Under the pieces are notes generated by a model. That model did not search any database. It had not been told where the DNA came from and saw nothing but the letters and a program-made list of their open reading frames with translations. DNA of 64,000 bases, from positions 1 to 64,000 of the forward strand of contig QCKS01000005.1 of assembly GCA_003215175.1 (NCBI GenBank), in the 5' to 3' direction. Below are positions 1 through 64,000 of the stretch, piece after piece (the stretch's first letter is position 1; the number at the start of each line of letters is the position of its first letter). The position numbers and the translations under genes are program-made. Origin of the DNA: Acidimicrobiales bacterium AG-410-I20. Its GTDB lineage: Bacteria > Actinomycetota > Acidimicrobiia > Acidimicrobiales > MedAcidi-G1.

Positions 1-1274
1 GGATTTTAGAGGAAGAAGCTCGGGCTGATGCCGCTGCTGCGGATGCAGCAGTAATGGCAGGCGACGATCTTGGACCTTTTCATGGGGTTCCATTCACTAT
101 TAAGGAAAACATTGATACTGCAAATACGCCTACTACTCAAGGGCTACCGATTTTTGCCAATCGTATTTCTGCTGTTGACGCTCCAATCGTAGAGCGTATG
201 CGTCATGCTGGAGGGGTTGCTTTAGCGAGAACAAATCTTCCTGAGTTGGGGCTGCGGGTTAGCACTAATAATCCTTTACATGGCTTAACTCGTAATCCTT
301 GGCATCCAGATTTGACTGCGGGAGGTTCCAGTGGTGGTGAAGGGTCAGCGATTGGTTCTGGTATGTCTCCGTTTGGATTAGGAAATGACATTGGAGGATC
401 GGTAAGGAATCCGGCTTTTTGTTGTGGCATCGCTTCTTTGAAACCCACTCATGGGCGCATTCCTTGGTTTAGTTCCTTCGCTGAGGATCAAAATATTGGT
501 CTACCAGTTTGGATGATGTGCACTGACGGTCCAATGGCTCGTTCAGTTTCTGATCTTTGGACTGGGATGGCGGTGCTGAATGGTCGTGATGTACGCGATC
601 CGCGTTCAGTTACTGTTGCTTTAGAAGGTCCGGAAGTTCCAAAACGAGCTGCTGTTTTAAGAGAAGTTCCTGAAGTTGAGTGTGATCCATGGGTGCTTGA
701 TGGAATTAATAAAGCGGTTGAAGCTCTAGAAGCGGCCGGGTGGGAAGTTGTTGAGGCTGTTCCACCTGAAATAGAACAGACTGGAAAAGTTTGGGCTCAC
801 TTACTTTCAAGCGATTTAATCGGTGAAGTTCTTGAACAATCTTTAGAAATAGTGAAAATGTTTATGAGTGAAGGCCTGATAACAAGTTTGACGAATCTAA
901 CAAACCAGTATTCATCTGATGACATGTCCTCTACGGAAGTTCACACTGAGTTTGTTCGCTTGAGCCGTCTTTGGAGTCAATTTTTTGTTGACTATCCGGT
1001 ACTGATTATGCCGACTTGGACTGCTAAACCCTTTGCTCATGATGCTGATATAGATAACCCAGATACTGATTGGATGCGGGATTTGCTTGCGTGTATTTTG
1101 CCACCGAACATTTTAAATCTTCCTTCTGCTTCTGTGCCTGTGGGCGTGGCTGACGGGCTACCACAAAGTGTGCAATGTGTATCGGATAGATGGCGTGATG
1201 ATCTAGCGCTTAGTGCAGCAGAGGACATCGAAACCCAACTAGGAATTTTTACTCCTATCAACCCAGTTATCTAA
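1..1274 (+). CDS. Amidase signature family hydrolase, 5' end outside window
   Basis: The frame is open from base 3 to the TAA at 1272-1274, so the gene starts upstream of the window; the ATG at 54 is internal. The amidase-signature Ser-cisSer-Lys triad is visible: the Lys codon at 102-104 (in FTIKENID), a GGSSGGE stretch from 321, and the nucleophile Ser codon at 399-401 (in NDIGGSVR). Family members hydrolyse C-N amide bonds in the cytoplasm and substrate cannot be read from sequence; annotations range from aryl acylamidase to fatty acid amide hydrolase. It is not a convincing GatA, because no gatB or gatC lies next to it and the C-terminal half is diverged. Its end overlaps the end of the convergent helicase gene by 4 bases. 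Family assignment is firm, substrate unknown. Confidence 0.88.
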   Translation, partial: ILEEEARADAAAADAAVMAGDDLGPFHGVPFTIKENIDTANTPTTQGLPIFANRISAVDAPIVERMRHAGGVALARTNLPELGLRVSTNNPLHGLTRNPWHPDLTAGGSSGGEGSAIGSGMSPFGLGNDIGGSVRNPAFCCGIASLKPTHGRIPWFSSFAEDQNIGLPVWMMCTDGPMARSVSDLWTGMAVLNGRDVRDPRSVTVALEGPEVPKRAAVLREVPEVECDPWVLDGINKAVEALEAAGWEVVEAVPPEIEQTGKVWAHLLSSDLIGEVLEQSLEIVKMFMSEGLITSLTNLTNQYSSDDMSSTEVHTEFVRLSRLWSQFFVDYPVLIMPTWTAKPFAHDADIDNPDTDWMRDLLACILPPNILNLPSASVPVGVADGLPQSVQCVSDRWRDDLALSAAEDIETQLGIFTPINPVI

Positions 1275-3202
1275 TCAGAGAGGTCAACTGCCCCACAGCG
1301 TTTTAGAAAATCATAGGTCTCACTCATACCCACGTTATTTTCTTTGCTGTAATCGGGATAAATCGGCAACCAAATGACTAACCCATAACGAGCTCGGCTC
1401 AACAAAACTCGATATCTGTTCTTCGCTTCAGTCGAATCTTTATCTTTGGTCCATCTACTTCCGCGAAATTTCTGACTTTCCCATTTTTTGGCTTTGTCGA
1501 CATAAAGAAAGTCAGACCCCCAACAAAGACCTGCCCAATCTATTTCTAATCCTTGACATTTAAATTCCGAAGCCGCTACTTCAAGAGAGTATGAAGAGCG
1601 TAGATCAGCTTGAAGGTCAATAAACCATCTAGGCCAATTAATTCCACTTTGGAATTCATTACTCATCTCAATACCTAACGCTCTGAGTCTTCTTGCTTGT
1701 GCGCTGGCCAAAAGTCCTACCCGTCGATCAACTGAAGACCGATCACGTAAATAACTTCTCATCTCCTCAAGGTCTCTTGTAATCAAAATCGGATAATCCT
1801 GATTTTCAGATAGAGCAAGAGATGCACTAGACGCATCTCCGCTAAGAACTGCTTCAATCCAATTAGATAAAACCCGACCGCGCGGAGCTCTGACACCAAC
1901 TGACAAGTGCAGATTCGAACTCTCGATTGCTCTATCCCCTAACTCATTCTCAACATGAGGAGAAATATGCACTTTCCACTCTGGGAAAGAACGGAGGGCA
2001 TCCATCCATTCTGATATTCCAGCCTCTCCAGTGTTTATCTCCTGACCTTCACCCACCAAAGCCACCACGACACTCCAGTCATTTGCTCTGCTCATGATTT
2101 CAAATGTAAGTTCGGCTTCGCTTTTCTCGATCTTTTGTTTACGCCACATTTGTCTGGCATCCCAGGCGCGCTGTGCTTCATCAAAAACGATCACATTTTC
2201 TGGAGGTGGTGCACTTCTGAAGGCTTCAAATTTTATGAACCTATGCACCATCTGTACCATGATTTCCGATAGGCGCTTCGCTTCCTTCATCGTTATTTCG
2301 TCACGTTTTTTTATATCAAGCGCCAGAGCGTACTGAAGTACATCCACCAAAGGTCCGTTTCCACTTAGATAAGTGCCTATAGTTTCACTCTCACCAAACC
2401 CAGTCTCTAGATGAACAGTCGATAAACCAGCAAGGGTTTTCCCAGAACCAGGAACTCCAGTTACAAAGCAAGCAATTCGTTCAGACTGTATTTGAGCCTG
2501 CCTAATTAAATCGCGAATCTCATTTACAGTCTTTGTTAAATTGTCTGCATCAGCAAAACTGATCTCCCTAACTTCATGACCAGAATAAACATCAAGAGCA
2601 GCTTCTATAATTCCTGGAGTGGGCTTGTAGCCTGAGTTCTCCCAAAAATCAGCATTAATCAAGTTACGGTTTCTATATTTTGAATGGATAGAGGACAGTA
2701 AAGTTCCTAGAGTTTCCGGTGAAACTCGTTGCACAGCATCAGTTGAAGAGTCAACGAAAGTTTCTTTTGCTTCCGAAGCACAAAGAATGGGAACTACATC
2801 CAAACCTCTACTCTCTTCATGAAAATCTCTTAAATCTTTTACATAGTCTTCTACTTGAAGGCAATCCGCTCTCGAATAACTCTCAGAACCAATCTTCATT
2901 TCAACTACAAATATGACCCCATGTCCAAGAAGCACAACATCGGGCCGTTTCCCTCTTCTGGGTATTTCATACTCGAATAAAAGAGACCAATGATCAAAAG
3001 ACTTATCCTCCATACAGCATGTATTTAAGGCTTTACTAACTATGTCAACTGACCTCTGCCAGGCATGGGTTTGTTCTTGCGTTAAGTTATACCCTCGGAG
3101 AGCAGACTGTTGTGCGAGTTCCTCTAAAACTAGCCCTTCAACACCTTTTGTGTTTAGTAACTCATGAACTTTTAATCTTGCCCATGCTTGACCTCTCTTC
3201 AC
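1271..3202 (-). CDS. PD-(D/E)XK nuclease-like / DUF2075 helicase fusion protein
   Basis: A 643-residue protein with GTG start. Near the N-terminus an RPD...VEMK pattern (D88, E101, K103) matches the PD-(D/E)XK nuclease core. A P-loop follows (GVPGSGKT, Lys255), then a Walker B-like FDEAQ (D341, E342), and near the C-terminus an LLSRARYGLVIW stretch resembling a superfamily 1 motif VI. The P-loop half matches the DUF2075 (schlafen group 3-like) DNA/RNA helicase family. An AAAGGAG ribosome site overlaps the stop of the upstream methyltransferase, and the genes are 16 bases apart, so it may be co-transcribed with the kynurenine genes. Proteins of this architecture are often accessory and suspected in nucleic acid defence or repair, which is inference here. 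Domain calls are good; biological role is unknown. Confidence 0.75.
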   Translation of the reverse strand: MKRGQAWARLKVHELLNTKGVEGLVLEELAQQSALRGYNLTQEQTHAWQRSVDIVSKALNTCCMEDKSFDHWSLLFEYEIPRRGKRPDVVLLGHGVIFVVEMKIGSESYSRADCLQVEDYVKDLRDFHEESRGLDVVPILCASEAKETFVDSSTDAVQRVSPETLGTLLSSIHSKYRNRNLINADFWENSGYKPTPGIIEAALDVYSGHEVREISFADADNLTKTVNEIRDLIRQAQIQSERIACFVTGVPGSGKTLAGLSTVHLETGFGESETIGTYLSGNGPLVDVLQYALALDIKKRDEITMKEAKRLSEIMVQMVHRFIKFEAFRSAPPPENVIVFDEAQRAWDARQMWRKQKIEKSEAELTFEIMSRANDWSVVVALVGEGQEINTGEAGISEWMDALRSFPEWKVHISPHVENELGDRAIESSNLHLSVGVRAPRGRVLSNWIEAVLSGDASSASLALSENQDYPILITRDLEEMRSYLRDRSSVDRRVGLLASAQARRLRALGIEMSNEFQSGINWPRWFIDLQADLRSSYSLEVAASEFKCQGLEIDWAGLCWGSDFLYVDKAKKWESQKFRGSRWTKDKDSTEAKNRYRVLLSRARYGLVIWLPIYPDYSKENNVGMSETYDFLKRCGAVDLSD

Positions 3203-3218
3203 TGCTTAATCATCTCCT

Positions 3219-3848
3219 TTAAGGAATCCGCACTCCTCTAATTAATTTCACTGGAACTCCAGCAGTTGTGGTGAGTTGTCCGGTGGCATGCACTCCTCGA
3301 GCGGTTAATGCTTCCGCTATTTCATCTACATAAACGTTTGTTAATTCGTCTTCATGCCCGTGATGTGTCGCATGGAGGGGGTGATCAGGATGAGTGTAAT
3401 CCTCGTCTAGTAACACGATGCGTCCACCTGGAGCTAACACCCGCGCTAGTTCATCGAAAGCAGCTTCGAGATCCACCCAGTGATGAACTGCGTTCACTGT
3501 CCATGCTGCATCAATTGTTTTATCTTCTACGGGAAGGGTTTCGGCCACTCCATCTGCGACAACTATTTGATTACGTGCTTTTTGTCCTAATCGCCTTATG
3601 GAAAGAATTGTTCTCATAAATGATGATGGCTCTACTGCTATTACTTTTGCTCCTTGAAGTGCTGCGGCAACCGTGGCGGGGCCCATCCCTGCCCCAATGT
3701 CTAAAACTGTTTCTCCGGGTTTGATTTCCACTAATTGCAAAGTGGCACGGTTGATGTCTGATTGCCAGAATTTTCTTATCTTGGTTAGCCAATGAAACTT
3801 GGCTTTCAATTTCTTGTCATGTTCGTGGCGGTACTGGTCGTGACTCAT
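3219..3848 (-). CDS. Class I SAM-dependent methyltransferase
   Basis: A 209-residue protein with SAM motif I (LDIGAGMGPAT), an acidic residue after strand 2 (VIAVEPS) and a post-I motif (DAAWTVNAVHHW), typical of the methyltransferase 11/25 group. An ATGA overlap with the kynureninase stop (3845-3848) indicates translational coupling. A basic N-terminal segment precedes the Rossmann core. Its place behind kynureninase might suggest methylation of an anthranilate-type metabolite, but nothing in the sequence fixes the substrate. Family firm, role unknown. Confidence 0.8.
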   Translation of the reverse strand: MSHDQYRHEHDKKLKAKFHWLTKIRKFWQSDINRATLQLVEIKPGETVLDIGAGMGPATVAAALQGAKVIAVEPSSFMRTILSIRRLGQKARNQIVVADGVAETLPVEDKTIDAAWTVNAVHHWVDLEAAFDELARVLAPGGRIVLLDEDYTHPDHPLHATHHGHEDELTNVYVDEIAEALTARGVHATGQLTTTAGVPVKLIRGVRIP

Positions 3849-5146
3849 TCTGGCCTCAAGATTCTTTTCAGTATTTCAACGAAACGGAAGATGTCAGTAA
3901 AGGAGTTGTAAAGCGGGACCGGTGCTACTCGTATCACGTCGGGATAGCGCCAATCGCAGGAAACTCCTGACTCTTCTAGTTCATGGAAGACTTCTCGTCC
4001 GTCTTTCCCTTGAGCGGTTATCCGTAAGGAAAACTGGCATCCTCGTTCGGGTAGTGCTTTGGGGGTTATAACTTCTATTTCTTCTGAAAGATTTTCTGCT
4101 AAAAGAAAATCTAGATAGTTGATTTGTTTCTCACTTTTTTCTCGTAATGGGAGTATGCCGCCTGCGAGATCAAAAATATTTAGCGATGCTCGTATTGGAA
4201 CCATGGAAAGTATGGATGAGTTAGAAAGTTGCCATGCATCCACTGTTGGAATCGGGTCAAACACGGTTTCCATCTCAAATCTGGTTTCTGCGTTGGTTCC
4301 CCACCATCCTTCGAAACGATTTATATCTGGTCTATTGAGGTGCCTTTCATGTACGAAGCATCCAGCGATTGCTCCTGGTCCAGAGTTCATGTATTTGTAG
4401 TTACACCAAACTGCAAAATCTGCCGACCATTCGTGAAGATTTAAAGGAATGTTTCCTATTGCATGTGCAAGATCAAGCCCGACAATTGCCCCGGCTTGAT
4501 GCCCTAGTTCAACGATGTCAGACATTGGGAAAACCTGCCCGGTGTAGTACTGAATTCCGGGAAGCAGAATGAGAGCCAGTTCTTCTTTATGTTTTTCTAT
4601 TTGTTCAGCGATGTCTTCCGCTCGAATGAGTTCTTCACCGGGACGAGGTTCTACTGTGATGAGTGCTTCTGCTGGAGAGAGTCCATGGTGACGTATTTGT
4701 GATTCAACAGCGAAGTGGTCTGTGGGGAACGCGTGACCTTCAATGAGTATTTTATATTTTTGTTTATTTGGACGATAAAAGCTGACCATCATCAAGTGAA
4801 GATTGACGGTGAGTCCATTCATCACTACTACTTCTTCCGGTTTCGCTCCAACTAGTGAAGCCATTTGCTCATTCATGATTTCGTGGTAAGTCGACCAAGG
4901 ATGGTCTGGTTGATGATCTGTTTCAGCGTGTCCTCGAACGCCAAGCCTCCCCCACTTATTTATTTCTGCGTTCATGTAATCGCGAGCGGCCAAGGGAAGA
5001 AGCCCGAGAGAATTACCGACCAAATATATCTCTTCGTCACCGTTGGGAGTAACGGTCATTTCAAATTCGTTTCGAAGGAAAGCTAAAGGGTCGTCTTGAT
5101 CCAGTTGTTGAGCGCCCTCAACGGAGTTGTCAAAGTTTTTATTCAT
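3845..5146 (-). CDS. kynU: Kynureninase
   Basis: Kynureninase (EC 3.7.1.3) is a PLP enzyme that cleaves kynurenine to anthranilate plus alanine, or 3-hydroxykynurenine to 3-hydroxyanthranilate. The signature CNYKYMNSGPG carries the PLP-binding Lys251; upstream, DLAHAIGN supplies the cofactor-binding Asp/His region. The length (433 residues) is normal. A TTG at 5155 is also in frame, but the ATG at 5146 is preferred because it lies just after the stop of the dioxygenase gene (5159) and gives a usual N-terminus. It follows 3-hydroxyanthranilate dioxygenase by 12 bases, which fits the 3-hydroxykynurenine branch of tryptophan breakdown. No tryptophan dioxygenase, formamidase or kynurenine monooxygenase is in the window. 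Confidence 0.93.
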   Translation of the reverse strand: MNKNFDNSVEGAQQLDQDDPLAFLRNEFEMTVTPNGDEEIYLVGNSLGLLPLAARDYMNAEINKWGRLGVRGHAETDHQPDHPWSTYHEIMNEQMASLVGAKPEEVVVMNGLTVNLHLMMVSFYRPNKQKYKILIEGHAFPTDHFAVESQIRHHGLSPAEALITVEPRPGEELIRAEDIAEQIEKHKEELALILLPGIQYYTGQVFPMSDIVELGHQAGAIVGLDLAHAIGNIPLNLHEWSADFAVWCNYKYMNSGPGAIAGCFVHERHLNRPDINRFEGWWGTNAETRFEMETVFDPIPTVDAWQLSNSSILSMVPIRASLNIFDLAGGILPLREKSEKQINYLDFLLAENLSEEIEVITPKALPERGCQFSLRITAQGKDGREVFHELEESGVSCDWRYPDVIRVAPVPLYNSFTDIFRFVEILKRILRPE

Positions 5147-5158
5147 GAATATCAACTT

Positions 5159-5698
5159 TCATGCATTCTTACGTGCTGGATGTAAATGCCCGCAAGAACC
5201 ACAAGTTCGTTTTTCTTCATCAGTATAGAAAGCATCAAATATTGAGGGAAGATCGTCCACGATCGATTCGACTACTACTTCAACTCGGTAAACCAATTCA
5301 TAACATTTTGGGCAGTACCACTCGAAGGCTTCAACACTGTCTGGGGGTCGGGCAGGTTCTATGACTAATCCGATACTTCCGGGCTCTAGGCGTTGTGGTG
5401 AGTGGCGAGTGTGTGCGGGAAGAAAAAATATTTCTCCTTCATTTATTTCGACATCTATTGGAGGTTTACCAGCTTGTTCCATAATACGTAGGATCATGTT
5501 TCCCTCTATTTGATAGAAGAATTCATCTACTGGGTCGTCATGGTAGTCAGTTCGTTCGTTTGGTCCTGCGACAATGAACGCCATTAGTTCTCCATCGTCC
5601 CAAATCAACTTGTTTCCGACAGGGGGTTTAAGAAGTTCCCGATGTTCGTCTATCCATGCTTGGAGGTCGAGCGCTTTTAAATTATGTGCTGATGCCAT
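5159..5698 (-). CDS. 3-hydroxyanthranilate 3,4-dioxygenase
   Basis: A cupin-fold ring-cleavage dioxygenase (EC 1.13.11.6) of 179 residues that opens 3-hydroxyanthranilate to 2-amino-3-carboxymuconate semialdehyde. The iron-binding His/Glu region is visible (TDYHDDPVDEFFYQ, then HTRHSPQR). The C-terminus carries two CxxC pairs (CPKC and CGSC), the rubredoxin-like second iron site found in bacterial NbaC-type enzymes. It is the partner of the kynureninase just downstream. The product either cyclises to quinolinate, leading to NAD, or continues to catabolism; no decarboxylase (nbaD) or quinolinate phosphoribosyltransferase is present to decide. High confidence. Confidence 0.92.
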   Translation of the reverse strand: MASAHNLKALDLQAWIDEHRELLKPPVGNKLIWDDGELMAFIVAGPNERTDYHDDPVDEFFYQIEGNMILRIMEQAGKPPIDVEINEGEIFFLPAHTRHSPQRLEPGSIGLVIEPARPPDSVEAFEWYCPKCYELVYRVEVVVESIVDDLPSIFDAFYTDEEKRTCGSCGHLHPARKNA

Positions 5699-5723
5699 GA
5701 GATCTCTAACTTTTCTTTAATTT

Positions 5724-6863
5724 TTAACTAGATTCTCCGAGACCTAATTCTCTGCTGATAACTATGCGTTGTATTTCGCTAGTTCCCTCTCCTATTTCAA
5801 GGACTTTTGCATCACGGTAATAACGAGCAACAGGTGTCTCGTCAATGAATCCGTAACCGCCAAAAATCTGTGTTGCGTCTCGAGTCGCGGTTACCGCTGC
5901 TTCTGTGGCATGAAGTTTCGCTATAGCTGCTTCTTTTTTAAATTGCTTTCCTGCGTCTCTTAACTGCGCAGCATGATATGTAGCTAGTCTTGCTGTCTCT
6001 AACGATGCGGCCATATCTGCACACTTAAACGCAATTGCTTGATACGAACCAATTGGTTTACCAAAAGCTTTACGTTGGTTGGCATAATTGACGCATTCCT
6101 CAAGGCAAGCAGAGATAAGTCCTACTGCTAGCGCTGCAATAGCTACTCGGCCGTCATCTAATGTTGAGAGAAATTGAGCGAAACCGCGACCAGGTTTTCC
6201 AAGTAAATTGTTTTTTGGTACGCGGCAGTCTTGAAAAATTAATCCATGTGTGTCGGACGCATGCCAACCCATTTTTCTATAAGGTGGCTCCACTATTAGT
6301 CCCTCAGTTTTAGCGGGAACAATGATTGCGGAAATACCCTCTTCTGTTTTTGCTGTCACCGTAACCAAGGAAGTTATATCGGTACCTGAGTTGGTTATAA
6401 AGGTTTTTGATCCATTAATTACCCACTCGTCGTTTTGTTGTTCAGCACGTGTTGCTGTTGAGCCTGCATCTGACCCGCCATCTGGTTCTGTTAACCCAAA
6501 TCCGGCGAGACGTTGACCGGAAACTAAATCTGGTAACCATTGTGCTTTCTGGTCTTCGGTTCCGTACTCGGCAATTGGTCGAGCCCCTAGTGATACTGCT
6601 GCTTCAAGTGTGATCCCCATTGATTGATCAACTCGGCCTATTTCTTCAATTGCAAGACACTGGGTTACGAGTCCAGCATTAGATCCACCCCATTCTTCAC
6701 TAAACATGAGACCAAAAAGTCCAAGTTGGCCCATTGCTTGGACAGTAGATGTCGGGAATTTATGATCCCGATCCCATTCTTCTGCGTAAGGTCTTATTTC
6801 AGATTCAGCAAATTCTCTTACGACAGAACGGAATGACTCCTGTTCAGTTGTGAACTCCAACAT
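5724..6863 (-). CDS. Acyl-CoA dehydrogenase (short-chain type)
   Basis: A 379-residue FAD enzyme that oxidises an acyl-CoA to the 2-enoyl-CoA. Full family layout: N-terminal helical domain, FGLTEPDGGSDAGS in the middle beta domain, and the C-terminal helical domain ending with YRDAKVLEIGEGTSEIQR, where the Glu of GEGT is in the position of the usual catalytic base. Length and motifs fit butyryl- or isobutyryl-CoA dehydrogenase types. It heads the minus-strand run leading into the 3-hydroxyanthranilate dioxygenase, 25 bases upstream of it, and diverges from the agmatinase gene across an 86-base region with possible operators. Exact substrate not assignable. Confidence 0.85.
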   Translation of the reverse strand: MLEFTTEQESFRSVVREFAESEIRPYAEEWDRDHKFPTSTVQAMGQLGLFGLMFSEEWGGSNAGLVTQCLAIEEIGRVDQSMGITLEAAVSLGARPIAEYGTEDQKAQWLPDLVSGQRLAGFGLTEPDGGSDAGSTATRAEQQNDEWVINGSKTFITNSGTDITSLVTVTAKTEEGISAIIVPAKTEGLIVEPPYRKMGWHASDTHGLIFQDCRVPKNNLLGKPGRGFAQFLSTLDDGRVAIAALAVGLISACLEECVNYANQRKAFGKPIGSYQAIAFKCADMAASLETARLATYHAAQLRDAGKQFKKEAAIAKLHATEAAVTATRDATQIFGGYGFIDETPVARYYRDAKVLEIGEGTSEIQRIVISRELGLGESS

Positions 6864-6875
6864 AAGTTGATCTTT

Positions 6876-6894
6876 GCACAGAAATTTCTTGTGC
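6876..6894. promoter_or_regulatory. Near-palindrome in divergent promoter region
   Basis: GCACA at 6876-6880 and TGTGC at 6890-6894 flank the perfect palindrome GAAATTTC (6881-6888), between the acyl-CoA dehydrogenase start (6863) and the agmatinase start (6950). The arrangement suits an operator for a dimeric regulator shared by the two divergent units. No regulator gene is nearby, so this is only a candidate. Confidence 0.35.
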
Positions 6895-6910
6895 GCTTGG
6901 CCGGAACTAA

Positions 6911-6946
6911 GATAAGGAATCTAGTACACAACATTGATAAGGAATC
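6911..6946 (+). repeat. Direct repeat GATAAGGAATC upstream of agmatinase
   Basis: The 11-base word GATAAGGAATC occurs at 6911-6921 and again at 6936-6946, 25 bases apart. The second copy contains the AAGGA that serves as ribosome binding site for the ATG at 6950. It could be a duplicated leader segment or two half-sites; function is not known. Confidence 0.4.
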
Positions 6947-6949
6947 AAA

Positions 6950-7906
6950 ATGGGTGAAAGTTCTAATCCTCAGCCTCTCGGGGGAAATGAGATGCCTCGG
7001 TTTGGTGGTATTGCTACCTTTATGCGTCTGCCCGGTGAAACCGATCCAGCCGATTTAGATGTCGCAGTTATCGGTGTCCCTTTTGATATTGGTACATCAA
7101 ATCGTCCTGGAGCACGTTTTGGGCCACGTGGAATTCGAGATGAATCAGTGCTGCTGCGGCCTTACAATATGGCGACTCGGGCTGCTCCTTTTGACAGTTT
7201 AAGAATTGATGATACCGGTGATGTTGCTTCCAGTCCCTTTGATCTTTCTTCCGCTGTTGAACAGATAGAAGAGCACTTCGACTATTTATTGTCTAACGAT
7301 TTGATCACTGCTTCTTTGGGAGGCGACCACACAATTGTTTTACCTATTTTGCGGGCGATGGCAAAGAAGCATGGCCCGGTTGGTTTGATACATGTAGATG
7401 CTCATACCGATATTAATGACACGATGTTTGGTGCCAAGATTGCCCATGGGACTCCATTCCGCCGAGCTGTTGAAGAGGGTCTTTTAGATACTGATCGTGT
7501 TGTCCAAATAGGAGTAAGGGGAACAGGATATGCGGCAGATGATTTTGACTGGTCTCGTGAACAAGGTTTCCGTGTTGTGCAAGTTGAAGAATGTTGGGGG
7601 AAAAGTCTCACGCCACTAATGAGCGAAGTACGGGAGCAAGTCGATGATGGCCCTGTGTATTTAAGTTTTGATATCGATGGGCTTGATCCTTCTTTTGCCC
7701 CTGGAACGGGAACGCCCGAAGTTGGTGGCTTAACTGTCCCCCAAGCGCTTGAAATAATTCGCGGATGTCGCGGTTTGAACCTCGTTGGAGTTGACCTTGT
7801 TGAAGTAGCACCCATCTACGACACCAGTGGACTCACCAGTTTGACTGCTGCAAATCTTGTATATGAAATGCTTTGTGTCTTGCCAGGTGTAAGTTACAGA
7901 GATTGA
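6950..7906 (+). CDS. speB: Agmatinase / guanidino-acid ureohydrolase
   Basis: A 318-residue member of the arginase/ureohydrolase family, splitting urea from a guanidino compound with a binuclear Mn site. The metal ligand motifs are all present: GGDHT, HVDAHTD and SFDIDGLDPSFAPGTGTPE. The actinobacterial-length N-terminus and the SNRPGARFGPRGIR segment are typical of agmatinase and guanidinobutyrase or guanidinopropionase. The downstream genes (MFS carrier 1 base away, then an aminotransferase) suggest uptake and further conversion of the amine product, such as putrescine from agmatine or 4-aminobutyrate from 4-guanidinobutyrate. The symbol reflects family only. An AAGGA site precedes the ATG. 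Confidence 0.85.
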   Translation: MGESSNPQPLGGNEMPRFGGIATFMRLPGETDPADLDVAVIGVPFDIGTSNRPGARFGPRGIRDESVLLRPYNMATRAAPFDSLRIDDTGDVASSPFDLSSAVEQIEEHFDYLLSNDLITASLGGDHTIVLPILRAMAKKHGPVGLIHVDAHTDINDTMFGAKIAHGTPFRRAVEEGLLDTDRVVQIGVRGTGYAADDFDWSREQGFRVVQVEECWGKSLTPLMSEVREQVDDGPVYLSFDIDGLDPSFAPGTGTPEVGGLTVPQALEIIRGCRGLNLVGVDLVEVAPIYDTSGLTSLTAANLVYEMLCVLPGVSYRD

Positions 7907-7907
7907 A

Positions 7908-9110
7908 ATGAATCAAACATCTAAATCTGAAGCAAGATTGCTTCCCTACTATTTCATTTTGTATGGGATGTCCGTTGGTTTAGGGGGCATCGTCGCACTT
8001 GTGGCTGAGTTAAAAAATAACTTAGGGTTTTCTGATTTTGATATTGGGTTGACTATTTCTTCTGGTTTCGCTGCTGCATTTGTTGCCAGTTTGATCACCG
8101 CTCCACTGGCGGACCGTGGACATGCGCCACTTATGCTGCGCTCGGCGTTGGTTATTGGAATAATCTCGCTGATTACTCTCTCCGTTGGCCAAGATCTTTG
8201 GCACTATTTGGTTGGCCGCGGTGCATACGGGCTTGCTCTTGGTAGCGCTTATCCCGCAGCCAAAAGAACCGTTATTGTCGCGGACCCTGAGCATATGGGT
8301 CGGAATTTAGGACGGATGGGTGCTGCTGATATGTCTGGTTTTATGACAGCCCCTCTAGTTGTAACTGCATTGACCGCTTTGACGAGTTGGCGAATCGCTT
8401 TTCTGGGGATTGCTATTCTTCTCTTTGCTGTGCTCCCCGCTACATTCAAAGCTCAGCCTGATACCGCAAAGAAAGACATTGATAGACAAGGCCTTAAAGG
8501 TCTTCTTCGTATAAGACGTCTAAATGGTGCTCTTCTGGTAACTATGTCGATGTTTGTATTAATTGGTGCCTTTGAAGCTATATGGGTGCTTGAGTTAGAC
8601 CATCGTGGTGCTTCGCAAACATTCATTGGTTTGGCCCTTACTGCTGTGGCTTTACCAATTGCTGTTTTATCTCCTATCGGAGGCACTTTGGCGCAAAAAT
8701 ATGGAGCGAGAAAATGGGGCGTTTCAATTTGGATGATTCATGCCGTCGTAACTTTGTTTTATGGGTTAGTTCCCGGTCTATGGATTTTACTTAGCCTGGC
8801 TTTCTTTTGCGGTGTGTTAGAAGGTTTTGGATTCTCCGCCGCTTCAATGCTTGTTTCCGCTGCTGTTTCAGAAGATCGCCAAGCTGCTGCACAAGGGCTG
8901 ATGACTGCTGTTGAAGTAGGGACTGGAGCAATAGCCTCACTTGGAATGGCTGCAATTTATAGCTCTAGTGGCGATACCTTGGCTTGGCTTGTGACCTCAA
9001 TTTCTATGAGTATCTTGTTAGTGGCTGGATACATACTTACTAAGCCAGAAGATCTTAAACCGGTACGCCCTGGTGTGCCACTCGAAAAATTAAGGAGACC
9101 TTTCGAATGA
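7908..9110 (+). CDS. MFS transporter
   Basis: A 400-residue membrane protein with about twelve hydrophobic segments and an MFS-type loop after segment 2 (APLADRGHAP). The second half contains GGTLAQKYGARK, the corresponding loop of the pseudo-repeat. It starts one base after the agmatinase stop and overlaps the next aminotransferase gene by ATGA, so the three genes are almost certainly one operon. A role in moving a guanidino compound, amine or amino acid across the inner membrane is inferred from this context. Direction and substrate unknown. Confidence 0.85.
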   Translation: MNQTSKSEARLLPYYFILYGMSVGLGGIVALVAELKNNLGFSDFDIGLTISSGFAAAFVASLITAPLADRGHAPLMLRSALVIGIISLITLSVGQDLWHYLVGRGAYGLALGSAYPAAKRTVIVADPEHMGRNLGRMGAADMSGFMTAPLVVTALTALTSWRIAFLGIAILLFAVLPATFKAQPDTAKKDIDRQGLKGLLRIRRLNGALLVTMSMFVLIGAFEAIWVLELDHRGASQTFIGLALTAVALPIAVLSPIGGTLAQKYGARKWGVSIWMIHAVVTLFYGLVPGLWILLSLAFFCGVLEGFGFSAASMLVSAAVSEDRQAAAQGLMTAVEVGTGAIASLGMAAIYSSSGDTLAWLVTSISMSILLVAGYILTKPEDLKPVRPGVPLEKLRRPFE

Positions 9111-10312
9111 ACAATTCTCTACTCCACCCATTTTCGCTCCCCGAGCAGCCAGCCAGTGATTACGTCAATATTGTGCGCGGTGAGGGCTCTATTGTTTTTG
9201 ACGATTCCGGGAAAGACTATGTAGATGGTTTAGCAAATCTTTGGTTATGCCAAGTTGGTTATGGCCGCACTGAAATTGTCGGGGCTGTAGCTAACCAAAT
9301 GTCGAAAATTCATGCATATAACACCTTCGCCCCGTTTACAAACGATCCAGCGGAAACAGTTGCAGAGATGATTGTTGAGCGTTCTCCGCACCCAGATGGA
9401 AGAGTTTTTCTCGGATGTTCGGGATCTGAAGCTGTTGACACTGTGTTGAAGATCGCTCGTGTAGTAATGCAGCAGCGAGGTCAAACGGAAAGACAAATTG
9501 TTGTCAAAAGAACGAACGGATATCACGGCACAAACTTCGGAGGGACTTCCGCCCAAGGAATCGCCCCTAACCGTGAAGGATGGGGAGACCTTGTTCCACA
9601 CTTTGTTGAAGTCCCGCATGATGATTTAGAAGCAGCAGCGCAAGTGTTTGCAGAACATGGCGACCGAATCGCTGCAGTTTTAACTGAACCAGTTCAAGGT
9701 GCTGGTGGAGTTCACCCTCCAGTAGATGGATATTTAGAAGGACTGCGTCGTCTTTGCGACCAGCATGGTGCGTTGTTGATATTTGATGAAGTCATTTGCG
9801 GGTTTGGCCGTACTGGGCATTGGTTTGGGGCTCAAGCCTTTGGCGTAACTCCTGATTTAATGACTTTCGCTAAGGGCGTCACTTCGGGTTATCTCCCTCT
9901 GTCAGGTGTTATTGTCTCGCGGTCACTCTGTGATGAACTAGAGAGTCCAGGATTTATGTTGCGGACTGGTTATACATATTCTGGCCATCATGCTTCTTGT
10001 GCTGCTGGAGTTGCGAATTTGAAAATAATGACCGAAGAACAACTTCCGGAAAGAGCGAATCACATTGGTGAAAAAATTTCTGAAGGCCTAACAGCACTTG
10101 CTGCAGATGGATTAATTGAATCTTGGAGGGGTATGGGGGCTGTCTATGCTGCGGAGTTAGGTCGTGATTCTATTCCTGTACGTAACGAGATTTTGAAAAA
10201 TGGAGTTATTGTTCGACCTATTGGTACTTGTCTTGCAATATGCCCGCCCTTGGTTATAACTGATGATGAGATTGGGCGTATTTTGGACGCTATGGAAAGT
10301 GCCCTCAAATAA
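9107..10312 (+). CDS. Class III PLP aminotransferase
   Basis: A 401-residue fold-type I aminotransferase. The PLP Lys is Lys256 (TFAKGVTSGYLPLSG), with the LIFDEVICGFGRTG motif upstream and GCSGSEAVD near the N-terminal third. Family members move the terminal amine of omega-amino acids or diamines (putrescine, 4-aminobutyrate, beta-alanine, taurine) to pyruvate or 2-oxoglutarate. An excellent AAGGAG site lies before the ATG, which overlaps the carrier stop. Being in the ureohydrolase operon, it plausibly acts on the amine released by that enzyme. It is convergent with, and only 3 bases from, a second aminotransferase of the same class. Confidence 0.87.
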   Translation: MNNSLLHPFSLPEQPASDYVNIVRGEGSIVFDDSGKDYVDGLANLWLCQVGYGRTEIVGAVANQMSKIHAYNTFAPFTNDPAETVAEMIVERSPHPDGRVFLGCSGSEAVDTVLKIARVVMQQRGQTERQIVVKRTNGYHGTNFGGTSAQGIAPNREGWGDLVPHFVEVPHDDLEAAAQVFAEHGDRIAAVLTEPVQGAGGVHPPVDGYLEGLRRLCDQHGALLIFDEVICGFGRTGHWFGAQAFGVTPDLMTFAKGVTSGYLPLSGVIVSRSLCDELESPGFMLRTGYTYSGHHASCAAGVANLKIMTEEQLPERANHIGEKISEGLTALAADGLIESWRGMGAVYAAELGRDSIPVRNEILKNGVIVRPIGTCLAICPPLVITDDEIGRILDAMESALK

Positions 10313-10315
10313 TTC

Positions 10316-11683
10316 TTATTGCTTTGACATTTCGACCATTGCCTCTGTGAGGACTTGTCGAAGAGTTGTTTGGATGAAATCAAATTCTTCTTCCCCAGCA
10401 ATTAGGGGCGGAGATAGTTGAATTACGGGTTCACCACGATCGTCAGCTCGGCAAATCATGCCGAGTTCTAAGAGCCGGTTTGAAAGAAATCCTCTTAGGA
10501 GATGCTCTCGTTCTTCTGCATTGAAGGATTCTCTAGTTGTGCTGTCTTTTACGAGTTCGATTCCGTAGAAATATCCTGCTCCTCTAACATCTCCAACAAT
10601 TGGTAGATCTGAGAGATCATCTAATGCTGCTCTAAACGCAGTTTCATTAGTTTGAACATTTTGGATGATGTTCTCATTTTCAAATATTTCTAGATTTGCT
10701 AGAGCGACGGCGCAGCTCACCGGGTGTCCAGCAAAAGTGATTCCATGAAGGAAAGATTCGCCCGTTCCGACAAAAGGTTCTGCGACTTTGTCACTCACAA
10801 GCATTGCCCCCAATGGCGCATATCCTGAAGTCAGTCCTTTTGCTGTTGTGATCATGTCTGGGTGATATCCAAATTTTTCACATCCAAACATGTAACCGAG
10901 ACGGCCATAAGCGCAGATGACTTCGTCTGATACGAGAAGGACACCATATTTGTCGCAAATTTCTCGTACGCGTTGAAAGTAACCAGGGGGAGGTTCAAAA
11001 CATCCGCCTGCATTTTGTACTGGTTCTAAGAAAACTGCGGCAATCGTTTCTGGCCCTTCAGCGAGGATGGCTTCTTCAATCGCGTCAGCGGCATGAAGGG
11101 AACAGTGTGGCTCGTCTTGGCACATGGGGCAACGGTAATGATTTGTTTCAGGTACTTTTATTGCTCCTGGGACAAGAGGTTCAAACATTGTTTTAATTGA
11201 TTCGAGACCGGTAATTGAGAGTGCCCCCATAGTGGTCCCGTGATAGGCAAGATTTCGACTAATTACTTTGGTTCGTTCTGGTTGGCCTTTGAGTTTGAAG
11301 TATTGACGGGCAAGTTTCCAAGCTGATTCAACTGCTTCGGAGCCTCCGGTAGTGAAGAAGACTCGGTTGATGTCGCCGGGGGCTAATTCTGCCAACTTGG
11401 CGGCAAGTTCAATTGCTGTTGGATGGCCATATGTCCAAATTGGGAAATATCCAAGAATGGCGGCTTGGTCGCCTGCTGCTTTCGCTAGTTCTGTTCGACC
11501 GTGCCCGAGTTGACTAAGGAAAAGCCCGGCTAGCCCGTCAAAGTACCGGTTACCCTCTGTGTCCCAGAGGTAGCATCCATCTCCTCTTTCGAGGATGCGC
11601 ATTCCATCAACATTGTTATTTATTGCGGTGAAATGACCCCAAAGATGGGCTTCTGCTAGTTCTACTAGTTGTTCATGATCCAT
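10316..11683 (-). CDS. Class III aminotransferase, putrescine/taurine--pyruvate type
   Basis: A 455-residue fold-type I enzyme with PLP Lys282 (TTAKGLTSGYAPLG), LLVSDEVICAYGRLG and FTTGGSEAVESAWKLAR. The longer N-terminus (AEAHLWGHFT) and an inserted MCQDEPHCS segment are typical of the putrescine--pyruvate (SpuC-like) and taurine--pyruvate group. It lies downstream of the polyamine ABC transporter on the same strand, separated by a strong hairpin, so a role in degrading an imported diamine is the leading idea. An alternative is taurine--pyruvate aminotransferase feeding the Xsc-like enzyme 35 kb away. Confidence 0.85.
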   Translation of the reverse strand: MDHEQLVELAEAHLWGHFTAINNNVDGMRILERGDGCYLWDTEGNRYFDGLAGLFLSQLGHGRTELAKAAGDQAAILGYFPIWTYGHPTAIELAAKLAELAPGDINRVFFTTGGSEAVESAWKLARQYFKLKGQPERTKVISRNLAYHGTTMGALSITGLESIKTMFEPLVPGAIKVPETNHYRCPMCQDEPHCSLHAADAIEEAILAEGPETIAAVFLEPVQNAGGCFEPPPGYFQRVREICDKYGVLLVSDEVICAYGRLGYMFGCEKFGYHPDMITTAKGLTSGYAPLGAMLVSDKVAEPFVGTGESFLHGITFAGHPVSCAVALANLEIFENENIIQNVQTNETAFRAALDDLSDLPIVGDVRGAGYFYGIELVKDSTTRESFNAEEREHLLRGFLSNRLLELGMICRADDRGEPVIQLSPPLIAGEEEFDFIQTTLRQVLTEAMVEMSKQ

Positions 11684-11720
11684 GTATGAAGAACTACTTT
11701 CTAACTACACCCAAGTTCTT

Positions 11721-11746
11721 CGGCCCTCACCCGAGGGTGAGGGCCG
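11721..11746 (-). terminator. Perfect 11-12 bp hairpin after the ABC transporter operon
   Basis: CGGCCCTCACCC pairs perfectly with GGGTGAGGGCCG around a tiny GA-centred loop. It sits between the substrate-binding protein stop (11772) and the aminotransferase start (11683). There is no long U tract on the minus transcript, so it may act as an attenuating or mRNA-stabilising element below a highly expressed binding protein rather than a full stop. It is the only strong hairpin noticed in the window. Confidence 0.7.
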
Positions 11747-11771
11747 ATAAAACTTTGGAAGGATGATTAAA

Positions 11772-12950
11772 TCAGCTTCGTGCTCTAGTAAGAGCGTCTG
11801 TGAAGTTGATTTCGAAGTCGCCAGTGTCTGCGATGTATTCAAGTTTTGATTGATCCGGTGGGTAAATAATCGGATTATCAAGAACTTCTTGATCGATGTA
11901 AGGCAAGGCTGCTCCGTTAGGGCTTGCATACCAGTTGTAGTTGGTTAGTTGTGCCCCGTTTTCTGCGTCAAGCAGGAAATTCATGAATGCGAAAGCAGTG
12001 CAAGGATGAGGTGCATCCGAAAGTACTGCCATGTTGTCTACCCAAACAGTTCCGCCTTCGTCAGGAACGAAGTAGTCGTATTCGCTTTCACCTTCTTCAA
12101 AGTCCCAGAGGAAGTTACCGCTGTAGCCGTGCCCAACGATGGTTTCCCCGGCGACAACGAGTTCGCTGTACTGGTCTGAGTCAAAGGCTGCCACACGACC
12201 AACTGCGTCTTTGATGATTGCTTCAGCTTCAGCTAATTCTGACTCGCTAGTGGAGTTAAGTGAGTAGCCGAGGTATTTCAAAGCAGCACCCATGGTTTCA
12301 CGTGGGTCATCAAGCAAACTGATTTTTCCAGCAAGTCCGTACTGTTCTGCTAGATCTGCGTCAAAGAGAAGTCCCCATGTATGTGGAATATCAGGTCCGG
12401 TGACTCCAATGTCTATACCGATACCCGTGGTACCCCATTGATACGCAGAGCTGTACACAGCGCCTGGATCGTAAGGAGGGTCAGCAAATAGTGCATCAAC
12501 ATTTCCTTTGTTTGGAACGGCTGCTTCTTGAACTGGTTGAATCAATTCTTCTTCAATGAGAATCGAAACCATGTAATCAGAAGGAACGACCATGTCATAA
12601 CCGGAGTTTCCTTGTTGCACTTTAGCTACCATCTCTTCGTTTGAAGGATAGAAATCTTCAGTTACTGTCACTCCAAATTCATCTTGGAATGCGGTGATGA
12701 GATCTGGATCCATGTATTCGGTCCAGTTGTAGAAGTTCAGATCACCGTCTGTTTCTCCAGCAGCACATTGTTTGTATTCAGATTCTTCAGCTGGAGCTTC
12801 AGTTTCAGCTGGAGCCTCAGTTTCAGCTGGAGCCTCAGTTTCTGCCGGCGCTGCTGCTGACGAAGACGATGTTTCTTCATCGCTGCCGCAACCTGCAGCT
12901 ACCATGCTGAAAACTCCTAAAAGAGCTGCCAGCGCTATCCATTTTTTCAT
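11772..12950 (-). CDS. Polyamine ABC transporter substrate-binding lipoprotein
   Basis: A 392-residue exported protein. A signal peptide ends in a lipobox (MVAAGC) and is followed by a Ser/Ala/Glu/Thr/Pro linker with three near-identical APAETE units. The mature part resembles PotD/PotF: FYNWTEYMDPDLI, a DMVVPSDYMV segment and WGTTGIGIDIG. It would capture spermidine, putrescine or a related amine outside the membrane and deliver it to the permeases encoded just upstream. A very strong ribosome site (GGGGAGGAA, about 12955-12963) precedes the ATG, consistent with high expression of a binding protein. Ligand is inferred from family. Confidence 0.9.
   Translation of the reverse strand: MKKWIALAALLGVFSMVAAGCGSDEETSSSSAAAPAETEAPAETEAPAETEAPAEESEYKQCAAGETDGDLNFYNWTEYMDPDLITAFQDEFGVTVTEDFYPSNEEMVAKVQQGNSGYDMVVPSDYMVSILIEEELIQPVQEAAVPNKGNVDALFADPPYDPGAVYSSAYQWGTTGIGIDIGVTGPDIPHTWGLLFDADLAEQYGLAGKISLLDDPRETMGAALKYLGYSLNSTSESELAEAEAIIKDAVGRVAAFDSDQYSELVVAGETIVGHGYSGNFLWDFEEGESEYDYFVPDEGGTVWVDNMAVLSDAPHPCTAFAFMNFLLDAENGAQLTNYNWYASPNGAALPYIDQEVLDNPIIYPPDQSKLEYIADTGDFEINFTDALTRARS
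12788..12841 (-). repeat. Three 18-base tandem repeats in the lipoprotein linker
   Basis: Three copies of an 18-base unit (12788-12805, 12806-12823, 12824-12841) encode the APAETE repeats of the linker behind the lipid anchor. Copies two and three are identical, and copy one differs by one base. The unit length preserves frame, so copy number could vary by slippage and change linker length. Confidence 0.85.
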
Positions 12951-13023
12951 AGGTTCCTCCCCTAACTATATTTCTATACCCAACACTATCTGAGTCATTT
13001 CCTACTCTGCTATTTATGCAAAT

Positions 13024-13881
13024 TTAACTATCTTCCCTCGCAAATTGAGTTGCTCTTTGGAAAGCTAGCGACCCCAGAATTAGCAACATAGATGCGGAGA
13101 GCATTACGACAGAAACTGCATTAATAAGAGGGCTAACACCTTTTCTTGCCAAGCCAAATACATAGACAGAGATAGGTGTTCCGCCAACAGAAGCAACAAA
13201 ACTTGAGACGACCACATCATCTAGCGAAAGAGTGATTGCTAACAACGCTCCCCCGATGATTCCTGGCATTATCTGAGGCAATGTAACTCGTCGGAAAGTT
13301 TGCCATCGATTGGCATAGAGGTCAGACGCCGCCTCTTCCATTGTCGCATCAAGATTTGCGAGTCGAGCACGAACCACCACAGACACAAAAGAAATATTGA
13401 AAGCGACATGTGAGAGAACAAGTTTCTCTAATCCGCTTGAAAGGTCTACTCCAGGAATTAGGTTAATTAAATCTGCTGTTTCATTAAAGAACGCCAGCAT
13501 CATCACTGCCATAGTGACATCAGGAATAATTATCGGGAGATAGAGAACCGCATCGAATGCTTTTTGTCCCCACCAACGGAATCGTTCTAGCGATAGCGCT
13601 GCCATTGTTCCAAGCACTACCGAAATAATTGTTGAAGCAATACAGACTTTTACTGAGATCCAGATGGACTCTTGAATATTTTCATTATCGAAAAAAGCTT
13701 CATACCAATCGAGACTAAATCCCTTCCAATCGCCAACTAGCTGGGCATCGTTGAATGAAAAAACTACTAATACAGCTATTGGGGCATAAAAGAAAAGATA
13801 AATAAGCAATGAATGCAGCCGCAACGCCCAGCGACTTGCGCCTTTTGGTTCTGCGGTCGAGAGAGCGGTGCCTTTATTCAT
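13024..13881 (-). CDS. potC: Polyamine ABC transporter permease (PotC-like)
   Basis: A 285-residue inner membrane protein with about six hydrophobic segments. The binding-protein-dependent permease EAA loop, contacting the ATPase, is seen as EEAASDLYANRWQTFRRVTLPQIMPG. LLIYLFFYAPIAVLVVFSFND at the N-terminus is characteristic of the PotC/PotI half. An ATGA overlap with the upstream PotB-like gene (13878-13881) shows coupling. It forms the channel with the partner permease. Confidence 0.9.
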   Translation of the reverse strand: MNKGTALSTAEPKGASRWALRLHSLLIYLFFYAPIAVLVVFSFNDAQLVGDWKGFSLDWYEAFFDNENIQESIWISVKVCIASTIISVVLGTMAALSLERFRWWGQKAFDAVLYLPIIIPDVTMAVMMLAFFNETADLINLIPGVDLSSGLEKLVLSHVAFNISFVSVVVRARLANLDATMEEAASDLYANRWQTFRRVTLPQIMPGIIGGALLAITLSLDDVVVSSFVASVGGTPISVYVFGLARKGVSPLINAVSVVMLSASMLLILGSLAFQRATQFAREDS

Positions 13882-14768
13882 AGGTTTCTACCGCCTTGAC
13901 GGAAATAAATCAGTGTCCCGATAAGCATTACTCCGAGAACTAACACGGAGAGGGAAGATCCAAGTGGGCCATTCCGGGCATCCATAAATTGATCGACGAT
14001 ATAGCTCCCCATCAAACTTTGCTTATTTCCTCCGAGTATCGCAGGAGTTACATACGCTCCGAAACTGGGAACAAAAACAAGGATTGAACCAGCGATAACT
14101 CCTGGTCGCGATAATGGCCAAACAACTCGGCGAAAGGCTTTCCAGCCAGAGGCATACAAATCTCGTGCCCCTTCTACAAGACTCCAATCTATGCGTTCAA
14201 TAGCTGCGTAAAGGGGCAACACCATAAAAGGTAGGTAGCCGTAAACCAAGCCAAGGATCACTGCTGGTTGAGTGAAAAGTATTCGTCCCTCGCCTAGCCC
14301 TAATTCTTCAACAATCCTTGTGAACAAACCATCACTTGAAAGTAAAACTCTCCATGCATAAGTCCGGATCAAAAAATTAGACCAGAAAGGAATCATTATG
14401 CCTATGAGTAATAGGTTACGAATGACTGGTCGACGGGTTGAAATGTAAAACGCTAAAGGGTAAGCCAGAAGAAGACAGATGACAGTGGTCAATACCGCAA
14501 TCCAAAGTGACCGCCAAGCCACTGCCTGTACAACTTCTTCACCAAGACGTACATAGGCATCAAGATTCCAATCGCGAAGTTCTGTTCTGCCTGTTCTGCT
14601 CCGAGTAGCAAAAGAATAAGCAATTACATAGCCGAGAGGAATTAAGAAAAATATTAGAAGATAAATGATTGAGGGAAGCCCAACAAAAAATCCTTGGCGC
14701 GCTTTCGCTTTGACTGCTTGTTGTTCAAGACCTGCAGAAGACGATTTCTTCTCTAGCAGTTTCTTCAT
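13878..14768 (-). CDS. potB: Polyamine ABC transporter permease (PotB-like)
   Basis: A 296-residue inner membrane protein with about six hydrophobic segments and an EAA loop (EGARDLYASGWKAFRRVVWPLSRPG). The SNFLIRTYAWRVLL segment is characteristic of PotB/PotH permeases. It begins 6 bases after the ATPase gene and overlaps the PotC-like gene. A charged, Gln/Ala-rich cytoplasmic N-terminus of about 25 residues precedes the first membrane segment. Confidence 0.9.
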   Translation of the reverse strand: MKKLLEKKSSSAGLEQQAVKAKARQGFFVGLPSIIYLLIFFLIPLGYVIAYSFATRSRTGRTELRDWNLDAYVRLGEEVVQAVAWRSLWIAVLTTVICLLLAYPLAFYISTRRPVIRNLLLIGIMIPFWSNFLIRTYAWRVLLSSDGLFTRIVEELGLGEGRILFTQPAVILGLVYGYLPFMVLPLYAAIERIDWSLVEGARDLYASGWKAFRRVVWPLSRPGVIAGSILVFVPSFGAYVTPAILGGNKQSLMGSYIVDQFMDARNGPLGSSLSVLVLGVMLIGTLIYFRQGGRNL

Positions 14769-14774
14769 GCGGAA

Positions 14775-15842
14775 TTACCCTGAAACCACTGATACGTATT
14801 GAGGATCGAATGAGATCGTGACTGCGTCACCTTCGGAGTAGCGGCTGTTCGATGTTTCAGAGGATCTAACCTCTAAATTCATCCAGTCGATAGACACGGA
14901 ATAAACGATGGCATTACCTAAATAGACCACGGAATCGATTACTCCATCTATTTGATGCTGGTTAGTTGAACTTTCACCTCTTTTGTGAACGGTTAATCGT
15001 TCTGGGCGCACTGTTATAGCTACTGATTCTCCTACTGTATGGTCAGATTCAAGTTGCAACCGGTCACCGTTTGATAGAACCACTTCGCTTTCTGAAGCAA
15101 CGGTTGCTTCAAGAAAGTTTGATCGCCCAATAAAATCCGCAACAAACCTTGTAGTCGGGCGTTCATAAATATCTTCAGGAGTTCCGATTTGTAGGAGTTT
15201 TCCTTCATGCATAACTCCAATCCGATCACTCATAGTCACGGCTTCTTCTTGATCGTGAGTTACGTAAACAAATGTAATACCTACTTCTCGTTGAAGATTT
15301 TTGAGTTCAATCTGCATTTGTTGTCGAAGCTTGAGGTCTAATGCTCCAAGGGGTTCGTCAAGAAGTAGAACTTTTGGTCGGTTTACGAGCGCTCGAGCGA
15401 GTGCTACTCGTTGTTGTTGTCCACCTGAGAGTTGAGTTGGTTTACGATGTGATAGTCCATCCATTTCTACGAGGTTGATAGCCCAATCAATAAGTTCGCT
15501 TCTCTTTTCTTTGGGCACTTTCTGCATTCGTAAACCAAATTCCACATTTCCCGCAACAGTCATATGGGGGAAGAGAGCATAATTTTGGAAAACAGTGTTC
15601 ACCGGTCTTTTGTTGGGGGGTTTCAAACCCATTTCCTCCCCATGAATCAGAACAGAACCTGCGGTGGGTAGTTCAAGACCGGCGATCATCCTAAGCGTGG
15701 TTGTTTTGCCACAGCCGGATGGTCCTAGTAAGGAAAAAAATTCTCCGTCACCGATCGTGAGATCGATGTCATCTACTGCAGTTACTTCATCAAATTTTTT
15801 AACAACATTTTTTAATTCAACTGCTGAGGAAGCTTGATTCAT
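14775..15842 (-). CDS. potA: Polyamine ABC transporter ATP-binding protein (PotA-like)
   Basis: A 355-residue ABC ATPase with Walker A (GPSGCGKTT), Q-loop (VFQNYALFPHMTV), signature (LSGGQQQR), Walker B (VLLLDEPLGALD) and switch His (YVTHDQEEA). A C-terminal TOBE-type domain from about residue 285 is usual in PotA and related importers. It heads the four-gene transporter operon and diverges from an FAD oxidase gene. It energises import on the cytoplasmic face. Confidence 0.92.
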   Translation of the reverse strand: MNQASSAVELKNVVKKFDEVTAVDDIDLTIGDGEFFSLLGPSGCGKTTTLRMIAGLELPTAGSVLIHGEEMGLKPPNKRPVNTVFQNYALFPHMTVAGNVEFGLRMQKVPKEKRSELIDWAINLVEMDGLSHRKPTQLSGGQQQRVALARALVNRPKVLLLDEPLGALDLKLRQQMQIELKNLQREVGITFVYVTHDQEEAVTMSDRIGVMHEGKLLQIGTPEDIYERPTTRFVADFIGRSNFLEATVASESEVVLSNGDRLQLESDHTVGESVAITVRPERLTVHKRGESSTNQHQIDGVIDSVVYLGNAIVYSVSIDWMNLEVRSSETSNSRYSEGDAVTISFDPQYVSVVSG

Positions 15843-15889
15843 TTTTTGACCGCTTAATTTTTTAGAAATAATGATGTAACTCTCGTCAC

Positions 15890-15907
15890 ATTAGTAATTC
15901 TGCTAAT
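15890..15907. promoter_or_regulatory. Short dyad between transporter and oxidase genes
   Basis: ATTAG (15890-15894) and CTAAT (15903-15907) form a short interrupted palindrome in the 112-base region between the divergent potA-like (15842) and FAD oxidase (15955) genes. The arms are only 5 bases, so it is a weak operator candidate. Confidence 0.2.
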
Positions 15908-15954
15908 AAGTTGCCACTTTCTGAGGCTTGTTCGGTCTGTAGGTAAGAACCGCT

Positions 15955-17382
15955 ATGTTCCTATCAGTAAAGTCATCAATAAGGGCCGACATGCATCCAT
16001 CATTAACAAAAACAAAGCAGGCAGTTTTTTGGGTTGACCAACTAACTCGCGCTTCTGAAGAGAGGCCTTCTTTAGTCCAAGATGAAACTGCTGATTTAGT
16101 TGTAATAGGTGGTGGATTTACTGGGTTGTGGACAGCTTTAATTGCTAGCGAAACAAATCCTGGTCGAAAAATTGTGCTTCTTGAGTCTGACGTTGTCGGG
16201 TACGGGGCTTCTGGTCGAAACGGTGGATTTTGTGATGCTTCAATTACCCATGGCATTGAAAATGGCATGTCACATTGGCCGAATGAAATGTCAACTTTGC
16301 TTCGGTTAGGTAAAGAAAATCTTGAAGGAATTTCAAATGCAATCAGTAAGTACGAAATTGAATGCGACTTGGAAGCGACTGGTGAAATAAATGTCGCTGT
16401 GGAGCAATGGCAAGTAGATCAGTTGCTTGAAAGCACTGAAATAGCCAAAGGTCTTGGCGAAAACGTTGAATTTCTTGACGCTGAAGCGGTAAAGAAAGAA
16501 GTTAACTCCCCTACTTATCTTGCGGGGTTATGGCATCGAGATAGCACGATGATGCTTGATCCTGCCAAATTAGTTTTTGGGTTACGAGATGCAGTGACTT
16601 CTCTAGGGGTAAATGTCTTTGAGCGTTCTCCTGTAGTTGACCTAGCAAAAGATGGAAACAAAATAATAATTTCAACAAACGCAGGGAAGGTTTCAGCGGA
16701 TCGAGTTGTCATCGCCACTAATGCTTTTAACCCAGTTCTAAAGAAAATACGTCGGTACGTGATTCCGGTCTATGACCATGTTCTTGTTTCTGAACCTCTT
16801 TCTGGACCTCAATTAAGTTCTTTGAATTGGTTAAACCGGCAGGGAATTGGTGATAGCGGAAATCAATTTCATTATTATCGTCTCACTCGGGAGAATCGTA
16901 TTCTTTGGGGAGGGTATGACGCTCATTACCATTTCGGGAATCGTATGGGTCCTGAAGTTGAGAGTAATGATCAGACTTGTGATCTTCTGGCAGGACATTT
17001 TTTTGAAACTTTTCCTCAACTTGAAGGGCTTTCTTTTACTCATAAGTGGAGCGGACCCATCGGCACTACCACTAGATTTTCTTGTTCTTGGGGGTCAAGT
17101 CATGACGGGCAAGTTTCATGGGCAGTTGGCTATACCGGCTTAGGGGTTGGGGCTAGTAGATTTGGCGCTCAAGTCGCTCTAGATCTTGTTGATGGAGTTG
17201 ATACTGAACGAGTTGAACTGGAGATGGTGAGAAAAAATCCTTTTCCTTTCCCACCTGAACCATTTCGATGGCTTGGCGTACAAATTACAAGTTCAATGAT
17301 GAAGCGATCTGATCGTAATGACGGGCGGAGAGGTTTGTGGCTTAAATTGCTTGATCGATTTGGAATTGGTTTCGACAGTTAA
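15955..17382 (+). CDS. FAD-dependent amine/amino acid oxidase (DAO family)
   Basis: A 475-residue flavoenzyme with an N-terminal dinucleotide-binding motif (VVIGGGFTGLWTAL) and YGASGRNGGFC, the flavin-contact motif shared with gamma-glutamylputrescine oxidase (PuuB) and sarcosine oxidase-like proteins. It probably oxidises a primary or secondary amine and yields ammonia or amine plus hydrogen peroxide. It diverges from the polyamine transporter and is followed 9 bases later by a paralogue. An alternative ATG at 15991 with an AAGGG site would remove 12 residues; the conserved region starts after both. Substrate undecided. Confidence 0.85.
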   Translation: MFLSVKSSIRADMHPSLTKTKQAVFWVDQLTRASEERPSLVQDETADLVVIGGGFTGLWTALIASETNPGRKIVLLESDVVGYGASGRNGGFCDASITHGIENGMSHWPNEMSTLLRLGKENLEGISNAISKYEIECDLEATGEINVAVEQWQVDQLLESTEIAKGLGENVEFLDAEAVKKEVNSPTYLAGLWHRDSTMMLDPAKLVFGLRDAVTSLGVNVFERSPVVDLAKDGNKIIISTNAGKVSADRVVIATNAFNPVLKKIRRYVIPVYDHVLVSEPLSGPQLSSLNWLNRQGIGDSGNQFHYYRLTRENRILWGGYDAHYHFGNRMGPEVESNDQTCDLLAGHFFETFPQLEGLSFTHKWSGPIGTTTRFSCSWGSSHDGQVSWAVGYTGLGVGASRFGAQVALDLVDGVDTERVELEMVRKNPFPFPPEPFRWLGVQITSSMMKRSDRNDGRRGLWLKLLDRFGIGFDS

Positions 17383-17391
17383 GATTTAGAT

Positions 17392-18768
17392 ATGACCGAG
17401 GACTATCGAAATCTTTCTTTCTGGCATGATTCATTTCCAGGCGATCTCGCCCCTCGCTCACCTTTACCAGGAGACCAAGACGTTGATATAGCTATTGTTG
17501 GCGGGGGTTTCACCGGATTATGGACCGCGTGGCATTTAAGTTCTCTTGACGCATCATTGCGCATAGCAATTGTAGAAAAAGACATAGTCGGGTTTGGTGC
17601 TTCAGGTCGAAACGGTGGATGGGCGCTAGGAGAATTTGGTGTAAGTCCAATGGATATAGCTAAAGCTTCTTCAACCGATGCTGCGTTGCGGCAAATGCGC
17701 GCTCTTTATAAAGCTGTTGATGATATTGGCCGAATAGCAAAAGATGAAGATATTGATTGCCACTATGCAAAAGGTGGTTCAATAGCTTGGGCTCGTAACC
17801 AAGGACAACTTGATCGAATACGTTCTTTTGTGGAAAGCCGCCACCGCCTCGGTTTAACCGAAGAAGAAGTTCGATTCGTCGGACCCGATGAGGCTCGGGC
17901 GATCGGAAATGCTACTGATGTGCTGGGGGGTCGTTTTCTTGCACCAGTTGCTGCTTTACACCCAACTCGATTGGTTCGGGGGCTCGCTGATGCTTGTGAA
18001 CGACGTGGGGTGAGTATCTATGAACAGACTTCCTGTTTATCTATTCGCCCGGGGCAGATTCTTACAACCCATGGTTCTTTACGTGCGGAAGTGATCGTTA
18101 GAGCGACAGAGGGTTACACCAGTCAAATACGGCGACACCGGCGGGTCGTAGCCCCGATATATTCTTTGATGTTTGCAACAGAACCAATCCCAGAAGAAAT
18201 TTGGGAAGAAATCGGTCTTGTGGACCGGCCTACCTTTAGCGATGCCCGATTGATGACTATTTATGGTCAACGTACAGCAGATGGGCGGATAGCTTTTGGT
18301 GGACGCGGAGCGCCATATGTCTTTGGTTCAAAACTTAATTCTGCGACTGAACAACTACCTGATGTTCATGAAACAAATATTGCGACTTTAAAGAATTTGT
18401 TCCCCATCCTTGCTGACACAAAAATTACACATCGGTGGGGTGGGCCTTTAGGAATTTCTCGAGATTGGTGGCCCTCCGTTTTGTTTGATAAATCTTCGGG
18501 GCTTGCTTCTGCTGGGGGTTATGTAGGTGATGGAGTAGCTACTTCAAAATTGTCTGGACAAACCCTTGCCGAGCTAATCATTGGAGAAGAGACCGAGCGA
18601 ACAGACCTTCCTATTGTTGGGCATAAATCTCGCCGCTGGGCACCTGAACCTTTTCGATGGTTTATGCTCAACGCTGGCCTGCGATTAGCGATTTCTGCAG
18701 ATAACGCCGAAGCACGAACAGGTGAACTTACTTGGCGCGGTCATGCCATAGAAAGCCTCAGAAAATAA
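17392..18768 (+). CDS. FAD-dependent amine/amino acid oxidase (DAO family), paralogue
   Basis: A 458-residue relative of the preceding gene with the same pattern: IAIVGGGFTGLWTAWHL, then GFGASGRNGGWALGE. The pair share an LWxAW-type start and a C-terminal PFPPEPFRW / APEPFRW tail, which supports duplication followed by divergence. The two could act on different amines brought in by the adjacent transporter, or form unlike subunits; the sequence does not decide. Confidence 0.85.
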   Translation: MTEDYRNLSFWHDSFPGDLAPRSPLPGDQDVDIAIVGGGFTGLWTAWHLSSLDASLRIAIVEKDIVGFGASGRNGGWALGEFGVSPMDIAKASSTDAALRQMRALYKAVDDIGRIAKDEDIDCHYAKGGSIAWARNQGQLDRIRSFVESRHRLGLTEEEVRFVGPDEARAIGNATDVLGGRFLAPVAALHPTRLVRGLADACERRGVSIYEQTSCLSIRPGQILTTHGSLRAEVIVRATEGYTSQIRRHRRVVAPIYSLMFATEPIPEEIWEEIGLVDRPTFSDARLMTIYGQRTADGRIAFGGRGAPYVFGSKLNSATEQLPDVHETNIATLKNLFPILADTKITHRWGGPLGISRDWWPSVLFDKSSGLASAGGYVGDGVATSKLSGQTLAELIIGEETERTDLPIVGHKSRRWAPEPFRWFMLNAGLRLAISADNAEARTGELTWRGHAIESLRK

Positions 18769-18778
18769 CAAATTAAAT

Positions 18779-19195
18779 TTATAGCCCTGAATTTGCTGCT
18801 GTACCTGTTTTGAGTTTTCTTTCCATATCAAAGAGGTAGCAAACAACTTCTCGATCATCTCTCTTTTCCCATGACTCTGGAGAGGGGTGTAAAAGTTCAT
18901 ATTCATATCTTGAATCTGCATAAGACAAACCCACAAATGGTTCAAAGGCGTTATAACAAAGTTCAACTGAATCTTCTTCAATAGACATCAGCGGAAAGTC
19001 ACCTTCTGGTAGTTCAACTACTGCATAGATTTCATTTAAATGCGGTTTTTCGCAGTCAACAATGTCAACATTGCCTATCTCTGCACCTGAAATAACATCA
19101 GCAAAGCATTGCCCTACTTCCAAAGAAAGAACATTATTTTGAGAACAACTTGTTGCCAATAAAAGAACACTGAGAAATAAATAAATTTTCTTCAC
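18779..19195 (-). CDS. Septum-formation-like lipoprotein
   Basis: A 138-residue protein with a lipoprotein signal (LLLATSC, lipid-modified Cys17). The rest fits the actinobacterial septum-formation-type domain: LEVGQCFADV, then VDCEKPHLNEIYAVVELPEGDFP, with paired cysteines likely to form disulfides outside the membrane. Proteins of this type are found in actinobacterial envelopes and their molecular function is poorly known. It is convergent with the FAD oxidase and diverges from the next gene. This domain is one reason for placing the organism in Actinomycetota. Confidence 0.75.
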   Translation of the reverse strand: MKKIYLFLSVLLLATSCSQNNVLSLEVGQCFADVISGAEIGNVDIVDCEKPHLNEIYAVVELPEGDFPLMSIEEDSVELCYNAFEPFVGLSYADSRYEYELLHPSPESWEKRDDREVVCYLFDMERKLKTGTAANSGL

Positions 19196-19274
19196 TTTTG
19201 TATCGTTTCATTTTCTGCAAGTAGATTCAAACTCCCTATTGGCTGAACTTGGAGCCATGATCTAGTTTGCTTAC

Positions 19275-20429
19275 ATGGGTATTGATGTTCTTGCCAACGC
19301 TCGTTCACTAGGTCCTTCTCTGGGAGAACGGTCAGGAGAAATCGAGGCTCATGGACGTTTACCAGAAGATGTGGTTTCTGATCTCCAAGAAGCTTCGCTT
19401 TTCCGACTATTTGTGCCTGAACGTCTTGGTGGACCAGAACTTGATGTTGAAACCGCTATCACCTCTATCGCTGAGATATCCCGCCATGACGGAGCTTCAG
19501 GGTGGTGTGTAATGATTGCCGGGACAACTTCTCTCTTGGCTGGCTTCTTACCCGAACCACATGCTCAGTTGATTTATGGAACTAAAGATTCCTGTACTGG
19601 TGGTTTTGCTGCTCCAGTCGGTAAGGCAACTATTACAGATGGAGGGCTTTCGGTAACTGGAACTTGGGAATGGGGTTCAGGCTCTGAGCACTGCACGTGG
19701 ATTGGTGGTGGAACTCGAATTTACAATACGGATGGGGAACCAGTTAAACGAGATGACGGTTTGTTCGCTCCATTTGTATTTATGGACCCAAGTGATATTG
19801 AATTTCTAGATAATTGGAAAGTGACTGGCCTCGCTGGGTCAGGGTCGACGGACTATCGAACTGAATCCGCTTTTGTTCCAGAAGGTAGATGGGTACAAAT
19901 CACCGATGCTGCTCCGATTCTTGACGGGCCTCAATGGCGATTTCCTTTTTATGGAGTCCTAGCTGCTGGAGTAGCTGCTGTGTCTATCGGATTACTAGAC
20001 GGGGCTGTTTCCCGTTTTAAAGAAGTAGCTCTTTCAAAAAAGCCTCAAGGTTCAAGTCGTATACTTGCTGAGCGTGCTTCAGGCCAAACAGTTCTTTCTA
20101 CAGCAGAAGCGACTGCAAGATCTTCAAGGGCGTTTTTGTTGGAAACTCTTGGATCTGCTTGGGAAACAGCACTACAAGGTGATTCTTTAACAATTGAGAA
20201 TCGACGCAGTATCCGCTTGGCTGCATGCGATGCGGCTCAAAGATGTTGTGATGCTCTTGTAAGTCTTGGCCGTGAAGCAGGCGGCACAGCTGTGTATCTC
20301 CGAGAACCGTTACAAAGATTCGTTCGTGATGGGCAAGTTGCTTCAACACATGCAATGGTTGCACAACGTATATATGAGTTAACTGGCCGTTTATCTTTGG
20401 ATCTAGAAACTGACACTACGTTGTTATGA
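19275..20429 (+). CDS. Acyl-CoA dehydrogenase-fold flavin monooxygenase-like protein
   Basis: A 384-residue protein with the acyl-CoA dehydrogenase fold but with features of group D flavin monooxygenases and related proteins (HpaC2/DszC-like): LFVPERLGGPELD, ISRHDGASGWCVMI and an FF/FLPE region, and no GEGT-type catalytic Glu at the C-terminus. Such enzymes use reduced flavin to hydroxylate or oxidise small aromatic or heterocyclic compounds, partnered by a flavin reductase. It starts a plus-strand run with enoyl-CoA hydratase, nitroreductase and luciferase-like genes. True acyl-CoA dehydrogenase activity remains possible. Confidence 0.7.
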   Translation: MGIDVLANARSLGPSLGERSGEIEAHGRLPEDVVSDLQEASLFRLFVPERLGGPELDVETAITSIAEISRHDGASGWCVMIAGTTSLLAGFLPEPHAQLIYGTKDSCTGGFAAPVGKATITDGGLSVTGTWEWGSGSEHCTWIGGGTRIYNTDGEPVKRDDGLFAPFVFMDPSDIEFLDNWKVTGLAGSGSTDYRTESAFVPEGRWVQITDAAPILDGPQWRFPFYGVLAAGVAAVSIGLLDGAVSRFKEVALSKKPQGSSRILAERASGQTVLSTAEATARSSRAFLLETLGSAWETALQGDSLTIENRRSIRLAACDAAQRCCDALVSLGREAGGTAVYLREPLQRFVRDGQVASTHAMVAQRIYELTGRLSLDLETDTTLL

Positions 20430-20438
20430 GGTTGATAT

Positions 20439-21227
20439 ATGGACTTTGAATATCTTCACTTTGAATATGACGGAGACGTGCTTGTCGTAACAATTGATAA
20501 AGCTGGGGATCCGCTTAACAAAGTTGATGGACAGATGCATCATGAATTAACGCATCTTTTTCCACGTCTTCAGGCTGAAAGAGATGCCAGAGCGGTTCTT
20601 CTAACAGGCACTGAGGAAGCGTTTACCGCAGGGGGAGACTTTTCTTGGTTTCCTGAATTAAGTAAGCCCGGAGCGTCATCAGACATCAGGCTTGAAGGCA
20701 AATCATTAATTTGGGATCTTCTAGATGTTCATTTACCAATCGTTTCAGCAATAACTGGGCATGCCATTGGGTTGGGTGCAAGCATTGCTTTACTTTGCGA
20801 TGTTGTTGTCATGTCTGAAACTGCACGACTTGCCGACCCTCATGTTCAAGTTGGAATTGTTGCTGGAGATGGCGGTGTGATCGCTTGGCCTTTAGCAATA
20901 GGTCCTATGTTGGCGAAACGTTTCCTTCTTACCGGAGATCCGATATCAGCAGAAGAAGCAGTTCGTGTTGGCTTAGTGGCTGAATCAACACCAGATGCAG
21001 AGTCGTGTCGAGAGGCTGGTTTAGCTTGGGCTAAACGTCTTGCTGCGGGAGCGCCTCTGGCCATTCAATATACGAAGCAATCTGTAAACGCTTGGATTAA
21101 GCAAACAGCGGGTTCTGCTTTTGATCTTTCTACCGCTCTTGAAACTGCGACTTTTTCTTCAGCTGATCATAAAGAAGCGTTGGCTGCTTTAAATGAAAAA
21201 AGGCCACCAGAATTCACAGGTGAATAA
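20439..21227 (+). CDS. Enoyl-CoA hydratase/isomerase family protein
   Basis: A 262-residue crotonase-fold protein. The oxyanion-hole strands are visible: RAVLLTGTEEAFTAGGDFSW and AITGHAIGLGASIALLCDVV. The C-terminal FSSADHKEALAALNEKRPPEF tail is typical of the family. The position usually holding one catalytic Glu is occupied by a DPHVQVGIVAGDGG stretch, so it may be an isomerase, hydrolase or lyase rather than a classic hydratase. It follows the flavin enzyme by 9 bases. Confidence 0.85.
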   Translation: MDFEYLHFEYDGDVLVVTIDKAGDPLNKVDGQMHHELTHLFPRLQAERDARAVLLTGTEEAFTAGGDFSWFPELSKPGASSDIRLEGKSLIWDLLDVHLPIVSAITGHAIGLGASIALLCDVVVMSETARLADPHVQVGIVAGDGGVIAWPLAIGPMLAKRFLLTGDPISAEEAVRVGLVAESTPDAESCREAGLAWAKRLAAGAPLAIQYTKQSVNAWIKQTAGSAFDLSTALETATFSSADHKEALAALNEKRPPEFTGE

Positions 21228-21243
21228 TAAGGGAAACTTTGAT

Positions 21244-21912
21244 ATGGAAGAAGAAAAACTTGGTTTATTAGAGGGCCTGATGACTGCTCGGGCTATGAGG
21301 CGCTACAAAGAAAACCCTGTTTCTGAGGAAGATATTTGGACCTGTCTTGCAGCGGCAGTTCAAGCTCCTAGCGGAGGCAATATTCAGCCATATCAGTTCT
21401 TGATCGTGCAAGATTCTGACCTGAGACTTGAGTTGGCGAAAATCTACCGTAAAGGATGGGCACGATACGAACCTGCTATCGCTCCGAAAGACTTCCCTAA
21501 TGACGCCGTTCGTGAAGGGTGGGAACGGAACAATCGTGCCACCGTTCATTTAGCGGAAAACTTGGAGCATGTTCCTGTTCATGTATTGATTCTCATGCCA
21601 TCAATCGATATGACGGTTTACGACGATGAGGGACCAATGCCAGTCGGTCCAACACATGCTTCGGTATATCCTGCGGTGCAAAATTTTATGCTGGCCGCTA
21701 GGTCTTTAGGTCTTGGAACTGCATTAACTACTTTGCATCGAATTTATGAAGATGAAGTTCGAGATCTCTTAAATATTCCTGAACGTTATGAAGTACTCGC
21801 TTTAATCCCGCTTGGTCATCCCAAGGGTAAGTGGGGTGTGGCGCCACGGCATAGATCTGCTGACAAGATTACTTCATGGGATTATTTCGGTGAAAAACGA
21901 GATCGTGAATAA
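21244..21912 (+). CDS. Nitroreductase family FMN oxidoreductase
   Basis: About 222 residues from the ATG at 21244, chosen over an in-frame ATG at 21193 because the latter would overlap the hydratase gene by 35 bases. ARAMRRYKENPV and VQAPSGGNIQPYQFLIV are the FMN-binding signatures of the family; MLAARSLGLGTALTT and LALIPLGHPKGK follow. Such proteins reduce nitro groups, quinones or flavins with NAD(P)H. It might supply reduced flavin for the monooxygenase-like protein in the same cluster, which is inference. Confidence 0.83.
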   Translation: MEEEKLGLLEGLMTARAMRRYKENPVSEEDIWTCLAAAVQAPSGGNIQPYQFLIVQDSDLRLELAKIYRKGWARYEPAIAPKDFPNDAVREGWERNNRATVHLAENLEHVPVHVLILMPSIDMTVYDDEGPMPVGPTHASVYPAVQNFMLAARSLGLGTALTTLHRIYEDEVRDLLNIPERYEVLALIPLGHPKGKWGVAPRHRSADKITSWDYFGEKRDRE

Positions 21913-22828
21913 TCAAGATCTACGAATTGGTTTATCAATCCCGCCTTCTGGTTTTAAATCTTATGAAGATGCGTCTATCTACGTTGATTCTGCAATTAAC
22001 GCCGGACTTGATCATCTGATTACCGCCGATCATGTTTCTTTCCGGGGCGGGCAAGGAATTGATGGGTTGACTTTAGTTTCGTGGTTAGCAGGATTACAGC
22101 CTTCTCTTGATGTTTACGTTGGTGTTTACTTACTCGCATTACGGCATCCGGTTGTAGTGGCGCGTCAAATCTCTACCTTGTGTGATCTTTCCCCTGGGAA
22201 ACTTACTTTTGGAGTCGGAATTGGAGGAGAAGACCGAAATGAAATGAGGGCAGTGGAAATAGATCCTGCTACCCGTGGTAAACGTACCGATGAGGCTTTA
22301 AAGATTTTGCGTTCCTTGTTAGGTGGCGAAACCGTGGACTATTCCGGAGAATTTTATTCCGTACCCAGTGTTTCTATTCGACCTACCCCTTCCTCACCTG
22401 TCCCTATAACCATTGGTGGACGTTCTGACGCTGCAATTGAGCGAACGGGAAAGCTTGGAGATGGCTGGCTTGCTTCTTGGTGCTCACCAGAAAGATTTCA
22501 AAATGGTGTCCTTAAGTCTCAAGACGTTGCTGAAGAGTGTGGAAGAACCGATGTTAAATGGCGTCATGGGTATCAGATTTGGGTTGGTTTCGGGGACTCA
22601 CCGAAAGAAGGGAAAGAAGTCTTAGGTCCAGCTATGGAACGCTTTTATGGAACTTCTTTTTCATTTTTTGAAAAATATTCTCCTGTCGGATCTCCAAGCG
22701 AGATCGCTGACTGGTTGAAACCCTTTATTGAAAGCGGAGCAAAGGATTTAAATATTGCTCCGATTGCTTCTTCACCTAAAGAAACAATTAGTGGTATGGC
22801 GGAATTGCGAAAAATACTAGTTTCTTAG
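21890..22828 (+). CDS. LLM class (luciferase-like) F420/flavin oxidoreductase
   Basis: A luciferase-like TIM-barrel oxidoreductase: LDHLITADHVSF, VYLLALRHPVVVARQISTL, LTFGVGIGGEDRNEMRAV and PITIGGRSDAAIERTGKLGDGWL, typical of F420-dependent actinobacterial members. The frame opens upstream at a TTG (21812), but translation most likely begins at a GTG at 21890 or 21905 overlapping the nitroreductase end. The cofactor, F420 or FMN, cannot be told from sequence alone. It closes the four-gene flavoenzyme cluster. Confidence 0.82.
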   Translation: MKNEIVNNQDLRIGLSIPPSGFKSYEDASIYVDSAINAGLDHLITADHVSFRGGQGIDGLTLVSWLAGLQPSLDVYVGVYLLALRHPVVVARQISTLCDLSPGKLTFGVGIGGEDRNEMRAVEIDPATRGKRTDEALKILRSLLGGETVDYSGEFYSVPSVSIRPTPSSPVPITIGGRSDAAIERTGKLGDGWLASWCSPERFQNGVLKSQDVAEECGRTDVKWRHGYQIWVGFGDSPKEGKEVLGPAMERFYGTSFSFFEKYSPVGSPSEIADWLKPFIESGAKDLNIAPIASSPKETISGMAELRKILVS

Positions 22829-22832
22829 TTGT

Positions 22833-24920
22833 CTACTTTTGGATTACTGGAACAGGACTGCCTATTGGAGGCATGGTTTCAAGCGGGCCTATTACTGTTA
22901 TTTGATCGTCAGACTCTATAACTAGTTCCTCATGAATCTCCACTGAGATCCCATTTCGAACAACTGCTGCAATCACAGCTCCTTCTAGTAATTCAATGTC
23001 GCTGATTTTCTTGTTTATGAGAGCGGAATCAAGACCTTCCGGGAAAATAGTGTGTTGGCGTAACGCTGCTTCAGGTAAGAGAGCTGACTTTACTCCTACT
23101 TCATCAATAGCCTTGCCGACTTCCTCGGTGCCGGACCGTAAGTGCTGTGCTAATTCTCCTGCCAGACGAAGTGATCTGCCGGGATTCGTATTTGTTCCGG
23201 CAAGAAAAAATAATGCGTTAACTCGTTCACCAGAACCACCCCAAGAAGCCGGGATGCGTGTTCCTTGAGCAGATCGAACAATAACAAGGTAGTCGCTTTC
23301 AATATCTTCAAAAAAAGCTACCGGGGTAGCTGTTGAATGTTCTTTAGATGGTTGAATCCATAACGAACCAGTTTCCAAAAACTGCTCTGTTACTTTCTCA
23401 CTTGACAGCCCGATTTGTTGTGAAAGAACTGTCGCGGCGCGACTCGCCGCCTCAGTTATATCGGCGTTTTCTGGGGCAGATAATACAGAGGCCCGTGCGA
23501 TTAGTCCGGCATAATCGTCTGCTTCTCTTAAACCATGTCCGGCCATAGCCGCGCTCATTTCTCTATCAAGGCCCCGATCTGCTTCTTTTCCCCATCGTTC
23601 AAAAACATGGCGTATCGCACCTGCGCGTTTTGTGCGCCCGGTGGCATAAAAATGGTGCCATGTCCAGGCAACAGCGGTGACTGTAACCACAAAAATTTGA
23701 GGAGTGGGTCCTAATTGCCAAATGAGATAAACCGAAATAGCTATTCCGACAAATTGTGTAAACGGGTAGAAGGGGGCACGGAAAGAAGGAGCATATGACT
23801 GGATTTGTGAAGCTCTCAAAACTAGTACTGCGAGATTTACTAGGCCAAGTGTTAGCAATACGAAAGAACTAGCTAATTTAGCGATTGCTTCTGCATCAAA
23901 AGCTAAAACAACAATCGCGATAGCGCTACCAGTTGAAATTACACCAACTATAGGTGTTCCAAATTTACTGATTTTTCCGATCCCTTTTGGAAGTAAACCA
24001 TCACGCGCCATCGCCATCGGATAGCGCGCAGCCGCAAGAATGCCTGCATTTACTGCGGAAGCGAATGCTGCAAGTGCAGCGATAACAACAAGTGCTGCGC
24101 CGAAGGGTGGCAGAATTGCTTCTGCGGCGGAATGAATTGGGGCAAAATCTGTATGTAATTCTTCAGGTGGTAGTACCGCTACTGCTACGAGAACGCCGAG
24201 TGTGTATAAGAGAGTGGCAACAGTTAACGAAGCGGCCATTCCAAGGGGAATGCGTCGAGATGGATCTTCTACTTCTTCCGCCGCACTATCAACTTTTGTT
24301 AGTCCGCCATAAGAAACAAAAACAAGTCCAACTACTGCCATTACTCCTGATCCGCCAGTAGTGAAGAAAGGCTCAAGGTTTGAATCAGTAATCCCTTTTG
24401 ATCCGATTTCAAAAAGTCCATCGACAATAAACCAACCTATTACTGCAATAACAAAGCTGACTAAGACGAGCTGTAAGGAGGCGCTGGCTTTGGAGCCAAC
24501 AATATTCAGTAATGTAAAAAATGCGATCAAGATCAGTGCAAGATTTTTTGAATTCACATCTACGATCAAAACGAGATATGCACTCATACCAACCATGGCG
24601 AAAGCATCTTTTAATACGAGCGATAGCCATGCTCCGAGACCTGCGACAGTTCCAACCGATGGGCCAAGTGCACGTTCTAAGAAATAGTAGGCGCCACCGG
24701 CTTTAGGGAGAGCTGTAGAGAGTTCTGAAACGCTAAGCATTGCCGGAACAGCTAGTAAGCCTGCGATGAAGTAGGCAAGTATTGCTGCAGGTCCGGCTTT
24801 CGCCGCTGCGATTCCGGGAAGCAAGAAAAGCCCTGATGAAAGCATGGCGCCAGTTGACAGCGCAAATACATGACGGAATGTCAGCGACCGAGTCAGTTTT
24901 CCTGATTTATCCGCGGCCAT
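22833..24920 (-). CDS. APC-family amino acid permease with C-terminal regulatory domains
   Basis: A 695-residue protein. Residues ~1-430 carry about twelve membrane segments with the APC signature (FALSTGAMLSSGLFLLPG and GGAYYFLERALGP). The remaining ~260 residues are soluble: an EIIA-like stretch (VNALFFLAGTNTNPGRSLRLAGELAQHL) and at the end a TrkA-C/RCK-C-like domain (GAVIAAVVRNG...DDQITVIGP). Such tails bind ligands or nucleotides and gate transporters. It likely imports an amino acid or amine by proton or cation coupling; substrate not known. It is convergent with the LLM gene (4-base gap). Confidence 0.83.
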   Translation of the reverse strand: MAADKSGKLTRSLTFRHVFALSTGAMLSSGLFLLPGIAAAKAGPAAILAYFIAGLLAVPAMLSVSELSTALPKAGGAYYFLERALGPSVGTVAGLGAWLSLVLKDAFAMVGMSAYLVLIVDVNSKNLALILIAFFTLLNIVGSKASASLQLVLVSFVIAVIGWFIVDGLFEIGSKGITDSNLEPFFTTGGSGVMAVVGLVFVSYGGLTKVDSAAEEVEDPSRRIPLGMAASLTVATLLYTLGVLVAVAVLPPEELHTDFAPIHSAAEAILPPFGAALVVIAALAAFASAVNAGILAAARYPMAMARDGLLPKGIGKISKFGTPIVGVISTGSAIAIVVLAFDAEAIAKLASSFVLLTLGLVNLAVLVLRASQIQSYAPSFRAPFYPFTQFVGIAISVYLIWQLGPTPQIFVVTVTAVAWTWHHFYATGRTKRAGAIRHVFERWGKEADRGLDREMSAAMAGHGLREADDYAGLIARASVLSAPENADITEAASRAATVLSQQIGLSSEKVTEQFLETGSLWIQPSKEHSTATPVAFFEDIESDYLVIVRSAQGTRIPASWGGSGERVNALFFLAGTNTNPGRSLRLAGELAQHLRSGTEEVGKAIDEVGVKSALLPEAALRQHTIFPEGLDSALINKKISDIELLEGAVIAAVVRNGISVEIHEELVIESDDQITVIGPLETMPPIGSPVPVIQK

Positions 24921-24966
24921 TCACTAACCCTAGAACAGAAATGGTCTCAATGAGAAGCAACCATCT

Positions 24967-25947
24967 CTAACTCACGCTTTTAAGAAAATCTGTTAACAGC
25001 TCATTGACTTCTTCCGCTGCTTCTTGCTGTATCCAATGACCAACGTCAGGCAGAATCGTTGAACTATGTAATTGGGGAAGAGATTCTTTAAACCCGGCAA
25101 TCGCAGACGCTCCTAAAATAGTTGGCCCATCTTTTTCTCCTCCAATGAACATTGATGGTTGAAGGATGGGCGCACCATGCCACCCTCTAAAATCAATCCA
25201 GTCTCGATCAACATTTCGATATCGATTCAACCCGCCAGTAAAACCGGCTTTATGGAATTCTTCAGCATAAAAATTCAGATCTTCTTCAGTCATCCAACTC
25301 AACGGTTCAGATGGGAAAAGAAACCGATCTCCTAAAAGGCTGCCTGGAGCTACAAATCCCATAGATTTTTCTCCGGGTTTTAGTGGAGGGCTATCACCTG
25401 AGGCGGAGAAATAGAACCCTTCTAGCCAGCGTTTTGGGTTCAAAGCTATCTCTGCTTCAGCTCGGCCTGGTTCTTGAAAGTATTCGATATAGAACTCTTC
25501 GTCTCCTCCAATGAAACGGAATATATCTGTTGGTTTATGTCTGTTTCTTGGAGAAAACGGGACGCTTAGTAATGCCACCGCAGTAAAAACGTCTGGTCTT
25601 ATTTGAGCGGCAGAAGAAGCAATAGGAGAGCCCCAATCATGACCGACAATTGTGGCAGTTGTCTCGCCAAGTGCCTCAACTACTCCGACGCAGTCACCGG
25701 CGAGATCCATCAACCGGTATGCCTCTATCTCTTCTGGTGCTTCAGAGGATCCATAACCACGTACATCTATTGCGGCTACCCGATATCCGGCTTCAGCTAG
25801 GGCTGGTAGCTGAAACCGCCATGAATACCATGATTCGGGAAACCCATGAACGAGAAGCACCAGCGGTCCTTCTCCTATTTCTGCGACATGGATGCGGCAA
25901 TCGTACGCATCAACGTCATGATGTTTCAGATCAGAAATTGTGAACAT
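24967..25947 (-). CDS. Alpha/beta hydrolase, epoxide hydrolase type
   Basis: About 326 residues from the ATG at 25947, which has AGAAAGG before it; a TTG five codons upstream is less likely. Motifs: LLVHGFPESWYSW (HGxP oxyanion region), VGHDWGS with the Asp nucleophile typical of epoxide hydrolases and haloalkane dehalogenases, and a late DVGHWIQQEA with the catalytic His. HGFPESW followed by HDWG favours soluble epoxide hydrolase. The substrate is unknown; it could detoxify or open epoxides of fatty acids or aromatics. Confidence 0.85.
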   Translation of the reverse strand: MFTISDLKHHDVDAYDCRIHVAEIGEGPLVLLVHGFPESWYSWRFQLPALAEAGYRVAAIDVRGYGSSEAPEEIEAYRLMDLAGDCVGVVEALGETTATIVGHDWGSPIASSAAQIRPDVFTAVALLSVPFSPRNRHKPTDIFRFIGGDEEFYIEYFQEPGRAEAEIALNPKRWLEGFYFSASGDSPPLKPGEKSMGFVAPGSLLGDRFLFPSEPLSWMTEEDLNFYAEEFHKAGFTGGLNRYRNVDRDWIDFRGWHGAPILQPSMFIGGEKDGPTILGASAIAGFKESLPQLHSSTILPDVGHWIQQEAAEEVNELLTDFLKSVS

Positions 25948-25967
25948 ATTTACCTTTCTCAATAAAT

Positions 25968-26459
25968 CTAACTAAATATAGGGCTATCAAAATCATCAGA
26001 CCCGCTAATTGAGTCATCATCTTTTTTACGACGTTTTTGTGATTGCGGTTTATACCTAGATTTTTCTCTCCGACTCTTTGGATTTCTTATATAAAGAGAA
26101 AGAAGCAGTAGAGACACGAATATGAAGGCAACAATTATGCTGACCAACCCTGCACGCCAACAATCACCTTCTCCGGTGTCCCCTTCACCGCCACCCCCTC
26201 GGCGTTCTCTCAAATCAGCAAGCCTGTAATCGGCTTCTTCCTGCGTTATCTCCCCATCAACAAGGGATTTTTGGACGGCATCAACTTTCTCATCGTAATC
26301 CAAACATTCCGGATCTAATTTTTGAAGGAACCCTTTTTCCTCTATGTTCCCAATATCCCACCAGACACCAATCCCGCCGCCTATTAAACCAGCGCCGAGA
26401 AGTATAAATAACATGACTTTAACTGCACGCGGAGTCTTAGAAACCGAAACTATTTTCAT
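25968..26459 (-). CDS. Small two-span membrane protein of unknown function
   Basis: A 163-residue protein I do not recognise. A first membrane segment lies at about residues 15-33 (VMLFILLGAGLIGGGIGVW) and a second at about 105-125. Between them is a charged loop containing EITQEEADYRLADLRE, then a Gly-rich patch and two cysteines. The tail is very basic (RRKKD region) and ends in a Ser/Asp-rich segment. An SHOCT-like helical motif in the loop is possible. It diverges from the large repeat protein across 194 bases and may share its regulation. Confidence 0.6.
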   Translation of the reverse strand: MKIVSVSKTPRAVKVMLFILLGAGLIGGGIGVWWDIGNIEEKGFLQKLDPECLDYDEKVDAVQKSLVDGEITQEEADYRLADLRERRGGGGEGDTGEGDCWRAGLVSIIVAFIFVSLLLLSLYIRNPKSRREKSRYKPQSQKRRKKDDDSISGSDDFDSPIFS

Positions 26460-26653
26460 AATGCCACAACCTCTTCTCCCGACGGTTCTCTTTCTGAATC
26501 TCCGGCTACTTTGACCTTTGGCTTAAGTAAATTTTCAAATCTTACTTTGAGCCCTTACTTTTTAAATTAAACGCGGAATTAGATATATGCCGCATAAATG
26601 TTCTACCTTAACAAGGTGAAGAGTTTCTAAAAATAAACAGGATTGATAATTGT

Positions 26654-29600
26654 ATGCAGGAAAAAATTGTAGCTTTTTTTAAAAACACATTTGAGAGACG
26701 TGATGCCCGAATCATTGCCGTGATTATCATCCTTGCGCTTATTGCCGGCATCGTTGTCGCTACTACTAGAGGCGGAAGTTCTGACGAAGCAAATTTTGAT
26801 GGTTTATCGCCCGTATCAGATTACGTGTTCCAGCCAAATAACGCTTTGGGCCCTGATCCTTTCGGCCCTTCTTTTGCCAACTACACACTTGAGGTACCGA
26901 CTGAAGACCTTTCTAGTGGAACAGTTAGTTCTGATACTTCAGGCCTATACGGAGGAACTGGGGAAAATTCTTGTGATGTAGAGGCAATGATTGAGTTCCT
27001 GATGAACAATCCTGATCGCGCTGCGGCTTGGGCCGGGGTGCAAGGTATTGCTGTTGATGAAATTCCTGACTATTTGCGATCATTAACCGCTGTTGTTCTT
27101 CTTGAAAACACTCTGGTCATTAATCATGGTTATTCAGAAGGAGAAGCTGTACCTTTTCTTGCTGTTCTTGAAGCAGGTACCGCTGTACTTGTAGATGACG
27201 ATGGTATTCCTCGGGTGCGTTGCGCTTGTGGTAACCCTCTTACCCCTCCAGAAGAACCTCCTCCTACTGAAGAAACGACAACTACTGAACCGGAAATTAC
27301 GACTGAAGAAGTGGATTGTCCAATATTTGACGGTGAGCCACCTTATGGATTTACGTTAGAAACAGATGGCACTTCATATGGATATTGGTCGCTACATACT
27401 CCTAGCGGAATATTTGTATGGGACCAAACGTTGCCGGGTTGGCATCCGGTACCGGATGACGGAACCGTTTATGCAACAGAATCTGATATCCCTGGATACG
27501 ACGAGGAGTGCTGGCCTTGTCCACCATCAACTCCTGGAGGCCGTAGCACTCCTTCTTATGAAACAGATGATGATGGAGGTTACAAATCAAGCTCAGATGT
27601 GCTTGAAGAAGAAGGTAAGGAACGAACTGAAAAATACGTTGTCATTAAAGCCGTTAAAAGTTCTTCAGGAACTACTACTACCAAGGATTCAGGTGCAGAC
27701 GACGACCCAGAAGTTTATGAGCCGAGTTTTGATACTGAAGAAATAGATCCGGAAACAACAGAAGAGTTTGAGCCGGAATATGACGATGAATCTACTTTTG
27801 ATGGCTGCTTGCCACCATGTATAGATTGGCGATTTGGCGTCGCCTCTATGACTACTCGTGACTACCACTGGATTTGGCCAGGACAATCTTTTGAGTACAC
27901 CTATCCTGCGGAAGACTCTCCAGATCACTGGAGTTGGGAACACGGAGTTGGTTGGGTTAATCCCCTATATGTTCCTGACACTGTGATCACTGACTTCCGT
28001 GACCTGCCCGGGTGGTTTGAAGAATGTAATGATTGTCCGCCATGGGGGTGGGTAGAAACTGATGATGGTGTTTGGCGTTGGATAGACCCCAGTGGTGAAT
28101 TTTTCACTTTTGATGCTGACGAGGACGGCTGGGTTCATACCGGTAATACCGATTGGGGTGATTTCTCTGACCCCTACCAACAGACAACAGAAATTGACTC
28201 TTCAGACGCTGATTGGCTGGGGATAATTGGTGATTACACAGCTTTACCTGGTTTCGACGAGGAATGCTTTGATTGCCCTGAATGGTGGGGCTGGAAAGCT
28301 GGCGTTAATTTAAATGGTAATCCCGCTTACATTTGGGTAGCTCCCGATGGCAGTAATTGGTATTGGGGTGATGCTGGATGGGAAGAAGGACCATCTATTG
28401 AGCCAATCTCTAATACCTCAAATAGCCCATCAACACTTTTTGTAGGTGCTACTTCAGAAAGCGATGGACCAACTTATACCGACCATAGAGAACTTCCGGG
28501 TTGGATTGAAGACTGTTTTGAGTGCCCACCTTGGGGATGGTCTGATGTTCATGACCTTTCTTGGATTGGACCTGATGGGAAACAGTGGTTTACAAGTATG
28601 AGTGGTGTATGGGTAACTACTGATCCTGCAGACGGAGAAATAAGCAGCTACAAAGATCTTCCTGGCTACATCGAAGAATGTAACGAATGTCCGCCTTGGG
28701 GTTGGATTGAGATGGAAGACGGCTCCTGGGTCTGGGACGGTGGCCTTGAGGTAGTCTGGACCTTCGAATTCTCTTCGGGAATTTGGCAGTGGATCTCAGA
28801 AGAAGGCTCGTATCCGCATAGCGACTACAAGGATTTGCCTAATTTCGATCCCGATTGTCATGAATGTCCCGAATGGGGTTGGGCGCCAGAAGGAGATATC
28901 TGGTACTGGGTTGATCCAAATGGGGTGACTTGGATTCCAAATGAATTTGGTGACTGGGATCCTGAAGAAGGCGCTTACTCTGAGTATTCTCTAAATACTG
29001 TCTTTAGCCCAGATCGCTTACCCGGCTGGTATGAGGATTGTCATGATTGTGGTGGATTTGGCTGGAATGATGACGATGGTGACGGAATTTGGGTCTGGGT
29101 GGATCCAACTGGGGTCACTTGGACTCAATATGCCGATGGACTCTGGTATCCAGATAATGGAGGAGAGCCGGTCATCACTCACACTCGTCTTCCTGGTTGG
29201 GACGACAACTGTGATGAAGGTCCTCCTTGGGCTTTTGAAACCAGAACAACGTTAACGCCACCAACTACAACAACAACGACAACAACGACAACAACGACAA
29301 CAACGACAACACAGCCCGGAGATACTCCGGATGCGCCAACGCTAGTTTCTTTAACTTTGTTTCATCAAGTGATTGGAATTGATTGGAGAGAACCTACTTA
29401 CGAAGGTTCATCTCCAATCACTGACTTTGTGGTTCAATCAAGAGCTGGCAGTGCTGGAACATGGGAAACGGTGAATGAAGGTGTTTCTACAACGACCGTT
29501 GCTTCAGCTTGGGTTATTCCAAATGGTACGGAATATTTCTTCCGTGTTGCTGCCGTAAATAGTGCAGGAACAGGCCCATGGTCAAACGAATTATCTGGTG

Positions 29601-29983
29601 TTCCATATAATTTAGACCCTGAGCCTGCCGATGCAAATGGGAATCAAGGAACTCGTTACCTTTACTGGTACAAACCTGCTGGAGTTACTACTCCAGGCAA
29701 CACTATCTATCAGCTTGGGGTGTTAGTAAATGATTCTGGAAATATTGAGGTAACAAATAAGAGTGTTTCAACGGATGGGTCTGGCACCTTCAGTGAATCT
29801 TTAATGGTCAATAAGGATTCTTATGCATCTGGGACACTTTTCAATTGCACGGATTCCTATGATTTCTATGTGCGAATATATGCTCCTAACTTTTTCGGAA
29901 GTCCAGGATTTGTTACTGATTGGGTGACTCATCCAGTTGAATGGCAAAACTATACATATAGCGGCACGAACGACTGTCAATAA
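26654..29983 (+). CDS. Large membrane-anchored protein of Trp/Cys-rich repeats with FN3 domain
   Basis: A 1109-residue acidic protein that I do not recognise as a whole. An N-terminal membrane segment (about residues 19-38) acts as signal anchor, leaving the rest outside. From about residue 222 to 860 are eight or nine modules, most ending in DLPGW-x-E-x-C-x-x-C-PPWGW; the cysteine pairs start at 286, 385, 458, 538, 621, 676, 735 and 796, with a last single Cys at 853. Each module carries W-x-W-dP-G-x-x-W patterns suggesting short beta sheets. A poly-Thr linker (about 870-886) leads to a fibronectin type III domain (about 893-983) and a further beta-rich C-terminal domain. Likely a cell-surface adhesin or structural protein; this is inference. 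Confidence 0.85.
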   Translation: MQEKIVAFFKNTFERRDARIIAVIIILALIAGIVVATTRGGSSDEANFDGLSPVSDYVFQPNNALGPDPFGPSFANYTLEVPTEDLSSGTVSSDTSGLYGGTGENSCDVEAMIEFLMNNPDRAAAWAGVQGIAVDEIPDYLRSLTAVVLLENTLVINHGYSEGEAVPFLAVLEAGTAVLVDDDGIPRVRCACGNPLTPPEEPPPTEETTTTEPEITTEEVDCPIFDGEPPYGFTLETDGTSYGYWSLHTPSGIFVWDQTLPGWHPVPDDGTVYATESDIPGYDEECWPCPPSTPGGRSTPSYETDDDGGYKSSSDVLEEEGKERTEKYVVIKAVKSSSGTTTTKDSGADDDPEVYEPSFDTEEIDPETTEEFEPEYDDESTFDGCLPPCIDWRFGVASMTTRDYHWIWPGQSFEYTYPAEDSPDHWSWEHGVGWVNPLYVPDTVITDFRDLPGWFEECNDCPPWGWVETDDGVWRWIDPSGEFFTFDADEDGWVHTGNTDWGDFSDPYQQTTEIDSSDADWLGIIGDYTALPGFDEECFDCPEWWGWKAGVNLNGNPAYIWVAPDGSNWYWGDAGWEEGPSIEPISNTSNSPSTLFVGATSESDGPTYTDHRELPGWIEDCFECPPWGWSDVHDLSWIGPDGKQWFTSMSGVWVTTDPADGEISSYKDLPGYIEECNECPPWGWIEMEDGSWVWDGGLEVVWTFEFSSGIWQWISEEGSYPHSDYKDLPNFDPDCHECPEWGWAPEGDIWYWVDPNGVTWIPNEFGDWDPEEGAYSEYSLNTVFSPDRLPGWYEDCHDCGGFGWNDDDGDGIWVWVDPTGVTWTQYADGLWYPDNGGEPVITHTRLPGWDDNCDEGPPWAFETRTTLTPPTTTTTTTTTTTTTTTTQPGDTPDAPTLVSLTLFHQVIGIDWREPTYEGSSPITDFVVQSRAGSAGTWETVNEGVSTTTVASAWVIPNGTEYFFRVAAVNSAGTGPWSNELSGVPYNLDPEPADANGNQGTRYLYWYKPAGVTTPGNTIYQLGVLVNDSGNIEVTNKSVSTDGSGTFSESLMVNKDSYASGTLFNCTDSYDFYVRIYAPNFFGSPGFVTDWVTHPVEWQNYTYSGTNDCQ
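29270..29305 (+). repeat. Four 9-base tandem repeats coding poly-Thr
   Basis: The unit ACAACAACG is repeated four times in a row inside a longer ACA/ACG run coding the Thr linker of the surface protein. The 9-base period keeps frame, so slippage could alter linker length without breaking the protein. Confidence 0.85.
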
Positions 29984-30011
29984 ACAAACAATCCTAAAAA
30001 TTTATTTTTAT

Positions 30012-30048
30012 ATCAGGTCTGAAATTCTCGGATTGGGAAATCAGGTCT
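30012..30048 (+). promoter_or_regulatory. Direct repeat ATCAGGTCT upstream of acyl-CoA dehydrogenase
   Basis: ATCAGGTCT occurs at 30012-30020 and 30040-30048, 28 bases apart, in the 109-base gap before the ATG at 30093. The spacing suggests two binding sites on almost the same face of the helix. No matching regulator is in the window. Confidence 0.35.
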
Positions 30049-30092
30049 TTGTGATCTAGGTTTCCTATGTACACGCGACAACGGAGAGAATA

Positions 30093-31415
30093 ATGGCAAT
30101 TGGACCCGGTCTTCATAACAATGACCCCAGCGACGAGAGTTTGAATCTAGCAATGTCAGATAAGGCTCGGCCTCTTTATGACGCTGTTGTTGACTTTATT
30201 AATACCGAAGTAGAGCCACTAACCGGTGAATACCACAGGCTTGGAGAAATACGTGAAGATCTATGGGGCTATCATCCTGAACAACTTGAGATTCTTGAGA
30301 AACTAAAAGCTAAAGCCAGAGAAAAAGGACTATGGAACTTCTTTCTCCCTAATGCAGAAACAGGGGAAGGATTATCCAACCTTGACTATGCGTACATTGC
30401 AGCGGAACTTGGGAAAAATCCAATCGCTTCCGAGACTCTCAACTGTTCCGCCCCGGACACCGGCAATATGGAAGTTCTTGAACGCGTAGGCACTCCAGAA
30501 CAAAAAGAAAAATGGTTAGTGCCACTACTGAATGGTGAAATTCGATCAGCTTACGCGATGACAGAACCTGATGTTGCCTCATCGGATGCAAAAAACGTCG
30601 CATGCCAAGCAGTACTTGATGGCGATGAATGGGTCATAAACGGTACAAAATATTACATTTCAGGTGCGGGTGACCCAAGATGCAAAGTTATGATCACGAT
30701 GGTTCAAACCAATCCTGATGCCCCGCCTCATCGTCAACAATCACAGATTCTTGTACCCATTGATGCTCCTGGCATGACCATCGATCACCCTATGGAAGTA
30801 TTTGGCCATGCTGATGCGCCACATGGCCATATGCATATAACTTTTAAAGACTGTCGAGTGCCTGCAGAAAATATTCTGCTTGGGGAAGGTCGAGGATTTG
30901 AAATATCACAAGTCCGCCTTGGACCCGGTCGTATTCACCACTGTATGCGTTCCATCGGAGCTGCCGAACGGGCGATAGAACTTATGGTCCGAAGAGGGCT
31001 ACACCGAGAAGCTTTCGGTAAGACAGTTCTTAAATTGGGCAAAAATATGGAAGTTATTTCTAGAGCACGTATAGAAATTGAAGCAATGCGCCTTATGGTT
31101 CTTCGTGCAGCCAAAGCGATGGACACAATGGGAAATGCTGAAGCTCGGGTTTGGATAAGTGCGGTAAAAGCAATGGTTCCAGAAAAGGTTTGTCACATCA
31201 TTGATGAAGCAATCCAAATGCACGGAGCCACTGGAGTGTCCCAATGGACACCACTTGCGAAACTTTACACAGGCCAACGTACTCTTCGGCTTGCGGATGG
31301 ACCAGACGAAGTGCATCATTTCGTGGTCGCTCGTTTTGAATCAGGTCGCTATGGAGATGGTCCGGGCCCCGTCCCGATGTATGAAAATACCGGAAAGTTA
31401 TTTACTGGCTCTTAA
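30093..31415 (+). CDS. Acyl-CoA dehydrogenase (ACAD10/11-like)
   Basis: A 440-residue acyl-CoA dehydrogenase family protein with YAMTEPDVASSDA in the middle domain and DGPDEVHHFVVARFE at the C-terminus, where the acid in PDE takes the place of the usual Glu; this is the pattern of the longer ACAD10/11-type group. AYAMTEPD and GRGFEISQVRLGPGRIHHCMR support substrate binding to CoA thioesters. A GGAGAG site precedes the ATG. The alkylsulfatase gene follows 6 bases later, so the pair may break down an alkyl chain: sulfate ester cleavage, then beta-oxidation. Confidence 0.87.
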   Translation: MAIGPGLHNNDPSDESLNLAMSDKARPLYDAVVDFINTEVEPLTGEYHRLGEIREDLWGYHPEQLEILEKLKAKAREKGLWNFFLPNAETGEGLSNLDYAYIAAELGKNPIASETLNCSAPDTGNMEVLERVGTPEQKEKWLVPLLNGEIRSAYAMTEPDVASSDAKNVACQAVLDGDEWVINGTKYYISGAGDPRCKVMITMVQTNPDAPPHRQQSQILVPIDAPGMTIDHPMEVFGHADAPHGHMHITFKDCRVPAENILLGEGRGFEISQVRLGPGRIHHCMRSIGAAERAIELMVRRGLHREAFGKTVLKLGKNMEVISRARIEIEAMRLMVLRAAKAMDTMGNAEARVWISAVKAMVPEKVCHIIDEAIQMHGATGVSQWTPLAKLYTGQRTLRLADGPDEVHHFVVARFESGRYGDGPGPVPMYENTGKLFTGS

Positions 31416-31421
31416 ATAGTT

Positions 31422-33341
31422 ATGTCTGATCCTCGTTCCCCAAAGCCTGCTGAGGCTTCAACAAAGACAGACATAGAAAGTTTCGTTGAATCACTACCAA
31501 CCGACAGCGGAAAAGATGCAGAAAACGTAGCGAGAGGCTTTATCGCAACTCGTGAAGATCCAATAATTGCACGATCTCAACCTTCGCCACAACAAAATCC
31601 GGTTTGGGATCTTTCACGCGCGGATTTTGTTAATGACCCTCTTCCAGAAACGGTGAATCCTTCACTCTGGAGACAAGCTGGCTTTAACGCTCAACACGGT
31701 TTATACGAGGTATGTGATGGGATTTGGCAAGTTCGCGGTTTTGATATTTCAACAGTCACTTTTATTCAAGGAGACACTGGCTGGGTTGTAATTGATCCTT
31801 TAACTACTTCTGAAACATCTTCAGCTGCTTATGAACTAGTTACAGAACATCTCGGTCAACGTGATGTTGCCGCGGTTATCTATACACATTCTCATCTTGA
31901 TCATTACGGGGGAATTCTCGGCGTTGTAAGTCAGGATCGAATAGCGGCTGGAGAAATTCCTATTGTTGCTCCGGAAGGTTTTATGGCCGAAGCGGTAAGT
32001 GAAAATATTATTGCTGGACCTGCGATGATCCGTCGGTCTATTTATCAGATGGGAATGTTCCTGCCTTGGAGTTCAACAGGTCATGTGGATACTGGCTTAG
32101 GTAAAGGTATTGCTGCGGGTTCGTCTGCCTTAGTTCCGCCAACTATTGAAATTACTGAAACCGGCCAAGAACTTGTTCTTGACGGAGTTCGTGTCGAGTT
32201 TCAATTGACACCAGAAACTGAAGCTCCAGCAGAAATGCATTTTTATTTTCCAGACCATCGAGCACTATGCATGGCAGAAAATTGCACAGCTACTATGCAC
32301 AATGTTTTGACACTACGGGGAGCCTTAGTGCGAGATGCTTTAATGTGGAGTCGCTACATTGACGAAGCTCTTGAGCGATGGGGAAATGTTTCTGATGTTG
32401 TTTTCGCTAGTCACGGTTGGCCTCATTGGGGTGAAGAGAACGTTAGAGATTATCTGATACGTCAACGCGATCTTTATCGTTGGACTCACGATCAAGCAGT
32501 TCGTCTCTTAAATCTCGGTGAAACCCCTGACGAGATAGCTTCTCAAATTGAGTTGCCGCCAGGGTTGTGGGAAGACTGGCTGTGTCATGGATATTACGGC
32601 ACTATTAGCCATAACGTGCGTGCTGTTTATCAGAGGTATCTCGGGTGGTATGACGGGCATCCCTCAAGTCTTGAACCATATGAGCCAGTTGAATCTGCAA
32701 AAAGATATGTGGAATATATGGGAGGAATGGAACGATTCCTTGAGCAAGCTCAGAAGTCTTATGAAGAAGGGGATCACCGATGGGTAGCTCAGGTTTTGCG
32801 GCATGCAGTTTTTGCTGATCCTTCTTGTGAGAAAGCTAGGTTGCTTCAAGCTGATGCTTTTGAGCAATTAGCGTGGCGAGCAGAGTCAGGGGTTTGGAGA
32901 GATGTTTATCTAATGGGAGCCCAAGAACTGCGTCAGGGATCTTTGAAAGCTGAAGTGTTCCGTCGACCTCAGCCTGATGTTGCTTCTGGGCTATCCACTC
33001 AACAAGTGTTTGATTATCTGGCTGTGAAAATTGATGGAACGAAGGCCATCGAGTTAGGGCATATTTTCTTGAATTGGGTTCTTCCTGATGTTGATGAAAC
33101 TATTCGGGTTGAGTTATCTAATGGGACTTTGCATGCTTCGCCGGGGCTTCTTCATGACTCGCCAAGTGCTGTGGTTACTTGTTCTCGAGAGCAGCTAAAT
33201 CGAATGGTCTCGACAGGTGACAATATTTCTGAACTTGTGGTTGCCGGAGAAGCGAAGATTGAAGGTGACGTTGATACTGTTTACGGTCTTTGGGAAACTT
33301 TCACTGACTTCCCCCTTCTCTTCAACATTATTGAACCGTAA
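31422..33341 (+). CDS. Alkylsulfatase, metallo-beta-lactamase fold (SdsA-like)
   Basis: A 639-residue protein with all three parts of the SdsA1 family: an N-terminal metallo-beta-lactamase domain with intact zinc motif (THSHLDHYGG; H156, H158, D160, H161) plus AENC and ASHGWPHW further ligands, an all-helical dimerisation region (about 390-500), and a C-terminal SCP2-like lipid-binding domain (about 510-635). Known members hydrolyse alkyl sulfates to alcohol and sulfate. No clear signal peptide is seen, so it is probably cytoplasmic here. It is paired with the preceding acyl-CoA dehydrogenase. Confidence 0.88.
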   Translation: MSDPRSPKPAEASTKTDIESFVESLPTDSGKDAENVARGFIATREDPIIARSQPSPQQNPVWDLSRADFVNDPLPETVNPSLWRQAGFNAQHGLYEVCDGIWQVRGFDISTVTFIQGDTGWVVIDPLTTSETSSAAYELVTEHLGQRDVAAVIYTHSHLDHYGGILGVVSQDRIAAGEIPIVAPEGFMAEAVSENIIAGPAMIRRSIYQMGMFLPWSSTGHVDTGLGKGIAAGSSALVPPTIEITETGQELVLDGVRVEFQLTPETEAPAEMHFYFPDHRALCMAENCTATMHNVLTLRGALVRDALMWSRYIDEALERWGNVSDVVFASHGWPHWGEENVRDYLIRQRDLYRWTHDQAVRLLNLGETPDEIASQIELPPGLWEDWLCHGYYGTISHNVRAVYQRYLGWYDGHPSSLEPYEPVESAKRYVEYMGGMERFLEQAQKSYEEGDHRWVAQVLRHAVFADPSCEKARLLQADAFEQLAWRAESGVWRDVYLMGAQELRQGSLKAEVFRRPQPDVASGLSTQQVFDYLAVKIDGTKAIELGHIFLNWVLPDVDETIRVELSNGTLHASPGLLHDSPSAVVTCSREQLNRMVSTGDNISELVVAGEAKIEGDVDTVYGLWETFTDFPLLFNIIEP

Positions 33342-33356
33342 ATTTATTTTTTGCCT

Positions 33357-34538
33357 CTAGTTTTTTCCTAGTTCTTGACGTATTTCTTGGCCGTGTTGGT
33401 TATTTGTTGGTGGAGCACGGCGAACGGTAGGCGGTGTGGCTTCCATCTGCAGCGGGGAACGGACTGACCGAAAAGCGTTTTCGCCATCGCCCAAGACCAC
33501 AACGGGATCAAGGCCAAGCTCTTCGGCTGTTAAGAAAGCTGCTCTTACGTCATTTACTAATCCGACGGGAATTCCAGCTACTTGTAATCGTTTAACCCAA
33601 GCGACTGCCGTGTCTTTAGCTAACTCCGAATTAATTTCAACAGCAAGTTCTTCTATGTTTACAAGTCGATCTTCGTTGGTCTCAAAGCGTGGGTCAGTAA
33701 TCCAATCGGTTCTCCCCATTTCTTCGCATAAACGTTCCCATAGCAATGGGCTTGCCGCAGCAATAGCTACTGGTCCATCTGATGCTTGATACGGTTCATA
33801 TGGGGCTATTGACGGGTGCCGGTTTCCGTGCCGAGATGGATCTACATCTGCAGTGACATGAGATACTCCGACATTGAGTAAACCAGCGAGAGCTGATTGC
33901 ATGAGAGATACCTCTACATGCTGGCCTTTGCCTGTTTGGTGGCGCTCTTCAACTGCTGCCAGAATTCCTACTACTGCGTAAAGCCCTGTTAATTTGTCCA
34001 CCATTGCCGAACCGATTTTTGAAGGTTCTCCTTCTACTTCTCCGGTGATATGCATAATGCCGCTCATTGCTTGAACGACAAAGTCATAACCAGCTAATTC
34101 TGCTCCGGGGCCTGTGCTTCCAAAACCAGTTATTGAACAAGTTATGACTGCAGGGTTTTCTTGCGTCAGGTTGTCTCGGTTAAGGCCGAATCGTTCCATT
34201 GTTCCAGTGCGAAAGTTATCAATAACTACGTCAGCACTTAAGCAAATTTGGTGCGCGATTTTTAGGTCTTCTTCGTTCCGTAAGTCAAGTGAGATTGATC
34301 TCTTGTTGCGGTTAAAGCCGAGATAGTAAGTGCTTGTCGTGTTCTCTCCATCTGACCACCATGGCGGTCCCCATGTTCGTGTGTCATCTCCGACGCCAGG
34401 TTGTTCGATCTTTATTACGTCAGCACCTAAATCACCAAGAATCATGGTTGCTAACGGTCCGGCTAGTACCCGAGAGAAATCTGCGATGCGTAAATTTCTT
34501 AGAGCCCCTTGCGATTCTTCACTATTTGACTGTGTCAT
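33357..34538 (-). CDS. Family III CoA-transferase (CaiB/BaiF)
   Basis: A 393-residue class III CoA-transferase, moving CoA between carboxylic acids. RIADFSRVLAGPLATMILGDLGADVIK is the conserved start, and the nucleophilic Asp is expected in the GLYAVVGILAAVEER/DLR region; NRNKRSISLDLR and GYDFVVQAMSG are also characteristic. It is convergent with the alkylsulfatase gene (15 bases) and 47 bases downstream of putA. The acid partner cannot be assigned. Confidence 0.88.
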   Translation of the reverse strand: MTQSNSEESQGALRNLRIADFSRVLAGPLATMILGDLGADVIKIEQPGVGDDTRTWGPPWWSDGENTTSTYYLGFNRNKRSISLDLRNEEDLKIAHQICLSADVVIDNFRTGTMERFGLNRDNLTQENPAVITCSITGFGSTGPGAELAGYDFVVQAMSGIMHITGEVEGEPSKIGSAMVDKLTGLYAVVGILAAVEERHQTGKGQHVEVSLMQSALAGLLNVGVSHVTADVDPSRHGNRHPSIAPYEPYQASDGPVAIAAASPLLWERLCEEMGRTDWITDPRFETNEDRLVNIEELAVEINSELAKDTAVAWVKRLQVAGIPVGLVNDVRAAFLTAEELGLDPVVVLGDGENAFRSVRSPLQMEATPPTVRRAPPTNNQHGQEIRQELGKN

Positions 34539-34585
34539 AAAGTCTCATTCTGTTCTGGATAGCAGTTTAAACCGTAGGTTCTTTA

Positions 34586-37500
34586 TTAGTTGGTTGCGGC
34601 GTTCACAAGGTTTCCAAAGCGATGCAATGTGCGGCTGATTGCTTGTTCTTGGAGATACCAGCGGAGTTCAAGGCGGCCGCTAGATGTTACTGGCGCATCT
34701 ATGAGATGAATCTCTGCTGCAATTGCCGCTTGGCGAACAGGCTGAGTGGTGGTTCCTATAAGTCGAATGCGGCCAAATCTAGATGAAGAAAGTGATTCGG
34801 CAAATTCATTATTGCTTATTTCTTTTTCGTTGCTGACTTCATAGGACACACCGGTTCGGTTCACTGCGCTTAATACTCGCTGTACTTCTATTTCGTTAGC
34901 GTCGGAACTGATCCTGATAATGAGATTTGCGCGTGGTTGGTAACGGAGAATATTCGCTTCGCAAAAAAGATTTGATGGATCGTGTTCAACGGAGTAATAG
35001 TTCTCCCACCAGTAAGCATCATCTTGTTCTGCGGCAGAGAGTTCTATGGGTCCGGTGGGTTGCCATTTCCCTAGTTGAAGAAGGTAATCAGGTCCTCCTG
35101 TTTTTGCTCCAACTCCTATTGCCGAACGTTTCCATCCTCCAAATGGTTGTCTATTCACAATCGCTCCGGTGATATGCCGGTTGACATAAGCGTTACCTAC
35201 TTGAACTTTTTTAAGCCACTCTTCTATTTCCATTGGATCTAAGGAATGAATTCCTCCAGTTAGTCCATAGTCAACAGAGTTTTGCCATTCAATAGCTTCA
35301 TCTAAATTTGAGGCCTGCATCAGACCAAGAACCGGACCAAAACATTCTGTGTGATGAAATCGTGAGCCAGGTTTCACTCCCCCTTTGATCCCAGGTGTCC
35401 ATAGTTGCCCACTTTGATCAACTTGCTGGGGTTCAAGAAGCCAATACTCCCCTTCATCAAGTTTGGTAAGAGCATCTAATAGTTTCCCTGTTGCCGGGGC
35501 GATTAGAGGGCCAAGAACGGTGGATAATTCATGAGATGAGCCGACAGTAAGTGATTTAGCGGCATCAACGATTTGTCGGAGGAACCGTTCATCATTTGCT
35601 ACTGAACCAACAAGGATTCCAAGGCTAGCTGCTGAACATTTTTGTCCTTGATGACTAAAAGCAGAATGGATTAAGTCGGCGGCAGCTAAATCCAAATCTG
35701 CTTGTGGCGTAACGATAAGAGCGTTCTTTCCACTAGTTTCAGCTGAGAGATTCATTTCGGGTTTCCATGAGCGAAATAAGTCTGCTGTTTCTATTGACCC
35801 GGTCAAAATAACTCCATCTACAGAAGTAACTAAAGTTTTTCCGATGTCATCATCATGAGTTCGCACAAACTGTAAAAGATCTTTGGGGACTCCAGCTGCC
35901 CAGCAGGCTTCAGCGATTATTTCTGCACATCTTGGTGTTTCCGGGGCAGGTTTGAAAATTACGCCGTTCCCCGCTGCTAAAGCAGCAAGAACTCCTCCCG
36001 TAGGAATCGCGGTAGGAAAATTCCAGGGAGGAACCACCGCTACAACTCCTAAGGGCGTGAATTCTGCATATTTTACTTGATTTAGTTCTGCTGATTTCTC
36101 TGCATACCATCGTGCAAAATCTGCCGCCTCATTAATTTCTCCGTCTGCTTCCACCCATGTTTTTTTTGCTTCGTGGGCCATTGTTATAAAAAGGTCGTCT
36201 TTTCTTTTTAAGATCTCTTCTGCGACTCGGTGTAATACTTTTTGACGTTCTTGTATGTGGAGGTTTACCCAGTTCTCCTGAGCATTTTTTACTTTAGAAA
36301 TGCTTGTTTGTATTTCTTCTATAGAAGCACTGAACTCAGTTTTTACTTTTTGTGGGTTTAGTTGATGAGTGTTTTTTATCCACTCTTGTGTAAGTTCTTG
36401 AGTCGGATCGGTGTCAGGTTGGTTAAAGAAATTTTGGGAACTACTTGTTTTATCTGACTCTTTACGGCGTGAAGTGGAACTAACTTCCCATCGATTCATC
36501 ACTGCTTTTTGAAATTGATCAGCTTGGTTTAAGAATTCTTTGCTATCTGGTTTAAGGGTGAAGAGATGACGAAGGAAATTATCTTCAGAAGCGTTTTCTT
36601 CTAAACGTCTAAATAAGTAACTTATCGCTACGTCAAAATCAGAGCGTCCTACGATTGGTGTGTAGAGCAATAATCCATGGGTGTCGGCGTGAACTTCCCG
36701 AGCTTGTGCCGGTGCCATCCCTTGAAGCATTTCAAATTCAACCCGGTGTGCGACTCCGCGTTCTTCAGCTAATAAGTGAGTCCAAGCCACGTCAAAGAGA
36801 TTGTGGCTTGCAAGACCGATTCTGATTCCGTTCATTTGTTCGGCGTTTAAGACCCAGTCAAGACACCGTTTGTAGTTTGCATCTACTTCCATTTTGGTTT
36901 CGTAGGGGGCTTGGTTCCAGCCGTGGAGTGTTGCGTCTACTTTTTCCATCGCCAGATTTGCCCCTTTTACGAGACGTATTTTTATTTCTCCCCCACCTGT
37001 TTTTTGTCTTTGGTTTGCCCATTTTGTAAGTCGTTGGAGGGCGGGAAATGTGTCTGGTAGGTATGCCTGTAGGACTATCCCTGCTTCTATTGATCTCAGT
37101 TCAGGTTCATCAAGGAGTTTCATGAACGCACAGATAGTTAGTTCAAGGTCTCGGTATTCTTCCATGTCAAGATTGACAAAAGTTGGAGGACTTGTGGAGG
37201 CGGCATGGAGGTAAAGTTCTCGGAGTCTTTCTTCGATTCTTTTTAAAGTGTGATCAAAGGCCCATAAATTTATTTGGCTTGTGACTGAAGAAACCTTTAC
37301 TGATACGTAATTGATATCTGGGTCACTAATTAAAGAAAGAGTTTGTTGGAATCTTTTATCTGCTTCTCGTTCGCCAAGGACTGCTTCTCCGAGGAGGTTC
37401 ACGTTGCAGGCATACCCTTGGGCTTTGCGTTCTTTGAGGTGTTTGTGCATTGGTTCGTCTTCGGCGTCGACCACTAAATGACCTATTAGCGATCGCATGC

Positions 37501-37840
37501 GAAGACGGGCGAGGGGCATGACGAGTTTTGGGAGAAGTGGAGCTAGCCGAGCTCCTATCGAGAGCATTAGACGATCGACTGTGTTTAAGAATTTTGGGAG
37601 GTTTTTTTCTTTTCCTAGACGAAAGAGTTGATTGGCTGCTGCTTTATCGTCTCGGTGGCGAGCGACGCGATCAACAAAGTCCATAGTAAAGGCAACGCCG
37701 TTGGGGTCTGATATTAAAGCTGCTAGTTGATCTGACTGGCGACGTTCGCTTTTGGTTTCGGTTTGCTGTGTTTGATTCAGCCATCTAGCGACAAGAGTGA
37801 TGGTTTCATCTATTTTTAAAGCCGCTTCAGATTTTGACAC
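34586..37840 (-). CDS. putA: Bifunctional proline dehydrogenase / glutamate-semialdehyde dehydrogenase
   Basis: A 1084-residue PutA that turns proline into glutamate through pyrroline-5-carboxylate. The proline dehydrogenase barrel occupies about residues 80-460 (e.g. IRLVKGANLAMEK, and YTPIVGRSDFDVAISYLFRRLEEN with the FAD/proline-binding arginines). The aldehyde dehydrogenase half (about 510-990) has PWNFPTAIPTGG, TGSIETADLF, AETSGKNA and the catalytic Cys in HQGQKCSAA. There is no N-terminal DNA-binding helix, so it is not a self-regulating trifunctional PutA. Residues after ~1000 form an extra tail. Proline is a common osmolyte and nitrogen source. Confidence 0.93.
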   Translation of the reverse strand: MSKSEAALKIDETITLVARWLNQTQQTETKSERRQSDQLAALISDPNGVAFTMDFVDRVARHRDDKAAANQLFRLGKEKNLPKFLNTVDRLMLSIGARLAPLLPKLVMPLARLRMRSLIGHLVVDAEDEPMHKHLKERKAQGYACNVNLLGEAVLGEREADKRFQQTLSLISDPDINYVSVKVSSVTSQINLWAFDHTLKRIEERLRELYLHAASTSPPTFVNLDMEEYRDLELTICAFMKLLDEPELRSIEAGIVLQAYLPDTFPALQRLTKWANQRQKTGGGEIKIRLVKGANLAMEKVDATLHGWNQAPYETKMEVDANYKRCLDWVLNAEQMNGIRIGLASHNLFDVAWTHLLAEERGVAHRVEFEMLQGMAPAQAREVHADTHGLLLYTPIVGRSDFDVAISYLFRRLEENASEDNFLRHLFTLKPDSKEFLNQADQFQKAVMNRWEVSSTSRRKESDKTSSSQNFFNQPDTDPTQELTQEWIKNTHQLNPQKVKTEFSASIEEIQTSISKVKNAQENWVNLHIQERQKVLHRVAEEILKRKDDLFITMAHEAKKTWVEADGEINEAADFARWYAEKSAELNQVKYAEFTPLGVVAVVPPWNFPTAIPTGGVLAALAAGNGVIFKPAPETPRCAEIIAEACWAAGVPKDLLQFVRTHDDDIGKTLVTSVDGVILTGSIETADLFRSWKPEMNLSAETSGKNALIVTPQADLDLAAADLIHSAFSHQGQKCSAASLGILVGSVANDERFLRQIVDAAKSLTVGSSHELSTVLGPLIAPATGKLLDALTKLDEGEYWLLEPQQVDQSGQLWTPGIKGGVKPGSRFHHTECFGPVLGLMQASNLDEAIEWQNSVDYGLTGGIHSLDPMEIEEWLKKVQVGNAYVNRHITGAIVNRQPFGGWKRSAIGVGAKTGGPDYLLQLGKWQPTGPIELSAAEQDDAYWWENYYSVEHDPSNLFCEANILRYQPRANLIIRISSDANEIEVQRVLSAVNRTGVSYEVSNEKEISNNEFAESLSSSRFGRIRLIGTTTQPVRQAAIAAEIHLIDAPVTSSGRLELRWYLQEQAISRTLHRFGNLVNAATN

Positions 37841-37856
37841 TATTGGTAACTTTCGA

Positions 37857-38483
37857 TTAGCCCCTGTAGTCAGGGTTTTCCCAAACTATAAGTACTGCAT
37901 TATTTCCAACTGTTGGGTCGTCTAAATAATCAGGTATTGCTCCTCGAGCTTCAAATCCGTTTTGTAGTTGGAAACTAAGTGTTGGGTCATAGAGATCGCC
38001 CGATACAACTTTGTCTATGTATTCGTCAGCTGACATTGTGTCTAAATGTTCGGAGTATCCCGGTATGACTCCGCCGGCAACAATTCCTTTTTTTCCTAGT
38101 TTTCTTACTGCTTCTTTTCTCAACTCATAGAGTTGGTGGCCTATTCCTCTTTTGCGGTATTCCGGATTTACAGCAATTGTTACTCCGTAATACCAATCAC
38201 CTTCTGGGTTGTGATCGCCACCTCCAGCTGTTCCTGTTAGATCATCGAGTGAATGGTAAGCATCTTCGAAATTGAAATCTAATAGTAGGCCGACACCGAA
38301 ACCTATTGGTTTATCTCCATCAAGTGCTACAAAGCCGCCTTCGGGGAAAACTTTGCAGTATCCAACTATGTCTTCGTAGCTAAGTAGGTCTTCGGTGCCG
38401 ATTGATGAGAAGACCGTGTGTTCTATTTCCGCGAGTTGTTCAGCCCATTCAACTCTTATCGGGGCGTAGGTGATTTCATTCAT
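37857..38483 (-). CDS. GNAT N-acetyltransferase
   Basis: About 208 residues from the ATG at 38483, which overlaps the upstream stop (ATGAATGA); an ATG four codons earlier is also possible. The acetyl-CoA site is in VAINPEYRKRGIGHQLYELR-like sequence (VNPEYRKRGIGHQL). GYCKVFPEGGFVALDGDKPIGFGV is the first GNAT strand pair. It is co-oriented with the C45-type hydrolase before it and putA after it. Substrate unknown. Confidence 0.8.
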   Translation of the reverse strand: MNEITYAPIRVEWAEQLAEIEHTVFSSIGTEDLLSYEDIVGYCKVFPEGGFVALDGDKPIGFGVGLLLDFNFEDAYHSLDDLTGTAGGGDHNPEGDWYYGVTIAVNPEYRKRGIGHQLYELRKEAVRKLGKKGIVAGGVIPGYSEHLDTMSADEYIDKVVSGDLYDPTLSFQLQNGFEARGAIPDYLDDPTVGNNAVLIVWENPDYRG

Positions 38484-39570
38484 GGAATGGGACATGGACG
38501 TATTCGTTGAGGTTGGGTACTCCCCAAACCGCCCAGAAATCTAAGGTCTGTGGGCACATAATTGCTGCGCCACTTGACTCAATGTGATAGGGGTCTTTTG
38601 AAGTTCTACAGATGGCTTCAGGATCACGAGTTACCTCAATAAGGTCTTCTATGCTCAAGTTTTCTTTGGCTAGAAGTTCGGTGGCTCGAGATAGCCGATG
38701 TTCCGAGTTTGCTTTAATATTTAAGTCCCTTAGTGCCTCAACATGCTTTGCTTGATCCCAAAGAACATGGTTTGTGTGCACTAATGGTTCTTGTTCCAAA
38801 GTCTTGTAAGGACGTGTGGTAGGCATCGCTTCGACCATGTGTCCATTTCCTGTGGAGTCAAAAATTAGAAAGCTATGCGCTCCGGCGAGATCTGCTGTGA
38901 GAATCTCGTTTAATGCCTCGTCGGCTGAAGAAGTAGTTAGGGCTGCTCGTACGACGGATGGCCACATGACGCCTGGGCATCCATCTGTTGTGACCAAGTT
39001 ATTTATTCCGACACATACTCCGTGGCTATTCATTCCGATCTGGCCGAGACATCCGACTGTAGAGAATATGAGTGCAGAAGGGCTGCCATTTTCTGGCTGA
39101 ATTCTCATTAAGACGACATGGTCTGTTGCGGTGTCATGCATATCCCAAGTTTGGCCATATAGTCCTTGTCCGTTTGCTTTTGAATCGGGGACGATAAATG
39201 CGGTGCAGTCATCTTCAATAACCTCTGATGGGTATGTTCCTCCAAAAGTATTTCGGACGGTGTCTACAAAGTCAGTGAATCCTCCTACGATTACTGCTTC
39301 TGCTGGTGTGATGCCTGCGCCTTCAGCCATTGCGCACATTTCTGCGTAAAGTTCGGGTGAATGTTTTTCATGAGCGGGGAGACAGGATTCCGCTATCTCT
39401 AGGATTTCAGATTCATTTATTTCTTGTCCTGCCCAGAATTGGCCGCTGGCGAGATGAATACGTTCTCTTGTATAGATTTTTATTTCATCGGCATAGGTTG
39501 TTCCGTGTTGGTGCCCTATTTCCTCTGGGGAGCCTTTGAGGTCAAGAATACGAATTGGTGGGCGTTTCAT
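38476..39570 (-). CDS. C45-type peptidase/acyltransferase (penicillin acyltransferase-like)
   Basis: About 364 residues from the ATG at 39570; an in-frame TTG at 39606 is less likely. Ntn-hydrolase of the C45 acyl-CoA:6-aminopenicillanate acyltransferase type: GSPEEIGHQHG at the N-terminus, EVIEDDCTAFIV with the probable nucleophile Cys exposed by self-cleavage, GQTWDMHDT, and GMNSHGVCVGINNL. Bacterial members are mostly uncharacterised amide hydrolases or acyl transferases acting on amino acid or fatty amides. It overlaps the acetyltransferase gene, suggesting a linked acylation/deacylation role, which is inference. Confidence 0.82.
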   Translation of the reverse strand: MKRPPIRILDLKGSPEEIGHQHGTTYADEIKIYTRERIHLASGQFWAGQEINESEILEIAESCLPAHEKHSPELYAEMCAMAEGAGITPAEAVIVGGFTDFVDTVRNTFGGTYPSEVIEDDCTAFIVPDSKANGQGLYGQTWDMHDTATDHVVLMRIQPENGSPSALIFSTVGCLGQIGMNSHGVCVGINNLVTTDGCPGVMWPSVVRAALTTSSADEALNEILTADLAGAHSFLIFDSTGNGHMVEAMPTTRPYKTLEQEPLVHTNHVLWDQAKHVEALRDLNIKANSEHRLSRATELLAKENLSIEDLIEVTRDPEAICRTSKDPYHIESSGAAIMCPQTLDFWAVWGVPNLNEYVHVPFHE

Positions 39571-39598
39571 ATTCTGAATTCTCGCGTTGTTTTGGTCT

Positions 39599-39630
39599 AA
39601 GAGCAAACACCGTGGAATGAATATGCTCTT
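39599..39630. promoter_or_regulatory. Inverted repeat between C45-type gene and psuG
   Basis: AAGAGCA (39599-39605) and TGCTCTT (39624-39630) are exact inverted copies separated by 18 bases in the 99-base divergent gap. They could be an operator for either gene; the short arms make chance occurrence possible. Confidence 0.25.
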
Positions 39631-39669
39631 GATTGTGGGTATTACAAAAGATGTGGGCAGACTGTTTCA

Positions 39670-40584
39670 ATGAAGCCTGAAGATCTACTGTTAATCGATC
39701 CTGAAATTTCTGAAGCTTTAGCTTCTAAGAAGCCGGTTGTTGCTTTGGAGTCAACAATTATTAGCCATGGCATGCCTTATCCACGGAATGTTTCTACGGC
39801 TTTAGAGGTGGAAGCAATTGTTAGAGAGAACGGTGCGGTACCTGCTACGACTGCGCTTATAGACGGTCATTTTTGTGTAGGTCTCTCTTCTGAACAAATT
39901 GAAAGGCTTGGCTCAGCTGAAGAGGTAAAGAAAGTTAGTTTACGGGACATAGGGGTAGCGTTATCGCGTAAGACTCTGGGAGCAACGACGGTAGCTACCA
40001 CCATGTTTATTGCTGAAAAAGCAGGGATCAAAATATTCGCTACTGGTGGACTTGGAGGAGTTCATCGTGGAGATTCTGGTGATGTTTCTGCAGATTTAAC
40101 AGCCCTTGGAACGATTCCGGTTGCCGTAGTAAGTGCGGGGGTTAAAGCGATTTTAGATTTGCCTCGCACTTTAGAATTCCTTGAAACACTTGGGGTACCT
40201 GTTCTCGGTTATGAAACAAGCGCCTTTCCTGAGTTCTGGATCCGAGGTTCAAATCTTCCTGTTAGCGCACGGGTTGACACTCCTTGGGCTGCAGCGGCAG
40301 CAATTTCTGCTCATTGGTCCTCTGGGATGAATACTGGAGTGGTTCTTGCCGCTCCTGTGCCAGTTGAACATGAAGCTGATCCTGAGGTCATTAACAATGC
40401 GATAAGCGAAGGTCTTGCCGCGGCAGATGCTGAAGGTGTGAGTGGTTCAGAAACAACTCCTTTTGTACTTGCCCATATCGTTGAGAGCACCGGCGGAGCC
40501 AGTCTTGAAACGAATATTGCTTTAGTTAAAAATAATGCTGCTGTGGCAGCAAAAGTCGCTGTTGAGTTCGCTTCTAACTCTTAA
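39670..40584 (+). CDS. psuG: Pseudouridine-5'-phosphate glycosidase
   Basis: A 304-residue enzyme (EC 4.2.1.70) that splits pseudouridine 5'-phosphate to uracil and ribose 5-phosphate. Family motifs are plain: VVALESTIISHGMPYPRN, ALIDGHFCVGLS, KTLGATTVATTMFIA, FATGGLGGVHRG, VVSAGVKAILDLPRTLE and LETLGVPVLGY, with the catalytic Lys in AGVK. The usual partner, pseudouridine kinase, is not adjacent, so either a general sugar kinase supplies the substrate or the kinase lies elsewhere. Convergent with the next gene, 5 bases apart. Confidence 0.93.
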   Translation: MKPEDLLLIDPEISEALASKKPVVALESTIISHGMPYPRNVSTALEVEAIVRENGAVPATTALIDGHFCVGLSSEQIERLGSAEEVKKVSLRDIGVALSRKTLGATTVATTMFIAEKAGIKIFATGGLGGVHRGDSGDVSADLTALGTIPVAVVSAGVKAILDLPRTLEFLETLGVPVLGYETSAFPEFWIRGSNLPVSARVDTPWAAAAAISAHWSSGMNTGVVLAAPVPVEHEADPEVINNAISEGLAAADAEGVSGSETTPFVLAHIVESTGGASLETNIALVKNNAAVAAKVAVEFASNS

Positions 40585-40589
40585 ACCAT

Positions 40590-41309
40590 TCACAACTCGA
40601 GGGCGTATTCGCTTAAACGTTCATAAAGAGGTACTGCTTCTTCAATCACAGCGGTGAGATCTTCAGGGATAGTTACTTCTTTAGGTTCATAAGGTAAAAA
40701 TCCTGTGGAGGCGTGGACTCCGTGGTACCAATATTTTTCCCATACACCGTCTTCTGGCTTTGGCCCTGCAGGCCATGAAAGCATTGCTTCATCAAAAGAA
40801 ATGCCAATGTTTTCGCAAAATTTTTCTAATGCGTTACGTGGGTTTTTACGTAAAGTTGTAGCGTCTAGCACCACGGGAGTTTCACCTTCGCTAAGTATTT
40901 CTTCCATCAGATCAACTTGTGATTCAAGGCCCGTGTCTCCGAGCGTGGCGTCTTTCAAGTTCACAGCTAATGACGCCAACATTTCAGTCGGTTCGCGCAC
41001 TAATAAGACATTCACGCACTGCGAAAGAAACGATCGGTCCATTTCAATTAAGTGGTGCGCCATTTGTTTGAAGAAAACTACTGGTGTGCCATGATCGGCC
41101 AACATGATTTCTTCAGTTACTTGAGCTGGGTTTGGGTTTTGTGTTTTCAGCACTTCTTCTCGACCAGGATGCTCACGCCCAGTTACATTCAAGTAATGGG
41201 CGTAAAACGGTTCATCAAATACCGTTGTGTCTTGCCTCTCGCGGAAAGAATACATCAGAGCAGTGGAGATGTTTCTCGGCCCGGAGCAACAATTGATTCG
41301 TACTGTCAT
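40590..41309 (-). CDS. Sulfotransferase-like P-loop protein
   Basis: A 239-residue protein beginning with SGPRNISTALMYSF, a diverged sulfonucleotide (5'-phosphosulfate) loop, followed by FKQMAHHL and VLLVREPTEMLASLA, the 3'-phosphate-binding region. It would transfer a sulfuryl group or be a degenerate P-loop relative. It shares one base (TAATG, 41309) with the stop of the class IV aminotransferase upstream, so the two are tightly coupled. From memory, fusions of these two domain types occur in some larger proteins; a database check would be needed. Activity unproven. Confidence 0.7.
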   Translation of the reverse strand: MTVRINCCSGPRNISTALMYSFRERQDTTVFDEPFYAHYLNVTGREHPGREEVLKTQNPNPAQVTEEIMLADHGTPVVFFKQMAHHLIEMDRSFLSQCVNVLLVREPTEMLASLAVNLKDATLGDTGLESQVDLMEEILSEGETPVVLDATTLRKNPRNALEKFCENIGISFDEAMLSWPAGPKPEDGVWEKYWYHGVHASTGFLPYEPKEVTIPEDLTAVIEEAVPLYERLSEYALEL

Positions 41310-42220
41310 TACGATACTGATGCTGCCACTGCATCTTCGTAAAGTCCGCGAAGACGTTGCGTCATTGGACCAGGTGCCGATTCACCGATTGTTCGACCAT
41401 CTACTTCTGTAACTGGAGTTAAACCACCAAAAGTTCCAGTTACGAATGCTTCTTCTGCTGCATAAACATCTGTAAGTGAAAAGGGTGTTTGGCGAGTTGG
41501 GATTTCAGCCGCTTCAGCCGTTTCTAGAACTATCTGCCTTGTGATTCCATTGAGGTTGTACTGACCTGTTGATGTTTGTACGACACCATTACGGACTATG
41601 AAGAAATTTGTGGCGTTGCAGGTAGCGACTGCTCCTGTTGGGTCAAGCATCAGTGCCTCATCAGCTCCTGCATGAACTGCTTGAATTAACGCTATTACTT
41701 CATGCAATTTGGAATGACAGTTGAGTTGCTGATCCAACATGTCTGGTGCGGGTCGTCTAACTGTTGCGGTGAACAAGCTCACGCCTATATCTGCAACTTC
41801 AGGATCAGCTTTCTTGTGTTCAGCGATAATGACAATATTTGGCCCTCCAATAACGTTGGATGGGTGCTGGGAGGGTGTTTTTTTGTCTCCTCTAGTGATC
41901 ATTAGCCTGACGTGTACCCCATCGTCCATGTTGTTTCGGTCAATGGTTGATTGAAGAGCTTCGGTGACTTCTTGTTTCGTCAATCCCAGTTTTATGTCGG
42001 CTGCTGCTAATCCAGCAAAGAGCCGGTTGAGGTGTCGGTCTAAGAAGGCAAATTTTCCGTGATGAAGACGTATGCCTTCCCATATGCCGTCCCCGACCAA
42101 GAAACCACTATCAAATACAGAAACTTTTGCTTCATGTCGTGGGAAGAATTCCCCATTGATATAGATTTCTACTTTTTCATTTCGTTCGTCGCTAAGCGCT
42201 TGGTGTGTACTACGTGCCAT
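41309..42220 (-). CDS. Class IV PLP aminotransferase (branched-chain / D-amino acid type)
   Basis: A 303-residue fold-type IV enzyme. IYINGEFFPRHEAKVSVFDSGFLVGDGIWEGIR is the family start (shown in part: SVFDSGFLVGDGIWEGIR), the PLP Lys is in HSKLHEVIALIQA, and DEALMLDPTGAVATCNATNFF covers the cofactor phosphate site. Arg residues that distinguish branched-chain from D-amino acid or aminodeoxychorismate enzymes cannot be judged by eye. It lies 50 bases below a TPP enzyme and is coupled to a sulfotransferase-like gene. Confidence 0.85.
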   Translation of the reverse strand: MARSTHQALSDERNEKVEIYINGEFFPRHEAKVSVFDSGFLVGDGIWEGIRLHHGKFAFLDRHLNRLFAGLAAADIKLGLTKQEVTEALQSTIDRNNMDDGVHVRLMITRGDKKTPSQHPSNVIGGPNIVIIAEHKKADPEVADIGVSLFTATVRRPAPDMLDQQLNCHSKLHEVIALIQAVHAGADEALMLDPTGAVATCNATNFFIVRNGVVQTSTGQYNLNGITRQIVLETAEAAEIPTRQTPFSLTDVYAAEEAFVTGTFGGLTPVTEVDGRTIGESAPGPMTQRLRGLYEDAVAASVS

Positions 42221-42270
42221 GTAGTGAATCTATCCGTCGTTGAGCCAAGTAGTGATCTCGGACACCGCAA

Positions 42271-43917
42271 TTATCTTTCGTTTAATAAACGAGCTTGAGT
42301 TATTGATTGTTGAGGCGTAAGCATTTCAGGATCAACAACTAGATCAAGGACTGCTCCAGTTTTAGAACTCAAGGCATTATCGAATGCTGTTTTAAATTCT
42401 TCGATGTTGGCTACTCGCTCACTGTAGAAACCGTAGGCGCGAGCTATCGAAACAAAATCGGGGTTTTTGATATCTGTTCCTACTACACGCGCTGGGTATC
42501 GGCGTTCTTGATGCATCCGTATGGTTCCGTACATTGAGTTGTTGACAATGAGGACAATAGGTTGAGCTTCTTCTTGCATCGCACTTCCAAGTTCTTGCAT
42601 ATTCATTTGGAAATCTCCGTCGCCAGCGAAACAAACAACAACTCGTTCAGGAGCAGCAACTTTGGCTGATATCGCAGCAGGTAATCCATATCCCATGGTT
42701 CCGTTCTGTGGTGCTAATAGTCGGGCTTTAGAACCGTAATAGAAGAACTTGTTTGGCCAGACTGAAAAGTTTCCTGCCCCATTCGTAATAATTACATCTT
42801 CAGGAAGCACCTCTTGGAGGTACGCAGTAACAGCGGCCATGTCTACGCCAATGGTGGCTGCCGGAACTATATGTGTTGAAAGGAAACGGTTACGGGTTTC
42901 TTCTCGCCATAGCTCTCTTCCTTCTCCAAGGTTTGGCATTTCTAATAATTCGGCGATAGCTAAATTTGGGTTAGAGCGGATATGGAGATCTGCTTTAATA
43001 ACTTTGTCGAACTCTGCTTCCGAGGAGTGAACGTGAAGAATTTTTTGTTTTCTATCTTGAAAGAGGGTGTAGGCGTCTGTCGTCATTTCTCCAAACCGAA
43101 CTCCAACTGCAAGTAACACATCGGCTTCATCCAAGGTTTGTCGAACCGCTGGAGGCATCGCTACCCCTGCTTCCCCCGCATAACAAGAACTGTTGTTGTT
43201 CATTAAGTCTTGTCGGCGAAAACCAACCACCACTGGGAGATTTTGTTTCTCAGCAAAGCGACAAAGATTTTCTCGCCCGGTTGCTGTCCATCCGCCTCCT
43301 CCTACCAAAAGAACAGGCTTTTTTGCTTCTTGCAGGTTGGCCATTATTTCTTGAACTTCTTGTTCTGAGATTGAATTATCTTTAATCGGAGTAACCGGGA
43401 TAATCTTTTTTTCTGTCTCTTCTCTTAGTACGTCTTCAGGTAAGGCAATTACGACTGGGCCCGGCCGATCCGAAGTAGCGACTGTAAATGCATGATTAAT
43501 TATTTCAGGGATTTGATCGGGGTGAGTAACTTCAGTTACCCACTTTGCAACCCCTCCAAAGAAAGCGGTGTAATCCATTTCTTGGAATGCTTCGTACCCT
43601 TGATGGCTTGTAGGAACTTGGCCAATAAAAAGAATTAGTGGGGTGGATCCTTGAGCGGCAGTGTGAACACCAATTGAGGCATTTGTCGCTCCTGGGCCTC
43701 TGGTGACAAAGCAGATGCCAGGTTGACCAGTTAGTCGCCCATATGCTTCAGCCATGTAAGCCGCTCCACCTTCTTGGCGGCATCCAATAAGACGTATTTG
43801 GTCAGATTTTTCATATAAAGCATCTAAAACTTCTAAATAGGACTCTCCTGGTACTGCAAATGCTGTATTAACTCCGTGTGCTACGAGTCCTTCTACTAAA
43901 ACGTGACCTCCATTCAT
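42271..43917 (-). CDS. TPP-dependent acetolactate synthase-like enzyme
   Basis: About 548 residues from the ATG at 43917, which has GGAAAGGA before it and overlaps the stop of a small upstream gene by ATGA. N-terminal TPP domain with the activating Glu (GCRQEGGAAYMAEAYGR) and GPGATNAS; C-terminal TPP/Mg site FAGDGDFQMNMQEL...NNSMYGTIR. It is family-level similar to acetolactate synthase large subunits, but no small regulatory subunit is adjacent and no isoleucine/valine genes are near. A 2-oxoacid decarboxylase or carboligase for a catabolic step is more likely here. Confidence 0.85.
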   Translation of the reverse strand: MNGGHVLVEGLVAHGVNTAFAVPGESYLEVLDALYEKSDQIRLIGCRQEGGAAYMAEAYGRLTGQPGICFVTRGPGATNASIGVHTAAQGSTPLILFIGQVPTSHQGYEAFQEMDYTAFFGGVAKWVTEVTHPDQIPEIINHAFTVATSDRPGPVVIALPEDVLREETEKKIIPVTPIKDNSISEQEVQEIMANLQEAKKPVLLVGGGGWTATGRENLCRFAEKQNLPVVVGFRRQDLMNNNSSCYAGEAGVAMPPAVRQTLDEADVLLAVGVRFGEMTTDAYTLFQDRKQKILHVHSSEAEFDKVIKADLHIRSNPNLAIAELLEMPNLGEGRELWREETRNRFLSTHIVPAATIGVDMAAVTAYLQEVLPEDVIITNGAGNFSVWPNKFFYYGSKARLLAPQNGTMGYGLPAAISAKVAAPERVVVCFAGDGDFQMNMQELGSAMQEEAQPIVLIVNNSMYGTIRMHQERRYPARVVGTDIKNPDFVSIARAYGFYSERVANIEEFKTAFDNALSSKTGAVLDLVVDPEMLTPQQSITQARLLNER

Positions 43918-44078
43918 TTGCCACGTCCTTTCCCCAAGAGAAAAACTATGCATCCTAAAGTAAAGAATGACGAAGCGATAATTCCTAATGGATCATGTTC
44001 TCTTATCGACGCAATCAAGAAAAAGGCCGCGCTTCCTAAGAAAAGCCACCATGATGCCATTTCGGTCTTGTAATTCAC
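43914..44078 (-). CDS. 54-residue two-span membrane protein
   Basis: A small frame from the GTG at 44078 to the TGA at 43914-43916, whose stop overlaps the start of the TPP enzyme (ATGA). The product has two hydrophobic segments (WWLFLGSAAFFLIAS and GIIASSFFTLGCIVFLL) joined by a short REHDP loop and ends GKGRGK. An in-frame ATG at 44060 would give 48 residues. The coupled overlap and the alternation of membrane segment, loop and basic tail argue it is real. Function unknown; possibly a leader or small partner in the operon. Confidence 0.65.
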   Translation of the reverse strand: MNYKTEMASWWLFLGSAAFFLIASIREHDPLGIIASSFFTLGCIVFLLGKGRGK

Positions 44079-44137
44079 TTTTTAAGTTTGCCACGTGAAA
44101 ACCAACGAGTCGTCTCTGGCCGGTCTAGATTTTACTT

Positions 44138-45082
44138 ATGAGTTATGGTCCATTTTTTGATGAACTGAATACAGGTGAGACGATTACCCCTCTTCCCTCG
44201 CTTACTCTTTCTGCTGCAGATAACACTTTTTACCGTGCCATTACTGGTGATCAGCACTTACTGACAGCCGATTGTGGCCTCTACAACGAAGTAAGTGGAA
44301 GCTCTGGATCTTTGATTAACCCTGGTTTAATAATGCAAGTTTCAATCGGTCAAACCACAAATGCCACAAGAAAAGCAATTGCTAATCTTTACTATCGTTC
44401 AGTTGAAATATTAAGACCAGTTGAAATTGGTGAAACATTGTCAACTTCTACTGTTGTTTTGGGTTTATGCGATGCTTCGCCCAAAGAGGACCTCAATAGA
44501 GGAAAAGTTTGGTTGGGGATTGAGACTCGTTCTGGCGAAGAAATTATCGCTCGTTACGAACGAGTAGCTTTATTGCCTTGCAAAGGGGATTCTCCTGGCC
44601 ATAATGATGAGATTCCGGGTCCTACGGTTCCTGTTTCTTTGGACTCTTGGGGAAGTTTGGTTCCCGATTGGGATTTAAATTTACTGCCAGAAACTTCATG
44701 GTCTGTTGGGGAAGAGCGAGAAGATCCTTTATCCGATCATGTTGATCTCGCTCCTGCTTTAGCTCGTTTTACTTTTAATCAGGCTGCTATTCATAGAGAC
44801 TCTGAGGCTTCTTCATTTGGTAAGCGATTAGTTTACGGAGGGCATACTCAAGGTTTAGCTCAAGCATCTTTAACTCGGTTACTACCAGGGTTAGTGACTG
44901 TACTGGGGTGGGATGGATGCGATCATTTAGGTCCGGTCTTTGAAGGAGACCAACTCTCTTTTCACCACACTCTTAAAGAAGTTCTTCCTTTAAACGAAGG
45001 GCGTATTTTAAGATTTGAAATTCGAGCTTCTCGAGAGGGTGAGGATGTTCTCCTCTGGACTCCAATTGTGGTTGCACCATGA
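44138..45082 (+). CDS. MaoC-like double hotdog dehydratase
   Basis: A 314-residue protein with two hotdog-like halves. The first starts FFDELNTGETI...LSAADNTFYRAITGDQHLL, with INPGLIMQVSIG; the second has ARFTFNQAAIHRDSEASSFGKRLVYGGHTQGLAQASL, close to the R-specific enoyl-CoA hydratase motif with the Asp/His pair region altered (N-x-x-x-I-H). It probably hydrates or dehydrates an enoyl-CoA or is a mesaconyl/itaconyl-type hydratase. It is coupled by ATGA to the following hydrolase gene. Confidence 0.75.
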   Translation: MSYGPFFDELNTGETITPLPSLTLSAADNTFYRAITGDQHLLTADCGLYNEVSGSSGSLINPGLIMQVSIGQTTNATRKAIANLYYRSVEILRPVEIGETLSTSTVVLGLCDASPKEDLNRGKVWLGIETRSGEEIIARYERVALLPCKGDSPGHNDEIPGPTVPVSLDSWGSLVPDWDLNLLPETSWSVGEEREDPLSDHVDLAPALARFTFNQAAIHRDSEASSFGKRLVYGGHTQGLAQASLTRLLPGLVTVLGWDGCDHLGPVFEGDQLSFHHTLKEVLPLNEGRILRFEIRASREGEDVLLWTPIVVAP

Positions 45083-45801
45083 AAAGGCCTTTGATCGGTA
45101 TCACCGGGAAACGTAGATTCGGCCGTGACCTTGCCGGGAACTGGTCTTCGATGTCTGATAGTTCTGCTGATGTATTTTGGGTGATGTATGCCGAAGGAAT
45201 TCTTTCTGCCGGGGGCTTTCCAGTGTTCTTACCTATTGATGTTGACCCTGTTGATGCTGTAGATAATTTGGATGGTTTGTTGCTTACCGGCGGCACTGAT
45301 ATTGATCCTAAGCACTATGGGGAAGAACCCGAGCATTATGGAAAAACATCCGCCACTGATCTGTTTCCTTATGAACCGATGCGTGATGAATTTGAATTCG
45401 GTTTACTTGACGCTGTTGGCGAAACTTCGTTACCTGTTCTTGGTATCTGCCGTGGCCACCAAGTAATCAATGTTCATGCTGGTGGTTCACTAAACCAGCA
45501 TGTGCCTGAACATGCTGCTTTTGACCAAACGATAACTACGAGATCTCATGAGGTCTTTTTTGAAAGCGGGTCAGAGCTCTCTCGCCTTTACGGTTCTAAA
45601 AGTGAAGTCAATTCTTTCCACCACCAAACAGTGAATCGTTTAGGAGAAGGGCTTGAAGCTACGGCTTATGCAAAAGATGGAGCTATTGAAGGCCTAGAAC
45701 ATACAGATTTGCCTATTTTGTCAGTTCAATGGCATCCTGAGATGCTTCCTACGCGTCCGACTGATCCAATTTTTTCTTGGCTTGTTCGTAACGCCGGTTA
45801 G
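45079..45801 (+). CDS. Class I glutamine amidotransferase-like hydrolase (C26, PuuD-like)
   Basis: A 240-residue peptidase C26 family protein, like gamma-glutamyl-gamma-aminobutyrate hydrolase. The nucleophile Cys is in VLGICRGHQVINVHAGGSL, the catalytic His/Glu in SVQWHPEM, and LLLTGGTDIDPKHYGEE is the family's GG motif. It hydrolyses a gamma-glutamyl amide, for instance in polyamine breakdown. Its neighbour is a MaoC-like dehydratase, so the actual substrate may differ. Its stop overlaps the stop of the convergent Xsc-like gene by 4 bases. Confidence 0.88.
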   Translation: MKRPLIGITGKRRFGRDLAGNWSSMSDSSADVFWVMYAEGILSAGGFPVFLPIDVDPVDAVDNLDGLLLTGGTDIDPKHYGEEPEHYGKTSATDLFPYEPMRDEFEFGLLDAVGETSLPVLGICRGHQVINVHAGGSLNQHVPEHAAFDQTITTRSHEVFFESGSELSRLYGSKSEVNSFHHQTVNRLGEGLEATAYAKDGAIEGLEHTDLPILSVQWHPEMLPTRPTDPIFSWLVRNAG

Positions 45802-47564
45802 GTATAGTCCGAATATTTTTTGAGATAACGAACAGGTGTTGAAAGAGCATCTTTTCTAAACGGGGCTCCTAACTCTTTAGTACACATAACCTCAATGACG
45901 GTCGTTGTTCCATCTTCCATCTGATTTTTAATTGCTTCATCTAATGCTGGTCCTACTTCTTCAAGGTCGTCAACACGTACACCCTCTGCGCCCATTGCTT
46001 TAGCAATTTCTGAATAGTTTTCTTCCCCGTCTAATTCTCCAGCTACGAATCTACGTCCATAGAAATCAACCTGGTTCTTTTTTTCTGCACCCCATTGTCG
46101 ATTGTGGAAAACAACTGCTGTCACTGGGATATTGTGCCGAACTGAGGTCATAATTTCGCTCATACTCATAGCCCATGCTCCATCTCCGGCATAGGCAATA
46201 GCTGGACGATCAGGTGCTGCTGCTTTCGCTCCAATAATTGTAGGTAACGCATATCCACAGTTACCCCAGCTCATCGCTGCGAAAAAGGATCGAGGTTCTT
46301 CGAATCTTAGATAACTATTAGAAATTGAATTGATGTTGCCTATATCGGTCGACACCATTGCTCGAGCCGGCATAGCTTTCTCCAATTCTCTTAATGCCTG
46401 CCGTGGATGCAACCAGTTATCTTCTTCGTCTATTGCTTCTTTGATCATTTCAATGCTGAAGTCATCGGTTTCATTTGTCCAATCGCTGAGTTCTTCTTCC
46501 CAAGCCGCTTTCTCTTCAGCGACCTGTATCAACCGATCTTCGCGAGTGCTATCGCTTTTTAGGTCACGTTTCTCTAATCGTTTAGTTAATGCCTGTGCTG
46601 CTGCTCCTGCATCTCCGCAAATCCCAACAGATATTTTCTTTACTAAGCCCAGCATTTTTTGGTCTGCATCAATTTGAATAATTTTCGCGTCGGTCGGCCA
46701 ATAATCCATATCGTGTTGAGGAAGAGTGCCAAATGGTCCAAGTCTCGTACCTAAAGCAAGGACTACATCAGCTCGGCTTATAAGTTTCATTGCTGCTTTA
46801 GAGCCTTGATATCCAAGCGGTCCACACCATTGTGGGTGACTAGCCGGAAATGAGTCATTGTGTAAATAACTGTTTACTACCGGACAACCTAAACGTTCGG
46901 CTAAGGCGACTGCGTCATCAACGGCATCGCCCATAACTACACCCCCACCAGAGATCATCACTGGAAACTCGGCTGTAGAGAGAAGATCCGCGGCTTCGTC
47001 TAGTGTTCGTTCACCGCCGGGTCCTCGGTCTAAAATCATCGGCTCAGGGATCTCAACATCGATGTCGCCATAAAAGCGATCGCGGGGAATATTTAATTGA
47101 GTGGGGCCAATTTCTGACATCGCGCGATCAAAACATCGTGCGGTAATTTCTGCCATTCGATGTTCGTTGTTGATATGGCCTTGATATTTAACAAACTCTT
47201 GGAACATAGGTAATTGATTTGCTTCTTGAAATCCACCCAAACCGATTCCCATCGTTCCAGTTTCTGGGGTGATTATGACTACTGGACTATGTGCCCAGAA
47301 AGCTGCGGCGATAGCAGTTACACAGTTTGAAATACCTGGACCATTTTGGCCAATTACTACTCCATGGCGACCACTAACTCGTGCATAACCATCTGCCATA
47401 TGTGCAGCACCTTGTTCATGAACTACTGGGATAAAACGAATACCAGCAGGTTCAAAAATGTCCATCGCATCCATAAACGCTGACCCCATAATTCCAAAAA
47501 TGGTGTCTACCTCATTGGCTACTAGCGTTTCAACAAATGCTTCACTTGGAGTCATACGAGTCAT
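45798..47564 (-). CDS. xsc: Sulfoacetaldehyde acetyltransferase-like TPP enzyme
   Basis: A 588-residue TPP enzyme closely matching Xsc (EC 2.3.3.15), which turns sulfoacetaldehyde and phosphate into acetyl phosphate and sulfite in taurine and other C2 sulfonate breakdown. Visible are TPSEAFVETLVANEVDTIFGIMGSAFMDAMD, the activating Glu (VHEQGAAHMADGYARV), GIGLGGFQEANQLPMFQ and the TPP site AYAGDGAWAMSMSEI (first motif quoted only in part: VDTIFGIMGSAFMDAMD). It ends an operon with an M20 deacetylase (18 bases upstream) and ectoine hydrolase. Xsc context usually includes a taurine aminotransferase or dehydrogenase and pta, absent nearby, so a related activity is possible. Confidence 0.82.
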   Translation of the reverse strand: MTRMTPSEAFVETLVANEVDTIFGIMGSAFMDAMDIFEPAGIRFIPVVHEQGAAHMADGYARVSGRHGVVIGQNGPGISNCVTAIAAAFWAHSPVVIITPETGTMGIGLGGFQEANQLPMFQEFVKYQGHINNEHRMAEITARCFDRAMSEIGPTQLNIPRDRFYGDIDVEIPEPMILDRGPGGERTLDEAADLLSTAEFPVMISGGGVVMGDAVDDAVALAERLGCPVVNSYLHNDSFPASHPQWCGPLGYQGSKAAMKLISRADVVLALGTRLGPFGTLPQHDMDYWPTDAKIIQIDADQKMLGLVKKISVGICGDAGAAAQALTKRLEKRDLKSDSTREDRLIQVAEEKAAWEEELSDWTNETDDFSIEMIKEAIDEEDNWLHPRQALRELEKAMPARAMVSTDIGNINSISNSYLRFEEPRSFFAAMSWGNCGYALPTIIGAKAAAPDRPAIAYAGDGAWAMSMSEIMTSVRHNIPVTAVVFHNRQWGAEKKNQVDFYGRRFVAGELDGEENYSEIAKAMGAEGVRVDDLEEVGPALDEAIKNQMEDGTTTVIEVMCTKELGAPFRKDALSTPVRYLKKYSDYT

Positions 47565-47582
47565 AGTTGTTCTCCTTTCGCT

Positions 47583-48755
47583 TCAATGCGTTTTCGTTAA
47601 TACTTCTAGCCCCAGACGTTCTAAGACAGATAAGCAGTCTTTTAAATCAGAAATTGAAACGAATTCGTCTGGCCGATGAGCAACTTCAATATCACCTGGT
47701 CCCCATACAACAGCTGGCATGCCCGCAGCTTGGTAAAGACCGGCTTCTGTCCCATAGGAGACAACATCAAACTCAGATTCTCCTAGTAGTTCGGTCATAA
47801 GTGAAAGAGCAGAGGATTCGGCATGGTATTCAAGCCCATCCACTTCACATACTTTTTCGGTCTCAATTGAAGCTTCCGGATAAATTGTTTTCATTTCTAA
47901 CAAAAGTTCATTTGTGAAGGCTGCTAATTGTTCATGCACATATTCTGCGTCCGATCGCTGGATAGGTCTCATCTCCCAGTCAAATTTGCAGTGCTCTGCG
48001 ACTATGCACCGAGCTTGACCTCCTTCGATTGTTCCAACACTCATGGTTGTTGAAGGCGGTTGATACGGACTGTTTTCAGGAGCTCTGGAAACCATTTCCA
48101 TTTTTAGTTCCATAAGACGATTAATGAAGCGGGCAGCATACTGAACGGCGTTTACCGCTTTTTCTGGTTCAGAGCTATGACCATTTAATCCTTTTATTGT
48201 TGTGGCATATTCATAACAACCTTTGTGCGCAGCGATTGCTTTTAATCCAGTGGGTTCTCCGATGATGACTGCGTCAGGTTGAATATTTTTTTCTTTTAAA
48301 TCTTTCAAAAGAATTGGGGCGCCGTGAAAACCATCTTCTTCATCAAATGTAAGGGCGATATGTAAAGGCTTTATCAAATCAAGCGAAGCAAACCATGGCG
48401 CTAGAGCTAGTACACATGCAATAAACCCTTTCATGTCTGCAGAGCCGCGCCCAAAGATGCAATCGTTTCGCTGATCAGCTTGAAATGGTGGTGTTGTCCA
48501 GTCGTTTGCATTAACTGGGACTACATCTGAGTGACCTGAGAGTACTATTCCTCCGTTTATTTCTGGCCCGAAAGAAGCAAAGAGGTTTGCCCTTTCTCCA
48601 TCGGGGCTATGGGTAAGAGAGACTTTTGCTCCAAGGTCGCTTAGATACTTCTCTGCATAGGTGATGAGATCAAGATTTGAGGTAAGAGCCACCGTTTCAA
48701 AACTGATGAGTTCTTTGAGAATGTCTAAAGTTTTTGTTAATGCCTGGTCGTTCAT
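47583..48755 (-). CDS. M20 deacetylase (ArgE-like), probable acetyl-diaminobutyrate deacetylase
   Basis: A 390-residue metallohydrolase with the M20 zinc ligands: SGHSDVVPV, GRGSADMKGFIA, the catalytic FDEEDGFHG and IGEPTG, then HRPDEFV near the end. It resembles acetylornithine deacetylase. It overlaps the ectoine hydrolase gene by ATGA-type 4 bases, so its likely substrate is N-acetyl-L-2,4-diaminobutyrate, the ectoine hydrolase product; the usual DoeB belongs to a different peptidase family, which makes this an alternative solution for the same step. Inference from context. Confidence 0.83.
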   Translation of the reverse strand: MNDQALTKTLDILKELISFETVALTSNLDLITYAEKYLSDLGAKVSLTHSPDGERANLFASFGPEINGGIVLSGHSDVVPVNANDWTTPPFQADQRNDCIFGRGSADMKGFIACVLALAPWFASLDLIKPLHIALTFDEEDGFHGAPILLKDLKEKNIQPDAVIIGEPTGLKAIAAHKGCYEYATTIKGLNGHSSEPEKAVNAVQYAARFINRLMELKMEMVSRAPENSPYQPPSTTMSVGTIEGGQARCIVAEHCKFDWEMRPIQRSDAEYVHEQLAAFTNELLLEMKTIYPEASIETEKVCEVDGLEYHAESSALSLMTELLGESEFDVVSYGTEAGLYQAAGMPAVVWGPGDIEVAHRPDEFVSISDLKDCLSVLERLGLEVLTKTH

Positions 48756-49936
48756 TTCTTTACAAATAACTTTCTTGGGAAATCAGCAAATGTTTCTGCT
48801 GGTCCATCTTGAGCAATCATAAAGCTTTCGGTAATTTCCATACCCCAGTCATCCATCCAAAGTCCGGGCATGAAGTGAAAAGTCATCCCAGGTTTTAATT
48901 CAGACTCATCTGTTCCGCGAAGGGAAATTGTTCTCTCACCCCAGTCAGGGGGATAACTCAGTCCTATTGGATAACCACAGCGAGCATCGCGTTCAATACC
49001 AGCACGAGCAAGAGTTTCATGAAGCGCATTTGCTATATCGCAAGCCCGATTGCCGGGTCGAGCTGCTTCAAGGCCAGCTTCAAGGCCTTCTACAAGCGCT
49101 TTTTCGGCATCAACCATTTTTTGAGGAGGTTCACCTAAAAACACAGATCGGCAGAGTGGCACGTGATACCTACGATGTACGCCAGCGATTTCAAAGAATG
49201 TTCCTTCACCGGATTTGAATGGCTTATCGTCCCAAGTTATGTGCGCGGCCGATGCGTCTACTCCAGTAGGCATGAGGGGAACAATGGCAGGGTAATCCCC
49301 GCCAAACTCTTCTGTTCCAGCGATTGAAGTGTGGTACACCTCCGCAACTAAATCATTTTTTCTCATTCCTGGTTCAATTAGTTCCAAAATTCGGTGATGC
49401 ATTTTTTCCACTATGCGTGCAGCTCGACGCATGTAGATAAGTTCTTGCTCAGATTTAATTGTGCGTTGCCAATTTATAAGTCCAGTGGCATCTACGATCT
49501 GTGCTTGAGGTAAACCTGCGAGAAGATGGATATGAGAGGCTGCTGAATAATAGTAATTGTCTAATTCCACTCCAATGACTGATTGCCCGAAACGTGAATC
49601 GGAGAGAAGAGCCGCTAAATGCTGATATGCATGTTTTTCTGTCGACATTACGTGGTCGTCTGAGTATGCAATAACGTGACGTTCATCCATGTATACGGTC
49701 CGTAAAGCACCTTTGGCGTCCATTCCGCGGCCCCACCAGATTGGGTCATCGTCATGAGTGACTAATACGGCTTGAGGGGTATAGAAAGACCATCCGTCAT
49801 AGCCAGTTAACCAAGACATGTTTGACGGATCGGCCGAAACAAGAACGTCAATGTCTTTGCTTTCCATTGCGGAACGCACTTTCGCAAGGCGAGTTGCATA
49901 TTCTTCTCGGCTAAAATCAAGTTCTACGTCAGGCAT
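48752..49936 (-). CDS. doeA: Ectoine hydrolase
   Basis: About 394 residues from the ATG at 49936, chosen because GGAG lies 5 bases before it and DoeA proteins begin near here. M24 (creatinase/aminopeptidase P) fold with the DoeA-specific DPSNMSWLTGYDGWSFYTPQAV and WWGRGMDAKGA. It opens the ectoine ring to N-acetyl-2,4-diaminobutyrate. Ectoine is a widespread marine osmolyte. The downstream M20 deacetylase and TPP enzyme follow in the same operon; no ectoine transporter is seen nearby. Confidence 0.9.
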   Translation of the reverse strand: MPDVELDFSREEYATRLAKVRSAMESKDIDVLVSADPSNMSWLTGYDGWSFYTPQAVLVTHDDDPIWWGRGMDAKGALRTVYMDERHVIAYSDDHVMSTEKHAYQHLAALLSDSRFGQSVIGVELDNYYYSAASHIHLLAGLPQAQIVDATGLINWQRTIKSEQELIYMRRAARIVEKMHHRILELIEPGMRKNDLVAEVYHTSIAGTEEFGGDYPAIVPLMPTGVDASAAHITWDDKPFKSGEGTFFEIAGVHRRYHVPLCRSVFLGEPPQKMVDAEKALVEGLEAGLEAARPGNRACDIANALHETLARAGIERDARCGYPIGLSYPPDWGERTISLRGTDESELKPGMTFHFMPGLWMDDWGMEITESFMIAQDGPAETFADFPRKLFVKK

Positions 49937-49981
49937 GTGCACTCCAGTGTTTTCATTTGAGTTCTGTTCCTTATCGCAACG

Positions 49982-50040
49982 TAGCCTGATTAGGGGTTGT
50001 CTGGCTAGAGGGGAACAAACCAAAATACTTAATCAGGCTA
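49982..50040. promoter_or_regulatory. 11-base inverted repeat between ectoine hydrolase and oxoprolinase
   Basis: TAGCCTGATTA (49982-49992) and TAATCAGGCTA (50030-50040) are perfect inverted copies with 37 bases between, in the 119-base divergent gap between doeA (49936) and the oxoprolinase start (50056). Arm centres are 48 bases apart. It could be a pair of binding sites for one regulator, or a stem in the plus-strand leader close to the AGAAGG ribosome site at 50045-50050. Confidence 0.55.
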
Positions 50041-50055
50041 ATTTAGAAGGTTCTA

Positions 50056-53000
50056 ATGAGTGGATGGCAATTTTGGATTGATCGAGGCGGTACTTTTACC
50101 GACGTTGTAGCGCGACGCCCCGATGGTTCGACTGTTACTCATAAATTGTTGTCTGAGAATCCCCGTATTTATGATGACGCGGCAATTCAAGGTATACGCG
50201 AAATTCTTGGTCTCGCTAATGGCGATCCTTTACCTTTTGAGGACATTAGTGCTGTGAAAATGGGTACCACTGTTGCTACGAACGCTTTGTTGGAAAGAGA
50301 AGGCGAACCGACTGCTTTAATCACGACTTCTGGTTTTGCTGATGCTCTTAGGATCGGGTATCAAGCTCGACCTGAACTTTTCGCGTTAGACATCGTTTTG
50401 CCTGAAATGCTTTATACAAAAGTGGTGGAAATTGATGAGAGAGTGTCTGCTGATGGTTCGATAATTAAACCGCTAGATGTTTCGGCGGCAAGGACTCTTT
50501 TAGAAGAAGTACGAAAAGAAGGGTTTAATGCAATAGCGATTGCTCTTTTGCATGGGTATAGATACACCGAGCACGAAAGAATTCTTGATGAGATTGCTAA
50601 CGAAATTGGATTTCAACAAATTTCGGTCAGCCACGAAGTAAGCCCATTAATGAAACTTGTTTCTCGTGGGGACACCACGGTGGTTGATGCTTATCTTTCT
50701 CCAATTTTGCGCCGTTATGTCAATTCTGTTGACGAAAAACTTCGTCCTGAGGGATTAGGGCCAAATTTGATGTTCATGCAATCCAATGGTGGCCTCACTG
50801 ACGCTCATCATTTTAGAGGTAAAGATGCTTTGCTTTCAGGGCCTGCTGGCGGTGTAGTGGGAATGGTTAGGACTGCAGAGACCGCTGGATTTGACCAACT
50901 AATTGGTTTTGATATGGGAGGAACATCTACTGATGTTTCTCACTACGCCGGTGAGCTTGAGAGAACCCATGAAACACAGGTTGCGGGGGTTCGAGTGCGA
51001 GCACCAATGATTCATATCCACACGGTGGCAGCCGGAGGCGGGTCTATTCTTCATTTTGATGGTTCGCGTTTACGAGTAGGGCCTGATTCTGCCGGAGCAG
51101 ATCCAGGCCCAGCTTGTTATGGAAACGAAGGGCCGCTTGCGATAACTGATGCAAACGTATTATTAGGCAAATTACGTCCCGAGTTTTTCCCTCATGTTTT
51201 TGGTAAGGACGGAGATCAACCACTTGATGTGAAAACAGTTACCGAGAAGTTTGATGAATTAGCAAAAGAGATTTCACAAGCTTCGGGGATCCCTCAGTCT
51301 GCAGAATCAGTTGCCGAGGGGTTTCTCTCAATAGCGGTTGAGAATATGGCGAACGCAATTAAAAAAATCTCCGTTCAAAGAGGCTACGACATCACTTCTT
51401 ATACTTTGGTGTGTTTCGGAGGAGCAGGAGGACAACATGCTTGCTTGGTGGCTGATCGGTTAGGAGTAAGTCGTATTCACATTCATCCACATGCTGGGGT
51501 TCTTTCAGCTTTAGGTATTGGGCTAGCTGACATTCGCCATTTAAGTGAGGGTGCAGTGGAATCTGTTTTATCTGAAGAATTATTGATAGATCTCGAACCT
51601 AAATGGATTTCAATGGAAGCCGAAAGCGTAAACGTAGTAAAGAAACAAGGAGTTTTAGATAATCAGATAACCACCATGAAGAGATTTGGTATCCGGTATG
51701 CCGGATCAGACACTGCTCTTCAGGTTGATGCAGGATCCTGTTCCGCTGTTCAGGAATCTTTTGAAGAACAACACCGTTCAAGATTTGGATTTATCTCACC
51801 GGAAAAAGAATTGATCGTTGAATCTATGCAAGTTGAAGCTGTGGGGGTATCTGACAGTGTTGATTTGTTATCTGGCCAAAGCGACACCGACCAAGATCTA
51901 CTCGGGGTATTTTCTACGGTCATGAATGGTGAGCCTCATGAAACTCCATTTGTGGCCCGTGCTGCTCTAAAAACTGGGGAACCTGTTTTGGGGCCTGCAG
52001 TTTTAGTTGAAGAAACAGGCACCACAGTTATTGAACCTGGATGGTCAGCTACTGCTTCGGAGAATGGAGACCTAATTCTTGAACGAGTTGTTGCGCTACC
52101 GGATCGTGTCGCTATCGGCACTGATGTGGATCCTGTTCAATTGGAAATTTTTAACAATCTTTTTATGAATATTGCTGAACAGATGGGGGTAGTGCTTGAG
52201 AATACTGCTGCATCAGTAAACATCAAAGAACGACTAGATTTTTCTTGCGCATTATTTGATCCCGAAGGGGATTTGATCGCAAATGCTCCTCACATGCCTG
52301 TTCATTTGGGCTCTATGAGCGAATCTATAAAATCCATAATTCGGCAGAATCCAATCATGACTCCTGGTGATGTTTATGTAATGAATGCTCCCTACAACGG
52401 GGGTACACACCTTCCAGATATCACAGTGATCAAACCGGTCTTTGATGATGAAGAGTTGAACATTATTTTCTATGTGGCATCTCGTGGCCATCATGCAGAC
52501 GTTGGTGGCCGTGTACCTGGTTCTGCTCCTGCTGATTCGACAACAGTTGATGAAGAAGGTGTCTTATTAGACAATGTTCTCCTCGTTGCAGATGGACGAT
52601 TCCTCTATGACAAGATTCATGAACTTTTAACTGGGGCAGAATGGCCCGCTCGTAATGCGGAACAAAACATTGCAGACCTTCAGGCGCAAGTCGCTGCGTG
52701 TGAAAAAGGCACTAACGAACTTCGGAGAGTTATTGATCATTTTGGGTTAGATGTTGTTCACGCATATATGAAACATGTAAAAGACAATGCTGAGGAGTCT
52801 GTACGCCGAGTTATTGATGCTTTAACTAATTCTTCATTTACTTATTTGATGGACGACGGCCATCAGGTGTCAGTAAAAATCAGCGTTGATCATGAAAATC
52901 GTTCCGCATGTATTGATTTCACCGGGACAAGCGATACTCATCCAGGTAACTTCAATGCCCCATCTTCAATTGCTCATGCTTCAGTTCTTTACGTATTCCG

Positions 53001-53658
53001 ATGCCTTGTCAACGATGACATCCCACTTAACGCGGGTTGTTTGAAGCCGCTTGAAGTTATCCTGCCGGAACCGTCAATGATTAACCCCTCTTACCCTGCC
53101 GCTGTTATCGCAGGGAATGTTGAGACAAGTCAAGTAATTGTTGACACATTATTTGGTGCTGTGGGAGTTTTAGCTGCTCCACAAGGAACGATGAATAACT
53201 TCATTTGGGGTAACGACGACTATCAGAATTACGAAACTATTTGTGGTGGAGCTGGCGCTACTGCAAACGCTGACGGTTGCGACGCCGTGCATACTCATAT
53301 GACTAATTCTCGACTTACCGATCCTGAGGTTCTTGAGTGGCGCTTCCCCGTTCTTCTTGAAACTTTTCATATACGAAAAGGATCTGGTGGAGATGGTCGG
53401 CATCGTGGTGGTGATGGGACGGTTAGACGTGTCTTATTTAAAGAAGCGATGGAGATAAACGTTCTCTCTGGACATCGGGTAGTACCTCCTTATGGAGTCG
53501 ATGGAGGGGAACCTGGAGCTGTTGGGCATACTCGACTTATTAGCGTTGATGGAATAGTCACCGAATTTGGTGCCAGCGCCCAAACTTTCGTTAACCCCGG
53601 AGACAGATTTGAGATTGAAACTCCCGGTGGTGGCGGGTTTGGAAAGTCAAATAACTAA
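50056..53658 (+). CDS. 5-oxoprolinase / hydantoinase, fused A and B halves
   Basis: A 1200-residue ATP-dependent ring-opening enzyme. Residues 1 to about 680 are the HyuA half ([40 protein letters not shown]) and about 690 to 1200 the HyuB half ([40 protein letters not shown] end). Single-chain fusions hydrolyse 5-oxo-L-proline to glutamate with ATP; related forms act on hydantoins. Alone, without a separate carbamoylase, 5-oxoprolinase is favoured. It diverges from ectoine hydrolase and is convergent with creatinase (11 bases). Confidence 0.9.
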
Positions 53659-53669
53659 TTCTCTTAGAA

Positions 53670-54896
53670 TCATTTCGCGATTACGTTGTGTTCCGGGCCG
53701 TAAGGGAACCCAGAAATGTTTTCTGCTTCAGTGTCTCCGACAATAAGAATGTCGTGTTCTCTATAACCTCCAGAACCTGGTTCACCTTCCGGGATAGCAA
53801 TCATTGGTTCCATCGAGACAACCATTCCAGGTTGAAGGACTGTTTCTACATCTTCTCGTAATTCCACTCCGGCTTCTCGTCCGTAGTAATGGCTAAGCAC
53901 TCCGAAACTGTGGCCGTATCCGAAAGAGCGGTATTGGAGGAGGTTATAACTGCGATAAATATCGTTGAGTTCCGCCGCAATATCACAACACCGAGCGCCA
54001 GGTTTAATAAGTTCAAGGCCTCTTTCATGGACTTCTACATTTATTTCCCAAAGCCGAAGATGTTCTTCTGAGACGTAATCACAAAAAAGAGTTCTTTCTA
54101 ATGCGGTGTAATAGCCAAATATCATCGGGAATGTGTTTAGGGACAGAATGTCTCCGGATTCAATAATTTTGTTTGTGACAGGGTTATGTGCACCATCCGT
54201 ATTAATACCGGACTGAAACCATGTCCAGGTGTCCATTAGTTCAACAAATTCAAAGGTTGCAGCAATTTCGCGAACCATTGTTTCTGTGACGGCAAGGGCT
54301 ACTTCATGTTCGGCGACACCTGCGGCTACAGCTTGAACACAGGCCTCTGCTCCAAGATCACAAATGCGTGTGCCGTGACGAATCAAATCATGTTCTTCAG
54401 TTGATTTGATCGTACGCATCCACATTGTGGGGGTACCAATATCAACAAGTTCAATTTCCGGAAATTGGTGAGCTAGGGCCTGAAATTGGTCAACGCTTAG
54501 ATGATCAAACTCAACACCTAAACGTTTTACTTTCGGAATTAGTTCTTTGACTGCTTCGTAATAGTTGTTGCGTCGCCAATCTGAATAAACAATGTTTTCT
54601 CCGTGGGTGCGTCTCCATGGTTGCCCGCCATCTATACCAGCTGAAATAGTCGTTGCTGATTTCTTGTCGATGACCATCCCGTATTTACGACCGAAGTAAC
54701 AATAAAGCCATCCCGAGTAGTAACAAATGTTGTGCCATGAGGTGAGCAAGCACGCGTCTATTCCTTCAGCATCCATGTGGGCACGCAAATCATTTTGTCT
54801 ACGATCCATTTCTTCTGCCGAGAACGGAGACCATTCTTTCTCTCCCCATTCCCAACGTGCGATATGGATCATGTCATTTGTGTTTGGCGTATTCAT
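53670..54896 (-). CDS. Creatinase (creatine amidinohydrolase)
   Basis: A 408-residue M24-fold protein matching creatinase (EC 3.5.3.3), which splits creatine into sarcosine and urea without a metal. Distinctive stretches agree with the Pseudomonas enzyme: SWHNICYYSGWLYCYFGR, ISAGIDGGQPWRRT, ELMDTWTWFQSGINTDGAHNP with the catalytic His237, and YGHSFGVLSHYYGREAG. Two Glu residues in the C-terminal half (TALERTLF, and VVSMEPMI) complete the active site. It lies 21 bases below a sulfatase gene. The sarcosine product could feed DAO-type oxidases elsewhere in the window. Confidence 0.93.
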   Translation of the reverse strand: MNTPNTNDMIHIARWEWGEKEWSPFSAEEMDRRQNDLRAHMDAEGIDACLLTSWHNICYYSGWLYCYFGRKYGMVIDKKSATTISAGIDGGQPWRRTHGENIVYSDWRRNNYYEAVKELIPKVKRLGVEFDHLSVDQFQALAHQFPEIELVDIGTPTMWMRTIKSTEEHDLIRHGTRICDLGAEACVQAVAAGVAEHEVALAVTETMVREIAATFEFVELMDTWTWFQSGINTDGAHNPVTNKIIESGDILSLNTFPMIFGYYTALERTLFCDYVSEEHLRLWEINVEVHERGLELIKPGARCCDIAAELNDIYRSYNLLQYRSFGYGHSFGVLSHYYGREAGVELREDVETVLQPGMVVSMEPMIAIPEGEPGSGGYREHDILIVGDTEAENISGFPYGPEHNVIAK

Positions 54897-54917
54897 TTTT
54901 GTCTTTGAACTTTCTGT

Positions 54918-56453
54918 TTAATAAAACCAGGGAGGCTTTGGACCTTTACCAGCTGCAGCTTCGGGATATCTCATAGCTAAGTCGTTAGCTATTGGTTCTC
55001 TGCCAGTGGAGCGGAGACGGTCAAGATAAGCAGGTAGTTGTCCCCAAACATGGAAAGGTCCGCCTTCTTGGAGAACTACGTCATGCGGGTCCATATCATG
55101 GATGGAAGATGCGAGCATCTCTTCTTTCCATTCCTTTAGTCGGTTAGAAGCAGAAGCAACTATTTCTAATTCTGTTTTAGCCAGATCGTTTTGTAAATGG
55201 GGGTCTGAAGTGAGATCAAACAACATTTCTTCGGGGAAACAGTGGTATCCATCGTGACGGGTGTTCATATAAAGCCAATTTTCCCAGCGCAAACTTCTTT
55301 GCACTGTCCACGCCGCCGCGGAAAGCACTAAAGAGTCCCTTCCAGAAGTTCCATCTTGTTGTCCTGTCCCATTTTTGAGTGAGTCCGCGAACGAAACCCC
55401 ATCCCAGGATTCTGGAACTTGAGCTCCAGCTAATTCAAGAATTGAGGCGGCGAGGTCTACTTGGTAATGATTCCCTGTGTCGGCTCCTCCATGAGAAGCT
55501 CCTTTGAGTTCAGGCCATCGAATAATTCCTGGCAGATGATGGGTGTATTCATCTGCCGTCTGATGATCACAGTAGACACCTAATTCTCCAAAATTTTCCC
55601 CATGGTCTGACGAAATGACAACTGCTGTGTCGTCAATTACTCCTTGTTCATCTAACTCGTTCATCAATTTTCCAACCATGGTGTCAGCTCGTACGATTCC
55701 GGTGTCATAGCCGTCAAACATGCGGTCAATATCCTCAAGAGTCTGTAATGTCGGTGACATTAGTGGGAAGCGTGAAAAATATTTCGAGATGTCGCTATCT
55801 GGGTCAAAGCCAAGAGTTTCAGAAGCTGAGTGTGGGCCAGCAAGTTTTTGATGTTTTTCTAGAATTTCTTGTGTTATCCAATTGGGCCGATGATCACCTA
55901 AGTTTTCTGCCATTTCTTCTGAAGCGGTGTAGGGGGTATGTGGATCCCATACATGGACATGAAGAAACCAAGAATCTCGTTTAGCGTTGCGCTTTAGCCA
56001 TTCAAGCGCGTAAGGAGTTACTCCTTCGCTGAAGTAGGTGTTGTATCCGTCTTGTATAACTTCATTGAAACCTGAATACCAGTGCATAGCGGAATGCCTC
56101 TGCGCAAAAACACTTATTGTCGCAGTCCAAATTTTTTGGCGGGAGAGAACTGAGGCGAAACTATGAAAAGCGCGAGGTGATTGAAAACCCCGTCTTAGTC
56201 CTTCGCTAAACGGGTCAGCTGCTGTTCCTCCATGTCCAACTGCGCCGGTATGGATTCCAAACATTCCGGTCTGTAACGCTGACCTAGAGGGTAGACAGGG
56301 AGAATCTGAGGTGTATAGACCCTCAAGTCGTACGCCTTCTTTTGCTAATTCATCCATGTTCGGACTTGTTGGACGTTCATACCCATAGCAGCCGAGATGA
56401 TCAGGTCTCAGCGTATCAATATCTATCCAAATCATTCTGAAACTATCTGTCAT
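54918..56453 (-). CDS. Sulfatase (formylglycine type)
   Basis: A 511-residue alkaline phosphatase-fold sulfatase. The DIDTLRPDHLGCYGY metal-binding start and SPCLPSRSALQTG, with C53-x-P-S-R, the site converted to formylglycine, are intact; AVVISSDHGENFGELGVYCDH supplies the C-terminal metal ligands. No clear signal peptide is seen, suggesting a cytoplasmic enzyme. Substrate is unknown; choline-O-sulfate, aryl and sugar sulfates are possibilities. It is the first gene of the pair with creatinase and diverges from glpD. The maturation enzyme is not in the window. Confidence 0.88.
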   Translation of the reverse strand: MTDSFRMIWIDIDTLRPDHLGCYGYERPTSPNMDELAKEGVRLEGLYTSDSPCLPSRSALQTGMFGIHTGAVGHGGTAADPFSEGLRRGFQSPRAFHSFASVLSRQKIWTATISVFAQRHSAMHWYSGFNEVIQDGYNTYFSEGVTPYALEWLKRNAKRDSWFLHVHVWDPHTPYTASEEMAENLGDHRPNWITQEILEKHQKLAGPHSASETLGFDPDSDISKYFSRFPLMSPTLQTLEDIDRMFDGYDTGIVRADTMVGKLMNELDEQGVIDDTAVVISSDHGENFGELGVYCDHQTADEYTHHLPGIIRWPELKGASHGGADTGNHYQVDLAASILELAGAQVPESWDGVSFADSLKNGTGQQDGTSGRDSLVLSAAAWTVQRSLRWENWLYMNTRHDGYHCFPEEMLFDLTSDPHLQNDLAKTELEIVASASNRLKEWKEEMLASSIHDMDPHDVVLQEGGPFHVWGQLPAYLDRLRSTGREPIANDLAMRYPEAAAGKGPKPPWFY

Positions 56454-56596
56454 AAACGAATTTCTCCTTAAGTCTTTGATTCAAGAATGATGTATTTGAT
56501 CTTTTCATTAATTTGAACATCTTAATATTTAAAATTTTTTGAACTTATCTGGCCGAATAATTCTTAATCTGATTTCTTAAACCTAGGGTATGAAGC

Positions 56597-58186
56597 ATGG
56601 TTAATGATATGTCGGCGGTTCGTCCACAAGATTTAGATAATCGAGACCGGGAAAGCCTCTTTGCCCGTGCTGAAAATGAGCATTTTGATGTATTGGTGAT
56701 CGGTGGCGGTATCACTGGCACTGGTGTGGCTCGTTCAGCAGCATCACGAGGTTTATCGGTAGCTTTAATCGAGGCACAAGATCTCGCTTCTGGAACTAGT
56801 AGCCGGAGTTCGAAAATGATCCACGGTGGTGTTCGTTATCTAGCTCAAGGCGATGTTGGTTTGGTGCGCGATGCTGCAAGAGAGCGACAAGTTTTGAGGG
56901 AGATCGCCCCACATTTGACTCGTCGAACCGGGTTTTTATTGCCAACTCGTTCTGCCGCCGGATTAGCGAAATTTCGTACAGCGATGTGGACATTTGAGAA
57001 ACTTGGGAAAGTTCCAAAAGAAGATCATCATGAGGTGTTGGATTTCGATGACTTACTTGAACAGGAACCTTTAGCTGCTACTGAAGGTACCACCGGAGCG
57101 GTTCGCTATATCGAATTTGTTACTGATGATTCACGCCTAACACTCGCTAATGCTCGTTCAGCGGCTTCTCATGGCGGCCTTATTTTGACCTATGCCCCTG
57201 CTGTTGAATTCATATTTGAAAACGAAGTAGTTGTTGGCGTCAGAGTAGAAAGTGTTCTTGAAGGAGAATCTTTAGGGGCGACAATTCGCGCTAAAGCAGT
57301 AATTAATGCTGCTGGGCCATGGGTTGATTCAGTGAGGTCACTTGAAGATCCAGATGAACCTGACTACTTAAGTATCACCAAAGGTGTCCACCTTGTCCTT
57401 CCCCATAAACGTTTACCTCTTAATGACACAATTCTTTTGACGGCGATTGATAAGCGCAGCATTTTTGCTGTTCCGCGCGGTGATACGACTTACCTTGGCA
57501 CTACGGACACTTTCCATCCAGAAGCAGACTGGTGGCCAGGAGTGACTCAAGAAGATGTTGATTATTTGCTTGAATCAACCAATAGAAGTTTTTTATGTGA
57601 ACCTCTAACTCCAAGTGACATAGTGACGAGTTGGTCAGGTGTACGTCCCCTAATCTCTGAACCTGGAAAAGATCCTTCGGAAATTTCTCGAAAAGATGAG
57701 ATTTGGACCGGGCCAGGAAAAGTATTGACGATCGCTGGAGGCAAACTTACTGCTTATCGTTCAATGGCTGAGCGCGTCATCGACGAAGCTGCCGATTTGC
57801 ATGGCCTCTCTGTTAAAGAAAGTAATACAGAGCAGGAACCACTCATTGGTGGAGACGTCATTATTGATGAGAGAAATCACTTACTAGATCTTTACGGTTC
57901 TGAGGCTGAAGATGTCTTAAATGATGGAGGCGGTATTTCAGCTGAGGTTCGCCAAGCCGTGTTACGAGAAGGGGCAATTCGACTAGAAGATTATTGGGTT
58001 CGGCGTGTTCCACGAGCATTTTTTGATCTTGATGGCGGATTATCGGTTCTAGAAGAAGCCGCTAACGCAATGGGAGATCTTTTGGGTTGGACCGAAGAAA
58101 AGAAGCAGTCTGAAATTGCTTCATGTGAGAATCGTCATGCTATAGAAAATGACCTTTTTATTTCTGCAGGTGGAAGCAATGCTTGA
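56597..58186 (+). CDS. glpD: Glycerol-3-phosphate dehydrogenase (FAD)
   Basis: A 529-residue membrane-associated flavoenzyme oxidising sn-glycerol 3-phosphate to dihydroxyacetone phosphate. It shows VLVIGGGITGTGVARSAASRG, ASGTSSRSSKMIHGGVRYL and a C-terminal helical domain. An ATG at 56612 is also possible. Its last 8 bases hold the start of the next gene (ATGCTTGA). It heads a four-gene run with an alkyl-DHAP-synthase-like enzyme, an FGGY kinase and an MBL protein, so its electrons and product tie into glycerol or ether-lipid chemistry. Confidence 0.9.
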   Translation: MVNDMSAVRPQDLDNRDRESLFARAENEHFDVLVIGGGITGTGVARSAASRGLSVALIEAQDLASGTSSRSSKMIHGGVRYLAQGDVGLVRDAARERQVLREIAPHLTRRTGFLLPTRSAAGLAKFRTAMWTFEKLGKVPKEDHHEVLDFDDLLEQEPLAATEGTTGAVRYIEFVTDDSRLTLANARSAASHGGLILTYAPAVEFIFENEVVVGVRVESVLEGESLGATIRAKAVINAAGPWVDSVRSLEDPDEPDYLSITKGVHLVLPHKRLPLNDTILLTAIDKRSIFAVPRGDTTYLGTTDTFHPEADWWPGVTQEDVDYLLESTNRSFLCEPLTPSDIVTSWSGVRPLISEPGKDPSEISRKDEIWTGPGKVLTIAGGKLTAYRSMAERVIDEAADLHGLSVKESNTEQEPLIGGDVIIDERNHLLDLYGSEAEDVLNDGGGISAEVRQAVLREGAIRLEDYWVRRVPRAFFDLDGGLSVLEEAANAMGDLLGWTEEKKQSEIASCENRHAIENDLFISAGGSNA

Positions 58187-59588
58187 CCAAGATCTGATTA
58201 AAAGCCTTGAGGGAATTGTTGGCTCTGAGAAGGTACTCACTTCAGATGAGGACGTCGCTGATCGTCGACACGACTACTGGGTGTTAAGCCATCTCCAATC
58301 ATGGGTAGATGTTTTTGAAGGAAGACCAGGAGCTGTCATTTCTCCTAGTTCGGTAGAGGAAGTCCAAGCGGTAGTTCGTTTAGCAAGTGAGACAAACACT
58401 GCCGTTGTTCCTTTCGGTTTAGGGAGCGGGGTTTGTGGTGGTGTTCGCCCTGACCAAAGCATGATTTTGATCGATCTTTCCGGCCTCAACCAAATTCGTG
58501 AAATTGATGCTTTTAACCTCAAAGCAACTTTTGATGCAGGTGTAAATGGTTTGCATGCGGAAGAGTCTGTAACTGCCCATGGTTTAACAATTGGGCACTG
58601 GCCTCAGTCAATTGCTTTAAGTTCTGTTGGCGGATGGGTTTCAACTCGGGCAGCCGGTCAATTTTCAACTGCTTACGGAAATATTGAAGACATGGTCTAT
58701 TCCCTTGAAGTGGTGTTACCAAATGGTGACCTTGTAATTCTTGGTAAAGCACCGCGTGCTGCCGCTGGCCCAGATCTTCGGCATCTTCTAATAGGAGCAG
58801 AAGGAACAATGGGGATAATCACCGGGGTTACTTTGTGTTTGCGGCAACAACCAGAGAGGCGTGAATATCGAGTCTTTCATACTCCTTCTTTGGCCGCTGG
58901 AATTGAAGCACAGCGTAGAATCTTGCAAGCGGGCTGGCTTCCTCCGGTGATGCGACAATACGATGAGCGGGAAACTCGACGTACCTTCAAATCTTGGTGT
59001 ATGGAAGGTCATGGTTTGCTTCTCATGGTCCATGAAGGACCAGAAGGAAGAGTTGAAGCAGAAGTAAACGCTATTGACGATTTAGCTGAATCCTGCGGAC
59101 TTGTTCTTGGTGACAGTGCCGCTGGAGAACACTGGATGGAAAACCGTAACCATGTTCCTACTTGGGATGAATTATTTGATCGTGGATTAATTGTTGACAC
59201 TGTGGAGGTTTCATCTTCTTGGTCTGACATTGAGACCCTTTATGACAAAGTGATTGAAGCTGTGTCAGAAATTTCTGGTGTTGTGGCGGTGTCTGCTCAT
59301 AGTTCTCATGCTTATCGGACTGGAATAAACCTTTATTTTTCTTTTGCTGCTACTGCAGAAAACCCGATTGATCTTGAGCCGATTTATCTTGAATGTTGGA
59401 AACAAATAATGGAGAAAACCGCGGAATGCGGGGGTGGGATTGCTCACCATCATGGCGTTGGACGAGTGCGGAAACCTTATCTTGTACATGATTTAGGTGA
59501 GTCCGGTTTAGCGCTCCTTCGTAACATAAAAAATGCCCTTGATCCTCAAGGACTTCTAAATCCTGGGAATCTTATACCTGATGCCTGA
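58179..59588 (+). CDS. FAD-binding oxidase, alkylglycerone-phosphate synthase-like
   Basis: About 469 residues from the ATG at 58179 (AGGTGGAA upstream, inside the glpD end). A VAO-type FAD protein: PFGLGSGVCGGVRPD, SVGGWVSTRAAGQFSTAYGNIEDMV (the flavin region that matches alkyl-DHAP synthase, here trimmed to 20 residues or fewer: VSTRAAGQFSTAYGNIEDMV) and GIAHHHGVGR, the triple-His motif of that enzyme. The eukaryotic counterpart exchanges an acyl for an alkyl group on DHAP to make ether lipids. It could also be a glycolate- or lactate-type dehydrogenase. It shares 8 bases with the next gene. Confidence 0.82.
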   Translation: MLDQDLIKSLEGIVGSEKVLTSDEDVADRRHDYWVLSHLQSWVDVFEGRPGAVISPSSVEEVQAVVRLASETNTAVVPFGLGSGVCGGVRPDQSMILIDLSGLNQIREIDAFNLKATFDAGVNGLHAEESVTAHGLTIGHWPQSIALSSVGGWVSTRAAGQFSTAYGNIEDMVYSLEVVLPNGDLVILGKAPRAAAGPDLRHLLIGAEGTMGIITGVTLCLRQQPERREYRVFHTPSLAAGIEAQRRILQAGWLPPVMRQYDERETRRTFKSWCMEGHGLLLMVHEGPEGRVEAEVNAIDDLAESCGLVLGDSAAGEHWMENRNHVPTWDELFDRGLIVDTVEVSSSWSDIETLYDKVIEAVSEISGVVAVSAHSSHAYRTGINLYFSFAATAENPIDLEPIYLECWKQIMEKTAECGGGIAHHHGVGRVRKPYLVHDLGESGLALLRNIKNALDPQGLLNPGNLIPDA

Positions 59589-61032
59589 CCTGTTACTTGG
59601 GCTTGATGTCGGAACTACAAGCGCACGAGCAGTAATTTTTGATGCTGAGGGAAAGACTATTGGGTCTTCTCAAGTTGCTCTTTCAAATAGAACCACAGAA
59701 TCAGGTCATGTTGAACAAGATCTCAATTTTCTTTGGGACGCGGTTGTTCACTCTGTTTCTGAAGCTCTTGAAGATGGAAAGTGTTCAGCTGTAGATCTAC
59801 TTTCTATTGGGGTAACTACTCAACGGTCAAGTATTGCTGTCTGGGAGAAAAGTTCTGGCAATCCAGTCGCTCCAATGGTTGTTTGGAATGATCTTCGAGG
59901 TATTGAACGTTCGCAAGAGTTACGTGAAGCCGGCTATCCGGTCATGGCTATCGCCGCGGCAGCGAAACTTGAATCTGTAATAGACGACATTCCTGATGGT
60001 AGGGAAATGGTGGGAAACGGTTCTGTCCTGTGGGGCACTTTGGACAGTTATTTGTTGTACAGGATTAGCGGCGGGGACCTTCATATTACTGATCGGTCTT
60101 GTGCTTGGTCTTCGGCATATCTTGACTTTTTTAATCCTGACCAGTGGAACGAAGACCTTATTTCTTATCAAGGTTTTGATACGAATTTTTTTCCTTCTCT
60201 TTGTGCTACGACAGGAAATCTTGGTTTAACTTCACCAGATTTTTTGAAAGTCTCTATCCCGATCGGCGCGGTTGTCGCTGATCAACAAGCTGGAATGTTT
60301 GCTCACGGCATAGCTGATACAAAAGGATGGAAAGCTACTTTTGGCACATCAGGGGTTTTGATGGTTTCAACAGGAGAAAGCCCACATTTCAGATCACCCT
60401 TAACACCAATGGTTTTAGCTGGCTGGGATAACCGGACTTTGTTCGCCTCTGAGGGAATGGTGAGAAGCGCTGGGGAAATGATCCCGTGGGCGGTGTCTAC
60501 TGGAGTTAGCAGTTCGATAGATGATTTTTTTGCTTTGGCGGATAGTTCTTCTAGCTCAGGTGGAATTTCTTTTCTTCCAGCCCTTCACGGATTAGGGACT
60601 CCATATAACAATCCAGATGCTGTGGTATCAATTGTTGGCAAATCGGAGTCTTCATCTAAGGGGGAGATCGCTCGAGCGATTCTCGAAGGTATTGCTTTCC
60701 GAATGTGTGAAATTGTTGAAATCGCTGTTGAAAATTTCGCCATTGATTCAACAACTGCTTTGCCAATCGATGGGGGGCTAAGCCGCAGCGATACCTTTTG
60801 CCAAATTCAAGCAGACCTTTTGGGAAGACCTTTGATTCGACATTCAGTCATTGAAGCAACAGCGTATGGAGCAGCATTAGCTGGTGGGCAAGGAATCGGT
60901 TTGAACTATTTAAGTTCTGAAGAACGAGGTGACTTTTTTGAACCAGTTTCTGATCAGGCCGAAGCAACTTTGAAGTTAGAAAAGTGGCAGAATCAAGTTC
61001 TGAATCTAAATAAGAACGAGGGATTTCAGTGA
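59581..61032 (+). CDS. FGGY family carbohydrate kinase (glycerol kinase-like)
   Basis: A 483-residue sugar/polyol kinase. GLDVGTTSARAVIFDAEG is the ATP loop; VVWNDLRG, GAVVADQQAGMFAHG, TFGTSGVLMVSTG and DGGLSRSDTFCQIQADLLGRP complete both lobes. Glycerol kinase is suggested by its glpD neighbour, but the WNDLRG in place of the WQDRR typical of GlpK leaves xylulose, glycerol or another polyol open. It starts within the ATGCCTGA overlap of the previous gene and ends in a GTGA overlap with the next. Confidence 0.85.
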   Translation: MPDLLLGLDVGTTSARAVIFDAEGKTIGSSQVALSNRTTESGHVEQDLNFLWDAVVHSVSEALEDGKCSAVDLLSIGVTTQRSSIAVWEKSSGNPVAPMVVWNDLRGIERSQELREAGYPVMAIAAAAKLESVIDDIPDGREMVGNGSVLWGTLDSYLLYRISGGDLHITDRSCAWSSAYLDFFNPDQWNEDLISYQGFDTNFFPSLCATTGNLGLTSPDFLKVSIPIGAVVADQQAGMFAHGIADTKGWKATFGTSGVLMVSTGESPHFRSPLTPMVLAGWDNRTLFASEGMVRSAGEMIPWAVSTGVSSSIDDFFALADSSSSSGGISFLPALHGLGTPYNNPDAVVSIVGKSESSSKGEIARAILEGIAFRMCEIVEIAVENFAIDSTTALPIDGGLSRSDTFCQIQADLLGRPLIRHSVIEATAYGAALAGGQGIGLNYLSSEERGDFFEPVSDQAEATLKLEKWQNQVLNLNKNEGFQ

Positions 61033-62765
61033 GTAATTCAATTCCAGCTAGTTTCGCTTCAAATAATTCGGTGGTTACCACGGGGCCGAATGGTCAACGC
61101 GCTCATCATCAGCAATTTGTTCATATGGAACGCCTAGCAGAAGGTTTTCATCAAGTAACTGAGAAAGTCTGGTGTCAAGTTGGTAATGGTTTATCTAATC
61201 AAACTTTTGTTGAAGGACCTGAGGGTCTGATCGTTATTGATACTGGTGAATCTATTGAAGAAATGAACGCGGCGCTTTCGGCAATTAGGGAGTGTTGTTC
61301 TGCCCCAATCGCTGCAGTTATTTACACCCATTACCACTACTGCAGCGGAACTCAAGCTGTTTTTGATGAGCAAAAAACTGAGTTACCTATCTGGGGTCAT
61401 TACGGAATTGAAAAAAACTTACAAACAATGGCAACGGAAATAAGCCCGACTGGTGGGAGAGGTTTAGTCCATCAGTTCTCTATGCTTTTACCCGACGAGG
61501 GGCCAGATTCATCGGCCAGCGTGGGGTTGGGTTTGTATTATCGGCGACCCGAGCATGCGCCTTTTACTTCGGGATTTATTCCACCAAACCATCTCATTTC
61601 GGAATCTACTGAAGCCACAATTGCCGGGCTAAGAGTAGAAATGGTTCCTGCTCCGTCAGATGCAGACGACAACATTACAATTTTTTTCCCTGATCTAGGA
61701 GTGTGCGTAAATAATTTAGTTTGGCCGGCGCTCTTTAATGTATTTGCTATACGCGGTGAGCCCTATAGAGACCCACGAGTTTTAGTTTCCGGCTTGGACC
61801 AAATTCTAAATATGGAACCGGATTATCTTGTTGGTGCTCATGGCCCTCCTATAACTGGTAAAGAAGTGATTGCTGAAGGGGTTACTGATGCGCGAGATGC
61901 TTTACAGTTTCTCTGGGATCAAACAGTGCGAGGGATAAATAAAGGTTTATCGCATGGGGAACTTATTGAATTCGTTCAACTCCCCGATTTCTTTAACCGG
62001 TCATATTTGACTCAACAAAACTATGGATTGGTCGAACATCACGTTCGCCAAATTCATAATGGTTTAGTGGGGTGGTTTGATGGCATTGAGTCTTCTCTTT
62101 TCCCGTTGCCGACAGTTGAAAGGTGTAAGCGACTAATAGATGGTTTTGGGGGAAGAGAAAAAGTTTTTGATGATGCCCAAAATGCTTTAAGGGATGACGA
62201 CTTGCGTTGGGCTCTTGAGTTAGCGACTTGGCTTGTTCGTAGTGAAGAAAACTTTGTAGATAGGGCCGATGGTGGATCTGGAGAAGATCGAGCGCTTTTA
62301 GCAAGTGTGCTTAGAGAAATTAGTCAAAGAACGACATCCGCTAATGTTCGAGGCTGGTGTCTAACTCGAGCTCTCGAGTTGGAAGAGAAACTTGACTTGT
62401 CTCGTTTCAGGGTTCATCGCTACGGATATAAGCAAGTTATGAGTGGTGCACCTGAAACATTTATCCATAGTTTGAAAGTTCTTCTTGACCCAACCAAAGC
62501 ACAGGGTTTAGATATGCATCTGAGGTGGGAAGTCGCTGGGGAGATTACGACCGGAATCAGGATACGTAATTGCATAGCTGTCCCTACTAATGGAGACAAT
62601 TCAGATGCAAGGGTTTCTTTATCCCATCACGCTTTAGCGAATCTTTTTTCAGGACGAATTTCTTTAAAAGAGGGTGTGGAAGAAAAAGAAATTGTCATTG
62701 ATGGTGATACTGAAAAAGTATTCGGTGCACTTGCCTGTTTTGATCTTCCGTCTTTTGGCGGGTAA
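61029..62765 (+). CDS. Alkylsulfatase-like MBL-fold protein with altered metal site
   Basis: A 578-residue relative of the SdsA-type alkylsulfatase at 31422, starting at a GTG with GAGGG upstream. The layout is the same (MBL domain, helical dimerisation region, SCP2-like C-terminal domain), but the HxHxDH motif reads THYHYCSG (H101, H103, C105, S106), so the Asp and third His are replaced. The AENC-type Glu is replaced too (CVNNL), while GAHGPP keeps one later His. It may bind one metal ion, use another chemistry or be non-catalytic. It is the last gene of the glpD operon. Confidence 0.8.
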   Translation: MSNSIPASFASNNSVVTTGPNGQRAHHQQFVHMERLAEGFHQVTEKVWCQVGNGLSNQTFVEGPEGLIVIDTGESIEEMNAALSAIRECCSAPIAAVIYTHYHYCSGTQAVFDEQKTELPIWGHYGIEKNLQTMATEISPTGGRGLVHQFSMLLPDEGPDSSASVGLGLYYRRPEHAPFTSGFIPPNHLISESTEATIAGLRVEMVPAPSDADDNITIFFPDLGVCVNNLVWPALFNVFAIRGEPYRDPRVLVSGLDQILNMEPDYLVGAHGPPITGKEVIAEGVTDARDALQFLWDQTVRGINKGLSHGELIEFVQLPDFFNRSYLTQQNYGLVEHHVRQIHNGLVGWFDGIESSLFPLPTVERCKRLIDGFGGREKVFDDAQNALRDDDLRWALELATWLVRSEENFVDRADGGSGEDRALLASVLREISQRTTSANVRGWCLTRALELEEKLDLSRFRVHRYGYKQVMSGAPETFIHSLKVLLDPTKAQGLDMHLRWEVAGEITTGIRIRNCIAVPTNGDNSDARVSLSHHALANLFSGRISLKEGVEEKEIVIDGDTEKVFGALACFDLPSFGG

Positions 62766-62842
62766 CAATACATATCGACTTCGTAGACAGATCTTCTAGT
62801 TTTATCTAAACTTTTGGAAGTAACTTTATAGATTGGAAAATT

Positions 62843-63448
62843 GTGACTGCTATTTCTCACCTACCTAGATCAATAACTTTGATTGATTTGATACCTCGCT
62901 CACGTGTTCGAGATGTGTTAGCTGTATCTTCTTTTGCTCTTCTTACCGCAGGCGCAGCTCAAATCTCTATCCCGCTGGGGTTTACTCCTGTTCCCATCAC
63001 CGGACAAACATTTGCCGTGCTTTTAGCTGGTGGGGTTCTTGGATCAAAACTCGGAGCAGCTTCTCAAATGTTTTATGTAATTTTGGGAGCTTTAGGTCTC
63101 CCTTTTTATGCTGACGGTGCAGGTGGCTGGGAAGTAGCGACTGGGTCAACCGCCGGTTATCTCGTTGGCTTCATAGTTGCAGCATTTCTTGTGGGATTAA
63201 TGGCGGAAAGAGGTCAAGATCGTAATCTTGTAACTTCACTGCCAGCTTTTATTGCTGGAAGCATAATTATTTACACCTTTGGTGCTCTTTGGCTTGCTTA
63301 CAACCTTGATATCCCATTAACTGCGGGGGCAACTGAAGCAAGTGCTGTTGCTTACGGGGTGACACCTTTCATTGTCGGTGACATACTCAAAGCTGCCTTA
63401 GCTGGTGTTCTTTTGCCTGGGGTTTGGCGTCTGAGATCAGATGTCTAA
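62843..63448 (+). CDS. bioY: Biotin transporter substrate-binding component
   Basis: A 201-residue BioY family protein, the substrate-binding membrane unit of an ECF-type vitamin transporter. TPVPITGQTFAVLLAGGVLG and GGWEVATGSTAGYLVGF are the conserved stretches; about six hydrophobic segments span the inner membrane. It begins at a GTG. The energising EcfA/EcfT units are not adjacent, so it works alone or shares a common module. It implies biotin uptake, and perhaps biotin auxotrophy, typical of streamlined marine bacteria. Confidence 0.92.
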   Translation: MTAISHLPRSITLIDLIPRSRVRDVLAVSSFALLTAGAAQISIPLGFTPVPITGQTFAVLLAGGVLGSKLGAASQMFYVILGALGLPFYADGAGGWEVATGSTAGYLVGFIVAAFLVGLMAERGQDRNLVTSLPAFIAGSIIIYTFGALWLAYNLDIPLTAGATEASAVAYGVTPFIVGDILKAALAGVLLPGVWRLRSDV

Positions 63449-63493
63449 TAGCCACCAGTGACAAAACTTTCTGATACAGCGATTCACGTTTAA

Positions 63494-64000
63494 ATGAGAA
63501 ATAATCAGCCAAATCTTTTATTTATCTATGCTGATCAGCACCGTTCTGACGTAATGGGTTGTGCGGGCAACAACATCGTCATGACACCTCATCTTGATCG
63601 TTTGGCTTCGGAAGGTGTTCGTTTTGACCAAGCCTGGACTGAAAGTCCAGTCTGTCAGCCAGCAAGAGCGTCGATATTAACTGGCCGCTATCCGAGCGAC
63701 CATGGCGTACTCGGAAACTTTGCCGGCGACTGTGAACCTGAATGGGATACTTTCCCTCGACGCCTTCAAGAGGCCGGATATACCACAGCCTCCATTGGTA
63801 AAACTCACTTCGATTCGTGGCCGATGAATGCCGAACCTGGTTCGCCTGCACCAACGGAGGAGTGGATTGGTAGTTTCGGATTTGACTACGTAATTGAAGA
63901 ATTTGATCGTTACGTTCACGTCGGCGACTGGATTACGCCCTACATGCAGTTCTTAGATGATCATGGCGTTCTTGAAATGTACCGTGACATTGTTCTAGCT
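63494..64000 (+). CDS. Sulfatase, 3' end outside window
   Basis: An open frame of 169 codons running off the window from the ATG at 63494. It opens with NLLFIYADQHRSDVMGCAGN (metal-binding start) and has SPVCQPARASILTGRYP, with C54-x-P-A-R for formylglycine formation; the Ser in the usual SR position is replaced by Ala, as in many family members. PHLDRLASEGVRFDQAW and EAGYTTASIGKTHFD are also family features. A second sulfatase in the window, about 7 kb from the first. The substrate is not evident; it may be a phosphonate monoester hydrolase-type relative. Confidence 0.87.
   Translation, partial: MRNNQPNLLFIYADQHRSDVMGCAGNNIVMTPHLDRLASEGVRFDQAWTESPVCQPARASILTGRYPSDHGVLGNFAGDCEPEWDTFPRRLQEAGYTTASIGKTHFDSWPMNAEPGSPAPTEEWIGSFGFDYVIEEFDRYVHVGDWITPYMQFLDDHGVLEMYRDIVLA

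Follow-up and report, generated by a model that had tools for sequence, protein, structure and literature searches.

A membrane-anchored protein of a marine Acidimicrobiales bacterium with a tandem array of Trp-rich modules, each predicted to be closed by a disulfide

The window analysed here is the whole 64,000-nucleotide stretch at positions 1 to 64,000 of contig QCKS01000005.1, from the marine Acidimicrobiales bacterium AG-410-I20. An open reading frame of 1109 amino acids was confirmed on its forward strand at 26654–29983, where all parts of the protein described below also lie; the frame has orthologues in relatives and is under purifying selection. A hydrophobic run following basic residues, read directly, gives a single transmembrane signal anchor (residues ~18–40, 26705–26773) with the N-terminus probably inside, and the sequence beyond it reads as extracytoplasmic. 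There follow a DUF6777 domain (residues 90–207, 26921–27274; Pfam PF20568, E = 1.5e-44, 152 bits against a curated cut-off of 27, spanning profile positions 2–120 of 163), eight Trp modules and one Thr/Glu-rich pseudo-module, a poly-Thr linker (29255–29311, read directly, with a DNA repeat at 29262–29311), a fibronectin type III (FN3) domain (residues 907–981, 29372–29596; Pfam PF00041, E = 3.4e-9, 37.2 bits against a curated cut-off of 25) and a C-terminal tail domain (29609–29980) that contains the cysteine pair 1065/1108. The tail domain returned no match in family searches and resembles the tail in G006 (locus L006). A preliminary description of this gene had proposed a surface protein with an N-terminal anchor, a Thr linker and an FN3 domain; these three elements hold, but the N-terminal DUF6777 domain had been overlooked. 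The product is predicted to be exported and membrane-anchored, and we infer that it is exposed at the surface. Because the Thr linker and FN3 domain sit C-terminally and the topology appears to be N-in, the FN3 domain probably forms the distal tip.

Within the genus the gene has a stable neighbourhood, with a hydrolase and a permease upstream and an acyl-CoA dehydrogenase and an alkyl sulfatase downstream, and the module genes of families f27 and f35 sit in unrelated neighbourhoods. A functional operon was considered and rejected: most of the neighbours are metabolic genes whose conservation does not extend beyond the genus, and they offer no functional hint; no conserved signalling gene was found near the window gene. 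A divergently transcribed gene at 25968–26459 on the reverse strand encodes a 163-residue membrane protein with no family match, which evolves fast (36–44% identity in relatives) and was not detected beside the module gene in G002 or G004.

Downstream of DUF6777, cysteines occur at residues 222, 286/289, 385/389, 458/461, 538/541, 621/624, 676/679, 735/738, 796/799 and 853, and then at 1065 and 1108. The pairs and the single Cys 853 agree with the preliminary description, as do the DLPGW and PPWGW frames around them, but its reading of modules that end in a CxxC-type pair does not survive the addition of the lone Cys 222. Taken in order, the 18 array cysteines form nine brackets (222–286, 289–385, 389–458 and so on to 799–853), each running from the second cysteine of one joint to the first cysteine of the next, and eight of the nine are Trp modules. 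The CxxC is then the joint between adjacent modules (seven of eight joints here; 385/389 is CxxxC), and the lone cysteines 222 and 853 are explained, because bracket pairing leaves one at each end of the array; Cys 853 simply closes the last module. When the same residues were shuffled 100,000 times, no shuffle gave long and short cysteine gaps that alternate throughout. The alternation recurs in relatives, except in incomplete sequences and at the ends of the f7 proteins, which are more ragged. Joints in relatives are CxC, CxxC or CxxxC and reach 12 residues in G279 (range 2–12), with brackets of about 46–103 residues. Since joint length differs among relatives, a fixed CxxC motif is not the conserved feature, and the CxxC as a structural, pinning unit is rejected on cysteine parity together with the variable joints. 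As a definition of a disulfide-bracketed module we propose an even cysteine count, a flanking pair belonging to each module and free joint length, and the array shows all three. From this register we infer a disulfide between the first and last cysteine of each module.

The first bracket, C222–C286 (27317–27511), is a divergent Trp module of PPYGF type, recognised by cysteine order and a weak profile match (E = 5.8e-4). The second, C289–C385 (27518–27808), is placed by cysteine parity; it is acidic and Thr-rich and carries a conserved element, SYxxDDxGxYxSSxxVL...RTxxYVVI, also present in f27 and f35 proteins. The earlier count of eight or nine modules therefore holds as eight Trp modules, this segment being a pseudo-module and not a Trp module. 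C389–C458 (27818–28027), assigned from cysteine order, is degenerate. Cysteine order and the module profile agree for C461–C538 (28034–28267), C541–C621 (28274–28516), C624–C676 (28523–28681), C679–C735 (28688–28858), C738–C796 (28865–29041) and C799–C853 (29048–29212), and AlphaFold2 predicts four strands in each of the last two. The final module also contains an EF-hand-like loop, DDDGDGIWVWVD, a candidate Ca2+ site that has a DVNxDGIEEW counterpart in f27, in the last modules of L076–L080 and L083.

Enzymes that could introduce the putative disulfides were sought with VKOR (own genome and seven others), Thioredoxin_4 (own genome) and DSBA searches. The own genome, which is 83% complete, gave no VKOR, Thioredoxin_4 or exported DsbA-type enzyme, and the single DSBA-family protein it encodes has no signal peptide and looks cytoplasmic. 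These results weigh against the bracket disulfides proposed here.

The module consensus is CPxWGWxxxxDGxWxWxxPDGxxWxxxxxGxW...DLPGWxEDC. The modules of f7 are mostly shorter and miss the first WGW strand, so the core common to these and the other modules is the shorter form W-x-D-x-x-G-x-x-W-x-(W/Y)...W...LPG(W/Y)...C. Trp makes up 8.1% of the array and Asp plus Glu 21%, which bears out the dominance of Trp and acidic residues noted previously. The impression that no known domain family fits was also right: the window modules had no match in Pfam, NCBIfam or PHROGs, 22 diverse modules gave only isolated, sub-threshold stray matches in the same libraries, and a profile of these 22 found nothing among PDB sequences at E = 10. 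Structure prediction of two adjacent modules (8–9, from an 18-row alignment) gave four strands per module, with a mean pLDDT of 71, strand regions at about 72–87 and a pTM of 0.49, a result of moderate confidence from a shallow alignment. A reading in which no folded unit lies between the cysteines is thus not supported. A Foldseek search with the module model returned no relative at E ≤ 0.001 in the PDB or BFVD, the best PDB row having E = 0.6 and a probability below 0.1. The module itself appears to be undescribed in the libraries searched, and the anchored, repetitive surface protein is of a known general kind.

How old is the array? Modules within the protein share a mean identity of 30% (maximum 53%), each has a one-to-one counterpart in the sister species G004 that is 81–96% identical, and Tandem Repeats Finder detected no module-length DNA repeat, its sole reports being the Thr linker and a pair of runs of 19–27 bp. 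On these grounds the array is old, and the recent expansion suggested in the preliminary description is not supported. Module number does differ among related genomes, from 4 to 8: there are eight in G000, G004 and L032, five in G002, 4–7 in f27 and f35, and about 7–8 in f7. Purifying selection on the modules is strong: dN/dS is 0.07–0.09 in most of them (0.08–0.09 against G004), with 0.23 against G004 in the degenerate C389–C458 module, and it is 0.03–0.04 in DUF6777 (0.03 against G004), the most conserved part of the protein. All 18 array cysteines and 51 of 51 Trp residues are retained in G004; the corresponding counts for L032 are 18 of 18 and 44 of 46. Divergence is uneven along the chain, with identity to L032 at 88–89% over residues 661–840 and 34% over residues 481–600, and dS to G004 at 0.28–0.44 over residues 361–660 against 0.93–2.09 in five upstream genes. 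Mid-array exchange between lineages is the simplest account of this mosaic. The contigs of G001, G003, G004, L032 and G006 break inside the module gene, as either population variation or difficulties in assembly could cause. That the modules came from a phage, plasmid or virus was considered and rejected, as tblastn of the modules against phage and plasmid records and searches of the whole protein and DUF6777 against viral contigs gave no match.

A module profile of the type found in the own genus matched 13 of the 397 genomes sampled from the order, in the own genus, in f27 (genus g32), in f35 (genus g81) and weakly in f7 and f21; some of the f27/g32 genomes carry two different module proteins. 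Other genera of the own family gave no module match, and evenly drawn samples of the class and phylum yielded no further match outside the order. Clear matches are limited to DUF6777 proteins of four Acidimicrobiales families, and wherever a module protein of f1, f27, f35 or f7 is sufficiently complete, it carries DUF6777; the sequence from G267 ends before the DUF6777 position. Locus L031 belongs to the published marine metagenome-assembled genome MedAcidi-G2B, of the same genus as the window organism; this genus is reported from the vicinity of the deep chlorophyll maximum but not from depths greater than 150 m (PMC10205998). The contig L032 (PAEG01000018.1, apparently contig 31 of G351) is binned in f27, and its genes are 75–93% identical and syntenic to those of the window's genus; it is probably mis-binned.

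The Trp module is missing from the majority of DUF6777 genes sampled in the order, and no mention of DUF6777 was found in the literature searched. In f17 (L106–L110) the domain precedes other long arrays, rich in Cys and built of a different module type. By eye, their segments have an SH3-like look; Pfam finds nothing except DUF6777 in L106 and L107. The L107 gene at 314–4645 has DUF6777 partly duplicated in tandem, with two Pfam stretches and a near-identical segment repeated. In L105 (3189–6728, reverse strand) and L112 (630–2891, forward strand), a Ser/Thr kinase domain and a membrane-spanning stretch precede DUF6777, which is the C-terminal and apparently extracytoplasmic domain there; this is a lead for a sensor role.

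Taken together, these results point to a single-pass, membrane-anchored exported protein in which DUF6777 would lie just outside the membrane, followed by a string of small, Trp-rich antiparallel-β beads, a Thr spacer and the FN3 tip. Each bead would be closed by a disulfide from its first to its last cysteine, and the beads would form a stiff, acidic stalk or a multivalent binding array within and past the cell wall. In the evolution of the array, whole beads would be swapped, added and lost, with strict preservation of the Cys/Trp frame. We give this reading, an anchored stalk or multivalent array of disulfide-closed Trp beads, an even chance of being correct. It rests on the cysteine parity here and the long/short alternation in relatives, the four-stranded unit predicted with moderate confidence for each module, the low dN/dS of most modules with retention of Cys and Trp, and the variable bead number, mid-array replacement, membrane anchor and FN3 domain. 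The role would be that of a stalk or of Trp-mediated binding, probably to a glycan or polymer. A more specific version, which we advance tentatively and consider a good deal less probable, is that the disulfide-bracketed Trp β-module, with DUF6777 as its constant fusion partner and with whole beads exchanged between lineages, is a fast-evolving recognition surface in streamlined marine Acidimicrobiales; its targets may be phage, grazers or polysaccharides, for example.

The kinase fusions raise the question of whether DUF6777 is the working part. It could sense or bind a ligand while the Trp beads serve as a wall-spanning, wall-binding arm that reports the state of the envelope, with the fused Ser/Thr kinase of some relatives taking the signal. 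The strong constraint on DUF6777 and its presence in all sufficiently complete module proteins of the four families fit such an arrangement, but in the window protein a kinase is missing and the cytoplasmic tail is short, and no signalling gene is conserved nearby. The AlphaFold2 model of DUF6777, built from four near-identical rows, has a pLDDT of 46, too poor for fold comparison, and we think a sensor arm rather unlikely. The beads might instead be a passive spacer that merely holds the FN3 tip off the cell, with bead number setting the distance as in Periscope Proteins. Tandem beads between anchor and tip, varying from 4 to 8, would suit a spacer, but they average only 30% identity, whereas in Periscope Proteins the repeats are highly identical to one another (PMC8201768). 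Complete Trp retention against G004 also suggests more than spacing, though these residues could be core residues, and we judge the spacer unlikely.

Kinship with known repeats and a function for the CxxC pairs themselves carry still less weight. The beads could be diverged Trp/Gly hairpin repeats of the choline-binding or CROP cell-wall-binding type that bind a wall polymer. The highest-ranking Foldseek rows, none of them significant, include structures of LytB, LytC and CROP, and one stray NCBIfam match is to a PspC-related choline-binding family (E = 0.2). The GW....DGxWxW..P.G..W periodicity of the beads presumably resembles that of these hairpin repeats, which we take as a lead only. Against this stand the absence of a Pfam or NCBIfam family match for the 22 diverse modules, the empty profile search of PDB sequences and the insignificant best PDB Foldseek row, and such a descent seems doubtful to us. 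It is very improbable that the CxxC pairs are redox-active, metal-binding or locally disulfide-bonded motifs: the spacing prevails in this protein, but the joints of relatives range from CxC to 12 residues, and the lone cysteines sit exactly at the array ends, C222 and C853, as bracket pairing predicts.

The Cys-bracketed bead matters because it defines a small domain family that the public libraries searched do not contain; its boundaries are clear, its covalent architecture can be tested and its distribution is limited. DUF6777, so far without an assigned function, gains a recurrent context in the lineages read, where arrays of small Cys-bracketed modules often come after it, or a kinase before it. 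Should bead exchange follow the pressure exerted by phages or grazers, the array would give abundant, uncultured ocean bacteria a means of varying their surface.

Among known systems, choline-binding and CROP repeats presumably share with the beads a tandem arrangement of short, Trp- and Gly-rich β hairpins. Unlike them, the beads have bracketing cysteines, and no sequence or fold match rises above noise. In f21, DUF4190 membrane proteins (L085, L086 and L088) begin with a Trp hairpin, GEWxxDxxGQWTWxxxDGSxWRQ, that the module profile matches weakly (E = 3.6e-5 to 7.7e-4); it differs from the beads in being a single copy with no Cys bracket, ahead of transmembrane segments in a different protein, and is possibly an intracellular cousin of the module or a convergence. 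Periscope Proteins are also anchored surface proteins with tandem folded modules in variable number (between species in the present case). By the criterion of repeat similarity (PMC8201768), the window protein is not one of them, as its modules are diverse and show no recent DNA-level repeats; nor was a ligand-binding tip identified. With fibrillar adhesins, which require at least one adhesive domain (PMC8286594), it has in common a long single chain, tandem domains and an anchor, but this anchor is an N-terminal transmembrane segment and not a sortase or wall anchor. A Pfam scan of the window protein found no known adhesive domain, as that definition demands; a new adhesive domain is possible. 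Finally, the DUF6777 proteins of Actinobacteria sampled in the order mostly lack Trp beads, which occur in four families only, and some are kinases, but the window protein has in common with them a full-strength DUF6777 domain behind one transmembrane stretch.

Follow-up and report, generated by a model that had tools for sequence, protein, structure and literature searches.

A sulfotransferase gene paired across bacterial phyla with a gene for a class IV aminotransferase-like protein that lacks the catalytic lysine

Introduction

Class IV aminotransferases are commonly annotated as branched-chain or D-amino-acid transaminases. The closest solved relative of the aminotransferase-like protein considered here (AT) is a protein of Variovorax paradoxus (7z79), a member of the same family that is 50% identical to AT (Z 35.0) and likewise has an asparagine at the position of the catalytic lysine. 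Two PDB entries exist for it, 7z79 and 9j32, the latter being the N174K mutant, and our literature searches found no paper on the protein. The fold type IV branched-chain aminotransferases (BCATs; 5cm0/5e25 and 5mqz) share with AT the fold, 36-39% identity and the phosphate-cup positions, but their active sites have Lys, Tyr and Glu where AT has N167, K171 and T200, and they have Phe at the position of AT W47.

The sulfotransferase encoded next to AT (ST) has as its nearest solved relatives the sulfotransferase domains of CurM and of the Synechococcus olefin synthase (OLS) (4gbm and 4gox; E values 1e-7 and 8e-7, Z 14). Those are domains of polyketide synthases, whereas ST is a free protein of 239 residues. 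In plants the chloroplast 'BCAT-like' proteins At3g05190 and At5g27410 consist of fused sulfotransferase-like N-terminal and class IV aminotransferase-like parts, and so resemble in architecture a bacterial fusion described below; literature searches by locus name gave nothing for either. More generally, searches of the literature found no description of an ST-AT module, and in the portions of text retrieved the Pfam family of ST (PF19798) is mentioned only within lists of Pfam families.

Replacement of the catalytic lysine has a precedent in the 3-dehydratases ColD, E1 and SpnQ, which are proteins of PLP fold type I. As described in excerpts of PMC8987622, these PMP-dependent relatives of aspartate-type aminotransferases have histidine in place of the lysine and their chemistry has shifted to elimination. 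They differ from AT in PLP fold type, in acting on nucleotide sugars and in having no sulfotransferase partner. As AT has the class IV fold with asparagine rather than the aspartate aminotransferase-type fold with histidine, the likeness is a shared trick and not one of descent.

Results

Layout of the locus

The pair lies in a 64,000-nucleotide stretch of DNA (the window) from Acidimicrobiales bacterium AG-410-I20. Translation of the window gave four open reading frames between positions 40590 and 44078, all on the minus strand, in the order small ORF, TPP enzyme, AT and ST (Table 1). The TPP enzyme has two in-frame ATG codons, giving a start at 43917 or 43953, and use of the ATG at 43917 produces an ATGA overlap with the small ORF (43914-43917). 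AT and ST overlap by one base within TAATG at 41309, and 50 bases separate the TPP enzyme from AT. The original prediction, which had read these coupled starts from the sequence as ties of a four-gene operon with the gap in its middle, was accurate in these details on inspection, and its family calls were correct at the level of fold (Sulfotransfer_5, Aminotran_4 and TPP_enzyme N/M/C in Pfam).

Table 1. Coordinates of the features of the locus in the window
Feature	Position	Strand	Basis
ST: PAPS-type sulfotransferase, 239 aa, Sulfotransfer_5	40590..41309	-	PF19798, 172.6 bits (cut-off 23.2)
ST R105-S113, putative PAPS 3'-phosphate-binding pair, spacing 8	40971..40997	-	conservation
ST residues 11-16 (PRNIST), putative PAPS 5'-phosphosulfate-loop position	41262..41279	-	conservation
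AT: class IV aminotransferase-fold protein without catalytic lysine, 303 aa	41309..42220	-	PF01063, 135.7 bits (cut-off 28.5)
AT Asn167 codon at PLP Schiff-base lysine position	41720..41722	-	phmmer alignment
AT K113-T115 (K-x-T after TRG), signature of lysine-less clade	41876..41884	-	alignment
ThDP (TPP) enzyme, PRK08199/NF006052 type, accessory lineage-specific neighbour	42271..43917	-	NF006052, 720.3 bits (cut-off 539)
Small hydrophobic (membrane-like) protein, 54 aa, GTG start, accessory	43914..44078	-	translation

ST has the features of a PAPS-type sulfotransferase

ST belongs to Sulfotransfer_5 by its Pfam score. The closest solved folds to its AF2 model (pLDDT 95.4) were the OLS and CurM sulfotransferase domains (Z 14.4 and 14.2; for 4gox, 3.6 A over 212 residues) and TPSTs. 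Residues P11, R12, S15 and T16 were invariant among 47 ST sequences (alignment A5) and form a P-R-x-x-S-T motif that we take, by analogy with sulfotransferase structures, to be the PAPS 5'-phosphosulfate loop. R105 was also invariant and S113 was conserved in at least 90% of the 47 sequences; this region can be aligned with the CurM and OLS sulfotransferases, and the two residues are presumably the 3'-phosphate binders, as in SULT structures. The earlier reading of the gene product as a PAPS-type P-loop protein was thus borne out, and a kinase or other P-loop family was excluded by Pfam and the structure comparison: as judged from sequence family and predicted fold, ST is a PAPS-type sulfotransferase. 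One scan gave at least 585 candidate ST relatives.

The genome of the window encodes an APS kinase. As the same is true of 162 of the 198 genomes of the order, the presence of this enzyme says little, and we discarded it as an indicator of PAPS use. One pair-bearing genome (G096), possibly incomplete, had no APS kinase match.

AT retains the fold but not the lysine

AT is a member of Aminotran_4, and its structural model matched 7z79 best, with class IV aminotransferases at Z of about 30. However, it scored below every NCBIfam aminotransferase cut-off, the best being the branched-chain model NF006185 (246.8 versus 363 bits), and phmmer aligned Asn167 opposite the BCAT lysine of 5cm0/5e25/5mqz, the Schiff-base residue of class IV PLP aminotransferases. 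Hence, the predicted 'amino acid aminotransferase' is right as to fold but does not describe a working enzyme of the lysine type. A housekeeping BCAT was also rejected, since AT failed the BCAT cut-off and its own genome has other, lysine-bearing class IV enzymes. The AF2 model has poor confidence at residues 164-168, the lysine site. We dismissed misalignment at this site because phmmer, BLASTP and MAFFT agree (BLASTP shifts by one column for AAKG-type rows, which carry one extra residue), because control enzymes align with lysine, and because the Asn that was changed to Lys for 9j32 is the one at this site. At the position of the glutamate that presumably contacts N1 of the cofactor pyridine ring, proteins of the Asn type have T200, while the His type, a sister group described below, retains Glu. 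The residues that we take, from general knowledge of the family, to form the cofactor phosphate cup (R, GIT, TGT) are retained: R66 and T227 in 100% and T263 in 93% of Asn-type sequences.

The lysine-less proteins form one clade

Every ST-linked AT readable at the site had Asn or His, and none had lysine; four ATs (L051, L059, L075 and L076) are truncated such that the site is unreadable and were counted as neither. Class IV enzymes encoded elsewhere in these genomes, used as controls, retain the lysine. After omission of seven duplicate rows, the column comprised 57 Asn, 44 His and 48 Lys in 149 rows. Trees were built on subsets of 66 rows and then of 61 rows, five long-branch or distant lysine rows having been dropped, and in the 61-row tree the Asn and His forms together made one clade with support of 100/100. 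Judged by this tree, loss of the lysine has a single origin. The independent column at W47 divides the rows in the same way: every Asn or His row has W there, and the lysine rows have F or Y.

The residues that follow the Asn or His are strictly kept as H-S-K or H-N-N. Elsewhere K113, E134, K136, D163, W47 and H103 became newly fixed in the clade, and R66, T227 and T263 were retained. K113 and T115 are each present in 98-100% of the clade, at positions that in canonical enzymes are G and mostly E/D, and K113 is located in a loop that the alignment shows to be shortened in the clade. K136 is 100% conserved across the clade, although several plasmid copies lack it, and both lysines are absent or rare among canonical enzymes. 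The clade spans Actinomycetota, Bacteroidota, Balneolota, Planctomycetota, Pseudomonadota, Poribacteria and other phyla; Mangrovimonas and Tamlana are examples of cultured bacteria with the Asn type.

ST and AT occur together

AT was found in 27 of the 198 genomes of the order (E<=1e-60), and exactly those 27 had an ST above 140 bits, the best ST in the remaining genomes scoring 80 bits. The two genes were side by side in 26 of the 27. The same held in a class sample of Bacteroidota, where 14 of 247 genomes had AT (E limit 1e-105) and the same 14 had ST above 140 bits; 12 of these pairs were adjacent, one was 1.5 kb apart and one was on separate contigs. A further genome of the sample (G377) had a 118.9-bit ST without AT. 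Of 41 lysine-less ATs from Pseudomonadota (E limit 1e-84), 28 had ST within 1.5 kb and 13 had none within that distance. These E-value limits were our choice, made to exclude canonical class IV enzymes, which in one of the searches reached 1e-81 at best.

Adjacency of AT and ST is far above chance. Of 80 named loci, 61 have the genes adjacent on one strand, many overlapping by 4 or 1 bases, and one (L056) encodes a 539-residue fusion with both Pfam domains above cut-off; for 17 of the 18 unlinked loci a lysine-less AT is encoded elsewhere in the genome. Both checks attached to the original prediction, conservation of gene order and a search for sulfotransferase-aminotransferase fusions, came out in its favor as far as ST and AT are concerned, the order of these two genes being conserved across phyla (62/80).

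Neither ST nor a His-type AT was found in a plasmid collection. None of eight plasmid AT copies (of 20 records) has an ST beside it; their neighbours are genes for amino-acid ABC or TRAP transporters, among others. Together with the Pseudomonadota ATs that have no nearby ST, these copies imply that an adjacent ST is not required for the AT-like protein to act.

No third widely recurring gene family was present among the 40 largest clusters of ORFs (>=70 aa) around the 80 named loci. By our reading, the large clusters consist of ST or AT, frames antiparallel to them, or stretches common to a few related genomes.

The TPP enzyme and small ORF are local additions

The TPP enzyme belongs to the PRK08199 group of ThDP enzymes (NF006052), and the small hydrophobic protein has no Pfam match. 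In the other genomes of the family the TPP enzyme adjoins the pair in four of five (G054, G128, G096 and G156), and small-ORF homologues (40-46%) lie near TPP or AT in three (G128, G096 and G156). Neither was found in G181, of which a 20-kb stretch was searched for the TPP enzyme, and the small ORF was also undetected in G054. Among 15 other stretches from the order, the small ORF was missing from all, and TPP relatives occurred only in G084 and G149, about 7 kb away. The gene for Xsc (sulfoacetaldehyde acetyltransferase) is within a few kb of the pair in the four genomes of the family in which the TPP gene is present. In none of the other 16 stretches from the order was it close to ST and AT.

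Hence, the predicted four-gene unit is real in the window as to genes and order, but only in two genera do the TPP enzyme and membrane protein occur with the pair. A third genus of this family has neither, which removes them from the core. They are lineage-specific additions.

Discussion

Sequence and gene order point to a so far uncharacterised enzyme system of two proteins, and away from an ordinary amino-acid pathway. We consider it probable, with some reservation, that the window holds one copy of a widespread module in which a PAPS-dependent ST and an AT-like partner carry out joint, lysine-independent chemistry on a small molecule, and that both proteins act on one such molecule is the most likely interpretation. 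With PAPS as the donor, ST would transfer a sulfo group onto a small substrate. In its PLP/PMP-type or phosphate/sulfate-binding pocket, the AT-like protein would bind either this substrate or the resulting product, and would perform chemistry such as elimination or hydrolysis rather than transamination via an internal aldimine. Candidate residues are the Asn or His that replaces the lysine, together with the newly fixed Lys113/Lys136/Glu134/His103 cluster. The pair may act in the synthesis or breakdown of a sulfated amino-acid-derived compound, as originally proposed.

A whole clade, much of it tied to one sulfotransferase family, is thus without the lysine on which transaminase annotation rests, and many present annotations are doubtful. 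The module is a small, cloneable two-gene system. Identifying its product would link a sulfur metabolite to many genomes, given the number of candidate ST relatives, and would reveal how a PLP fold can function, or be put to another use, once its lysine is gone.

Loss of the Schiff-base lysine from every readable ST-linked copy, absence of the N1-contacting glutamate from the Asn type, overlapping genes and the fusion would all suit an AT that has no catalytic activity and serves as a scaffold or allosteric subunit to stabilize or regulate ST, in the manner of pseudoenzyme partners. A dead subunit, however, accounts poorly for a replacement fixed as Asn or His and followed by strictly kept residues, for the new set of charged residues fixed elsewhere in the protein, and for AT copies that have no adjacent ST in Pseudomonadota and on plasmids, and we think it unlikely. 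Somewhat less likely still is that the lysine has been relocated, with Lys113 or Lys136 serving a PLP transaminase or lyase that feeds ST an amino or oxo acid. The near-complete conservation of both residues in the clade, their rarity in canonical enzymes and the intact phosphate cup are as expected from relocation, but K113 sits in the shortened loop, K136 is missing from several plasmid copies, and construction of the N174K mutant (9j32) suggests that the wild-type relative formed no usual aldimine.

We regard as improbable a four-gene operon of membrane protein, TPP enzyme, ordinary aminotransferase and ST that yields one sulfated amino-acid-derived compound: the coupled starts in the window and the neighbours shared within the family (TPP 4/5, small ORF 3/5, Xsc 4/5) favor it, but AT has no lysine, the small ORF is absent from G181 and the 15 other stretches, and TPP relatives in those stretches are found only at a distance. 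The presence of Xsc in the TPP-bearing genomes would also fit a sulfonate route, in which the AT-like protein presents a 2-aminoacrylate-type enamine or a PMP ketimine that ST C-sulfonates to cysteate, from which taurine- or DHPS-type sulfonates can derive. Xsc, however, is a degradation enzyme and is away from the pair in the other 16 stretches; we consider this route slightly more improbable than the operon. The broader idea, that a lysine-independent class IV PLP/PMP fold presents an enamine or ketimine to be sulfonated by ST from PAPS, possibly on carbon, and so constitutes a new enzyme class, is a long shot; if true, a genetically unassigned path, spread across many bacterial phyla, would lead from PAPS to a sulfonate, for example cysteate. 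In favor of the sulfonate route, a diatom metabolic model includes a PAPS-dependent 2-aminoacrylate sulfotransferase step (PMC7990286).

AT and ST are a conserved gene pair

The original prediction described an operon of four genes encoding a membrane protein, a TPP enzyme, an aminotransferase and a sulfotransferase-like protein. The four ORFs, their places and their coupled starts were borne out: the genes of the class IV aminotransferase-fold protein (AT) and the PAPS-type sulfotransferase (ST) share a TAATG overlap, a gap of 50 bases lies between the TPP enzyme and AT genes, and the ATG at 43917 overlaps the stop of the small ORF as ATGA. This in-frame ATG is the more likely TPP enzyme start.

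Features of the window in and around the AT-ST pair
Feature	Position	Strand	Evidence and remarks
PutA-like ORF	34586-37840
C45-family autoproteolytic acyltransferase/hydrolase	38476-39606	-	NF040521, 196 bits versus 85
ST	40590-41309	-	Sulfotransfer_5 PF19798, 172.6 bits versus cut-off 23.2
AT	41309-42220	-	Aminotran_4, 135.7 bits
TPP enzyme	start 43953 or 43917	-	NF006052/PRK08199, 720 bits versus cut-off 539
Small ORF	43914-44078	-	GTG start; 54 residues, mostly hydrophobic
Xsc	45798-47564	-	TIGR03457, 995 bits versus cut-off 676; sulfoacetaldehyde acetyltransferase, a second TPP enzyme near the pair
Ectoine hydrolase DoeA	48752-50023
Hydantoinase/oxoprolinase A + B fusion	50056-53658	+	1200 aa; distant likeness to caprolactamase subunits
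Sulfatase-family protein	54918-56453	-	PF00884, 137.5 bits; under NCBIfam arylsulfatase cut-offs

PF19798 matches of any kind were present in 42 of the 198 Acidimicrobiales genomes; 27 genomes scored >140 bits and all others ≤80 bits. AT (E ≤ 1e-60) was found in the identical 27 genomes, which are spread over 9 families. The two genes are neighbours on one strand in 26 of these and lie on separate contigs in G077. A Fisher test of the co-occurrence gave 7e-34, which overstates its significance because the relatives are not independent. In a Bacteroidota class AT was found in 14 of 247 genomes and ST (>140 bits) in the same 14, with the genes adjoining in 12, 1.5 kb apart in G348 and on different contigs in G201. 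ST-like scores without an AT match were given there by G377 (118.9 bits) and G458 (19.8 bits).

A scan of named genomes with ST matched at least 593 stretches, 585 of them encoding relatives, and the best 80 were retained. The original prediction was to be checked by gene-order conservation and by a sulfotransferase-aminotransferase fusion, and both were found: AT adjoins ST on the same strand in 61 of the best 80 loci, and one of the 80, from a planctomycete (L056), is an AT-ST fusion in which each of the two Pfam domains exceeds its cut-off. Plant chloroplast 'BCAT-like' proteins are probably fusions of a comparable kind. Among the named loci the two genes often overlap, by 4 or 1 bases. AT was absent from the stretch in 18 of the best 80, and 17 of these 18 genomes hold AT elsewhere, with Asn or His at the catalytic-lysine site.

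AT lacks the Schiff-base lysine

AT scored below each NCBIfam aminotransferase cut-off listed. Where solved branched-chain aminotransferases have IKSLNYL, window AT has LNCHSKL, which places Asn167 opposite the Schiff-base lysine. The AF2 model of AT (pLDDT 89) is of low confidence right at residues 164-168. The closest solved relative (Z 35.0, 50% identity) is 7z79, 'aminotransferase-like protein from Variovorax paradoxus', which likewise has Asn at this place; 9j32 is the N174K mutant of the same protein. Two motifs occur among ST-adjoining ATs, LNCHSKLHE-like (Asn type) and KIHHNNLINN (His type). The Asn type is encoded upstream of ST, and the His type downstream of it in 27 of 28 labelled cases. 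After seven duplicate rows were dropped, the lysine column held Asn in 57 rows, His in 44 and Lys in 48 comparison rows. That the loss stems from the particular genome, its assembly or the alignment program was rejected, because lysine is kept in the other class IV enzymes of AG-410-I20 and five family relatives that align with window AT, and because the independent column W47 is split, with Trp in every Asn and His row and Phe or Tyr in the Lys rows.

A quick initial tree with 66 rows grouped the Asn and His rows together (SH-aLRT 97). The same grouping was found in a careful tree of 61 rows, which left out five long-branch or distant lysine rows and was built on an alignment including the lysine-site column itself. 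All Asn and His rows lie on one side of a 100/100 branch, the Asn rows forming a clade at 100/99 and the His rows one at 99/99. On sequence grounds, the two forms share one origin. The residues of the cofactor's phosphate cup are retained (R66 and T227 100%, T263 93-95%). In the Asn type the Glu that contacts N1 has given way to T200 and the Tyr of the active site to K171; this Glu is retained in the His type. The two types share a set of fixed residues that canonical enzymes seldom have: N14, R28, W47, M98, H103, K113, T115, E134, K136, D163, D193 and N202. The K113 loop is shorter in lysine-less AT than in canonical enzymes, and several plasmid copies have K113 and lack K136.

The fold families and the structure of one AT relative are already known; a search of open-access papers found no description of either the AT-ST pair or the lysine-less clade.

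AT also occurs without nearby ST

Pseudomonadota had AT in 41 of 398 genomes, all 41 lacking the lysine (40 Asn, 1 His); ST lay within 1.5 kb in 28 and not in the other 13. Related ATs (48-56% identity) were found in 20 plasmid records, and window-type ST was absent from the plasmid records searched. Eight of the 20 contexts were read; the AT rows alignable from seven of them all have Asn, and among the neighbours are genes for ABC transporters of amino acids, TRAP transporters, chloride channels and MmgE/PrpD proteins. The occurrence of AT without nearby ST in Pseudomonadota and on plasmids argues that AT probably has a chemistry of its own. Plasmid records from Agrobacterium, Pseudomonas savastanoi, Paracoccus and Pantoea (L212, L213, L214 and L216) carry AT without ST, beside amino-acid ABC transporter, chloride channel or MmgE/PrpD genes, which suggests an independent catabolic role.

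A possible function of the pair

The AF2 model of ST (pLDDT 95.4) is nearest in fold to the sulfotransferase domains of olefin synthase (OLS; Z 14.4) and CurM (Z 14.2); tyrosylprotein sulfotransferases with bound PAP are also among its closest structures. P11, R12, S15, T16, K81 and R105 do not vary across 47 relatives, and S113 hardly does; by comparison with SULT structures these would be the positions that form the phosphosulfate loop and the 3'-phosphate pair for PAPS. APS kinase was present in AG-410-I20 and in 162 of the 198 order genomes, with none matched in G096, and AG-410-I20 is predicted to be able to make PAPS.

We propose that the two proteins would act together on one small molecule, ST transferring the sulfo group and AT performing a lysine-independent chemistry in a pocket still suited to phosphate and with gained charged residues. 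The CurM and OLS sulfotransferases use sulfation to create a leaving group, and only by inference from this analogy would the AT-ST pair sulfate and then eliminate. A precedent for lysine replacement making an aminotransferase a lyase is given by ColD, E1 and SpnQ, which have His for Lys and catalyze hydroxyl elimination with PMP, although their fold differs from that of AT (PMC8987622). The boldest reading, enamine sulfonation to cysteate, would draw on the nearness of Xsc to the pair in a single family and on a reaction step in a diatom metabolic model (PMC7990286).

Additions to the pair are local

A TPP enzyme adjoins the pair in G054, G128, G096 and G156, all of the window genome's own family, with Xsc several kb or less away. 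In the last three a small ORF lies ahead of the TPP gene or between it and AT. In G181, from the family's third genus, AT and ST stand by themselves. Neither small ORF nor Xsc was present in the remaining 15 order stretches, and in two of them (G084 and G149) a TPP relative lies about 7 kb or more from the pair. The four-gene pathway of the original prediction is therefore local.

Both G156 and G096, of one genus, encode a second class IV aminotransferase with its lysine intact about 6 kb from the pair (L122 and L123). Xsc, the PutA-like ORF, DoeA and an M20 deacetylase together look like an osmolyte-degradation island in the window. The sulfatase-family protein may hydrolyze sulfate esters. 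G054, G128 and G096 keep the C45-family gene in the corresponding position.
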